44,336 bases of DNA from Akkermansiaceae bacterium. Lineage in GTDB: Bacteria; Verrucomicrobiota; Verrucomicrobiia; Verrucomicrobiales; Akkermansiaceae. Where the stretch lies: assembly GCA_029866215.1 (NCBI GenBank), contig JARWZU010000061.1, positions 1 through 44,336 on the forward strand, read 5' to 3'. A program made the position numbers and the translations under genes. Below, in pieces: positions 1 to 44,336 of this stretch; the stretch's first letter is position 1; every line of letters begins with the position of its first letter. The notes below the pieces were generated by a model. It saw only the letters and a program-made list of their open reading frames with translations. It searched no databases and had not been told where the DNA came from.

Positions 1-3000
1 GCCCTACTGGCCCTGTTGGTCGCGAGCCCCACCAGGGTCAATGCGGTCAATGCGCTGAAGATCGATCTCACTGCAGGCAGCAATCTCTCCACGGTTGACC
101 GCACCTGGACCTATAACCTAGGGCCCACCGGGATGCGCGGGTGGATTGACCACGGTTGGTCCGAGACCGCAGAACAGGACGGCTACACGGCGTTTGCTCC
201 CTATCAGATTTTGGTGACGACCGTGGCCGCAGGTACGCCGGCCGCCGGGGTGCTGGCCACCGACGACGTGATTCTGGGCGCGAGTGCGGGCACGGGTGCC
301 GTGCCGCTTTTCACCAGCGATGCACGCAAGAGTCTGGGTTGGGCGATCGGAGCTGCCGAGGCCAGCAACGGTATCCTGAAATTCAAACGCTGGCGTGCCG
401 GGGTCACCACCGATGTGTCGATCACGCTGCCCGTCATGGGCGCCTACTCGGACACCGCCCCCTACAATTGCCCCAAGTCCGCGTTGGTCATGGCTAACGC
501 CGCCAGAAGTCTCAAACGAAAAATTGACGAGAATGGGTGGGGTGGTAATGACGGGAGTGGAGCCATCAGTGCGCTAGCCTTGCTGGCAACCGGTGATTCC
601 GCGTACCTGCCGATGTTACAGGCTTATGCTAGGCAGCTGGCACCCCCGGATTACGTGGCCGGGGATTCGGCATGGAGTTACTACAATGCCATTTTTCTGG
701 CAGAATATTACATGCTGACGGGCGACACCCAGGTGTTTCAGGGACTCAGTGCGAATATCATCTATGCCGCCACCCACTCGAGCATGTTTGGCACCGCCGG
801 CCATGGGTTTTCTAATGTACCGCCGCCCGGCGGCTGGGTGGCTGGGGGCACCCATGGCTCGATGGGTTGGTATGGACCTGTTAACTCGGCCGGACTGGTT
901 GCTCAACTCGCTATTGTGTTGGGCAAGAAGGCGGGCGTGGTGAGTCCGGAGATCGATCCAGCCATTGCACGGGCCGCCAATTTTTTCAGCTACTATGTCA
1001 ACCGTGGGTCTATTCCCTACGGCGAACACCAGCCGTATTACGGCGAGCACCAACTCCAGGGACAGAGCCGAACCTATTATGATCACTGCAGCAATGGTAA
1101 GGACGCTCTGGCGGCCGTCATGTTTGCATGCATGGGTGATAAGCCGGTGGCGGCGGAGTATTTCGCGCGGATGTCCGTGGCAGGCTTCAGGGGCGAGCAA
1201 TATGGGCATACCGGCCAGGGGTTCAGCTACCTGTGGACCGCTCTGGGTGCCAATATGGGCGGCCCGACCGCTGGCGCGGAATATGAGAAAAAACTGCGCT
1301 GGGACCGGGATATGAAACGTCGCAGTGATGGCTCGTTTGTGTATGAGGGTGGCGAGCAGTGGGCTCCCGGCCAGGGTTCCAGCTACTGGGATGATCGTTA
1401 TATCTACTGGAACTATCCCACCGCCTATTATCTCCTACACGCCGCCATGCCCCTGAAAAACCTCTATATCACAGGCAAAGGGTTGAATCCGGCGAGCGTG
1501 CTCAGCAACCAGACGGTGAGCAATGCCATCTGGGCTGCGGACTTTACCTCGCTATGCGCCAGCTATACCAAAACGCAGCTGATCGCCGCCTTAGGCGAAT
1601 GGGATCCGATTGTCAGATACAATGCCGCCACCGAACTAGGCACGCGTACGCTAACTACCACCGAGGTAAACTCACTCATCACCATGGCGGAAAACCCCGC
1701 CGATGCCAATCAGCGCGAAGGTGCTTGCACGGCGCTAGGCTGCCTGAAAAGTGCCAGCGCCGTACCTGCCCTGACCCGCCGCCTCAAAGACTCTAACACC
1801 TGGGTGCGCGCCAAGGCCGCAAAGGCGCTCGGCCAGGTCAGCGCGTCGTCGGTGGCTGCATCCGTGCCGGACATGCTCGATGCGTTTGTTACCAATGTGA
1901 AGTCCACCTATCCGTTCGAGGCGGGCTTTGATTGGGACGATCCCTTGCAAATTTCCAACGGGTATTTGTCTGAGACGCTGTTTAAGAAGGTTGGAGATAT
2001 CACCATCAATGCCAACAAAAACCTGCTCTATCCCGCGGTGAAAGCTGGGATCAAACAGCCGGCCGGCATGTGGCGGGGCATGCTTGATGAGTTTGTGCAA
2101 GACAGGTTGACCCTAGCCGATGTGGAGGAGTTGATCCAGGAGTTGATCGAAGATGCCAAGACTGAGGGGCCGGCTGACCGGATGTTCACCGTTACACCGC
2201 CCGCCGCAGCCATGAAGGTCCTAACGAAGTATCGCATTGCGGAAGGTATCCAAGCGTGCTTCGACAATGTGGCGTATTGGGGTGGGGTGAAGGGGGATGA
2301 GGCGATTAGGGACTTGGCGGTTTATGGCGAGGCGGCCCGCTGGACGCTGCCAGATTTGCGAACCGACCTCTCGACTTGGGTACAAGACAACAACTACAAT
2401 GCGCTGCTCAGCACCGTGACCTCATTGGAAGCCGCCACCACCTCGCCGGTGCTGATCTATGCCCTGCCGGTCGCTACCCCCCAAATCCTTGCTACTCCGG
2501 TTAACACGGCCAAAGGTATAGCCCTGACTGGTTCGTCCCGCCGGACCAACCCCGTGGCCTATGCCGTCGCGATCCCGCCGGTACACGGCTCTCTAACGGG
2601 AACTCCGCCCAACCTCACCTATACCCCCGCCAGCGGTTATCAGGGCATGGATAGCTTCACTTTTACGGTGACTGATTCTCTAACAACCTCGTCACCAGCG
2701 AAGGTCCAACTGGCGGTGGGAATGGGTGGCAGCGGTTTGACTGGTAAATATTACAACAACATCGATTTCACCGGGTTCTTGTCGTCACGGGTCGATTCCT
2801 CTGTCAACTTTGATTGGGGCACCACGCCTCCTAACGGTTTGAGCGCGGGCACCTACAGCGTGCGCTGGACCGGACAGGTACTGGCACCGGAGACCGGGAC
2901 CTACCGGTTTTCCACCCGCACCAGCGACGGTGCTCGCTTATGGGTCAACGGCGTGCAGGTGATCAATGACTGGAATAACCAAGCCACCAACATTTGGAAT

Positions 3001-5805
3001 GACAGCGTGGGCATCACCCTTACCGCCGGCCAGAAGTATAACCTGAAGCTGGAATATTTTAATAACACCAATCCCGCCACCGCGCGCTTGTATTGGTATA
3101 TGCCATCACGGTCATCCCAAACCGCGATGATCATCCCGCAGGATATGTTATTTCCGCTGTCTGGCGTGACCCTGACGTCGCCGGTGGACGGCGCTCGCAT
3201 CGGGCTGCGTGCTGGTCTGCCGTCCGCAGTGACACTCACGGCCGATACCTCGGACTTGGCTGCGACGGTGACCAACGTGTCCTTCTACAACGGCGACACG
3301 TTGATTGGATCGGCTAGTTCCCCGCCGTATACATTCGTCTGGCAGAACGTGGCGGCGGGCGAGTACCGCATCACCGCCAAGGCCACAGACAGCACGGGTC
3401 AGGTCACCACATCGGGCGTTTCGACGATGTCGGTGGACGGCTACACGGTTCCTGTCACGGCGGGACTCGCCTGCCACTTTGATGCAGCTGTCGGCGTCAC
3501 CATGGATGCCAGTGGGGTGGTTCAGGGCTGGCAGGACCGGTCTGGCAATGCGCATCACGCGTCGCTGGGTAATGGTACGCCAACCCTTGCCACGAATCAA
3601 ATCATGTCGCTGCCGGCGGTGCAGTTACGGGGCGACTATCTCAACTGTGCCGGAACGTTTTTTGCCAAAGAACAATATGTCGTGGTCCGTTCGCCGAATC
3701 CAGCGGCTTGGGGCTATGGCGCATTCCTTGGCCGTGCTGCAGGCCGGGGCTCCAATGTCATGATGGCTCAGGACGCCCCCACGTTCTGGAATGACCAAGC
3801 ACCAGATGCGGTGACCAAGAATGGAACGCCAGTTACGCGCAGCGCCTCGCCCTTAAATGGCAATTATTGCTACAACATTGCCCCCATTGACAAATTCATG
3901 ATTCTCAAAATCAAGGTGAACGACGGAAATACGACCGATTCAGCCTACCGGATCGCCAACGCGGATGGAGCCGTACTAAGATGTGACATCGCCGAGATCA
4001 TCGGCTACAGCACAGCGCTCTCGGCCAGTGACGAGGCATTGGTCGGCGGCTATTTAACCGCTAAATACGGGCTGACCACGGCCTATCCGGCCACCGGCAG
4101 TCTCGCCAACAACGCCGCCAAAGCCATCACGCCCACCTCGGCGGCCATCAACGCCAAGCTGAAGTGTAACGGAAACAACTACGACGTGGTCGCTTACTGG
4201 GGTACCGTCAACGGCGGCATGAACCCAGCCAATTGGGCCAACTCGGCCGCCGTCGGCTCGTGGTCCAATGCAGCGTCGACCACTATAAACCGTACGTTGA
4301 CGAATCTGGTCCTTGGTACAACTTACTATTACACCTTTCGTGCCAGCAATGCGGCGCATACGGTGTGGGCGGCCGCACCGATGAGTTTTACGACGTCCTC
4401 CTCGGTGGCCCCACCCATTCCAACCACCACCGTGCTCGCCACGTCCGCCAGCACCACGTATGGCCAGACGGCAACGTTCACCGCGACGGTTTCACCGGTA
4501 CCTCCGGGCGGCACGGTGCAGTTTTATGCCGATGGCAATCCGCTGGGCAGCTCGGTGGACGTCAGTACCAGCAGCGGCGCAGCAAGCATCAGTACGACTC
4601 TTCTCAATGCAGCTACGCATACGATCACGGCAAACTTCAGTGGTGTCGACGTTCATCTTGCAAGCATCGGCTCCTTGACGCAAACGGTGAACCGGGCGGT
4701 ATTGACGGCGACCGCAGACAACAAGGTTCGCAATCTGGGGTCTGCCAACCCGACCTTCACCTACGAGATTACCGGCTACAAGAATGATGAAAATGCCAGC
4801 TCGGCGGGGGTCAGCGGGGCACCGGTGTTGTCCTGTCTTGCAAACCCGAGCTCCACCTTGGGATTGTACACCATCACCTCCACGGTGGGTTCCCTGACGG
4901 CGGCCAACTATAGTTTCACGGCGGCTAACGGAATCTTGACCGTGATGAACCCAGCCTCAACCATCCCCGTGGCGAACAGGAGCTTCGAGACGCGCGGCAC
5001 CCTTAATGCTGCGACTCATTGGTGGTCTCTGGGCAGCCCATGGGTGGGTGGCAACAGCCCTTCTTCGCCGTATGAAGTGCTGCAGATGAACCAGTTCAAC
5101 ACAATGACCGCCGCTGCGGATGGCCTTTTCGCCGCAAACTTGCAGACGTGGCTCGTCTCGGTCACTCAAAACCTGAGCACCACCGTCCAAGCAGGAGGTA
5201 CCCTATCGATGACATTCTCCGGTGGGAGGGATAAATTGAATGGCGGCGGGAAATTCACCGCCACATTCAAGGTCGACACGACCGAATACACCAGCCCCGT
5301 CATTGATACGTCCTTGCAGGCTCTAAACACCTGGCAGAGCTACACGTTTACGACCCCCATCACCAATGCTGGTAATCTCAGTATTATATTCAAACCGGTG
5401 AGCGGCAGACCATGGCTCGACAACATTAGCAACGTCACCCTCCAGGCCGGAGCCGGGTCTGGAACCTACGCCAGCTGGGCCATCACGAACAGCGTGACCG
5501 ACGCGGTCAACGCCGATCCGAATCGTGACGGCGTGCCAAACGGCATCGCCTACTTCATGAACGCAACCGGTCGCGCAATCCTGCCGGGTGTCGTCGGCAG
5601 CAAGGTGACTTGGACCAATGGCGGTAATATCCCTAGTTCCGCCTACGGCACCCAGTTCGTCGTGCAAACCTCGCCAAATCTCGTGACTTGGACGCCTGTT
5701 TCCGTCACCGATCCAAGGCTCAGCAACACCGTCGGCTCGGTTTCCTATACCCTGCCACCCGGCGTGGGCAAGACCTTCGTCCGGCTCGCTGTGACACCTA
5801 ACTGA
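1..5805 (+). CDS. Giant secreted DUF6288/HEAT/PA14 multidomain protein (5' end cut by window)
   Basis: The reading frame is open from base 1. The first codons encode a hydrophobic stretch (ALLALLVASPTRVNAVNA) that reads as the end of a signal peptide, so the true start lies upstream and the TTG at 16 is not the start. Counted from base 1, domains in order are: a DUF6288/PDZ-like N-terminus (YNLGPTGMRGW, about 30-130); an alpha/alpha-type region (150-500); HEAT-like repeats (525-640); a cadherin/Big_9-like domain (835-905); PA14 (905-1050, GLTGKYYNN to the IIPQ end); an Ig-like domain; a LamG-like domain (1155-1350); FN3-like and bacterial Ig/MBG domains (to about 1650); a carbohydrate-binding-like domain; and a C-terminal module with TSPNLVTW and FVRLAV. 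About 1930 residues are visible. An extracellular or cell-surface role in glycan binding is inferred; no catalytic site is evident to me. The gene lies 121 bp upstream of the next giant gene, same strand. Confidence 0.85.
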   Translation, partial: ALLALLVASPTRVNAVNALKIDLTAGSNLSTVDRTWTYNLGPTGMRGWIDHGWSETAEQDGYTAFAPYQILVTTVAAGTPAAGVLATDDVILGASAGTGAVPLFTSDARKSLGWAIGAAEASNGILKFKRWRAGVTTDVSITLPVMGAYSDTAPYNCPKSALVMANAARSLKRKIDENGWGGNDGSGAISALALLATGDSAYLPMLQAYARQLAPPDYVAGDSAWSYYNAIFLAEYYMLTGDTQVFQGLSANIIYAATHSSMFGTAGHGFSNVPPPGGWVAGGTHGSMGWYGPVNSAGLVAQLAIVLGKKAGVVSPEIDPAIARAANFFSYYVNRGSIPYGEHQPYYGEHQLQGQSRTYYDHCSNGKDALAAVMFACMGDKPVAAEYFARMSVAGFRGEQYGHTGQGFSYLWTALGANMGGPTAGAEYEKKLRWDRDMKRRSDGSFVYEGGEQWAPGQGSSYWDDRYIYWNYPTAYYLLHAAMPLKNLYITGKGLNPASVLSNQTVSNAIWAADFTSLCASYTKTQLIAALGEWDPIVRYNAATELGTRTLTTTEVNSLITMAENPADANQREGACTALGCLKSASAVPALTRRLKDSNTWVRAKAAKALGQVSASSVAASVPDMLDAFVTNVKSTYPFEAGFDWDDPLQISNGYLSETLFKKVGDITINANKNLLYPAVKAGIKQPAGMWRGMLDEFVQDRLTLADVEELIQELIEDAKTEGPADRMFTVTPPAAAMKVLTKYRIAEGIQACFDNVAYWGGVKGDEAIRDLAVYGEAARWTLPDLRTDLSTWVQDNNYNALLSTVTSLEAATTSPVLIYALPVATPQILATPVNTAKGIALTGSSRRTNPVAYAVAIPPVHGSLTGTPPNLTYTPASGYQGMDSFTFTVTDSLTTSSPAKVQLAVGMGGSGLTGKYYNNIDFTGFLSSRVDSSVNFDWGTTPPNGLSAGTYSVRWTGQVLAPETGTYRFSTRTSDGARLWVNGVQVINDWNNQATNIWNDSVGITLTAGQKYNLKLEYFNNTNPATARLYWYMPSRSSQTAMIIPQDMLFPLSGVTLTSPVDGARIGLRAGLPSAVTLTADTSDLAATVTNVSFYNGDTLIGSASSPPYTFVWQNVAAGEYRITAKATDSTGQVTTSGVSTMSVDGYTVPVTAGLACHFDAAVGVTMDASGVVQGWQDRSGNAHHASLGNGTPTLATNQIMSLPAVQLRGDYLNCAGTFFAKEQYVVVRSPNPAAWGYGAFLGRAAGRGSNVMMAQDAPTFWNDQAPDAVTKNGTPVTRSASPLNGNYCYNIAPIDKFMILKIKVNDGNTTDSAYRIANADGAVLRCDIAEIIGYSTALSASDEALVGGYLTAKYGLTTAYPATGSLANNAAKAITPTSAAINAKLKCNGNNYDVVAYWGTVNGGMNPANWANSAAVGSWSNAASTTINRTLTNLVLGTTYYYTFRASNAAHTVWAAAPMSFTTSSSVAPPIPTTTVLATSASTTYGQTATFTATVSPVPPGGTVQFYADGNPLGSSVDVSTSSGAASISTTLLNAATHTITANFSGVDVHLASIGSLTQTVNRAVLTATADNKVRNLGSANPTFTYEITGYKNDENASSAGVSGAPVLSCLANPSSTLGLYTITSTVGSLTAANYSFTAANGILTVMNPASTIPVANRSFETRGTLNAATHWWSLGSPWVGGNSPSSPYEVLQMNQFNTMTAAADGLFAANLQTWLVSVTQNLSTTVQAGGTLSMTFSGGRDKLNGGGKFTATFKVDTTEYTSPVIDTSLQALNTWQSYTFTTPITNAGNLSIIFKPVSGRPWLDNISNVTLQAGAGSGTYASWAITNSVTDAVNADPNRDGVPNGIAYFMNATGRAILPGVVGSKVTWTNGGNIPSSAYGTQFVVQTSPNLVTWTPVSVTDPRLSNTVGSVSYTLPPGVGKTFVRLAVTPN

Positions 5806-5926
5806 GCCGTGCGGCTTCGGGCAGTCTTGCAATTATTAGAGTCCGATGTGATAGCGCGACCCGCCATAGAATCAAACTGAAAAGCAACCAATAAAACCCT
5901 ATCAAAAATCAAATAGTCTGAACATC
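5806..5926. other. Intergenic spacer between the two giant genes
   Basis: This is a 121-bp A+T-rich spacer. I see no convincing stem-loop terminator and no clear -35/-10 pair. There is no Shine-Dalgarno sequence before the ATG at 5927, as at many starts in this window. Confidence 0.4.
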
Positions 5927-8900
5927 ATGAATACCCTAAATTTGACGAATTTTTGGAGAAAAACCCTCTTTTCCCTGCCCTCCGGCCACCGGCGCTTTCC
6001 AGACCCACCAACTCAAAAGCGATTTTTAAGCAGTCCAACAAGAAGCGCCCTCCAAGGCTTCACCCTTGCCTTGGCGCTGGGCGCTTCATTGCTGGCGGGA
6101 TCCGCTCAGGCGGCCACGCTCACTTGGAACGTGGGCGGCGGCAATTGGGACACCACCACCGCTAATTGGACCGGGGCTGCCACGACCTTCATTTCTAACG
6201 GGTCCCAGGATGTGATCTTCAACAACACGGCGGGTGGCTCGATCACCATTTCGGCCAGCATGCAGCCGAGCTCCACGACCGTGAGTGCCGCCAGCGGCAC
6301 CTATACCTTCGACGGCGGAGCTATCACCGGGTCGGGGGGGCTCACCAAGTCCGGCAACGGGCAGTTGACGATGATCACCCCCAGCAACACCTTCACCGGC
6401 AAGACGAGTATCTTGGGAGGCACGCTGCTGACCGGGGGAGGGGCTTACCTCTCGAACGTCGGCTCTCCCGGCGTTTTTGGGGCACCCTCTGGTGCCAACG
6501 CCACGATCGACCTCCACAACGGCGTCACCCTGCAGAACAATGGCAGCAGTCCACGGGTCAACCAAGCCACGAACCGGCCTTTGAATCTTGCAGGCGCGGG
6601 CGCCGGAACGGTATCGATAAAATACAATGACAACGATGCCAGCCTGACGTTCGGTGCCGTGACCGCCACTGGGACGGGTGCTAAGACGCTCGCAGTATTC
6701 ACAGGTATCAATGGAAATGGTGACCGTGAGGCCATCATCTTCACCGGAGCAATCGCCGATTCCTCCGACAGCAGCCCAACCTCTCTGAACGTTACCTTCA
6801 ACACGCAGGGATCTCCGAATTGGGTCAGTCTCGGTGGTGTCAATACCTTCACCGGGCCTATCACGCTAGCGCAAATCAATGGTACTGCGAGTGGCGTCTT
6901 GGTGGTCGGTGGCGTCAGGACCGCCGGAAACTCGAGTGTGAACACGATCGGCACGGGAAAGCTGGGTAATGGAAATTATCCAGGCGCCATCTCCCTCGGC
7001 ACGAGAACCGTCCTCGAATACGATAGCACCGCGCCGCAAACCTTGTCGGGCGTGATCTCTGGCGCTGGAGCTCTAACACTGACGGGTGGGGGCACCGTAA
7101 CCCTCTCTGGCCTCAACACCTACACCGCCAATACCACTGTCAACAGCGGCGCTACGCTGGTGCTCGCGAGCACTGGTGGCTTAAAATTCGCCGTCACTGA
7201 CACATCTAGCACGAAAGTCACCGGCGCGGGCAGCGCCACGTTGAATGGCACTTTCACAGTCGACACCACAGCGGTGACCAAGACCTCGGGATCTTGGACT
7301 CTGGTCGATACCACCACGAAATCCTTCGGTGGCACCTTTAACTTGGCTGGCTTCACCGGTCCGGTCGGTAATGTTTACACGAAAGTGGCTGGGATCCAAA
7401 CTTGGACCTTTGACAAGTCCACCGCCGTACTTGCCCTCAGCTCCAAGGCCGTCATCACCGCCTTCGGCATCCCTGGTTCGGTCGGCGTGATTAACCAAGC
7501 TAACAAGACTATCGCCCTCGCGGTACCTAACGCGACGCCTTTGGCGACTCTCGCGCCGACCTACACCTTGACCTCTGGGTCTTGCGTTCCAGCCAGTGGC
7601 ACTGCGCCATCCCCAACTTTTGCGAGCAGCCTCACGGCGACTTATGTCGTTACTGACGGAGCTGCTACGAACAACTATACCGTGACGGTCACGGTGCTGC
7701 CCAAGAGTGCGGCCAAGGACATACTAACATTTGCATTCCCGGGTCTGAGTGCTCCGACGATCGGGACCAACACCATCACCCTGACTGTGCCTTTTTCCAC
7801 GAATGTGACCGCGCTGGTGCCGACCTACACCGTTTCGCCGCTGGCGTCCGGTAGTCCGGCATCTGGGATTGCTGGCAATTTCACCGGCGCGAAAATCTAT
7901 ACCATCACCGCCGAGGATGGCTCACAAAAATCCTATACGGTGACGGTTAGCAAGGCCGCTGCCAGCAGCGCGTGTGATATCACAGCCTGCACCTTTCCGG
8001 GGCTTGGAGCCGCGACGATTGCTGGGAATCTGGTCACCTTGGTCGTGCCTCAAAGCCAGTCCGTCAGCGCGCTTTCCCCCACCTTCACACTTTCGTCTGG
8101 AGCCACCATCAGTCCGCTTTCAGGGAGCACACAAAATTTCAGCAACTCCGTAAACTATACCGTCACCGCCGAGAATGGCAGCACCACCAAGATCTATACA
8201 GTGAGCGTGGTGTCATACAACGCGTGGCTTCACTCTGCATCTTTGTTTATCCTCACCACTCCGGACGGTGCCAACCTGGCCGCCGGGGCTTCGGAAGCCA
8301 ACTTTCCGTTGCTGGTTAGGCTCAACGCCGGTAACTTTAACTTTACTCAAGCTCAGGCTAACGGCAGCGATATCCGCTTCGCCACTGTGGCGGGGGTGCC
8401 GCTTTCTTATCAGATCGAACAGTGGGATTCGACCGCCAAAACCGCTGCCTTGTGGGTGAAAATCCCAAGCATCACCGGCAACGCGCGCCAAGAGATCAAG
8501 ATGTATTGGGGTAAGACCGGGGTGGCGAGCGAGTCGAACGGTACCAATGTCTTCAATGCGGCTAACGGATTTGTCAGCGTGCTGCACATGAATGAAACGG
8601 CAACCGACGTCGTTGGCAACACCACACCCGCCGATTCCGGCACCACCCTGACCACTGGGATGATTGGCAAAGGTCGCAATTTCACCGCAGGCAAAGGCAT
8701 TCTGGTCGGGGATAATCTCAGCAACTTTCCCACCGGCAACAACCCCCACTCGTCAGAGGCTTGGATCAGGTCCAGCACCGCCGGCACCAATGTGATGGGC
8801 TGGGGCATCGAGCAGAACTCGGGCAAAGTCGTGATGCAATTCGCCAGTCCGCCCCACATGAACATGGATTGTTATTTCGGCGGTGCCAATGTGGAGGGCG

Positions 8901-11524
8901 CCAGTGCGCTCGCCTTGTCCCAGTGGATTCATGTGGCCCACACCTATCAGAACGGTGCGGCAAAGATCTATGTCAACGGCGTGCTGGATGGCAGCAGGTC
9001 CGGCGGATCGATGGGCATTCCCACTCCCGCCAGAATGTATATTGGTGGTTGGTATGGCTACAACTACGCCGGCGACATGGATGAGGTGCGTATTTCTAAC
9101 ACGACCCGTTCGCCAAACTGGATCAAACTGGAATATGAAAATCAGAAGCCTCTGCAAACATTGTTAGGCAATCTGGTGCAAGCGGGATCGACGTTTTCCG
9201 CCACGCCTGCATCGGTAACGCTAAACGAAGGCACTAGTACTACCCTCAGCGGTCAGGCCGGCGGTGCCCAGAAAGTCTATTGGAGCATCATCAAGAACGG
9301 CGTGGAAACGATCCTCGCTACCGATCAGTTTACCTGTTCAGTGGCTGCCGGACGGGTTACTGGCAATCAATCGTACGTCATTCGCTTCAAAGGGATCTAT
9401 GCAGCTGGCAACCAAACGGTGGACATTCCTATCACGGTCACCGACACGATTCCCGACCCAGTGTTCACGCTGAGCGCCTCGACCAGCCAGTGGGATGGCC
9501 GCCAAACCATGACCGTCACTCCGGTCATTTCCAACATGGCCGCCCTGCAAGCCGCGGGCGTGGCCAACCTCAATTATTCTTGGAACGTGGCGGGTGTGGC
9601 CGTGGCCAAAACGATTTCCGCAGGCACGCCCAGCGCTCCGGGAATTCTCACGCTCACCCGCGCCCAAGGCAGTGGTCCGCTGAGTGTGACGCTGGTGCTC
9701 GACAACGAAGGCGCGTCGGTCACGGCCAGCAAAACCATTATTGTGCAGGAGCCCGCGAGTGATGCCTGGCTGCAACGTACGCCGGGAGCCACGGAAAAAG
9801 CCGTCAGCTACCAGTTTTACGCGCGAGATCCGAATACCAACCTAGGTACAATCTTTTACAATGGCACGGGTGCCGGAACGACCCCGGTTTATCTTAAAGT
9901 TTTTGCCAAACCCAATGCCGGATCCGAGACGCAATACGGGTCCACCCTCCGCCAAACACCGGTGGCTGGTGCCTATGGTTTCAGCGTGCCCATCGCCGCA
10001 GGCAAGGTGACTTACCGCCTGGAGTTTGGCACGACCACCGCCGGTATCGATACGAGCATCGCTAGCGTAACCGACCTAGTGTGCGGCGATGCCTATATCA
10101 TCGATGGTCAGTCTAACGCTCTGGCCACCGATAATAACGCACCCAACGACTCCACCACCGATCCGTGGATCCGCACCTATGGCCTATCGACTGGATGGGG
10201 CTCTGCAATTAGCAAAGGTAATGAAATGCAACTCGGTCTGTGGGGTTGGTATTTGGCCAAGTCCATCACGGCCACCTATAACATGCCGGTCTGCTTCATC
10301 CAAGGAGCCGTGGGTGGCACGCGCATCGACCAGCACCAGCCCAATCCTGCGGGGCATTCGCAGGCGGGGAGTCTCTATTCGATCTACGCCAGCATCTACA
10401 ACCGAGTGATCGGGGGTAATCTGGGCCACGGCATCCGAGGCGTGTTCTGGCACCAAGGGGAAAACAACAGCGGGGCCGCCGCCCCAACCGGCGATTGGGA
10501 TTACAAATCCTATCAACAATACTTCGTCGACATGTCCGCCGCCTGGAAACAGGATTTTCCCAACATCCAGCGATACATCATCTATCAGGTGATGCCCAAA
10601 CCCTGTTCGATGGGACCGAAAGGCGACCAACTGCGCGACGTGCAACGAACCCTGCCCAGCCTGTTTTCGAAAATGAACGTCCTGTGTACCCTAGCAACAC
10701 CCGGCTATGAGGGCTGCCATTTCAACCCCACCGGTTACCAGAATTTTGCCAATCTGACCGCTCCCTTGGTGGGCCAGGATTTTTACGGAGTCGTCCCGGC
10801 AATGGCCGTCACTGCGCCGATCTTGCGGTACGCCTACTATACCACCGCTGCCAGAACTGAAATCGGCTTGGTGTTCGACCAGGACATGACATGGAACAAC
10901 TTCTCACTGCCGAACTACTATCTGGACAAGGTCGGCAGCAAGGTGACCTCGGGCAAGGTTGATCCCGTGAACAAGAAACTCATCAAACTCCAATTGTCCG
11001 CCGCCGGCACCGCCACCTCCAACCTCGACTATCTGGAGGACTCTTACTGGAACTATGGCGAAGCTGTTTCAAGCCTGCTCTACGGTGCCAATGCTATTCC
11101 CGCACTGACCTTTGCCGACGTGCCCATCTCAAGCTCCTCCCCAACACCTTACGGCAACTGGGCGACTGATCCCTCACAAGGCCTAACCGCCGGCCTAAAT
11201 GATGGCCCAGCGGATGACCCTGACCACGATGGTCTGACCAACCAGCAGGAATTCGCCTTCGGCCTCAATCCATCTATCGGAGCATCGGCCAACCCGATCA
11301 CCCAACCGCTCGACAGCGCCACTGGTAGGTTCCAGTACACCCGGCGCGTTGGTTCCGGCCTCACTTACCTAATATTCACCTCCACCAACCTCGGGACCTG
11401 GGTGCAGGACACTGGAGCCACCGAGGCCAACGTCGCCACGAGTGGTGACGTCCAAACGGTAACGGTTCAGGTCAGCAACGCGCCGATCGCAGGTAAACTC
11501 TTCGTCCGCGTGCACGCACAATAA
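5927..11524 (+). CDS. Secreted beta-strand-repeat / DUF2341-LamG / SGNH (sialate O-acetylesterase-like) protein
   Basis: This 1865-residue protein has a long N-region and a signal peptide core (about 44-63, ending GSAQA). It continues with autotransporter-associated beta-strand repeats (64-420; GGLTKSGNGQLTM, GGGTVTLSGLNTYTANTT), three DUF5018-like repeats (507-762), a DUF2341 domain (763-890), a LamG/concanavalin-like domain (925-1082), Ig-like domains, and an SGNH/SASA esterase domain (about 1388-1625). The putative nucleophile is Ser1396 in DGQSNA. Block III is WHQGEN at 1508-1513, and His1598 lies in EGCHFNPTGY. The usual Asp of the DxxH dyad is Glu1595 here. A calcium-binding-like DDPDHDGLTNQQE stretch and a C-terminal module ending FVRVHAQ follow. 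Removal of acetyl groups from polysaccharide outside the cell is the family-based inference. No transmembrane autotransporter barrel is present, so despite the repeat name this is not a classical autotransporter. Confidence 0.85.
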   Translation: MNTLNLTNFWRKTLFSLPSGHRRFPDPPTQKRFLSSPTRSALQGFTLALALGASLLAGSAQAATLTWNVGGGNWDTTTANWTGAATTFISNGSQDVIFNNTAGGSITISASMQPSSTTVSAASGTYTFDGGAITGSGGLTKSGNGQLTMITPSNTFTGKTSILGGTLLTGGGAYLSNVGSPGVFGAPSGANATIDLHNGVTLQNNGSSPRVNQATNRPLNLAGAGAGTVSIKYNDNDASLTFGAVTATGTGAKTLAVFTGINGNGDREAIIFTGAIADSSDSSPTSLNVTFNTQGSPNWVSLGGVNTFTGPITLAQINGTASGVLVVGGVRTAGNSSVNTIGTGKLGNGNYPGAISLGTRTVLEYDSTAPQTLSGVISGAGALTLTGGGTVTLSGLNTYTANTTVNSGATLVLASTGGLKFAVTDTSSTKVTGAGSATLNGTFTVDTTAVTKTSGSWTLVDTTTKSFGGTFNLAGFTGPVGNVYTKVAGIQTWTFDKSTAVLALSSKAVITAFGIPGSVGVINQANKTIALAVPNATPLATLAPTYTLTSGSCVPASGTAPSPTFASSLTATYVVTDGAATNNYTVTVTVLPKSAAKDILTFAFPGLSAPTIGTNTITLTVPFSTNVTALVPTYTVSPLASGSPASGIAGNFTGAKIYTITAEDGSQKSYTVTVSKAAASSACDITACTFPGLGAATIAGNLVTLVVPQSQSVSALSPTFTLSSGATISPLSGSTQNFSNSVNYTVTAENGSTTKIYTVSVVSYNAWLHSASLFILTTPDGANLAAGASEANFPLLVRLNAGNFNFTQAQANGSDIRFATVAGVPLSYQIEQWDSTAKTAALWVKIPSITGNARQEIKMYWGKTGVASESNGTNVFNAANGFVSVLHMNETATDVVGNTTPADSGTTLTTGMIGKGRNFTAGKGILVGDNLSNFPTGNNPHSSEAWIRSSTAGTNVMGWGIEQNSGKVVMQFASPPHMNMDCYFGGANVEGASALALSQWIHVAHTYQNGAAKIYVNGVLDGSRSGGSMGIPTPARMYIGGWYGYNYAGDMDEVRISNTTRSPNWIKLEYENQKPLQTLLGNLVQAGSTFSATPASVTLNEGTSTTLSGQAGGAQKVYWSIIKNGVETILATDQFTCSVAAGRVTGNQSYVIRFKGIYAAGNQTVDIPITVTDTIPDPVFTLSASTSQWDGRQTMTVTPVISNMAALQAAGVANLNYSWNVAGVAVAKTISAGTPSAPGILTLTRAQGSGPLSVTLVLDNEGASVTASKTIIVQEPASDAWLQRTPGATEKAVSYQFYARDPNTNLGTIFYNGTGAGTTPVYLKVFAKPNAGSETQYGSTLRQTPVAGAYGFSVPIAAGKVTYRLEFGTTTAGIDTSIASVTDLVCGDAYIIDGQSNALATDNNAPNDSTTDPWIRTYGLSTGWGSAISKGNEMQLGLWGWYLAKSITATYNMPVCFIQGAVGGTRIDQHQPNPAGHSQAGSLYSIYASIYNRVIGGNLGHGIRGVFWHQGENNSGAAAPTGDWDYKSYQQYFVDMSAAWKQDFPNIQRYIIYQVMPKPCSMGPKGDQLRDVQRTLPSLFSKMNVLCTLATPGYEGCHFNPTGYQNFANLTAPLVGQDFYGVVPAMAVTAPILRYAYYTTAARTEIGLVFDQDMTWNNFSLPNYYLDKVGSKVTSGKVDPVNKKLIKLQLSAAGTATSNLDYLEDSYWNYGEAVSSLLYGANAIPALTFADVPISSSSPTPYGNWATDPSQGLTAGLNDGPADDPDHDGLTNQQEFAFGLNPSIGASANPITQPLDSATGRFQYTRRVGSGLTYLIFTSTNLGTWVQDTGATEANVATSGDVQTVTVQVSNAPIAGKLFVRVHAQ

Positions 11525-11700
11525 GGATTGAAGATCACGGAATTGTAGCCGCACTCTGTCAGCACCGCGATCATTCGACGCAATTCCATCGGCCCGGTCA
11601 TTTCACCAAAAAAGAACCACCCAGTCCTTTGAGACCAAAAGCCGAAGTCAGATAGGGCATCGCTTAGCCACAAATCATATGGCTTAAGGATTGGGTCAAA
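11524..11700 (-). pseudogene. Possible remnant of an unrecognised gene in the 11525-11831 gap
   Basis: The 307-bp gap between the esterase gene and the DUF1549 gene is open on the minus strand and encodes a protein-like stretch (GWFFFGEMTGPMELRRMIAV, then CGYNSVIFNPY) that looks coding rather than random. It runs into the 3' end of the upstream gene and has no convincing start. It could be the end of a deleted neighbour, for example an enzyme with a TIM-barrel-like start, but I do not recognise the family. Apart from this I see nothing in the gap. Confidence 0.25.
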
Positions 11701-11831
11701 TAACCAAACACCACACATCCTCACCAACCAATGCAAGATTCTCGCGCCTGACCACACCCCAACAACAATTTTATCAGAGTCAAATTGACTTGTTCACGGG
11801 CATCGCTAGGTTTGGCCTTAGCGTAAAACCC

Positions 11832-13742
11832 ATGAAACGTTACTTCACACTCACCGCCGTGGCGATGATCACCTCGTTTGGCGGACTTTCTGCTCAAAGC
11901 CCAAAGCCACAGGATGACCCAAAATTCCTGAAAAAGTCGGCGCTAGAAATCGACCAGCACATCGCCGCGTTCTATCGCAGCAAGAAACTCGACGTGCCCA
12001 AGGTCACCGACGATGCAACCTTCCTGCGGCGGGCTTTTCTCGTTTCCGTGGGTCGCATCCCAACTGCGGAAGAGGCGCTAGCGTTCTTGGAGATCGAAGA
12101 CCCGACCAAGTACGAGTCCCTGGTGGACTACCTTCTCAAGTCGAAGGGCTTTTCGAGCCACATGACCAACTGGGCCTTCGATCTGCTTCGAGTCACCGAT
12201 GGTCGCGTCGGCACCTCGGCGACCAACGAGCCCTATCGCCAGTGGGTCCGCGATGCGATGACCAACAACATGCCATGGAATGAATTCACCAGCCATCTGA
12301 TCGCCTCCTCTGGCGATGGCTGGGACCCGAACACCGCTGCGGTCGGTTACTACACGCGGGATCGCGGCATGCCACTGGACAATCTTTCCAACACCATGCG
12401 CGTGTTCCTCGGAACCCGCATGGAGTGCGCCCAATGCCATGACGATCCGTTTGGCACCACCGAGCGCCATGATTTCTATCAGCTCGCTGCCTTCACCCAC
12501 GGACAGACCCCCGTCGGGCAGGAAAACATGCAGCCGCTGTGGAACGAACTCCAGAATGACCAAGTGACGCGTGGCGAGAGCTACCGCGTCGCACAGGTCC
12601 TTTGGGACAAAGTTTACGGCATGTCAATGGGTGGCGGCGGCACCGGCCAAATCGCACTGCCAACGGACTACCAATATAACGACGCCAAGCCGGGCGAAAT
12701 GATCAGCGCACGCACACCCTTCGGCAAGCCGGTGAGGATTTCGGAGAAAAAGACAAACCCTGACGGCCGAGCCAAACTTGCCGACTGGATCGTCGCGAAA
12801 ACTGGCGATCAATTTTCAACCGTCATTGCCAACCGGATGTGGAAACGCGTCATGGGCAAGGGAGTCTACGAGCCAGTCGATGAATTCATGCCCGCCGCCA
12901 AATCCAACTATCCGGATTTGATGACTTATCTCGGCGAGCTCATGATCAATCTGGATTATGACCTCCGCGCATTTCAGCAAATCCTGCTCCTCACCCGCAC
13001 CTTCCAGTTCGCCACCAATCCTAACCCTTCCTCCCTCGAAGGCGGCGACGACTTCCACGGCCGAAAAATCGAGCGCCTTTCCTCCGAGCAAATCTGGGAC
13101 TCTCTCATCACCCTCGCCGCCGGTGATCCGGACAAGCAGCCAATCCGCTCTCTCGATGACCGCATCTACGTAGCCAACAAGCCCGTCCTAGTCGGCAAGA
13201 AAACCATGACCCAGCTCTCGAAGGAAGTGCTCGCTCTCAAGTCTGAGCAAGAAGTTCGCACCTATTTCTCGAAGTTCGCCAGCGAGGTGAAAAACAGTTT
13301 CGCAAGCGCCAGCTCGGAAAACTCGATGATGATGAGCATGAATGAAACCCGCTCCTACGACAAGAACGCGAAAGTCCGCGCCTCGGAACTCCCCTCCCCC
13401 GCACCGCGCGAGCATTTCCTCTATCTGTTTGGCTCTTCCGAACGCGAGGTCGTGGACGCCTCCAGCCGCGAACCGAATGTCGGCCAAGTCCTCTCACTGA
13501 TGAATGGCTTCGTGCAACGCGAGCTCGTCAATCACCCCTCCGCCCATCTCTACAAGACCCTCGATGGCGTGACCACCGACAACGAAAAAATTCGTCGCCT
13601 CTACATTGCCATCCTGAACCGCCCGCCGACCGACAGGGAAATGTCATGGATGCTAGATGAGGCAAAAAAACAAGGCGCTGCGGGCTACCGTAACATCGTC
13701 TCCGCTCTCGTCATGTCCTCTGAATTTCTATTTCTCCAATAA
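11832..13742 (+). CDS. DUF1549 / DUF1553 (PSD1-type) secreted protein
   Basis: The start is set at ATG 11832 (MKRYFTLTAVAMITSFGGLSAQ), which gives a good signal peptide; the frame is open further upstream but codes for nothing sensible there. The product is 636 residues. The DUF1549 part (about 30-260) has FLRRAFLVSVGRIPTAEEAL and the family's CAQCHDDPFG motif followed by FYQLAAFTHG. The DUF1553 part (about 295-630) has ANRMWKRVMGKGVYEPVDEF and RLSSEQIWDSL. Function is unknown. These families are abundant in Planctomycetota and Verrucomicrobiota and nearly always sit next to a DUF1501 gene, as here with only 5 bp between. The CxxCH motif is part of the family signature and does not by itself prove heme binding. 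Confidence 0.9.
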   Translation: MKRYFTLTAVAMITSFGGLSAQSPKPQDDPKFLKKSALEIDQHIAAFYRSKKLDVPKVTDDATFLRRAFLVSVGRIPTAEEALAFLEIEDPTKYESLVDYLLKSKGFSSHMTNWAFDLLRVTDGRVGTSATNEPYRQWVRDAMTNNMPWNEFTSHLIASSGDGWDPNTAAVGYYTRDRGMPLDNLSNTMRVFLGTRMECAQCHDDPFGTTERHDFYQLAAFTHGQTPVGQENMQPLWNELQNDQVTRGESYRVAQVLWDKVYGMSMGGGGTGQIALPTDYQYNDAKPGEMISARTPFGKPVRISEKKTNPDGRAKLADWIVAKTGDQFSTVIANRMWKRVMGKGVYEPVDEFMPAAKSNYPDLMTYLGELMINLDYDLRAFQQILLLTRTFQFATNPNPSSLEGGDDFHGRKIERLSSEQIWDSLITLAAGDPDKQPIRSLDDRIYVANKPVLVGKKTMTQLSKEVLALKSEQEVRTYFSKFASEVKNSFASASSENSMMMSMNETRSYDKNAKVRASELPSPAPREHFLYLFGSSEREVVDASSREPNVGQVLSLMNGFVQRELVNHPSAHLYKTLDGVTTDNEKIRRLYIAILNRPPTDREMSWMLDEAKKQGAAGYRNIVSALVMSSEFLFLQ

Positions 13743-13747
13743 AACCC

Positions 13748-15046
13748 ATGAACCCATTCCTCAAAGCCGACGAACTCACGCGCCGCCAGTTCGTAACCAA
13801 TGCCGCACGCGCTTACCTCGGCGTGCATCTGTTCCCGATGTTAGGCGGCACGCTCGCCAGCGCCGCACCAGAAGCCGCACTCAAAGGCGGCACTGCCAAG
13901 AGCGTCATCTATCTTTACATGTCCGGCGGCATGAGCCACATCGACACCTTCGATCCCAAGCCGAAGAAAAAAGAAGTGATGGGTAAAACCGAAGCCATCC
14001 CGACCAAGGCGGACGGCGTGATGATCGGCCACTATCTGAAAAAAACCGCCGAGGTGATGGACAAGGTTTGCGTCATCAACTCGATGAACTCGACCCAAGG
14101 TGCCCACGAACAAGGCTCCTACGCCATGCACACCAGTTATAATATGCGCGGCACCATCAAGCATCCATCGCTCGGCTCGTGGGTCTTGAAATTGGGCGGG
14201 CGCATCCACCCTGAACTTCCCGGATTCGTCGCCGTCAACAGCGCCCCCGAACTCGCCGGTGGTGGCTTTCTCGGTGCCAAGTATTCCGCCGCTTTGATCG
14301 GCAGTCCCGACCAAGGGCTCAATGATTCCCGCCGCGCCGCCGAAGTGACCCAAGAGGATTTCGAGCGCCGCTTGTCACTGGCCGACAAGATGAACCGCCA
14401 GTTCCACGACCGCTATGCCAACGCCGACGTGAAGGCCTACGAGGAACTCTATCGTGAAGCCATTACGCTGATGAATTCGAAAGACCTCAAAGCTTTCGAT
14501 CTCAAACAAGAATCCGAGGCCACCCGCAAACTCTACGGCTCAGGCCGCTTCGCTCAGGGCTGCCTGTTAGCCCGCAGACTCGTGCAGAACGGAGTGCGCT
14601 TCATCGAAGTGCAGCTTGGCGGTTGGGACACCCATTACGATAATTTCACCGGAGTCGCCGGCCGTTGTCAGGAGTTCGACCAAGCCTACGCTGCACTCAT
14701 CACCGACCTCGAAAAATGCGGCAAGCTTCAGGACACGCTGGTCGTCGTCGCTACCGAGTTTGGCCGCACCCCCGAGATCAAAGCCGAGCACAAGGAAGGC
14801 CGCGACCACCACCCCGAAGCTTTCTCCTGTCTGCTCGCCGGCGGCGGCATCAAGGGCGGCGTCAAGCACGGCACCACCGATGCATCAGGCGGCAGGGTCA
14901 AGGACGGCATGGTTAGCGTTCAAGATTTCAACGCCACCATTGCCCACGCCCTCTCGCTCCCCTACGACACCGTCGTCATGTCACCCACGAGGCGCCCCTT
15001 CAAAATCGCCGACAAGGGCGTGCCAGTGACCACACTCTTCGGTTAG
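13748..15046 (+). CDS. DUF1501 family secreted protein
   Basis: This 432-residue protein forms a pair with the preceding DUF1549/DUF1553 gene, with a 5-bp gap implying one transcript. The N-terminus has a twin-arginine-like stretch (TRRQFVTNAARAYLGV), as is common in this family, so Tat export is likely. The body carries DUF1501 hallmarks: VIYLYMSGGMSHIDTFDPK near residue 57, QLGGWDTHYDNF, and LVVVATEFGRTPEI followed by GRDHHPEAFSC. The family belongs to the alkaline phosphatase/sulfatase superfamily by fold, and the conserved Asp/His residues fit metal binding. Its substrate is unknown. Joint action with its DUF1553 partner in the periplasm is inferred from the genomic pairing. Confidence 0.9.
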   Translation: MNPFLKADELTRRQFVTNAARAYLGVHLFPMLGGTLASAAPEAALKGGTAKSVIYLYMSGGMSHIDTFDPKPKKKEVMGKTEAIPTKADGVMIGHYLKKTAEVMDKVCVINSMNSTQGAHEQGSYAMHTSYNMRGTIKHPSLGSWVLKLGGRIHPELPGFVAVNSAPELAGGGFLGAKYSAALIGSPDQGLNDSRRAAEVTQEDFERRLSLADKMNRQFHDRYANADVKAYEELYREAITLMNSKDLKAFDLKQESEATRKLYGSGRFAQGCLLARRLVQNGVRFIEVQLGGWDTHYDNFTGVAGRCQEFDQAYAALITDLEKCGKLQDTLVVVATEFGRTPEIKAEHKEGRDHHPEAFSCLLAGGGIKGGVKHGTTDASGGRVKDGMVSVQDFNATIAHALSLPYDTVVMSPTRRPFKIADKGVPVTTLFG

Positions 15047-15251
15047 TTGGCGAACTGACACTCGCGAACGATGCCGCGGAGGCAGAATGAGCAAAAGTAT
15101 TGCTCCGACACTGACAAAGAATACACCCGCATCATTTTTATTTTCCTAGCGAACGTTAGATGTGCACTCACCGGCGCGATTGGATGGGTGTTGAAATGAA
15201 ATTGAAAAAATGATGGCCGGCTGGTGCGCCACGACTTGTTGGGTGTTCTTC
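15047..15251. other. Intergenic region with a weak attC-like fold-back (15151-15244)
   Basis: On the minus strand, just downstream of the toxin stop, the sequence reads ACCCAACAAGTCG, an R''-type box (RYYYAAC) followed by typical attC spacer bases. An imperfect complement lies about 60 bp further on. The opposite box is only GTTCGCT, which does not match GTTRRRY, and no matching cassette start is visible to the right of the antitoxin. I regard it as a possible decayed recombination site, not a firm one. Confidence 0.3.
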
Positions 15252-15521
15252 TTATCTAAAAAGGTCACTGTGGCTGCCCGTCCTCTCAAGGAACAGGTAA
15301 TCTTCATCAACACGATAGATTAGAATCCAGTCCGGTTCGATATGACAGTCTCTTGACCCTGACCAATTCCCACTCAGTGCGTGGTCACGATGACGCTCTT
15401 CCAACGCTTCGCTATTTACTATGGCACTTACGACCTCCTTGATCCTACTCAAATCTTTGCCTCGCTTCTTAATCCTCTTGAAATCTTTTTTGAATTGGCT
15501 GGTCTGAAAAATCGCTTTCAT
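15252..15521 (-). CDS. yafQ: Type II toxin, YafQ/RelE-family mRNA interferase
   Basis: This 89-residue protein closely follows the YafQ pattern. It has a basic N-terminal helix (FKKDFKRIKKRGKD), RDHALSGNW around residues 46-53, CHIEPDW (59-65) with YR after it, and GSHSDLF (82-88). These hold the His, Asp and Trp residues used by YafQ for ribosome-dependent mRNA cleavage. It overlaps the upstream antitoxin gene by 4 bp (ATGA), the usual arrangement for coupled toxin-antitoxin translation. A small operon expressed from the antitoxin promoter and repressed by the complex is inferred from the family. Confidence 0.9.
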   Translation of the reverse strand: MKAIFQTSQFKKDFKRIKKRGKDLSRIKEVVSAIVNSEALEERHRDHALSGNWSGSRDCHIEPDWILIYRVDEDYLFLERTGSHSDLFR

Positions 15522-15781
15522 GCACTCCAGCCATCGAAAAGTTTCTCGGTAGAGTCGAATCGTTCCAGATTACGGCCGTTCCGGGATTCCTCGAGTGCCT
15601 TGATCGTCACGTCATTCGGAATAGCCACATCGAACGGCAGTCCGTTCCGCAAGGTGATCTGTGTATAAAACATACGAATTGCCTCGGTCGGACTCAGACC
15701 CAAGCGTTGGAGTATCCCCTCGGCCTGCTCCTTAATCTCAGGCTGAATTCGACTGTGGACTGCTGCGGTCTTCATGCTCAT
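15518..15781 (-). CDS. dinJ: Antitoxin, RelB/DinJ family
   Basis: This is the partner of the YafQ-like toxin. The product (MSMKTAAVHSRIQPEIKEQA...) has the ribbon-helix-helix DNA-binding N-terminus of RelB/DinJ, with LGLSPTEAIRMFYTQITLRNGLPFDV. A C-terminal tail should wrap the toxin. The start is chosen at ATG 15781 (87 residues); ATG 15775 is equally good. Longer frames upstream code for a stretch unlike the family. There is no clear ribosome binding site. The sequence just upstream contains GCATGC, which could be part of an operator, but no larger palindrome is evident. Confidence 0.85.
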   Translation of the reverse strand: MSMKTAAVHSRIQPEIKEQAEGILQRLGLSPTEAIRMFYTQITLRNGLPFDVAIPNDVTIKALEESRNGRNLERFDSTEKLFDGWSA

Positions 15782-16020
15782 AATGTGTTGCATGCGCACC
15801 ACGCCGTCAAGAGGCTTTTTTACAAACCATCTAAGACGAGGCACGGAGCGCAGCGGTGTTGCCTCTACCGCTTGGCTGAACTAAGCCGCTGCACAGCAGA
15901 CTGTTAGTAGATGGTGCGGGGTTGTTTTGAAAAATTGATGGCCGTGGGGCTGAATAGCAGAAGCGGCCATTCAAATACCAACCCATCGCCGGATGTGCGC
16001 ATGGCGACGTCATGCGGTTA
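15782..16020. other. Non-coding stretch upstream of the antitoxin
   Basis: I see no gene. A short inverted repeat GTTAG/CTAAC (16017-16031) marks the border with the IS91 remnant. Several AAC/GTT boxes resemble integron core sites, but none pairs convincingly with another. Confidence 0.3.
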
Positions 16021-16310
16021 GAGCCCCTAACTGGCGGTGAGTTCGTCAAGCGTTACCTGCGCCACGTCCTGCCACGCGGCCTGCGCGCGGTGCGCTACCA
16101 CGGCTTCTGCCACCCCGCAGCCAAGGCCAAACGGGAGCGCATCGCCTTCCCCACCGGACGCCCCTTGCCAATTGGCGCGGCAACCGATGGCTATCCAAAA
16201 GCCACCCCACGTCGTCACCTGTTCCTGTTGCGGAGAGCCGATGAAAAAACTCTTCTTTCTCCTCCCCGCGTGGCGTTCGGGCCGCGGGCCACCCATTCGG
16301 AAACGCTCAT
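16021..16310 (+). pseudogene. IS91-family (Y2) transposase C-terminal remnant, frameshifted
   Basis: One frame gives GGEFVKRYLRHVLPRGLRAV and then RYHGFCHPAAK, which matches the HVLP-G-xx-R-Y/H-G-F region near the end of IS91-type Y2 transposases. After a frame change the next frame gives CSCCGEPMKKLFFLLP, matching the C-terminal zinc-binding Cys pair of that family. There is no N-terminal half and no catalytic tyrosine pair, so this is a dead fragment of a rolling-circle element. It abuts a 380-bp repeat also present near 22 kb. The family call rests on recognition of these motifs only. Confidence 0.55.
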
Positions 16311-16655
16311 GCGCCTGACACTCCATTCACCTTCGTTTCAGCACACTGGCTTTTTGCGCAACCTCGCAACCGGCAATGGCAGATCAGGTCTCGCAGGTGG
16401 AATTTTCACCGTTCCAGCCTAATACCAACTCCACTAGGCCGCCAACTCACGCCACCCTTGGAATCTAACTACGTCCTTTGAGCGTTATCCACTGTGCGCG
16501 ACCCACCCGCGCCTCCCGTGGCGGGCATTGATGCTGGAACCTAAGCAAACAGAAAACGCATCAAGCGAGCCCCCCTCGGCTCCGGACTTGTTCAACCAAA
16601 CGGCACAGTCGAAGTCTTCGCTACCGCTAAGCCTTCGCAGCACCCTTTATTGTTC
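16273..16655. repeat. Long repeat, copy A (with copies B and C near 22-23 kb)
   Basis: This is about 383 bp, nearly the same as 21976-22358 (copy B). Its right-hand 150 bp also match 22954-23106 (copy C). Each copy ends on the right at an AGCACCCTTTAT box a few bases from the stop codon of a minus-strand gene. The copies end at different points on the left. The right end of each contains a 69-bp attC-like site. The open frames that cross it are not conserved between copies, so it is probably non-coding. Confidence 0.8.
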
Positions 16656-16658
16656 GGC
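16590..16658 (-). other. attC-like integron recombination site in repeat copy A
   Basis: On the minus strand the site runs from GCCGAAC (R'' position) to GTTGAAC (R' box, matching GTTRRRY), 69 bp apart. The inner arms CTTCGCAGCAC and CACAGTCGAAG pair with one unpaired T, as is typical of attC hairpins. It is the same element as 22293-22361 and 23042-23110. The outer box is degenerate and no complementary cassette start lies right of the lipoprotein gene, so this copy is probably decayed. Confidence 0.5.
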
Positions 16659-16671
16659 CGCATGGTTTGGC

Positions 16672-16881
16672 TCATTTGTTTTTGAGCGATCTTGCCTTCT
16701 GAGTCTTGAATTCGGCATCAGTAATGGCTCCGACATCTTTGGCCTTCTGCAAGTCAATCAACTGCTGGCCCACCGTGCCCCCGCTATCTTGAGGCTCTCG
16801 GGTGCCGATGGCAACCACGCAGCCGCTAAGGAAGATCATGGACGCGAGTGCGACAGAAGTAGGAATGATAATTTTCTTCAT
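16672..16881 (-). CDS. Small lipoprotein with SHOCT-like C-terminus
   Basis: This 69-residue protein begins MKKIIIPTSVALASMIFLSGC. The lipobox LSGC puts the lipidated cysteine at residue 21. The rest includes QLIDLQKAKDVGAITDAEF, a short helical pair resembling SHOCT domains, which are common at the ends of oligomerising membrane proteins. Its stop lies 14 bp from the attC-like site in repeat copy A, as expected for a cassette gene, but the matching cassette start is missing. The function is unknown. Confidence 0.7.
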   Translation of the reverse strand: MKKIIIPTSVALASMIFLSGCVVAIGTREPQDSGGTVGQQLIDLQKAKDVGAITDAEFKTQKARSLKNK

Positions 16882-17278
16882 CTTGAGTTAGTGTAGTGTG
16901 TGTGTTTGTTGGCGTGCTGTCACTGGGGAAGTAAACCTGACAAGCATTTTCTCCCTTTCCTTAACATCTCGTCAATCATCCTTGGGGTGTATTTTTATCG
17001 TATTGCCCCCCGACTCTTGACAGTCTCGCGCTAGAAACTATCTAGTTTTGAATCAGCGCTGACACGTGCAAAAACACCTTGATAGGACAATCGGGAGAAG
17101 TACGCTCAGCTATACTTTAAGTTCACCATGAACCAATCTGAAGCCCAGTGCCATCAGCCTAACCCAGACTTCTGAAACCGCTCTCTGCTCGCGGCTCACC
17201 ATTCCTCATTCAAATTTCAGACTTCTTCCGACCCTCTCTCCCACCAGACTCCCTCTCTCCCCAGCCCCGGACCCACCA
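16882..17278. other. 397-bp intergenic region before the lyase gene
   Basis: I see no gene. It contains divergent regulatory space for the lipoprotein (minus) and lyase (plus), a candidate promoter at 17017-17044, and a pyrimidine-rich leader just before the ATG at 17279 without a Shine-Dalgarno sequence. Confidence 0.4.
17017..17045 (+). promoter_or_regulatory. Candidate promoter with overlapping palindrome
   Basis: A perfect -35 box TTGACA (17017-17022) is followed after 16 bp by TATCTA (17039-17044), a weak -10. The -10 lies inside a perfect inverted repeat CTAGA-AACTA-TCTAG (17031-17045), which could be an operator. It lies 234 bp upstream of the lyase start. This is sequence pattern only. 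Confidence 0.3.
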
Positions 17279-20200
17279 ATGACGTCACCCACGAAAAGCA
17301 AATTCCTTTCAATAAGGAAACTGACCGCGCTACTCCTGCTCCTGCTCGCTACCTTTCGCGCTGAGGCGGCGAATGGGCTGACGGGCTGCTATTTCGACAA
17401 TGACGATTTCACCTCGCAGGTGACCTTGCGTACGGACGCGACGGTGAATTTTAATTGGGGCGCTTCGATTCCGGAGGGCACGGCGTTGACGAGCGGGGAG
17501 TATTTCTCGGTGCGGTGGACGGGGCAGATTGATCCTCAGTTCTCCGAAACCTACACGTTCTACGTCGCGGCGGATAATGGGTCGCGATTGTGGATTGATG
17601 ACAAGCTCATTGCAGCGCGAACGGTACACGTCACCGGCGGGCTGAAAATGCGAGGTACGGTAAAGTTGACCGCCGGGCGCAGGGTGAACATCCGGCTGGA
17701 GATGATGGAGAGGGGGGGCGACGCGGTGGCCAAGCTGGAGTGGTCTAGCCCGAGCCTGGCGCGGCAGGTGATTCCGCAGTCGCGGCTGTTCACGGACGAG
17801 GGGAAAGCGGAGACGGGCGCTCTGATGAAGGAGGTTTGGGATGGCCAGGGGGTCACGGACATCACCATCAGCAAATTGAAAACTCACCCGAATTATCCGG
17901 ACCGCCCGCTGGCCCGCGATTTCATCCCGAGCTTCGAGTCGTTTCACCGGGACTGGAAGGACAGTTTTGGCACTCGCGTCACGGGTTTCATCGTGCCGCA
18001 GGTGAGCGGTAGCTACAGCTTCGCGGTGGCAGGCGATGAAATCGTGGAACTGTTTCTCAGCACGGATTCAGCGGAGGGGAACAGGGCGCTCATTGCGTCG
18101 GCGCCATCGGCCACCGGGTTCCGCGAGTGGACGAAGTTTCCCTCGCAAGTGTCCACGACGCGGACGCTCACGGCGGGGCAGAAATATTTCGTCGAGCTGC
18201 TGCATGTGGAGTCCACGGGCAGCGACCATTTTTCCGTCGCGTGGAAGACGCCGGGCAGCGAGACGTGGGAGGTGATTGGTGGCGACTACCTCGTCCAGGC
18301 GGGCATTGACCGGCCGCAGCCGCTGGAGGAGTCGGCATTGCTGGATAGTTTAGCCACGGGGCATCCGCGGGTGCTGGCAACGCAGGAGCGGTTCGACTGG
18401 CTGAAGGCGCAAATCCTCGCGAACCCATCGGGCAATCAGGCGAACTGGTACGACAAACTGCTCGACCAAGCGGATGACATGCTCGTCCAGGAGGTGAACA
18501 CGTTCAATGCGACAGACAATCTCACCGTGAGCCGCTCGGTCTTGGACCGCATGTATACGCTGGCGCTGGTGTGGAAGATTTCCGGCGACAGCAAATACGC
18601 CGAGCGGGCGTGGCTGGAACTCGATGCGGCGCGGAATTTCCCAGACTGGCAGCCGTCGAAATTTCTCTGCGTGGCGGAAATGACGCACGCCTTCGCCATC
18701 GGCCTGGACTGGTTTTACCACTACTGGTCGGCTCCGCGGCTCTCGGCGATTCGCAGTGCCATCGTCAGCAAGGGGTTCAATCCAGCCATCGCCGACTACG
18801 ATGGGGATGAAGATTGGACGCTGGACAGCGCGAACACTTCGAACCCCGTGAACAACGGCGGCATGGTGCTCGGTGCGCTGGCGATGGGCACTTCTGAAGA
18901 GGCGAAGGTGGAAGAGATACTCCAGCGGGCGCTCGCTTCGGTGCGTCCAGTGCTCGGCCATTACACGGCGGACAACGGCGCGATTTACGAAGGCGCGAAC
19001 TACTGGGGCTACTCGGCGCGGTATCTCGTGCGGATGCTCTCCGGTCTGGAAGGCGTGCTGGGCTCAGACTTCGGCTCCCTCAGCAGCAAGGATGGGCTCT
19101 CGGAAAGCGGCGTCGTGCCCATGCACATGACCGGGCCCACGAATAAAATGTTTAACTTCGGCGACGCACTACCCTATGAGAAGGCCGGTGCCGAGCTATT
19201 CTGGTTCGCACGGCGCTACAACCGGCCGGTGTGCGCATGGTTTGAGCGTAAATTTTGCAACGAGAGCGACTTCGGACCCGAGGCACTGGATTTGTTGTGG
19301 TATGACCCTCGCGGCAGCAATCCCAGCTTGGAGAGCGTGTCGCCCGATGTCTATTTTCGCGGCGCGACCAAGCCTACGTCGCCCGCTTACGATACGCTGG
19401 AGGCGGGAGTTTTTCGCGAGAAGTGGAACGACTCCCGCGCAACCTATCTGGCCTTCAAAGGCGGGAATCTCGGCGAACATACTCACACCGACCTCGATGC
19501 TGGTTCGTTCGTACTTTATGCCAACGGCAAGAACTGGGCTCTCGACATGGGCACGGAAGATTACTCGCTGCGGGGCGTGCTGAATCCGACCTCCTCCTCC
19601 GGCACCGACCGCTGGGACTACTACCGCAAGCGCGCCGAGGGCCACAACACGCTCGTCATCAATCCCGGCAGCGGCCCGGACCAGCAGCTCGGCAGCGATT
19701 GTCCCATTCAGTTCTGGCGCAGTTCGCCCGATGGCGACGGCTCGGCCAGCGTCATGGACCTGACACCAGCCTATAAAAACGCGACCAACGTCCGGCGCGG
19801 CTTCCGGCTGCTCAATGGCCGCCACGACGTCATCGTGCAGGACGAGATTTCACTCAGTACGTCTTCCACCGTGTGGTGGTTCATGCACTTCAACTCGGGC
19901 ACTACCACATGTGACATTGCGGCCGACCGCACCTCCGCCATGCTCACCCAAGGCGACGAGCGGCTTTGGTGCAAAATCCTGAGCGGCGACGGCGTCTTCA
20001 CCGTCCAGGATTCAACTCCCTTTGCCAGTTCGCCGAAGCCCGCCGGGCAAAACGAGAACAATGAGTTCCAAAAACTCAGCATCCAGCTCACGGATGTCAC
20101 CAGCACGCGACTGACCGTTTATCTGAAACCTCTCGCCAACGGCGACCCCATCCCCGAGCCCGCCGCGTTGCCCACCGTCAGCTCGCTCGACGAATGGACC

Positions 20201-21463
20201 ATCTCCGGCATCAACGACCCCCCGACCATCAGCGACGTCGCCACCCAGACCACCACCAAGAACATCGCCACCGCCGCGCTCCCCTTCACCATCGGCGACG
20301 ACCTCACCGCCCCCGGCTCGCTCACGCTCACGAAATCCTCGTCTAACCCCACGCTCGTGCCGCCTGCGAACATCGTCTTCGGCGGCAGCGGAGCGAACCG
20401 CACCGTCACCGTCACGCCCGCAGCGAACCAGAGCGGTGCCGCGTTCATCACACTCACCGTGAGCGACGGCACGCACACGGCCAGAGACGAGTTCTGGCTC
20501 TCCGTCATGGATGGAGGCACGCCCCTCACGCTATCCGTGCCTCTCGCCGCCAGTGCGGACGATGCTGAGGAATCCGTCTTCGGCACCGTGGACCTCACGA
20601 GCACCCACCTCGAACTCCCGAACGCACGCGGGCCCATCGCGACCACCGGGGGGAGCGACCCACTCGTAGGCCTGCGTTTTGCCGGACTGCCGATTCCGCA
20701 AGGAGCCACCATCACCCATGCCGCCATTCAGTTCACCGCCGCAGGAACGCAGAGTGAAGCGACCACGCTCGACATCACCGTGGAAGCCACCGACCAGGCC
20801 GCCGCATTCAGTGCCACTGCGAGAAATCTCAGCAATCGTCCCATTACCACGACCCGCCTCGTTTGGCAGCCCCCCGCGTGGAGCGTTATGGGCGAGGCCG
20901 CCGCCAGCCAGCGCACTCCGAACCTCGCAGGCATCCTGCAGGAAATCGTTTCCCGTCCCGGCTGGGCCAGCGGCAATGCCATCGCGCTCTTCATCAAAGG
21001 CACCGGCCGCCGCACTGCTGACGCGTTCGACAAATCCGGCGGCACTCCGCCGAGGCTCAGCGTCACCTATGTCATCGAGCCCACCGCATCCTTCGCGCAA
21101 TGGCTGACCACCTATCCCTCGCTCACCGGCACCAACGCCCTGAGTACCGCCGACCCCGATGGCGACGCCTTCAACAACCTGCTCGAATACGCCCTCGCCA
21201 CCCACCCCACGCAAGCGAACACCGCGCCCTACACCACCGCGCTTGAAGGCAGCACGCTCGCCTTCACCTACGCCCGCCCGAGTCTCGCGCCAGACCTCAC
21301 CTACGCCGTCGAGTGGAGCCGCACCCTCGCCGCCGGGACTTGGAGCAGCGCCGGAGTCACTCAGCAAATCACCAGTGACAACGGCACGATCCGCACCGTG
21401 CGAGCCGCCGTCCCCGCAGGGACTGAGGCGCTTTTCCTAAGGCTCAAAGTCACCGCGCCATGA
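17279..21463 (+). CDS. Secreted PA14 / heparinase II/III-like polysaccharide lyase
   Basis: The product has 1394 residues with a signal peptide (LTALLLLLLATFRAEA, cleavage near 30). PA14 domain 1 is at about 31-165 (GLTGCYFDNDDF to RQVIPQSRLF) and a PA14-like domain 2 at 185-335. An alpha/alpha-toroid region (about 355-690; HPRVLATQERFDWL, then YEGANYWGYSARYLVRML) precedes a heparinase II/III-type beta-sheet region (about 700-920) with GEHTHTDLDAGSFVLYANG and RAEGHNTLVINP. The paired histidines and Asp fit the metal-binding or catalytic motif of these lyases. A cadherin-like domain, a CBM-like beta-sandwich and a C-terminal module (LTYAVEWSRTL to FLRLKVTAP) follow. It probably cleaves uronic-acid polysaccharide outside the cell; the substrate cannot be read from sequence. 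The last 79 bp lie within a 311-bp segment duplicated at 25640. Confidence 0.85.
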   Translation: MTSPTKSKFLSIRKLTALLLLLLATFRAEAANGLTGCYFDNDDFTSQVTLRTDATVNFNWGASIPEGTALTSGEYFSVRWTGQIDPQFSETYTFYVAADNGSRLWIDDKLIAARTVHVTGGLKMRGTVKLTAGRRVNIRLEMMERGGDAVAKLEWSSPSLARQVIPQSRLFTDEGKAETGALMKEVWDGQGVTDITISKLKTHPNYPDRPLARDFIPSFESFHRDWKDSFGTRVTGFIVPQVSGSYSFAVAGDEIVELFLSTDSAEGNRALIASAPSATGFREWTKFPSQVSTTRTLTAGQKYFVELLHVESTGSDHFSVAWKTPGSETWEVIGGDYLVQAGIDRPQPLEESALLDSLATGHPRVLATQERFDWLKAQILANPSGNQANWYDKLLDQADDMLVQEVNTFNATDNLTVSRSVLDRMYTLALVWKISGDSKYAERAWLELDAARNFPDWQPSKFLCVAEMTHAFAIGLDWFYHYWSAPRLSAIRSAIVSKGFNPAIADYDGDEDWTLDSANTSNPVNNGGMVLGALAMGTSEEAKVEEILQRALASVRPVLGHYTADNGAIYEGANYWGYSARYLVRMLSGLEGVLGSDFGSLSSKDGLSESGVVPMHMTGPTNKMFNFGDALPYEKAGAELFWFARRYNRPVCAWFERKFCNESDFGPEALDLLWYDPRGSNPSLESVSPDVYFRGATKPTSPAYDTLEAGVFREKWNDSRATYLAFKGGNLGEHTHTDLDAGSFVLYANGKNWALDMGTEDYSLRGVLNPTSSSGTDRWDYYRKRAEGHNTLVINPGSGPDQQLGSDCPIQFWRSSPDGDGSASVMDLTPAYKNATNVRRGFRLLNGRHDVIVQDEISLSTSSTVWWFMHFNSGTTTCDIAADRTSAMLTQGDERLWCKILSGDGVFTVQDSTPFASSPKPAGQNENNEFQKLSIQLTDVTSTRLTVYLKPLANGDPIPEPAALPTVSSLDEWTISGINDPPTISDVATQTTTKNIATAALPFTIGDDLTAPGSLTLTKSSSNPTLVPPANIVFGGSGANRTVTVTPAANQSGAAFITLTVSDGTHTARDEFWLSVMDGGTPLTLSVPLAASADDAEESVFGTVDLTSTHLELPNARGPIATTGGSDPLVGLRFAGLPIPQGATITHAAIQFTAAGTQSEATTLDITVEATDQAAAFSATARNLSNRPITTTRLVWQPPAWSVMGEAAASQRTPNLAGILQEIVSRPGWASGNAIALFIKGTGRRTADAFDKSGGTPPRLSVTYVIEPTASFAQWLTTYPSLTGTNALSTADPDGDAFNNLLEYALATHPTQANTAPYTTALEGSTLAFTYARPSLAPDLTYAVEWSRTLAAGTWSSAGVTQQITSDNGTIRTVRAAVPAGTEALFLRLKVTAP

Positions 21464-21695
21464 AACGATTGCTCGGAATTTGCGGTTGGGATGAAGGCCT
21501 TTGATCAAGCTGATTAGAGAGCCGGAGGGCCTCCTGGAACGGCGGCGACCCGAACTGGGGCCAGCAGCATTCACGCCGTCGGCTAGTCGCGGCCGTTTCC
21601 CTGCCCGAGTTTGAAATCTGCATCAATCTCAACCAAGGAAGCGCCGAATACACGTATTGGAAACAAGCCCGCAAGGACGGGCTCATGTGAGGCGA
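21385..21695. repeat. 311-bp segmental duplication, copy 1 (lyase 3' end and downstream)
   Basis: This segment matches 25640-25950 at a constant offset of 4255 bp with no insertion or deletion that I can see, only scattered substitutions. It includes the last 26 codons of the lyase and downstream sequence. Downstream, one frame begins MKRLLGICGWDEG, meets stops, and ends in a protein-like NQGSAEYTYWKQARKDGL before TGA. The two copies bracket the integron region. Confidence 0.85.
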
Positions 21696-21698
21696 GTG

Positions 21699-21733
21699 AG
21701 CCTAGGGCAGCCCGAGGCGAGCAACCCTAGGCT
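21699..21733. repeat. Hairpin element after duplication copy 1
   Basis: Perfect 9-bp arms AGCCTAGGG (21699-21707) and CCCTAGGCT (21725-21733) flank a 17-base loop. The element is related in layout to the hairpin cluster at 25988-26079, which follows duplication copy 2. There is no T-run, so it is not an obvious terminator. Confidence 0.6.
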
Positions 21734-21759
21734 CTGGGAGACCATCCCGCAAGGAGTGG

Positions 21760-21861
21760 CGGTGGGGTGAAAATGGCTGCCGGAAATTCACCCGGCGAAG
21801 ACGACTTCCTTGGTCTCGCTGGATTGGCCGATTTCTTCGTCGGCGATGACGCCGATGGCCA
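21760..21861 (-). pseudogene. 3'-end remnant of a paralogue of the 29011-29625 gene
   Basis: This segment matches 28981-29085 closely, from the downstream spacer into the last codons. On the minus strand it still reads the C-terminal EEIGQSSETKE...VFAG. The homology stops abruptly at 21861, where it joins a fragment of a different gene, so it is a broken copy. Confidence 0.75.
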
Positions 21862-21960
21862 TGGATCGCTTACTCCGTTCCACTCGTTCTGCTACTCGCT
21901 GTTTCTTGGGGAACTGACTTGCGGGCCACGCTAAAGCCGAAGTCTTGGTTGACCGGAAAT
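21862..21960 (-). pseudogene. 3'-end remnant of a formylglycine-generating-enzyme-like gene
   Basis: This segment matches 26228-26320, the 3' end of the double FGE-domain gene. The minus strand reads QDFGFSVARKSVPQ where the intact gene reads ADFGFRVARSSVPY. The order of the two fragments here is the reverse of the order of the intact genes at 26-29 kb, so the block arose by rearrangement, not simple duplication. It is then joined to repeat copy B. Confidence 0.7.
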
Positions 21961-21975
21961 TCCCCTAACCGCGCT

Positions 21976-22358
21976 GCGTTCGGGCTGCGGGCCACCCATT
22001 CGGAAACGCTCATGCGCCTGACCCTCCATCCAACTTCGTTTCAGCACACTGGCTTTTTGCGCAACCTCGCAACCGGCAATGGCGGATCACGTCTCCAAGG
22101 TGAAATTTTCACCGTTCCAGCCTCATCCGAACTCCACCAAACCACCGACTCACGCCACCCTTGCGTTCAACCTACCTCCTTCGAGCGTCAACCACTATGC
22201 CCGCCTCACCCGCGACGCCCTTGGCGGGCATCGATCTTGGAACCTAAGCAAACAGAAAACGCATCAAGCGAGCCCCCCTCGGCTCCGGACTTGTTCAACC
22301 AAACGGCGCAGTCGAAGTCTTCGCTACCGCTCAGCCTTCGCAGCACCCTTTATGGTTC
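21976..22358. repeat. Long repeat, copy B
   Basis: About 383 bp, a near match to copy A (16273-16655). The right-hand 150 bp also match copy C. The attC-like site lies at the right end. The frames crossing it are not preserved between copies. It is the leftmost recognisable part of the integron region. Confidence 0.8.
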
Positions 22359-22361
22359 TGC
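22293..22361 (-). other. attC-like site after the toxin-antitoxin cassette (repeat copy B)
   Basis: On the minus strand the site starts 5 bp after the toxin stop, with GCAGAAC in the R'' position, and ends 69 bp later at GTTGAAC (GTTRRRY). The inner arms fold back with one unpaired T. The interior is the same as in the 23042-23110 site. The R'' box is not complementary to the box at the presumed cassette start (23048), so either that end or this one has been rearranged. Confidence 0.55.
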
Positions 22362-22366
22362 TGTCT

Positions 22367-22624
22367 TCATTCTGAGATGAGCTTGTCGTATTCAGAGTGA
22401 GGCCCGATCCACAACCATATCATCGCTCCCTCATGGCGCACTCCCAGAGCACGATACTGGATACCTGCACGAACAGACCAAAACCTGCCAACCTTCTTGA
22501 AGTGTAGCGAGGGGTGAAACGGATCAGCCTTCAAAAGCTGGAAATTCTCGTCAGCGACACTTTGGACGCGCAAAGGAAGTTGATCGTAGGCGTTCCAAAA
22601 CTTCTTGGTAGCGTGATGGATCAA
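22367..22624 (-). CDS. RelE/ParE-superfamily toxin of a type II toxin-antitoxin pair
   Basis: This 85-residue protein has the RelE/ParE layout: an N-terminal helix (KKFWNAYDQLPLRVQSVADE), the LLKADPFHPSLHFKKV hinge, and the GRFWSVRAGIQYRALGV beta-hairpin. It ends with MIWLWIGPHSEYDKLI, where the HSEYDKLI tail is typical of this group. The antitoxin gene ends 5 bp upstream. A toxin that cleaves mRNA on the ribosome is the usual role for RelE-like members; ParE-like gyrase inhibition cannot be excluded. An attC-like site follows directly. Confidence 0.8.
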   Translation of the reverse strand: MIHHATKKFWNAYDQLPLRVQSVADENFQLLKADPFHPSLHFKKVGRFWSVRAGIQYRALGVRHEGAMIWLWIGPHSEYDKLISE

Positions 22625-22629
22625 TCGGT

Positions 22630-22833
22630 TCAGAGGCTACGGGTTCTTCCAGCCACAAATTCCTCGATTCCCTCAGCGGCGAGCTTATCGAGCTTCCCAG
22701 CGGAAATGTCGCGCTCAATCTGCGCATCCCACTCGGCGGCCTCGAACGATGAGAACCATTCGCGGAAGACAGCCAAGTCATCGCGACCCAATTGTTCCAC
22801 GGCATTTTCTATCGATGCTACAGTTTCATTCAT
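22630..22833 (-). CDS. Cognate antitoxin (small acidic helical protein)
   Basis: The start is set at ATG 22833 (MNETVASIENAVEQLGRDDL...), giving 67 residues; the frame upstream of it is not protein-like. The sequence is acidic and helical, with FREWFSSFEAAEWDAQIERD and KLDKLAAEGIEEFVAGRT. This pattern is seen in short antitoxins found directly upstream of RelE/ParE-like toxins. It carries no evident DNA-binding domain, so autoregulation is uncertain. The pair forms a two-gene unit. Confidence 0.7.
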   Translation of the reverse strand: MNETVASIENAVEQLGRDDLAVFREWFSSFEAAEWDAQIERDISAGKLDKLAAEGIEEFVAGRTRSL

Positions 22834-22953
22834 GGGGGCAGCGTATTGTCTGGATGCTGCGCAATCAATGCCGATTTTCTCGCGAGACCTTATGGCTGCG
22901 ACTGGTGCTAGCCAGCTACCTCTGGGTCGGATTGAGGATTGAAAGGGAAGTGA
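22834..22953. other. Leader between repeat copy C and the antitoxin
   Basis: This unique 120-bp sequence upstream of the toxin-antitoxin pair probably holds its own promoter, as is usual for toxin-antitoxin cassettes. I could not pick a convincing -35/-10 pair. Confidence 0.3.
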
Positions 22954-23106
22954 CTCACCCGCGACGCCCGTGGCGAGCATTGATGTTGGAACCTAAGCAA
23001 ACAGAAAACGCATCAAGCGAGCCTACCTCGGCTCCGGACTTGTTCAACCAAACGGCGCAGTCGAAGTCTTCGCTACCGCTCAGCCTTCGCAGCACCCTTT
23101 ATGGTT
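22954..23106. repeat. Short repeat, copy C (150-bp core of copies A and B)
   Basis: It shares about 150 bp with the right-hand ends of copies A and B and then diverges into the toxin-antitoxin leader. It contains the attC-like site 23042-23110 and a GC-rich hairpin-prone stretch next to it. Confidence 0.8.
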
Positions 23107-23110
23107 AGTC
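23042..23110 (-). other. attC site of the DUF4145 cassette
   Basis: On the minus strand the site begins GGACTAAC at the stop codon of the DUF4145 gene and ends at GTTGAAC 69 bp later, matching RYYYAAC...GTTRRRY except for one base of the first box. The arms CTTCGCAGC and CAGTCGAAG pair with a single unpaired T. Crucially, GGACTAAC is the exact complement of GTTAGTCC, the first bases of this cassette (23810-23803, minus strand). That is what integration of a circular cassette predicts. Confidence 0.8.
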
Positions 23111-23788
23111 CTTCTTTCTTCTGGCAATTCTAGCTTTAAACTCCTCATAACGATCTGCCAAATCGTAAATGTATTCTGTGATTGCGTATCCAAATGTCTG
23201 CAAATCTTCTGCGTCTTCACGTGTAATCGAAATGTCGTCTGGATGCGCGGCAATGTTGCGAAATGCCTGGAGTTCTTGGCTCCAATCATATAACCGCTGG
23301 TCAATGACCTTTAGCTCGCGAAGACGCTTAATGCCCTCTCCCAGCATGATCTTCTTCGTAGGGACTGGCTCTCCCGGTATTGCATCATGAGCGTTCAGTA
23401 CATCGCGGCACATGGCCTCGAGAGCGCGACCAAGCATGACGCAAGCAGCCGTATTGGCATTCGCCTGAAGTGAGCGCTCTGCCTCCGCGAGGGACTCAGT
23501 GACCTGACGGGGAATTCGGTAGCTATTAAACCGCTTGGGAGGCTTGGGAAAAACTCTCACAATGTCAGTCCACCGATCCTCATCTGCATCGAAATCTTGG
23601 AAGCGAATCTGATCAGACTCGCCAGCAAGAAGGCATCCACACGTAGGACACTTTCCAATAAAAAGCCGATGCCCAAACGGTTCTCCGCAATCGGGATCGG
23701 AACCTTGATGCGTTGCGGAGCCGAGTTGCTTGGCGGCAACTTTTGCTTTGCACCAACAACAATCGATAATAAACGCGGAATCTGTCAT
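23105..23788 (-). CDS. DUF4145 domain protein with zinc-ribbon-like N-terminus (integron cassette 2)
   Basis: The start is set at ATG 23788 (MTDSAFIIDCCWC...), 15 bp after the attC end; the longer frame upstream runs into the attC site. The product is 227 residues. Cys10/Cys13 and Cys47/Cys50 (CCWC, CPTCGC) form a likely zinc ribbon, and a DUF4145 helical domain follows (about 100-195; LQANANTAACVMLGRALEAM, then LQAFRNIAAHPDD). DUF4145 occurs alone or joined to restriction-modification and other nucleic-acid-acting proteins; its biochemical role is not established. The gene fills its cassette almost end to end, and its stop codon overlaps the attC box. Confidence 0.8.
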   Translation of the reverse strand: MTDSAFIIDCCWCKAKVAAKQLGSATHQGSDPDCGEPFGHRLFIGKCPTCGCLLAGESDQIRFQDFDADEDRWTDIVRVFPKPPKRFNSYRIPRQVTESLAEAERSLQANANTAACVMLGRALEAMCRDVLNAHDAIPGEPVPTKKIMLGEGIKRLRELKVIDQRLYDWSQELQAFRNIAAHPDDISITREDAEDLQTFGYAITEYIYDLADRYEEFKARIARRKKD

Positions 23789-23802
23789 AGTTTTGATTTC
23801 TG

Positions 23803-23929
23803 GACTAACGATGAGCACATCCACCACTAGGAGCGGGGGTGGACGTGGATCACGGGGTTAGTGTTGCAATTACGGGAAATCATGGAAACAGAACGGCTCC
23901 TAGTGGTTGGATGATGCGGCTTGTTAGGC
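23803..23929 (-). other. attC site of the HNH/nucleotidyltransferase cassette
   Basis: This 127-bp site reads, on the minus strand, GCCTAACAAG at one end and CGTTAGTCC at the other. Arms CCACTAGGAGC (23824-23834) and GCTCCTAGTGG (23896-23906) are perfectly complementary. The pairing extends through CATCCA/TGGATG with one unpaired T at 23907, and a 61-base loop lies between. The R'' box and adjoining bases (GCCTAAC, preceded by TTG) match the start of its own cassette (GTTAGGCAA at 25292) by complement. All of these are hallmarks of a folded integron attC. Confidence 0.85.
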
Positions 23930-24240
23930 AAGGATTCGCCGCACCTGTCGAAGATTGATACTAAGCAATTGTGCTCCCTTAGTGGTTTTCGTCTGTGCTC
24001 TCTCGCTGTCAGGATGGTCAAATCAAACAAAATACCAACACGATGCCCAAGTGAACGAAACTCACGGGATATGGTCGCGTGTAGAGTTCCTAAATCTCGA
24101 TTGTCATCTGATACAACCACGAGTAGGTCGCAGTCTCGACTATGGCTCCCGCGAAAGAAGGAGCCAAAACCATAAACAGCCAGCAGATCAGGCAGATCGA
24201 TACTGATAGACTGGATCTCCATCTTTGTCTTTTGCTGCAT
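23827..24240 (-). CDS. Pol-beta-type nucleotidyltransferase (MNT-like), cassette 1 third gene
   Basis: With the start at ATG 24240 the product is 137 residues; ATG 24222 is an alternative. The motif GFGSFFRGSHSRDCDLLVVV holds the G-S-x-x-R-G and Asp36/Asp38 of the nucleotidyltransferase fold. Asp73 in FDLTILT is a plausible third catalytic Asp, so the active site looks intact. Enzymes of this fold transfer nucleotides to protein, RNA or small molecules; the target is unknown. The gene overlaps the upstream gene by about 50 bp. From about residue 104 the protein is encoded by the attC site itself, so its tail (PHHPTTRSRSV...) is probably not part of the fold. Confidence 0.75.
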   Translation of the reverse strand: MQQKTKMEIQSISIDLPDLLAVYGFGSFFRGSHSRDCDLLVVVSDDNRDLGTLHATISREFRSLGHRVGILFDLTILTAREHRRKPLREHNCLVSIFDRCGESLPNKPHHPTTRSRSVSMISRNCNTNPVIHVHPRS

Positions 24241-24595
24241 AATCCCAGAAATTATCAAGCCAGAGCGCGCCGGTCAGTTCACTAGAATTGTAAAGTCCCA
24301 CTTTTTTTGAGAGGCAGAGTTCTTTCGCCTCAGGGGTGTATCCATTCCAGTTCCCCCCAACTGAAATGAAATTAACATTGGGAAACTCATGAAACACCCG
24401 TTGGGCAGCCGCCTCCCCGAATGCATACTCATCAAGGCAAATAGCGGTAACAGGAGGCCCATTAGCGCGTTCAATCTCAAGGATGATATCGTCATGTCTA
24501 GAGACATTTACCACGTTTGCGTGGCTGGAAATAGCGCCTTCTAGCCAAGAAATTCGACTAAACGAAACACCCCATTCATTGCTTCCATTATTCAT
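24188..24595 (-). CDS. Unrecognised protein, cassette 1 second gene
   Basis: With the start at ATG 24595 the product is 135 residues (MNNGSNEWGVSFSRISW...). It overlaps the HNH gene by 8 bp and the nucleotidyltransferase gene by about 50 bp, so the three are almost certainly translated together. Visible features are a soluble alpha/beta-like pattern, VTAICLDEYAFGEAAAQRVF, and VNFISVGGNWNGYTPEAKEL with KVGLYNSSELTGALW. No signal peptide or membrane segment is present. I do not recognise the family and see no clear catalytic motif; the acidic DEY and the NWNGY stretch are worth testing. Confidence 0.65.
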   Translation of the reverse strand: MNNGSNEWGVSFSRISWLEGAISSHANVVNVSRHDDIILEIERANGPPVTAICLDEYAFGEAAAQRVFHEFPNVNFISVGGNWNGYTPEAKELCLSKKVGLYNSSELTGALWLDNFWDYAAKDKDGDPVYQYRSA

Positions 24596-25262
24596 CTTCT
24601 GAAAAAGCTTGTTCAAATTCTGTTGGGAATAGTGGGTAACTGTCAAGCCGGTGCACCACATGTCTTTCGTATGCTTCTGCGTGCATCCGGAATCTCTCAG
24701 CTACCTCAAGATTGCGGGAGGGAATTAATGAGGCATTAGCATCGAGCAAGTTGAGAATCCTGCGGTTGTTGGGAACAATGCGATCAAGTCGTCGTAATTC
24801 CCAGATTGAAAAGAGATTAGAGCTAGGATCAGTAACAGCAGTATCACTACGTGGACCGAATGCTCTGAAAACTGCACGATTAGTAGCGAGTAGACGAGAT
24901 ATCTCTCGCCGAAGCTCTTCGAATGAAACGTATCGAATTGTGCAACCAGCACTACGGATAGTCTCTTCCTGCTTGCGCTTCCAATCATGGATTAGCTCAG
25001 CGGGAAAAGTGCCCTCGGGTGCCTTGTCAATGTGCTTATGGTGTGTAGGACACAGAAGGATCAGATTATCGTAGGTGTCAGGACCGCCCTCAGGCGTGCT
25101 ACGCTTAGCGGTGGGTTTGCGCCCGATCACATGCGCCATCTCGCCTACGATGTAGTTGCCTGACTCGACCAATGCCGTAAGATCTTCCGTGCAATCCGGC
25201 TTTGAACACATGCCACCCGCCCTACCCCAGAGTAACTTTATATCGATTTCGGAGATGGCCAT
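24588..25262 (-). CDS. HNH endonuclease, cassette 1 first gene
   Basis: This 224-residue protein has an N-terminal HNH domain: GGMCSKPDC with zinc-type Cys19 and Cys24, GEMAHVIGR with His44, and DTYDNLILLCPTHHKHID with Asn66, Cys71, His74 and His75. The nuclease site therefore looks complete. The C-terminal two-thirds (about 95-224) is helical and does not resemble a family I know. The start ATG lies only about 24 bp from the GTTAGGC box of the putative attI site, the position expected for the first gene of an integron array. Expression from an upstream Pc-type promoter is inferred. A role in DNA cleavage, perhaps defence, is inference. Confidence 0.8.
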   Translation of the reverse strand: MAISEIDIKLLWGRAGGMCSKPDCTEDLTALVESGNYIVGEMAHVIGRKPTAKRSTPEGGPDTYDNLILLCPTHHKHIDKAPEGTFPAELIHDWKRKQEETIRSAGCTIRYVSFEELRREISRLLATNRAVFRAFGPRSDTAVTDPSSNLFSIWELRRLDRIVPNNRRILNLLDANASLIPSRNLEVAERFRMHAEAYERHVVHRLDSYPLFPTEFEQAFSEDE

Positions 25263-25285
25263 TGCGATGTGCTGGATATTTATTG

Positions 25286-25500
25286 CCTAACTTGTTATTC
25301 GTCTACAGAACCGGGGGAAAATGTCGGGCGGCTTAACAGACTCCGGAAGTGAAGGTTTACGCGCGGGATTTCGCAAGGTTTTTCATGTGGGAATTCATGA
25401 ATCTCTGAGCATCAATCGACGGAAATGGAGGTTTGCGCGCTTATCGGCGTGTTATTCTTTGAAAGTGCCCTTGTCACAAACCTCTACTTCCGGGGAATAA
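25286..25500 (-). other. Putative attI region with 21-bp repeats
   Basis: On the minus strand the sequence just before the first cassette reads AATAACAAGTTAGGC (core 25286-25292), which resembles the end of the class 1 attI site (AACAAAG then TT). Unlike an attC, no complementary partner box lies within 150 bp. The region holds two direct copies of a 21-bp unit, 25344-25364 and 25420-25440 (18 of 21 identical). An inverted, shorter third copy lies at 25475-25493. Repeats of this kind could bind the recombinase. It lies between cassettes and recombinase fragment, as attI should. Confidence 0.6.
25451..25479 (-). promoter_or_regulatory. Candidate cassette promoter (Pc-like)
   Basis: On the minus strand TTGTGA (25479-25474) and AATAAC (25456-25451) are separated by 17 bp, each matching 4 of 6 consensus bases. 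It points into the cassette array from the recombinase side, where integrons carry their common promoter. This is pattern only. Confidence 0.3.
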
Positions 25501-25537
25501 TATGCGTATTTAACATGTTATTCTGCAGACTGGAACT

Positions 25538-25643
25538 GTGAAACTGATAGAACGGATTCGGCAGGTGATTCGTTTCACGCAATACCGCTTGAGGACGGAG
25601 GAAAGCTACGTGGGGTGGTATCGGCACTTTGTATAGTTTCACG
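25538..25643 (+). pseudogene. intI: IntI-type tyrosine recombinase, N-terminal fragment (inactivated)
   Basis: From GTG 25538 the frame encodes VKLIERIRQVIRFTQYRLRT and then EESYVGWYRHFV. This matches the N-terminal SAM-like domain of integron integrases, where the family has R-L/S-LRTE-x-x-Y-V-x-W-x-R-x-F. A TAG (25634-25636) follows where the family usually has Leu, and the next two codons (Phe-His) still fit the family FH. The gene is thus hit by a nonsense change and then cut off at about 25643, where the 311-bp duplication begins. It points away from the cassettes, as intI normally does. XerC/D proteins share this domain, but the attI and attC context favours IntI. Confidence 0.75.
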
Positions 25644-25950
25644 ATCCGCACCGTACGAGCTGCCGTCCCTGCAGGCACCGAGGCACTTTTCCTAAGGCTC
25701 AAAGTCACTGCGCCATGAAACGATTGCTCGGAATATGCGGTTGGGATGAAGGCCGTTGAGAAAGCTGATTAGAGAGCCGGAGGGCCTCCTGGAACGACGG
25801 CGACCCGAACTGGGGCCCGCATCATCCACGCCGTCGGCACCGCGCGGCCGTTTCCCTGCCCGAGTTTGAAATCAGCATCAATCGCAACCAAGGAAGCGCC
25901 GAATACATGTATTGGAAACAAGCCCGGAAAGACGGGCTCGTGTGAGGCGA
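25640..25950. repeat. 311-bp segmental duplication, copy 2 (truncates intI)
   Basis: It matches 21385-21695 at constant offset. It carries the last codons of a lyase paralogue and the same downstream coding-like tail (NQGSAEYMYWKQARKDGL). The lyase piece has no start, so it is a gene remnant. Its left edge is the breakpoint in the recombinase gene. Confidence 0.85.
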
Positions 25951-25987
25951 CACACCCCCATCAGGCTTGCATGTTTTTGTAACAGTT

Positions 25988-26079
25988 AAGCCCAGGGTAG
26001 TCCCGCGTGGTGCGTGGCTACCCTGGGCTTTGGGTCACAATCCCGTCGGGATTGGCGGAGGAGTTGATTCAACTCCTCC
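25988..26079. repeat. Cluster of three perfect hairpins
   Basis: Three palindromes lie in tandem. AAGCCCAGGGTAG/CTACCCTGGGCTT (25988-26000 with 26018-26030) has 13-bp arms. CAATCCCG/CGGGATTG (26038-26045 with 26047-26054) has 8-bp arms. GGAGGAGTTG/CAACTCCTCC (26057-26066 with 26070-26079) has 10-bp arms. The outer pair resembles the hairpin after duplication copy 1. None is followed by a T-run. A mobile palindromic repeat is a reasonable guess. Confidence 0.7.
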
Positions 26080-26267
26080 TTGGAACGGACTTGAACGTTC
26101 GCCGGGATGTCTGGATGAACTCAAATGGCGCACCTCATTTTTCAGAAAAAAGCAATTCGGGACCTTCGCCCCTTTTCGTCTTGTTCTGATTGGATGCGCT
26201 CTCACCGTTGTTCACAACACTCCCGGCACTACGCTTACTCCGTTCCATTCGTTTTGGTACTCGCTAT
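26080..26267. other. Intergenic sequence downstream of the double FGE gene
   Basis: I see no gene here. The right-hand 40 bp are shared with the FGE-like remnant at 21862-21960, showing that the duplicated unit included the downstream flank. Confidence 0.4.
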
Positions 26268-28934
26268 TTAGTAAGGAACTGAGCTGCGGGCCACCCGGAA
26301 CCCGAAGTCTGCGTTGAGTGGGATGGTAGGCCAACCATGGTATACGCCATCTGAGAGGCCGGGGTATTGCTTTGCGACGCGACAGAAGGACTCATTTCGG
26401 ACACCACTACCGCCCCGGGCCATCCGCTTATAGTTCTCGTTGAATGCAAAGTATTCTGTCACCTTCACCTCATCCCAACACCATTGCATGACGTTACCCG
26501 CCATGTCGTTCAAGCCGTAACCGTTCGCCGCAAACGATCCTACTGGTGAGGTGTTTGGCAGCGGGGCCGTCCACCAAGCGCTGCTGGCGAATGCAACGAA
26601 GTTATCGCTCGCAAAGGGATCATAACTCGCCTGAGTCTGGCTGATTGTATCGCCCCATGGGTAGCGCTTGCCGCTCAAGCCGCCCCGCGCCGCCTTTTCC
26701 CACTCCGCCTCAGTCGGCAGGCGGTAGCCATTGGCGGTCCATTTCACCATTCCGCCGGTCAAAACAGCATTTCCCGTCTTGTAAACCGTCGTCTGCGCTT
26801 CGTCAGTGTAGTACACCGGCGTCAGCCCTTCCTGCTGGCTGCGGGCGTTGCAGAACTTCACGGCTTGGTACCACGAAGGCATCAGCACGGGGTGGTCGCT
26901 GGCATTGCCTAATCCCACAATCAGATCCGTGTAACCATTGCTGATCGCCCATGCCCGAACGGTGTCCCACTCCGCCATAGTCGTCAGATTCTTCGCCATG
27001 TAAAACGCACTGACATCCACCGTGCGGGTCGGATTAGCGGAATCACCATCAACCGCGTCGCCCATGATGAAACTGCCGGACGGGATGAGGGAGAAGCCGG
27101 TGGGAGCGGCGGGGGTATTGGCGACCTTCAAAAGAAAGGTGTCGCTCGTGCTCAGCGAACCATCACTCACCGTCACCGTGATCGTCGCCGTACCGCTCTG
27201 ACCCATGGCGGGGGTCACCGTGACCATGCGGCTTGCTCCACTGCCGCCGAAGACAATGCTGGCGTTCGGCACTAAGGATGCATTGCTGCTGCTAGCGCTG
27301 AGCGTGAGGAAAGACGCTTCCGTCTGAGCATCGCCAACCGTGAAGGCGAGTGCTCCCGTATTGCTATCTGCGTTGATGCTTTGTGCCGCGATGTCGGAGA
27401 TCGTCGGCGCGGTGTTGGCCTGCTCCGGGCCGGTGAAACTGCGGGCTACGCGGAAGCCGACGAGCCCTTTTTTGACCAATTTTTCTGGATCTTCGTCGTG
27501 GCGGTTCGCGACGCGGCAGCCGGCCGGGTAGGTGTACCAACTGCCGCCCCGGAACACTCGGACTGTGCCCGATGTAGCACCCCGTGGATCGGTAGCTCCA
27601 CTCACATAGGACGATTCTTCGTACCAATCCCAGCACCACTCAGACACATTCCCCGCCATGTCATACAGCCCATACTCATTTGCCGCAAAACTACCCACTG
27701 GTGAAGTGTAGGGGGCTAACTCTCCGGAGTAGACTTGGTGAAACATGCCATCAGGATGAGCATTGCTTACATCGTAACTGTAGAATGAAGATGCAAAGTA
27801 GTTCGCCTCGCTGTGGCTGATCGTATCCGTGCCCCATGGAAAGCGTTTCCCATCGACTCCACCGCGTGCCGCTTTTTCCCACTCCGCTTCAGTCGGCAAT
27901 CGATAGCCGTTCGCACTCCAGTCCGCCGTTGGTTCTGATGTCCCAGTCTTCATGGTCGCGCCATTCACGGTGTAAACCGGTGTCAGCCCGTCTTGCTGGC
28001 TGCGCGCATTGCACCATTTTACCATGTCAAACCAACTAATGGTGTGCACGGGGTTATCGCTATGATCCCCTTCTACAAAGTCGATGTTCTGACTCCCTTT
28101 GACAGCGCCCTCGCTCAGGTCCGTGTAGCCATTGGCCGCGCCATAAGTCCGCACCTCATCCCACAGGGCTTTGGTGACTTCGTATTTCCCCATGTAAAAC
28201 TCACTTACTGTGACTGTTACTGGCGGAGCATCAGCATCCGTATCTCCACTGGTGCGTCCCATGGTGAAGGCTCCGGCGGGGATCAATGCCATGTCCGTAG
28301 GTACTACGACGGCACTGCTGTTCAGCGTCTCCGTACCATCCGAGGGCTTCACCCAACCCGGTGCAGCAAGGCGGTTCGTCACCTCCCTTGTAGCAGCGGA
28401 GAACTCCACTGCACGCGATGAAGCAACGCCGCTCGTCACCGTCACCGTAGCAGCCGAGGAATTCACTGTACCCAATGCATTCGTCACCTTCACCCAGTAG
28501 TCCGTAGTAGCCGTGAGGGCCGGAGTGGTGAAGCTCGCGGAGTTGGTCCCCACTGGAGTCGTCGTTGTGCCCACGCTGCCTTGATACCATTGATAGGTAA
28601 ATGGCCCCGTGCCGCTGGCGGCCGCGTTCAGGGTGGTCGTTTGTCCGCTTGCAATGCTAACCGACGCTGGCTGCGCCGTGAAGCCGGGCGGCATCAGTAG
28701 CTCTAACTTCATCCGGTAAAATTTCTCCGGCGTGTCCGTAGGTACGAGGATTTCCCCATTCGCATCCAGCATCGCCGGAGTCACGGGCACGGGTTGCCAA
28801 CTTTGCAGGTTGCTGGATTCCTCCAGCAGCAAGCGGCTAACATTCTGCGCCGCCGATGGCAGCGCGAGTAGTGGAAGGCACATCAGGCCTCGTATCAGGG
28901 TGCGGGCGATGCCGCTTATTTTGTTTGTTTTCAT
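26268..28934 (-). CDS. Secreted protein with two formylglycine-generating-enzyme-like (SUMF1) domains
   Basis: The start is set at ATG 28934 (MKTNKISGIARTLIRGLMCL), giving 888 residues and a signal peptide (to about 30, PSAAQ). An N-terminal SSNLQSW module and an Ig-like domain (about 90-170) precede FGE-like domain 1 (about 213-505; FYMGKYEVTKALWDEV, YRLPTEAEWEKAARGG, GLYDMAGNVSEWCWDW, FRGGSWYTYPAGCRVANR). A cadherin-like linker (515-615) and FGE-like domain 2 (620-885) follow. True FGE oxidises a sulfatase cysteine to formylglycine using two active-site cysteines. Here only one of the pair is left in each domain (AGCRVA, ESFCRVA), so catalysis of that reaction is doubtful and a binding or other role is likely. 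The gene lies near the sulfatase gene on the same strand. Confidence 0.85.
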   Translation of the reverse strand: MKTNKISGIARTLIRGLMCLPLLALPSAAQNVSRLLLEESSNLQSWQPVPVTPAMLDANGEILVPTDTPEKFYRMKLELLMPPGFTAQPASVSIASGQTTTLNAAASGTGPFTYQWYQGSVGTTTTPVGTNSASFTTPALTATTDYWVKVTNALGTVNSSAATVTVTSGVASSRAVEFSAATREVTNRLAAPGWVKPSDGTETLNSSAVVVPTDMALIPAGAFTMGRTSGDTDADAPPVTVTVSEFYMGKYEVTKALWDEVRTYGAANGYTDLSEGAVKGSQNIDFVEGDHSDNPVHTISWFDMVKWCNARSQQDGLTPVYTVNGATMKTGTSEPTADWSANGYRLPTEAEWEKAARGGVDGKRFPWGTDTISHSEANYFASSFYSYDVSNAHPDGMFHQVYSGELAPYTSPVGSFAANEYGLYDMAGNVSEWCWDWYEESSYVSGATDPRGATSGTVRVFRGGSWYTYPAGCRVANRHDEDPEKLVKKGLVGFRVARSFTGPEQANTAPTISDIAAQSINADSNTGALAFTVGDAQTEASFLTLSASSSNASLVPNASIVFGGSGASRMVTVTPAMGQSGTATITVTVSDGSLSTSDTFLLKVANTPAAPTGFSLIPSGSFIMGDAVDGDSANPTRTVDVSAFYMAKNLTTMAEWDTVRAWAISNGYTDLIVGLGNASDHPVLMPSWYQAVKFCNARSQQEGLTPVYYTDEAQTTVYKTGNAVLTGGMVKWTANGYRLPTEAEWEKAARGGLSGKRYPWGDTISQTQASYDPFASDNFVAFASSAWWTAPLPNTSPVGSFAANGYGLNDMAGNVMQWCWDEVKVTEYFAFNENYKRMARGGSGVRNESFCRVAKQYPGLSDGVYHGWPTIPLNADFGFRVARSSVPY

Positions 28935-29010
28935 TTTTTCGGGGGACACAGCTTGCAGCTGTATTTTTTAGTAAAGAGTGACGGTGGAGTGTAAATGGCT
29001 ACCGGGAAAA

Positions 29011-29625
29011 TTACCCGGCGAAGACGGCTTCCTTGGTCTCGCTGGACTGGCCGATTTCCTCGTCGTCGATGACACCGATGGCCATGTATTCGCGGACCTC
29101 GGGGGTGCCGGGGATGGTGAGCGGGGTCTCGTCGTAGTAGGGGAACTTGCGCTTGCGGATGGCGATGAGTTTCCAGTTCGCTTCGCCTTTTTTGCGGGAG
29201 TAAATGTTGACGGCTTCGTAGCCGGGTTTTTTGCCGGTGATGGCGATGCGGCCGCGCTGCGCCTCCGCCTCGATGGTGGGGCGGCTGGTGGCGGGGTCGC
29301 GCTCGGTGCTATCGCCGATCCACTCGAATTGCTCGCCGATGCTGGGGAGGTAGCCGGGGGCGGTCTTGGCGCGGCGGATGTCCTTGCGAAGGAGGGGGAG
29401 GTTGGTCTCCAAGAGCGGCTGGAGATCGGCGACTTTTCGGTCCATCTGCTCCATGAGATCGACGATGGAGGTGACGGTGGGGAGCAGGGCGTTGACCTGA
29501 GCGAGGTAGGTGGCTTGCTCGGCGGCGCTCATGCCCAGGGTGGGCGCGGCGGTGGCGATGGTGGCTTGGATTTTGAGCCAGTCGCGGAGGTTTTTGTAGG
29601 ATTGGGGAATGAAGTCAGCAGGCAT
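29011..29625 (-). CDS. Conserved hypothetical protein, helical N-terminus and FN3-like C-terminus
   Basis: This 204-residue protein (MPADFIPQSYKNLRDWLKIQ...) has a helical N-terminal half (LGMSAAEQATYLAQVNALL, MEQMDRKVADLQPLL). The beta-rich C-terminal half includes YEAVNIYSRKKGEANWKLIA and YYDETPL, which looks like a fibronectin III-type fold. No signal peptide is visible. A remnant of its 3' end lies at 21760-21861, so the gene belongs to a unit that has been copied in this genome. I do not know a function. Confidence 0.75.
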   Translation of the reverse strand: MPADFIPQSYKNLRDWLKIQATIATAAPTLGMSAAEQATYLAQVNALLPTVTSIVDLMEQMDRKVADLQPLLETNLPLLRKDIRRAKTAPGYLPSIGEQFEWIGDSTERDPATSRPTIEAEAQRGRIAITGKKPGYEAVNIYSRKKGEANWKLIAIRKRKFPYYDETPLTIPGTPEVREYMAIGVIDDEEIGQSSETKEAVFAG

Positions 29626-29679
29626 GATGATTTAGGGGTATGGTATTTTGTGGTGCTAATGGAGGTACGGGAGAGGGAT

Positions 29680-29709
29680 GGGGAGATAGGGAGATGGGGA
29701 GATGGGGGG
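29680..29709 (+). other. G-quadruplex-capable tract
   Basis: Four G-runs (GGGG, GGG, GGGG, GGGGGG) separated by AGATA, AGAT and AGAT meet the simple pattern of a G-quadruplex motif. It lies upstream of the minus-strand gene starting at 29625, on the complementary strand. A role is speculative. Confidence 0.5.
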
Positions 29710-29771
29710 TCGGAGAAGTGTGGGAGAGGGGAATCGTAAAATGGGCTAATTTTACCTAAGTGCCTAAGCAT

Positions 29772-30020
29772 GAAATTCTCGCTCCGACACGAGACGCTCT
29801 CGCTGCGATCCGAGACGCTCTCGCTGCGATCCGAGGCGTTCTCGCTGAGGGCAGAGAGGCTCTCGCTGGCGGAAGTGCGGCTTTTGCTCTGAGCCGTGGA
29901 GCTCTCGCTGGCGGGAGTGCGGCTTCTGCCCTGAGCCGTGGAGCTTTTGCTGGGGGAAGGTGCGGCTTCTGCTCAGACCGGTGGAGCTTTTGTTGGCAGC
30001 AGTGGGAGCTTTGCGACGGC
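29772..30020. repeat. 21-bp (7-codon) degenerate tandem repeats
   Basis: There are about eleven units of a 21-bp repeat built around GCTCTCGCTGCGATCCGA. The first two full units (29793-29813, 29814-29834) are identical and later units diverge in an alternating 42-bp pattern. In one frame the plus strand reads heptads such as RDALAAI and REALAGG. The minus strand is open in two frames as well. Whether any frame is translated cannot be settled from sequence. Confidence 0.75.
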
Positions 30021-30320
30021 AAGCGGGGCGTGAGTTCGCGGCAGTGGAGGTTCTGCTTTGAGCGGTGCTTGTTCGTCCCATTTCCATTTCCTAGTTGTTT
30101 CGATAACGATCTGCCCAAGAGCTACGGGAAAGGCGTTGCGGTGATCAATCACCAAACCTCTATGTGTTGATATTGTCACAAAGGGGCGGCGCGTGAGGTG
30201 GTGTGGCTGCTTGCGGCGCACGGAATGGTGAGCATGAGGAGTGGTGGTCTCATCAGTAGGACACGGGAGACAAGAGGCGCTTGATCCCACGGAACGAGAG
30301 AGCCGGACCGTTCAACGAAA

Positions 30321-33300
30321 TCAGGGCTGATAGGCTTCGACTTTGTAAAATTCCCGGTCCTGTGCGGTGTCGAATGGCAGTGTCACCTGGTGATTTCCGG
30401 TAATCACGCCGAAGTCCTCCCACAGCGTCCAGTCGGTCAGGTTTCTGCTCTTGTGAATCCGATAGGATTTCTGGTTCTTGACGTCGAAAGTCAACGAATC
30501 CGCGCTGGGTTGGCGGTTGATCCGGATGTGGAAGCGATCGCTTGGATTGATGTCGCTCGTCCCGGCAAGGTATTCTTGTCCGCTGGTGAAGCCGTCGCCG
30601 TCATTGTCGGCCCGGCCATCGGCGGGGTTGCTCGCGTTGAGCGCGTTAGAGTTCTCGTAGGCATCGGGCAGTCCGTCGCCATCGGCATCGGGTGTCAGTG
30701 ATGGTCCCGGAGCGGGAGTGATGAGTGAAATGCGGTAGTTACCGGGAATTCCACCGGGCTGGGGGCTGGTCGGTTTATAGACATAGAACGGGCCGTATTG
30801 GCCATCCAGCGTGAGTCCAGCTGAAGGCGTGAACGCCACCGTGCCGTTAGCGTTGAGGATTTGAAAGGAAGTCTGATTCCCATTCGCGGGGATGGCGAAG
30901 CGCAGCTCGTCGAAGCTGCCGTTGTTGTAGAGCCATGTGGTCGCCACGCTGGGATCGGCTCCACTGGGCTGGGTCTGCCTGAGGAATTCGTCTTCGTTCC
31001 GGCGACCGTCCAGATCTGGATCTGCGAGCAGGAATGTCTGCGGTGTGTTCGCCGCCAGCCCGGCGGCTGCGAGATAGGCCTTGGCCGTGATTTCCGGCGA
31101 GTTGAGGCTGGTTCTGTTGTAGTTGGGATTGCGCGTGGGAACCAGCGCACCGGTATTCTGATAGTATGCCGCCAGCCGCTTGCGCATGGCGTCCGTCACT
31201 TCCGGATACTTTCCGGCGACGTTCGTGGTTTCCCCTGCGTCGAGATCGAGCCGGTAGAGTTGGTAGTTCACGGTCGCGGCATCGTGGGCTGTCGAGTAGC
31301 GCGCGATCATTTTATACGGGTAGCGGATCATGGCCGTGCCGCCGGGATAAGTGGTAAAGCGATAGTTGTCCGGATCCGGATAACCCCCGGGCGCGTTAAG
31401 GAAAAGAGTGCCCCACGTCTCGTTATTTCTCGGGAAATGGATGAAGATGTCGCGGTCCGGCAGGGTGCCGGTCTGCCCGAGCACCGGCTTGAGGCTCACG
31501 CCGTCGAGTGGATAGCCGGACATGGCGGTAGCCGGGGTGTAATCGAGAATGGTTTGATAGATGTCCGTGAGATGAACGGGCTGGTTGGTCGCCGCCGCCG
31601 CGGCGATGCCGCCGTTCGGGTAGCGGATGATCATGGGGATGCGTATGCCGCCTTCGAAGAGGGAGCCTTTGCCCGCGCGGCGTGGGTCCATGTTCGTCAT
31701 GCGGGTGTTAGCAGCGACCGGCGCAGCGGTCTCGGCGTAGGTTCCGTTTACCGTGTTGTTGGGGGCATCGTCCGGAATGCCGTCGCTGCCGATGTCATCG
31801 ACGACAGTGCCGGAATTGTACTCGATGCTCGCACCACCGTTGTCGGAGAGGAATATGAACAGCGTGTTGTCGGTCAGGCCTTTCGCATCGAGATAATCCA
31901 TCATGGATCCCAGTTCCTTGTCCGCCATCTCGATCTGGCCGGCCATGACCGGGTGTCTGTGCTTGCTGCCCGGCAAGTCAGCGAGCTTGGCTTGGTATTT
32001 GTCAAACAGGCTCTTCTTGGCCTCGCGCGGGGAATGCACGGAATAGGCCGGATAATAGAGGAAGAACGGGCGTGCGGGATCGGTAGCCAGGTGGTTGTCG
32101 ATCATGTTCTGCACCAGTCCCGCCATGTGATTGGAAAGATGGTCTCCCGTGGCACCCGGAGCCGGGTTGCCGTTGTGATCCACCAGGTTCGGGATGCCGC
32201 CGAACGGTCCGAAGTAGCTCGGAGGCCCGCCGCCGCCGACGCCGAGTTGTTTGTCGAAGCCCTGTTTGTTCGGATAAAAGTCCGTATTCGTGAACGCTGG
32301 TGACAGATGCCACTTGCCGGCGTGCCAGGTGGCATAACCGGCCGCTTTGAGGCGCTCGGCGATGGTTTCGACCGCCAGCGGCATGTGGTCTCGGTTGGTG
32401 GGGTGGTTGTAGGGAGACGTAGCGCCTGACGTGGTTGGCAGAGCGGGGTTGGAATCCGAACCGGCGGCGATGGCCAGGTACAAACTCCTGCGTGCGGCGG
32501 TATCCTGCCCAGAGAGCAGGCAGGAGCGGCTCGCCGAGCAAAGTGGCTGCGCGTAGGCACTCGTGAAGCGCGTGCCCTGGGATGCCAAGCGGTGCATGTT
32601 GGGGGTCTCGAAAAGCGGACTGCCATCGGGGAAGTAGGTCGGGTGCTGCTGCACGTCAGTCAGCCCAAGGTCATCCATCAGATAGACGATCACGTTCGGG
32701 CCGACTGGGAGCGGGCTAGCGGTGGTGAAGTTCCACGTGGCATCGTTGCCGATCCCGGCGAAGGCGTTTGGCGGCGAGGCGAGATCCTGAATCGCGTCGG
32801 CGCTGATCTGCACCGAGTAGTCATTGTTCGGCAGCAGATCCGCTGACGGATTGATGACCATTTTATTTCCGCTGGTAATCGAAACTTTCGGATCAGGCAG
32901 GTTGATGACGATGTCCGGTCCCGTGCCGAGATCGCGGATCGTCACGGTTCCCGTGCCGGTGAGCGCGATGTTCCTTGAAAACGTGGCGGTGAGATTGGAG
33001 CTGAGCGGTGCGCCAGTCGCATTGTCCGCAGGGCCTAAGGCTGTGATAAAAGGAGGACTGGTATTAGGGTTCACTGTGATTGCGAAGCGGAGTTGCTGGA
33101 TCTGTGTAAGAACAGAGGCTCCAGCCCGAGTGGCGGTGAAAGAGGTTTCCGCAGTTTGACCTGTCGGGAGAGACACTCCTTCCAAGGTTGTCGTTTGGCT
33201 GATCGACTGTTGGGCGAAAACCGCTGTCGCGTCCGTGCCCCAGCGCATGGCGACTCCTGTGAGGTCGATGTTGAACCTTCCAGTGATGTCGTTGTTTGCC

Positions 33301-33743
33301 AGATCTTCAACCACAACGGCGAAGCTGAGGCCTGGGTCGGCCGGATCCCACCAGGCATTATTATTTCCACCAAAGACCGCGATGCCATTACCCGCAGCTG
33401 GGCATAGATCAGAAGTGCTAGAAACCGTGTCCACCGTGATCCGGAGCTCAGCCGCGGACCCGATTCCCAACCTGGAGATATCGTATGTGAAGGTGTATGG
33501 ATCCGGAACTGTGGGCGCCGCTGCGGTCCATTTGGTGCCGTTGGCAATGGCGAAGTCGGAGGAAGTGGTTTGGGTATTGGCGAATACGTTGGGTTGCCCA
33601 TCCCACACGGCACCCCTGGATTCGGGAGCGCCAGTCGAGCTCCAATCGTAGGTGAAATCGGCGATGACTTCGAGCGCTGGCAAACTTTGCGCAGCCATGA
33701 GGAGCAAGGCGGCGGCTAATGCGGGATTTTTCATGATCGACAT
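30321..33743 (-). CDS. Secreted sulfatase with N-terminal beta-sandwich and C-terminal calcium-binding repeats
   Basis: The start is set at ATG 33743 (MSIMKNPALAAALLLMAAQSLPALE); ATG 33734 is also possible. The product is 1140 residues with a signal peptide. It comprises a beta-sandwich domain (about 25-235), a Big_5/SbsA-like Ig domain (about 240-345) and a sulfatase domain (about 350-850). Metal ligands fit VIVYLMDDLG, LSDNGG, AGKWHL and SVHSPRE. The formylglycine site is Cys402 in CSASR, the less common CxAxR form of CxPxR. Calcium-type repeats (DADGDGLPDAYE, DNDGDGFTSGQEYLAGT) and a terminal module (SRNLTDW to FYKVEAYQP) follow. It probably removes sulfate from polysaccharide outside the cytoplasm. 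Activation needs a formylglycine-forming enzyme, perhaps elsewhere in the genome. Confidence 0.9.
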   Translation of the reverse strand: MSIMKNPALAAALLLMAAQSLPALEVIADFTYDWSSTGAPESRGAVWDGQPNVFANTQTTSSDFAIANGTKWTAAAPTVPDPYTFTYDISRLGIGSAAELRITVDTVSSTSDLCPAAGNGIAVFGGNNNAWWDPADPGLSFAVVVEDLANNDITGRFNIDLTGVAMRWGTDATAVFAQQSISQTTTLEGVSLPTGQTAETSFTATRAGASVLTQIQQLRFAITVNPNTSPPFITALGPADNATGAPLSSNLTATFSRNIALTGTGTVTIRDLGTGPDIVINLPDPKVSITSGNKMVINPSADLLPNNDYSVQISADAIQDLASPPNAFAGIGNDATWNFTTASPLPVGPNVIVYLMDDLGLTDVQQHPTYFPDGSPLFETPNMHRLASQGTRFTSAYAQPLCSASRSCLLSGQDTAARRSLYLAIAAGSDSNPALPTTSGATSPYNHPTNRDHMPLAVETIAERLKAAGYATWHAGKWHLSPAFTNTDFYPNKQGFDKQLGVGGGGPPSYFGPFGGIPNLVDHNGNPAPGATGDHLSNHMAGLVQNMIDNHLATDPARPFFLYYPAYSVHSPREAKKSLFDKYQAKLADLPGSKHRHPVMAGQIEMADKELGSMMDYLDAKGLTDNTLFIFLSDNGGASIEYNSGTVVDDIGSDGIPDDAPNNTVNGTYAETAAPVAANTRMTNMDPRRAGKGSLFEGGIRIPMIIRYPNGGIAAAAATNQPVHLTDIYQTILDYTPATAMSGYPLDGVSLKPVLGQTGTLPDRDIFIHFPRNNETWGTLFLNAPGGYPDPDNYRFTTYPGGTAMIRYPYKMIARYSTAHDAATVNYQLYRLDLDAGETTNVAGKYPEVTDAMRKRLAAYYQNTGALVPTRNPNYNRTSLNSPEITAKAYLAAAGLAANTPQTFLLADPDLDGRRNEDEFLRQTQPSGADPSVATTWLYNNGSFDELRFAIPANGNQTSFQILNANGTVAFTPSAGLTLDGQYGPFYVYKPTSPQPGGIPGNYRISLITPAPGPSLTPDADGDGLPDAYENSNALNASNPADGRADNDGDGFTSGQEYLAGTSDINPSDRFHIRINRQPSADSLTFDVKNQKSYRIHKSRNLTDWTLWEDFGVITGNHQVTLPFDTAQDREFYKVEAYQP

Positions 33744-34076
33744 AGAAATGATTACTGCAGGGGATTTACTTTTAGGGTGGGGGCTGATGAAAGCGCTGGT
33801 GTCCGGATCGAAGGCGGGGAAAAGGGTGGTGGCGAGGTGGGGTGGGTGCGGGTGCGGGTGACACAAACGATACGAATTTCGTCGGCGATGTCGCGGTTAG
33901 GAATATAGGCTCCGATATGGATTCGCAAGTCATTCTCCGAGCGAACAAGGATCCTCGGCGAGTGCTCGGATCGCGCTAAAATCAATTCCCTCAAGCCCTC
34001 CCCCATTTTGCTAGGACGCGCACGATGCTTGCGATTTCCCAGAGTCACCCTAAAGTGTCGCCAACCACCCACCGAA
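33744..34076. other. Divergent intergenic region between sulfatase and glutaredoxin-like genes
   Basis: This 333-bp region must hold promoters for both directions. I see G-rich stretches and short GTGCGG repeats near 33842 but no convincing -35/-10 pair. There is no Shine-Dalgarno sequence at either start. Confidence 0.35.
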
Positions 34077-34454
34077 ATGTCCGAATCCACCTCATCACCG
34101 AAAATCACCGCGTATCTCAAAACCTTTTGCGGCTGGAGCGAAGGCGTCCGCGCCATCATGCGGAAATACGAGCTGCCCTACGAAGAAAAGGATATCATCA
34201 AAAACCCCGCATTCCGTTGGGAAATGGAACAACGCAGCGGCCAATCGCTCTCACCTTGCGTGGAAATCGACGGTCACATGCTCCCCGACATTTCCGGCGA
34301 AGAAGTCGAAAAATGGATGTTGGCAAATGGCTACTTTGAGGCAAATGACGCCGCCCCAGACGCACCGATCGACTCGGCTTGCACCGACGAGCAGCACGAA
34401 GCCATGGCCCTCGGCCGCCTGCCCGTCCCCGGGAAAATCCGCTTCCTCGACTGA
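34077..34454 (+). CDS. Monothiol glutaredoxin-like protein
   Basis: The start is set at ATG 34077 (MSESTSSPKITAYLKTFCGW...), 125 residues; the frame upstream is not conserved-looking. The first half is a thioredoxin-fold glutaredoxin: ITAYLKTFCGWSEGVRAIMR with a CGWS site in place of CPxC, YEEKDI, SLSPCVEIDG carrying the cis-Pro, and GEEVEKWM. A single catalytic Cys is typical of monothiol forms, which handle glutathione or iron-sulfur clusters. The C-terminal 35 residues (DSACTDEQHEAMALGRLPVP) are an extension outside the usual domain. The gene lies 75 bp upstream of the sigma factor gene. Confidence 0.75.
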   Translation: MSESTSSPKITAYLKTFCGWSEGVRAIMRKYELPYEEKDIIKNPAFRWEMEQRSGQSLSPCVEIDGHMLPDISGEEVEKWMLANGYFEANDAAPDAPIDSACTDEQHEAMALGRLPVPGKIRFLD

Positions 34455-34529
34455 TTTCCGGTCGGCTTCTGGGCCGGGAGATAAAATAGAGACAAAATCC
34501 ACCCGCGCAGGCATTTCCTATCTTGAATC

Positions 34530-35057
34530 ATGAATTGCCCCGCAAACAGTTGGAAACAGTGGCTGGCCGAAAATGGCCCTCGCCTGCTTCTTTTTGCACG
34601 CGGTTGGAGCAATTCTCGGCAAGACGCCGAGGATCTCGTCCAAGAGGCCATCTTGCGGATGTGGCACCACCAAGCCGATAAAGGCTCAACACCTCCAGAC
34701 CTCCCGCTGGTTTTCTCAACCATCCGTTTCTGCGGACTCAACCACCACCGCAGCGAATCCCGCCGCCGGAAACGGGAAGAGTCCGTGATCTATCTCAACG
34801 ATTTCCAAGACGTTTGGCTCGATCCCGTGCTCGAAGAGGACGAAGAAGCCGTGATCCTGCGCCATGCCGTCCAACGTCTCAGCCAAAAACTGCGGGAAGT
34901 GGTGGTCATGAAATTTTGGGGAGGCCTCACGTTTTTACAAATTTCCGAGACCCTCGCGATCTCGCCAAACACGGCAGCATCCCGCTACCGCTACGCACTC
35001 GAACAACTGGCGCAGGAACTTCGCCGCATGAAGGAGGATCGACATGCAACCGCTTGA
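34530..35057 (+). CDS. ECF-type RNA polymerase sigma factor
   Basis: This 175-residue protein carries region 2 (ENGPRLLLFARGWSNSRQDAEDLVQEAILRMW, the DAEDLVQE motif) and region 4 (LRHAVQRLSQKLREVVVMKF, then GLTFLQISETLAISPNTAAS). The two regions are joined by a short linker, as in extracytoplasmic-function sigma factors. It directs transcription of a specific regulon, often in envelope stress. The next gene overlaps it by 14 bp and encodes a membrane protein that is probably its anti-sigma factor. Confidence 0.9.
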   Translation: MNCPANSWKQWLAENGPRLLLFARGWSNSRQDAEDLVQEAILRMWHHQADKGSTPPDLPLVFSTIRFCGLNHHRSESRRRKREESVIYLNDFQDVWLDPVLEEDEEAVILRHAVQRLSQKLREVVVMKFWGGLTFLQISETLAISPNTAASRYRYALEQLAQELRRMKEDRHATA

Positions 35058-35523
35058 CCCGATCGAAGAAATCCTTGCCCGCCTCATGCCTCCCGCACTG
35101 AGCCAGGGTCGGCAGCTCGAAATCGAAGAAATGATCGATGAGCTTGCCGGGCCTGATGCGACCACTCACGAGCCACCCGCATCTCCATGGTGGCGCTCTC
35201 GCATGGTGATCGGCGGTGGAATCGCGGCGGCACTCGCCACGCTCTGCGCATTCATCCCCTCAAAATCCAAGACGCCCATCGCCCAAGCCGCCCACGCCTC
35301 ATCACCCATTCCTTCCTCAGAAATGGTACTCATCAGCGAGTCCGACCGGATCGAGTCGATGACCGACGAGGGATGGCAAGATGAAGGAGACGGCTCCGCC
35401 ATGCACGCACTCCGCGTCAATGCCGTCGGCCAAAATAGCCTGCGAGACGAGGAATCCGGAATGATCGTCCAAATCTCAGAACTCCGCGAGGAACTCCTCC
35501 TCACCCCGATCAGTGCGTTCTAA
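35044..35523 (+). CDS. Putative membrane-bound anti-sigma factor
   Basis: This 159-residue protein overlaps the sigma gene by 14 bp. A cytoplasmic N-terminal part of about 50 residues (PIEEILARLMPPALSQGRQL) precedes one membrane helix (MVIGGGIAAALATLCAFIP, about 54-72), then an acidic periplasmic tail with no known domain. The layout, position and overlap fit a single-pass anti-sigma factor, although no ZAS zinc motif is present. The anti-sigma call is inference from context. Confidence 0.6.
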   Translation: MQPLDPIEEILARLMPPALSQGRQLEIEEMIDELAGPDATTHEPPASPWWRSRMVIGGGIAAALATLCAFIPSKSKTPIAQAAHASSPIPSSEMVLISESDRIESMTDEGWQDEGDGSAMHALRVNAVGQNSLRDEESGMIVQISELREELLLTPISAF

Positions 35524-35524
35524 A

Positions 35525-36286
35525 ATGAAATTCTGCATCATCTCTGCGATTCTCGCCGCTGGGACATTCGCCACCGCGGACCCGCCTGCAATCCCGGTTT
35601 TGACGCCTCGTCCAGCCCCCAGACCGCTGAACGTCAGCTCATGGCTCGGGTTGCGCATCGCCAAGCCCGACGAGACCATCACCGCTCACCTCCCCGCCAT
35701 CCCACCCGGCGTGGGATTTGTCGTCCGCTCCATCGATCCGGGTGGCCCGGCCCAAGCCGCCGGCATCCTCGAACTCGATCTCGTCTGGAAATTTGGCGAC
35801 CAGCTCCTCATCAACGAAGCCCAACTCGCAACGCTCCTGCGGCTCTCAAAACCCAGCGAGGAGGTAAAGCTCTCGCTATTCCGAGCAGGCCAACCCCTCG
35901 TGGTGAAACTAAAACTCGGAGAAGCACCCATCATGAGCAAGCCCGTCCTGGGCGAATTGGTGGAATCCGCCATCATGCCGGGAGCCTGCGTAGGCCCCAT
36001 GCGCGTCGTGAACATCGCGGAGAAAAGCGCCAGCTACACGGCCGACGACGGCAAAGCCACCGTCCGAAGGGATGGGGACTTGCTGCAAATCACCATCACC
36101 GGCCTCAAACAGGAGGCCATTTACGATGGCAAACTGGCCAAGGGCGAAAATTTCGACACCGTCCCCGAGGGCTGGCGCCGAAGAATTCAAGTTCTGAGCC
36201 GCTCCTTGGATCACGCGCTCGATGGCAATGGTTACCAACGCCAACCCCGACCACGGGTCGTACCCGCTGCGGCTTCAAATCCCTGA
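35525..36286 (+). CDS. Secreted PDZ-domain protein
   Basis: The start is set at ATG 35525 (MKFCIISAILAAGTFATADP), giving a clear signal peptide and 253 residues. It lies 1 bp after the putative anti-sigma gene. A PDZ domain (about 40-130) has SWLGLRI, GVGFVVRSIDPGGPAQAAGI, DLVWKFGDQLL and LSLFRAGQPLVVKL. The rest lacks a protease triad, so it is not a DegP/DegS-type serine protease. As the third gene after sigma and anti-sigma it may sense or bind peptides in the periplasm as part of the same signalling unit; that is inference. Confidence 0.75.
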   Translation: MKFCIISAILAAGTFATADPPAIPVLTPRPAPRPLNVSSWLGLRIAKPDETITAHLPAIPPGVGFVVRSIDPGGPAQAAGILELDLVWKFGDQLLINEAQLATLLRLSKPSEEVKLSLFRAGQPLVVKLKLGEAPIMSKPVLGELVESAIMPGACVGPMRVVNIAEKSASYTADDGKATVRRDGDLLQITITGLKQEAIYDGKLAKGENFDTVPEGWRRRIQVLSRSLDHALDGNGYQRQPRPRVVPAAASNP

Positions 36287-36357
36287 ATTTAGCCTTCGGT
36301 GCTTTTTCTGGCGAGAATACCTTGCGTTTTTCAAGCCGACTTCCCATCGTCTCTCCC

Positions 36358-38199
36358 ATGCATTCTGATGTGGCGAAACTGGTCGAGGCCGGTCGCATTC
36401 CCAAAACAGTCGGCGAGCGCCTTTCACAATTGGCTCCCGGAAACTTTTGTATTCACAAATCCTTCGGCGCCGGAAAGGTGATCGACTGGGATCTCCCTTC
36501 CAAAAAGGTCACCATCGATTTCGAGAAATCCACCGGCCAGACAATGGAATTGCAGTTTGCCTTCCAAAAAACCGAATGGATCGCTGCTGACGACTTCAGG
36601 GCGAAAAAAATCGAGCAACTCGAAGAACTCCGCACCTTAACCAAATCAGATCCCCTCCAACTGATCGTCCACCTCCTGCAAAGCCATGGCGGCAGCATGA
36701 CCGGCGACGCCCTCGAAAAGGAACTCTCAGGAACCGTCATCCCCGAGCCAGACTTCAAAAAATGGTGGGAAACCGCCAAAAAGAACCTGCGCGAGAGCCG
36801 CCTCGCCATCGTCCCCCAAAAACGCACCGACCCCATCGTTCTCCGCACCGGCGATCGCACCCCAGCCGAGTCACTCATCGCCGATTTCGAAGCCGCCCGC
36901 GATATCAAAGGCATGATCCGCGCGCTTGAGGCCATCGCGGCCGACATCGGCGCGTTTGAAAATGATGCCGAAAGCCTGAAACGCCTCCTCAACGACATCG
37001 ACGAAGGCGCGAAAAAGGCCGCCCGCGTGCAACTCGGCCAAGCCCTTCAATTGGTCGCTGCCCGCGACGAAGTCATCAGCTCCTCTCCGGCGCTCGAACT
37101 CGACCCCACCGCAGTCCGCCTCTCCGACCTCCTCCTCAGCGCCGACGCCACGCGCCTCGCAGATGAAGCAGGCACCCTCCCTTCCGGCCGCCAACGCGCG
37201 GTTTATGAAGCATTTCCCCACGCCTTCGCCGAGGAATGGGTCAGCAAGATCGTTCACGTGTTCGACCGCGTCGGAGCACGCGGCGTCACTGAGATCGCCC
37301 GCATCCTCATCGAGCGCGATGCGATGCCCACCCTCATCACCCACCTCCGCTCGGCCATTGCCCGCAGAGCCCTCGGACCTGATGCATTGATCTGGGTCTG
37401 CCGCGAACGCAAAGGACCTTCTGTCGAAATTTTCAGCGCAGATGTCGGCGCCTCGGTGCTGAACCTGCTCGAAAACGACCACCTTTCCGACGGACCTCGC
37501 AAAACTTCACGCCTCCAATCGCTACTCGGCGATGACAAAACGCTGCTCACCGACCTCGTCGGCATCATGGACGTCAATGAGGCCCGCAATTTCGGCCGAC
37601 GTCTCCTTGACTGCCCCGTCTTCGGCGAACTCGAAAAGAAGTCGCTGATGGCGCGCATCATCAAGGCTCGCCCAGAAACCGCAGAACTCGTCAGCGGCGT
37701 GAACACCAAACGCCCGGACGAAATCCTCCTGGTCTCGTGGGAAAGTCTCGAGAAAAAGAAGGCCGAACTCGATGACCTCATTCGAAACAAGATCCCTCAA
37801 AATCTCAGCGATGTAAAAATCGCCCGCTCCTACGGCGACCTCCGCGAAAACTTCGAATACAAGTCTGCCAAAGACCTCGAAAAATATCTCGCTCACCGCC
37901 GGAACGCACTCGAGAAGGAAATTTCCCTCGCCCGTGGCACGGATTTCAAAGGCTCCGACGCCAGCAAGGTCAACATCGGAACGGTCGTCACCCTCAAGCA
38001 ATCAAACTGTGGAGAATTGACCATGACCGTCCTCGGCGCATGGGACTCGGAGCCGGAGACCAAGACGGTTTCTTACCTCTCGGAAGTCGGGAAAGCACTC
38101 GTCGGCCGCCAAGTGGGCGACGCAGTCCGAGTCCGTGATGAAGTGACTGAAGTGATGGGTGATCTCACCATCACCGCCATTGTCCCGTTCAACCCTTAA
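36358..38199 (+). CDS. GreA/GreB-type transcription elongation factor with long N-terminal extension
   Basis: The start is set at ATG 36358 (MHSDVAKLVEAGRIPKTVGE), 613 residues; the frame stays open upstream through the PDZ gene but codes for nothing there. The C-terminal 130 residues are GreA-like. A coiled-coil tip holds ARSYGDLRENFEYKSAKDLE (about 489), with the Asp and Glu of the GDLxEN motif that place magnesium in the RNA polymerase secondary channel. It is followed by the FKBP-like domain (NIGTVVTLKQ, VSYLSEVGKALVGRQVGDAV). Ordinary GreA has about 158 residues. The first 470 residues have a tudor/SH3-like start (IHKSFGAGKVIDWDLPSKKV) and helical repeats of unknown role. Rescue of stalled polymerase is the family role. 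Confidence 0.85.
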   Translation: MHSDVAKLVEAGRIPKTVGERLSQLAPGNFCIHKSFGAGKVIDWDLPSKKVTIDFEKSTGQTMELQFAFQKTEWIAADDFRAKKIEQLEELRTLTKSDPLQLIVHLLQSHGGSMTGDALEKELSGTVIPEPDFKKWWETAKKNLRESRLAIVPQKRTDPIVLRTGDRTPAESLIADFEAARDIKGMIRALEAIAADIGAFENDAESLKRLLNDIDEGAKKAARVQLGQALQLVAARDEVISSSPALELDPTAVRLSDLLLSADATRLADEAGTLPSGRQRAVYEAFPHAFAEEWVSKIVHVFDRVGARGVTEIARILIERDAMPTLITHLRSAIARRALGPDALIWVCRERKGPSVEIFSADVGASVLNLLENDHLSDGPRKTSRLQSLLGDDKTLLTDLVGIMDVNEARNFGRRLLDCPVFGELEKKSLMARIIKARPETAELVSGVNTKRPDEILLVSWESLEKKKAELDDLIRNKIPQNLSDVKIARSYGDLRENFEYKSAKDLEKYLAHRRNALEKEISLARGTDFKGSDASKVNIGTVVTLKQSNCGELTMTVLGAWDSEPETKTVSYLSEVGKALVGRQVGDAVRVRDEVTEVMGDLTITAIVPFNP

Positions 38200-38233
38200 A
38201 TTTCAAAACCCAACTCGCTTAAACCAAACATAA

Positions 38234-39532
<1,299 letters not shown>

Positions 39533-39549
39533 TCGATTGAACCACTTCG

Positions 39550-39584
39550 AACGGCGGGCCCCACAAAGGCTCGCCGTTTTTTTG
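39550..39584 (+). terminator. Rho-independent terminator after enolase
   Basis: AACGGCGGGCC (39550-39560) pairs with GGCTCGCCGTT (39568-39578) with one G-T wobble and a 7-base loop. A run of Ts follows (39577-39583). It lies 17 bp after the enolase stop. Confidence 0.85.
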
Positions 39585-39659
39585 TTTAAAACCACAGGGC
39601 TCGGGGCCATCACAGTATCCACCTGCTCGAACCTAACCCATGCGGCATCAAAGAAACGT

Positions 39660-40589
39660 TTACCCTCTCGTGTCCAACCGTTCCCGAATCCGCTTCAGCA
39701 GCAGCTCAGTCTGCGGCATCCCCACCCCCGCCTCACGCGCCTGTCGCAACGGTTCCTCCCAAATCGGAAAAACTTCAACTTCGCGACCCTCGACGTAGTC
39801 AATCATGCTGGAAGTCCGATAGGGCCCCATCGGGCGAGTGCGATTGATATGGTAATCAATCAGGCCATCGTCCAGCTGAAGACCAAGTGCACGGCCTCCG
39901 GCGATCACCTCGGTCATCAATACGCGCAAGTGATTCTCACGCTCGGGTGTTGCTAACAAATAATCAGTGGTCACACCACCATCTGCAACCGAAAGCCCAT
40001 TGAACGGAATGTTCCAAACCAATTTCTCCCACTGGGCTTGCTCTAGGCTTTCAACGGCGGTGGCTGGAATGTTCGCAGCTTTGAAGCGTCGCTCCAATTC
40101 GACCGCACGGCCCAGTGGATTCGGTCGCCACTCGCCGATGGACATGCTCCCGCCCGCCGAATGACTCACCACCCCAGGCGCAACCCGATTGATACAAACA
40201 AAACACATTGCTCCTAACACGCGGTCAGCCCCGACAATTTCCGCAAGGCTCTCGCAATTGCCCAAGCCGTTCTGCAGCGTCAGTACCTGGGTGTTAGAAT
40301 GTAGCAAGGGCGTTAAGACTTCTCGCAACTGACCATTGGATGTTGCCTTCCACGCCACGATCACCAAATCAACCGGACCCATTTCTAATGGGCTCTGATA
40401 GGCATTCACCCGAGGCAAACGAAAATCCCCATGAATACTCTCAACCTGAAGGCCGTCTCGCGAAACTGCCTCGAAGTCGGACCGCGTGAGAAACCGAACA
40501 TCTTCACCCGCACTCGCTAAACGTCCCCCATAATAAAGCCCGATCGCACCCGATCCGACCACCGCAATACTTTGAAATTTCCAATCCAT
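39660..40589 (-). CDS. panE: 2-dehydropantoate 2-reductase (ketopantoate reductase)
   Basis: This 309-residue protein has the NADP-binding start IAVVGSGAIGLYYGGRLASAG (GxGxxG, about 8-13) and the ApbA/PanE pattern: VDLVIVAWKATSN, VLTLQNGLGN, and the catalytic Lys in WEKLVWNIPFNGL. It ends with the SSMIDYVEGREVEVFPIWEE region and GVGMPQTELLLK. It makes pantoate for coenzyme A synthesis. Some members of this family act on other 2-keto acids. It starts a minus-strand group convergent with enolase. Confidence 0.85.
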   Translation of the reverse strand: MDWKFQSIAVVGSGAIGLYYGGRLASAGEDVRFLTRSDFEAVSRDGLQVESIHGDFRLPRVNAYQSPLEMGPVDLVIVAWKATSNGQLREVLTPLLHSNTQVLTLQNGLGNCESLAEIVGADRVLGAMCFVCINRVAPGVVSHSAGGSMSIGEWRPNPLGRAVELERRFKAANIPATAVESLEQAQWEKLVWNIPFNGLSVADGGVTTDYLLATPERENHLRVLMTEVIAGGRALGLQLDDGLIDYHINRTRPMGPYRTSSMIDYVEGREVEVFPIWEEPLRQAREAGVGMPQTELLLKRIRERLDTRG

Positions 40590-40610
40590 GCCTCTAAAAA
40601 ATCGATTCGC

Positions 40611-41264
40611 TTACTTCCCCTTCGATGAATCCTGTTCGAGCTGCTTCGCTCGCCCTTCAAAAAAATTCTTTGCCCGAAGCGTCTCATCCAGACGCCGCTG
40701 CACATCTGCCAACTCGACCGAAAGCGCGTCCCGCTGGGACTTGATCTCGGCAAGTGCTTGTCGCACGGGCGCAAGATCCTCGCGGTTCGCCAAGGCTTGC
40801 TCCAATTCGCTCTTCAGCGTGGCATTTTCCGCTGATAGATTTTTACTGGCCTCACTACCCTCTAAAACCTCTGCATTGCGAGCAACCAGCTGTTCACTTT
40901 TCAGATCTAATAGACTCTGCCGATCACGAACCAGTGCTGCCAAGGAATCGACGTCCTTCTTCATTCGATCCACGATCTGATCAAGCGATTCACCTGCCAA
41001 GACTGACCCCGCACCCTCATGTTGCAAGTCATAAGCAGCGCGAAGGGCATCCGCCTCAGCTTGGAGCTGCGCGATCTCATCGACTCCACCCGCAGAATCG
41101 CGGACTCGCTTATTGATGGCGATGAACAGCATGATCCCCAACACCACGATCAGGATCAGCCCAACCAATACCGACGATGCATGACTGGATTTTTGAGGAT
41201 GCGTGCTCACCACTCCATCATTGGTATTCGCATCTACCGTGCTTGGTAATTTCTCATCAGACAT
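40611..41264 (-). CDS. Single-pass membrane coiled-coil protein
   Basis: The start is set at ATG 41264 (MSDEKLPSTVDANTNDG...), 217 residues. A short cytoplasmic N-terminus precedes one membrane helix (VLVGLILIVVLGIMLFIAI, about 33-51). A long coiled coil of about 150 residues with heptad spacing follows (LQAEADALRAAYDL, KSELEQALANREDLAPVRQA, VQRRLDETLRAKNFFEGRAK). I do not recognise the family; an envelope or cell-division scaffold role would be a guess. It lies between the HAD and PanE genes with gaps of 20-25 bp, suggesting one operon. Confidence 0.7.
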   Translation of the reverse strand: MSDEKLPSTVDANTNDGVVSTHPQKSSHASSVLVGLILIVVLGIMLFIAINKRVRDSAGGVDEIAQLQAEADALRAAYDLQHEGAGSVLAGESLDQIVDRMKKDVDSLAALVRDRQSLLDLKSEQLVARNAEVLEGSEASKNLSAENATLKSELEQALANREDLAPVRQALAEIKSQRDALSVELADVQRRLDETLRAKNFFEGRAKQLEQDSSKGK

Positions 41265-41288
41265 GGACAAAGCATGCTCATCCACGCT

Positions 41289-41948
41289 TCAAGATGTCAA
41301 TCCACCGCTTAACTCACCAGAATCCAGCAATCTCATGAAATCATTCGGCTTGTCGAAAAGATAGTCTGGCTGCAAGGCCGCGAGCGACTGGCGCGAGTTG
41401 AAGCCCCAGGTCACCGCCGCAATCGGAATGCCAGCCTTCTGCGCGGCCTTCACATCACGCAACTCATCTCCAACATAAAGCACCTCCTCAGCCTCGAGGG
41501 AGAATGTCTTGAGGATGGCTTTTAAATGCTTTGATTTTCCCGTCAACTTCGACGTCGAGGAGATGAAATCAAATTGCTCGCGTAGTCCGTGCGCTTTGAG
41601 AAAGAGGTCGACATTGGTCGTGGCATTGGAGGTTAGTATCCCAAAGCTCCCAACATGACTTCGCAGACTCATGATCACTTCGCGCATACCTTCAATCAGC
41701 CGCAACTGAGTGATATTCGCTCGCATCATGCTAGTGCCTCTCGCAATCAATAAAGGCACTCGGCGCTTCGGGATTTCCAAATGCTCAATCAATTCCTTCA
41801 GGGAAAGGTGCCGCAGTCCTTCGATTTCATGCTGGGCGACTTCACGAATCTGATAGTCTGGTGCGATCTTATTAAAGATTTGGCGAGTCTCTCCCAAAGT
41901 ATCCGCAATGGTTCCGTCAAAATCAAAGACCAAAGTTTTATATGTCAT
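41289..41948 (-). CDS. HAD-superfamily hydrolase, phosphoglycolate phosphatase-like
   Basis: The start is set at ATG 41948 (MTYKTLVFDFDGTIADTLGE); an ATG two codons upstream is also possible. The product is 219 residues. Motif I is DFDGT (two catalytic Asp), motif II is GILTSNAT, motif III is the Lys in KLTGKSKHLKAIL, and motif IV is YVGDELRDVKAAQKAG. An inserted helical cap between motifs I and II places it with Gph-type phosphatases. The substrate cannot be told from sequence. Confidence 0.8.
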   Translation of the reverse strand: MTYKTLVFDFDGTIADTLGETRQIFNKIAPDYQIREVAQHEIEGLRHLSLKELIEHLEIPKRRVPLLIARGTSMMRANITQLRLIEGMREVIMSLRSHVGSFGILTSNATTNVDLFLKAHGLREQFDFISSTSKLTGKSKHLKAILKTFSLEAEEVLYVGDELRDVKAAQKAGIPIAAVTWGFNSRQSLAALQPDYLFDKPNDFMRLLDSGELSGGLTS

Positions 41949-41987
41949 CACCATGCAAGTTAGTTCAGTGAAGCACGATAGCCATCA

Positions 41988-43007
41988 TCAGACCAGCGGC
42001 AAATTCGGGTGAATGTCACCATCGAGCGGAGAACTTTCCCCCTCGAGGTGCCTCAATAAAGCCGCGAAGGCAATCATCGCCGCATTGTCCGTACAAAACA
42101 CCGGAGAAGCCAGCACCAACTGAGCACCAACCGTTTCACAGGCAACCTCAAACGCTCCACGCAATGTACGATTGAGACTCACCCCACCAGATAATGCAAT
42201 GCGTTCATGGCCCGCTTGCTTCGCAGCACGCAAGGTTTTATGGACGAGAATATCAATCACTGCTGCTTGAAATGAAGCTGCTAGATCTGCTAACGGAACC
42301 TCGCCCCGCACCTTCTGGAGGGTGTACAGCACTGCAGTCTTCAAACCCGAAAATGAGAAATCCAAATGCGGATCGTGGATCATCGAACGAGGGAAATCAT
42401 AAGCCTTCGGATTGCCCCCTTGAGCGACTTTCTCGATCTCCGGTCCACCGGGGTAGGGCAGGCCTAACATTTTACCGACTTTGTCGTATGCCTCTCCAGC
42501 AGCATCATCACGCGTACCGCCCAGCTTGTGATAACGTCCAGCGCCCTGAACATCCAACAAGAGCGTATGACCACCCGAAACCACCAAGGCCAAATGTGGA
42601 GGCACCTCGGTCTGGTGGATGAATGGCGATAGCAAGTGCCCTTCAAGGTGGTTGATCGCTAAAAATGGCCGCTTCATCGCGCAGGCCATGCCCTTAGCAG
42701 CCGTACTCCCTATCAACAAGGATGACGCAAGCCCTGGGCCATTGGTCGCCGCAAACGCATTGATCTCGTGCATACCAACCCCCGCATCGCCCAAAGCTTG
42801 TTCCACCAAGCCCCGCAAGTGCAACGAATGATTGCGCGACGCAAGCTCAGGAACCACTCCGCCAAATTCACGATGCAAGGGGATCTGAGACGCTACGACA
42901 GACGCTAGGACCTCAGTCGGCTGCCCGCGCAATCCACGAACAATCGCCACGGCAGTCTCATCACAGGAAGATTCAATCGCCAATATAAATGCCACGGGAA
43001 ATTTCAT
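41988..43007 (-). CDS. tsaD: tRNA N6-adenosine threonylcarbamoyltransferase TsaD
   Basis: This 339-residue protein adds the threonylcarbamoyl group to A37 of tRNAs that read ANN codons, working with TsaB and TsaE. Motifs include ILAIESSCDETAVAIV at the start, HREFGGVVPELASRNH, NGPGLASSLLIG, the metal-binding INHLEGHLLSPF, VSGGHTLL, and the nucleotide-binding FSFSGLKTAVLY and ALSGGVSLNRTL. The length is typical. Its partner genes are not in the window. Confidence 0.96.
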   Translation of the reverse strand: MKFPVAFILAIESSCDETAVAIVRGLRGQPTEVLASVVASQIPLHREFGGVVPELASRNHSLHLRGLVEQALGDAGVGMHEINAFAATNGPGLASSLLIGSTAAKGMACAMKRPFLAINHLEGHLLSPFIHQTEVPPHLALVVSGGHTLLLDVQGAGRYHKLGGTRDDAAGEAYDKVGKMLGLPYPGGPEIEKVAQGGNPKAYDFPRSMIHDPHLDFSFSGLKTAVLYTLQKVRGEVPLADLAASFQAAVIDILVHKTLRAAKQAGHERIALSGGVSLNRTLRGAFEVACETVGAQLVLASPVFCTDNAAMIAFAALLRHLEGESSPLDGDIHPNLPLV

Positions 43008-43055
43008 AACCTAGGAACCCGCCCAGACCCGAACAAAAAAATCGCCGAATCGTGC

Positions 43056-44336
43056 TCATGGCCCCTCCATGAGGTCTCCCACCACTTCCTCGGGCTTGAT
43101 ATCCATACGCCCATAAGAAGAAATCGCCGCCCTCACCATGGCCACCGCGCTCTCGCGCTCGTCATGAACCACCTGCACCCCAAGCTCCCGCAAGCGCCGG
43201 ACATCGCCAGCATCCTTGGCACGACCAAAAATGCAAATTCCGGCATTCCGCTCCCTCACCAAGGGCACTGCCGCACAAGTCGCCGCCACCGACGAAAAGG
43301 TAAATGCCACCAACCGAGCATGCCCGATCCCTGCCAGATCAAGTGCCTCTGAGTGAGTCGCGTCGGCAAATAATACGGGTTGCCCTACCCGCTTGAGCGC
43401 CCTCACCGTCTCCGAGTTGAGCTCCATGACCAACGTGGATACCCCACATCGCTTAAGCGCTTCATTCAGTGAGCGTCCTACAGCACCATACCCGCAAATG
43501 ATCGCATGATCGTGAATCTGCTTAATCATTTGGACTGGCGTCATCAACTCTGGCGATGAATTACGCCTCTTAAACCATCCCGACTTCTCCATCCATTTTC
43601 CTAACGGATCCGCGCACCGGATGATCGAAGGAACTGCCGCCATCGTCACCGCGGTGCACACCAGCAGCATTTGTTCGGTGACCGGATCAAACGACTGATA
43701 CCCGCCCGCCTTGCGGATCAAAACCAGCGAAAACTCGCCAGTACTCGCAAGACTTCCCGCCGCCAGCATTGCGGGGCGCGCGGCAAGCTTAAGCATCTTG
43801 AGCACCAAAAACACGACCACACCCTTGAAAACGAGAATCGCCATGCTGCCCAACAAAACCTGAGGCCAGTGCGAACCGATGACCGGCAGATCAATCAACA
43901 GACCCACCGAAATAAAAAAAATCGCAATGAATAGATCCCTAAACGGACGGATGTCGGCGAGAATCCGATGGCTATAGATCGACTCACTCACCACCAGCCC
44001 AGCCACAAATGCCCCTAAAGCGAGCGACAAATCAAGTGCCCCACCCGCAAAGGCAACCCCAGCGCAAAGCCCGATCACGGTCAAAGTAAACAATTCACGA
44101 CTGCGGGTGCGTGCCACCGCATGAAGCAATGGAGTCAAAATCAAACGCCCGAACACCCAAGCACCTAACAGGAACAATCCACCCTTGAGAGCGGATAGAC
44201 TGATCTGCCCTAGCAAAGACCCCTGCCCCTTCCCATAGAGCACGGGGATCACCATGAAAAATATAATCACCATGACGTCTTGGAACAGGGCAATCCCCAG
44301 ACTCGCTCGACTCCCCGGATGATTTTGCTGACCCAA
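43056..44336 (-). CDS. Kef-type cation/proton antiporter with TrkA-N domain (5' end beyond window)
   Basis: The frame runs through the window's right edge, so the N-terminal membrane segments are missing. About 426 residues are visible. There are several membrane helices of the CPA2 antiporter fold (LGIALFQDVMVIIFFMVIPV, LSLALGAFVAGLVVSES, DLFIAIFFISVGLLIDLPVI), then a cytoplasmic NAD-binding TrkA-N domain (HAIICGYGAVGRSLNEAL, GYGAVG, then FADATHSEALDLAGI). It exchanges potassium or sodium for protons across the inner membrane, gated by nucleotide binding. The protein ends just after the Rossmann domain without a TrkA-C domain. Confidence 0.88.
   Translation of the reverse strand: MGQQNHPGSRASLGIALFQDVMVIIFFMVIPVLYGKGQGSLLGQISLSALKGGLFLLGAWVFGRLILTPLLHAVARTRSRELFTLTVIGLCAGVAFAGGALDLSLALGAFVAGLVVSESIYSHRILADIRPFRDLFIAIFFISVGLLIDLPVIGSHWPQVLLGSMAILVFKGVVVFLVLKMLKLAARPAMLAAGSLASTGEFSLVLIRKAGGYQSFDPVTEQMLLVCTAVTMAAVPSIIRCADPLGKWMEKSGWFKRRNSSPELMTPVQMIKQIHDHAIICGYGAVGRSLNEALKRCGVSTLVMELNSETVRALKRVGQPVLFADATHSEALDLAGIGHARLVAFTFSSVAATCAAVPLVRERNAGICIFGRAKDAGDVRRLRELGVQVVHDERESAVAMVRAAISSYGRMDIKPEEVVGDLMEGP

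Follow-up and report, generated by a model that had tools for sequence, protein, structure and literature searches.

What becomes of an integron platform whose own integrase gene has been destroyed: does its cassette array stay as it was at that moment, or can cassettes still be exchanged? The stretch of DNA analysed here, the window, raises this question. It runs from the start of contig C48 to base 44,336, in a 3.03 Mb genome (G000; 88 contigs, 97% complete) which belongs to a genus within Akkermansiaceae. A preliminary description of the window had proposed that intI was inactivated twice, by an in-frame TAG and then by a truncation, and that the sequence switches from intI to the 3' end of a lyase gene. 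The features on which our answer rests are collected in Table 1, where G062 designates a sister-species MAG ('Akkermansiaceae bacterium isolate MAG16'; record JAPJNB010000011.1, 14,717 bases, carrying the locus of contig C240), C3 another contig of the window's own genome, R1 the covariance model used for attC sites and R2 the sequence model used for attI sites.

Table 1. Features of the window, in order of position
Feature	Position	Strand	Evidence and remarks
Left flank, DUF1501 gene	13748..15046	+	syntenic in G062
Last attC, left boundary of exchanged zone	15148..15244	-	R1, 37.3 bits, E=7.3e-5 in own genome (non-training); G062 synteny ends here
YafQ-type toxin (15252-15521) and RelB-type antitoxin (15518-15844)	15252..15844	-	adjoin last attC
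Complete heparinase-type lyase gene (PA14, Hepar_II_III_C)	17279..21463	+	family search
Left copy of lyase-end stretch	21385..21695	+	3' end of complete lyase gene
DUF4145 ORF	23105..23827	-	family search; just past attC at 23803
attC of attI-proximal cassette	23803..23929	-	R1, 75.1 bits, E=1.7e-13 in own genome (training member)
Cassette ORF, 143 aa	23827..24258	-	weak nucleotidyltransferase match, below cut-off
Cassette ORF, 157 aa	24188..24661	-	no Pfam family at E<=0.01
First ORF after attI, 224 aa, HNH endonuclease-effector-like N-terminal part	24588..25262	-	Pfam HNH_2, 20.9 bits (cut-off 21)
attI region	25287..25397	+	R2, E=3.0e-24 (training member); homology with C3 and G062 starts here
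intI 5' remnant	25538..25639	+	34 codons including in-frame TAG (codon 33); family match, alignment
In-frame TAG	25634..25636	+	also in C3 and G062 copies
Junction	25640..25644	+	5-nt overlap CACGA common to intI (as read in C3) and lyase 3' end; alignment
Right copy, lyase 3' end and downstream DNA	25640..25950	+	same junction in G062
Right-flank ORF, 204 aa	29011..29625	-	98% identical and syntenic in G062

The reading of the intI remnant is borne out by its frame and by its family matches. From 25538 onward the forward strand gives VKLIERIRQVIRFTQYRLRTEESYVGWYRHFV, a stop and then FH, the two codons after the TAG still matching the family as had been claimed, before it passes into lyase sequence. 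The 32-residue peptide in front of the stop has integron-integrase models as its two best family matches (NF011946, E=3.7e-5; TIGR02249, E=0.0043, at the N-terminus), and the stub together with its upstream DNA matches the intact platforms of two congeners (G005, E=7e-16; G025, E=9e-14) as well as a second copy on contig C3 (90% over 357 nt, E=1.4e-135). These matches lie far beyond chance. The homology is to IntI rather than to any tyrosine recombinase, as shown by the rank of the IntI models, the adjoining attI and the homology to intact platforms, and coding capacity has been lost through the TAG and the truncation; the remnant is an integron integrase pseudogene. The residue replaced by the TAG had been given as Leu; it is Arg in the integrases of C86 (a further contig of the same genome), G005 and G025 and His in the Vibrio IntI, and Leu in none of these four.

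The region upstream of the stub (25287-25537) is the platform region with its attI, and the cassette genes lie to its left on the minus strand, an integron-like arrangement. The crossover core of the attI is found at about 25287-25291 and reads CTAAC, that is, GTTAG on the minus strand. The homology with C3 and G062 starts at this core and different DNA lies beyond it, as expected of cassettes joined at the attI, and two attC sites are present, the first of which served as an R1 training site. An intact intI beside the attI, which a complete integron would possess, is replaced by the 34 codons with their internal TAG, followed by lyase sequence. R1 was built on 10 training sites picked by a noisy symmetry scan and recovers all 10 within its 42 matches at E<=1; 37 of the 42 (10 of them training sites) reach E<=1e-4, and the counts are a lower bound, 150 of 1351 first-look candidates having been scored. 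R2, built on seven training sites, gave nine matches at E<=0.01 under stricter filters in the 73 genomes of the genus used for the attI comparison. Eight of these nine, the seven training sites and a new one in G062, have E<=5.1e-17, and the ninth (G085) has E=0.006. The eight strong sites stand beside an intact intI in C86, G005, G025 and G081, and lack one in the window, C3, C38 (also of the window's genome) and G062.

Two observations concern the contents of such platforms. The first cassette ORF after the attI matches the PADLOC profile PDC-M68A (E=2.3e-24 over residues 3-127); its HNH part resembles candidate anti-phage families of the PDC-M68A and SAVED-HNH types, and the ORF, with 224 residues, is shorter than most of the profiles. 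On platforms L023 and L024, repeated stretches of the form GGAGATTTACGCGC...GCGT are seen by eye, and in a self-match of G005, between the attI and the start of intI; these are possibly operator or integrase-binding sites.

The order of the two lesions can be read from two further copies of the platform. The copy at C3:1412-1768, found by a search of the own genome and 90% identical to that of the window, carries the TAG at the same codon, and its intI match continues for about 14 codons past the TAG (FHELRHPGKMGAAE) before a short repeat is reached. It therefore extends some 12 codons further into intI than the window stub, and its intI is cut at another point. The third copy, in G062 (C240:12323 onward), shares both the TAG and the junction of stub and lyase 3' end, at the same syntenic locus. 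In a tree of the platforms, computed without G081, the window, C3 and G062 copies split from the intact ones with an ultrafast bootstrap of 100. Since C3 shares the TAG and retains a longer intI, the nonsense change preceded the truncation and arose in a gene of at least about 47 codons; since G062 shares both the TAG and the junction at the same place, both lesions are older than the species split, and the truncation seen in the window falls after the TAG and before the separation of the two sister species. The suggestion that the nonsense change happened in a gene that continued onward is thus upheld by the C3 copy, and the alternative offered with it, that both lesions arose in a single rearrangement, is not supported. 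A pattern spanning the TAG recovered a single record in genome_contigs, the G062 contig (the window's own genome is possibly absent from that set), and none in viral_contigs.

The 3' half of the gene was also searched for in the own genome. The family search at E<=10 returned 11 matches (two IntI, two XerC/D-like proteins, two other long frames, two stubs and one 3' scrap being among them), in none of which the missing half was recognised. The scrap at C24:961-1026 (L018; 22 positions, E=0.04) was considered for this role and rejected, as it appears by eye to belong to an IntI type other than that of C86; scraps covering the same profile positions as these 22 codons of an integrase 3' end occur in G062 on C137 and C197. 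A near full-length intI of G025 (C144, L056) with one in-frame TAG was likewise set aside, the TAG standing at a different place and so not being the same lesion.

The truncation had been ascribed to a duplication, and one part of this explanation holds: the lyase-end repeat is real, the stretches at 21385-21695 and 25640-25950 being 92% identical over 311 nt. A duplication is not required, because G062 has the junction and neither a full-length lyase homologue (query, the C-terminal 820 of 1394 aa) nor a second copy of the lyase 3' coding end was found there. The lyase protein query finds in G062 matches of domain length only, the best with 61% identity over 103 aa, and the lyase-end DNA finds only matches of 44-60 nt to the non-coding part of the repeat. 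A deletion that fused intI to a downstream lyase would explain the junction as well as a duplication. The three lyase-end copies differ pairwise by 8.0, 8.4 and 8.0%; this equal divergence gives no choice between duplication and deletion, and an attempt to date the lyase-end duplication by it was abandoned, since these values place it neither before nor after the split.

Several repeats surround this part of the window. The complete lyase gene lies between direct repeats of 399 nt that are 89% identical (16257-16655 and 21960-22358), the first of which overlaps an ORF with a Y2-transposase match. An intergenic element of about 150-170 nt recurs at 16500-16655, 22205-22374 and 22954-23123, outside the window's matches to the attC model, and parts of it are found elsewhere in the own genome (C59, C1) and in G062 (C128, C201). 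A 3-kb stretch with an FGE-sulfatase-domain gene (25951-28970) separates segments that are 54 nt apart in G062, and a piece like the 3' end of this gene is present at 21867-21952.

The comparison with G062 bears directly on the fate of the array. On the left, window 11748-15172 matches G062 C240 7692-11113, and the match, 93.4% identical over 3402 nt, reaches the last attC; on the right, window 25289-25950 matches C240 12325-12986 with 91% identity, with more matches further right and about 92% identity over 312 nt of the right flank. The homology ends on the right at the attI core and on the left at that of the last attC (window 15148-15244, G062 11090-11218). Between these shared flanks lie 10.1 kb in the window versus 1.2 kb in G062, and the nucleotide comparison of the two zones gives two attC-type matches only, of 64 and 66 nt. 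The translated comparison adds short matches, 12-49 aa long and 28-67% identical with E down to 6e-6, which lie partly within attC and partly elsewhere; those outside attC are taken as chance. The cassette zone of G062 holds a RelE/Xre-type pair, that of the window the HNH-effector-like ORF, others and the YafQ/RelB-type pair, and the array zone of C3 (1-1411), which the contig end interrupts, has only attC-type matches in common with either of them. Part of the window zone is not cassette-like, since it contains the lyase block and a transposase-like ORF; a part of the interspecies difference is therefore not the work of an integrase, and this DNA presumably arrived by other means than cassette exchange. 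The cassettes between the attI and the last attC differ between two platforms which have both lost their cis integrase, as would be expected of attC clusters mobilised in trans. All three copies carry the TAG, which makes exchange after the loss of the cis integrase the simplest account, and suggests that a doubly dead platform may still have exchanged its cassettes after that loss. The earlier view that the array is frozen unless an integrase acts in trans is not supported in its first half, the doubly dead platform of G062 having the same flanks and different cassettes.

Which enzyme could have done this? As the preliminary description had advised, we searched for a second integrase, and the own genome encodes two IntI proteins above the family cut-off of 265 bits, at C86:11959-12897 (317 aa, 396 bits) and C84:2151-3083 (464 aa, 331 bits). 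The frame of the C86 IntI is apparently intact, residues 7-315 aligning with the Vibrio IntI structure 2A3V. Beside it lies an attI of the same family as that of the window (13050-13158) and an array in which seven attC sites reach E<=1e-4, five of these being R1 training sites. The two attI sites differ clearly, their local match being 77% over 53 nt. Among the attC sites, that at C3 134-224 resembles an attC of the C86 array (87% over 91 nt), as does the last attC of the window (79% over 71 nt). IntI proteins above the cut-off are present in 34 of the 61 genomes of the genus covered by the family search; in G062 none reaches it, and the nearest candidate there is split over two frames at a contig end.

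The history which we propose for this locus, and which we consider probable, is that of a decayed, vertically inherited platform whose integrase died in two steps and whose cassettes were exchanged afterwards, likeliest by an integrase acting in trans. The first event was the appearance of a nonsense codon in the intI of a chromosomal integron. Everything past codon 34 was then lost by fusion to the lyase 3' end at the 5-nt overlap, and the dead platform would have been passed on to two sister species with its attI in place. The cassettes between the attI and the last attC would have been exchanged after the death of the integrase. The agent of this exchange would most likely be the C86 IntI, with its apparently intact frame, its related attI and its own array, the longer C84 IntI being the second candidate. 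In this scheme an integrase in trans, rather than the homologous import of whole arrays, would have made the exchange, and the C86 IntI would recognise the attI of the window. The attC types common to the C86 array and the dead platforms count in favour of an exchange in trans. The lack of an IntI above the cut-off in G062 and the clear difference between the window and C86 attI sites count against it, as do the conservation of the window attI, which is not significantly higher than around it, and the fact that the homologous import of a whole array would produce the same boundaries.

That import is the main rival of our proposal, and we regard it as possible, if rather unlikely. The dead platforms would be inert, and their arrays would have come by ordinary homologous recombination through the shared platform and flanks, possibly from a donor with an intact integrase. 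The platform, about 90% identical between copies, and the flanks supply the homology, donor arrays that differ from the attI onward would give a boundary of the same appearance, and the lack of an IntI above the cut-off in G062 agrees with this history. It needs, however, one array swap for the window-G062 pair and another for C3, whose zone is different again. The flank beside the left attC, moreover, has no divergent tract (90-99% identity in 250-nt bins over the last 1400 nt before the attC, 85-98% further out), although an import from a close relative would still be compatible with this pattern. An array frozen since the death of intI, in which cassette differences came about by deletion and unrelated insertions only, is improbable. 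Both lesions are real, the integrase cannot come from the window's own intI, and arrays without intI in Xanthomonas citri pv. citri are reported constant (PMC12444791); but the first cassette joined at the attI core is a different one in each of the three copies (window, G062, C3), and plain deletion gives no such outcome.

Two further readings concern the stub itself. It might have been kept for a function of its own, as a short peptide of 32 codons or for a promoter and attI within, and indeed none of the three copies has another stop in the frame before the TAG. The substitutions and the fate of the attI make this very improbable. Most of the differing codons are nonsynonymous: the three pairs among the window, C3 and G062 show synonymous/nonsynonymous differences of 2/6, 2/7 and 2/5, and the same 34 codons show 13/5, 11/3 and 5/6 in the pairs of three intact genes. 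The nonsynonymous excess of the stubs fits decay, with pairs that are non-independent, a stretch that is short and one intact pair that does no better, G005-G025 being likewise rich in nonsynonymous changes. Between the window and G062, 66 of 71 positions are identical in the attI, 159 of 180 in the middle region and 94 of 102 in the stub; conservation in the attI does not significantly exceed that of the dead platform around it (66/71 vs 159/180, Fisher p=0.36), and hence there is no sign of selection keeping the attI. C38, furthermore, keeps an attI and has no intI detected by the family search. That the TAG and the junction are assembly or sequencing errors, for which the fragmentation of the window genome into 88 contigs might speak, has a negligible probability: both are seen again in the MAG (JAPJNB010000011.1), a separate deposition that is about 91% identical here, and C3 repeats the TAG.

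The proposed history, death of intI followed by exchange in trans, is of a known kind. In class 2 integrons an inactive intI2 with an internal stop at position 179 is described, with array variation rarely reported (PMC8876359), and as in the window a nonsense-inactivated integrase adjoins attI and cassettes; the lesion there is a premature stop, whereas the window has also lost the 3' part of intI and its cassettes differ between sister species. In Xanthomonas, according to one report, an ancestral platform at a fixed locus has an intI inactivated in many lineages, CALINs are described, and these are stated to be mobilizable in trans by a functional IntI (PMC12444791). The decayed intI at an ancestral fixed-locus platform is common to that account and the window; there, inactivation is tied to array stasis in pv. 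citri, whereas here a common inactivation was followed by differing arrays, and an apparently intact integrase exists alongside several dead attI platforms. CALINs and SALINs, that is, attC clusters or single attC sites without integrase, resemble the window in having no working intI near the attC; the window differs from them in retaining attI and the intI 5' end, and has about 8.6 kb between its two attC sites. A 2008 survey gave nearly one third of intI genes as pseudogenes, many read as intragenomic duplicates, and more than one intI in over one fifth of integron-containing lineages (PMC2426708). In contrast to such intI pseudogenes in general, the order of the lesions and a later cassette difference can be read here from three related copies. 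The loss of intI may plausibly be due to the fitness cost that active integrases impose (PMC3510236). Among the top matches in the integron literature for Verrucomicrobia or Akkermansia, no title dealt with Akkermansiaceae integrons, and no description of the present locus was met in the top literature matches; what it adds is an unusually clear record of continued exchange.

A single genome rarely tells dead platforms with a broken intI from those that still exchange cassettes. Here the nonsense codon and the truncation, both shared, serve as time stamps: cassettes which differ between carriers of both were exchanged after the death of the cis integrase. The comparison could be repeated in any set of related genomes with a common intI lesion and would show how often trans activity matters.

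The own genome of the window contains three attI platforms without a working intI, those of the window, C3 and C38. That of C38 (L060; 424-531 on the minus strand) shares 87% identity with the C86 platform over 187 nt and has two attC sites on its other side; where a start of intI would be expected, about 250 nt after the core, unrelated sequence is found, and short repeats then extend to the end of the contig some 280 nt further on. Apart from these platforms, contigs C6 and C39 (5,918 and 13,207 bases) have 7 and 8 attC sites at E<=1e-4 and no integrase match, each cluster with a site less than 100 bases from a contig end. Could this be a lineage with one integrase and many docking sites, in which one intact IntI works in trans on the attI platforms of the window, C3 and C38? 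We put this forward tentatively, as something less probable than not. If it were true, the cell would pay for one integrase and keep several separate, expressible entry points for cassettes; and the number of active docking sites would be higher than a count of complete integrons suggests, should one integrase indeed serve several dead attI sites.
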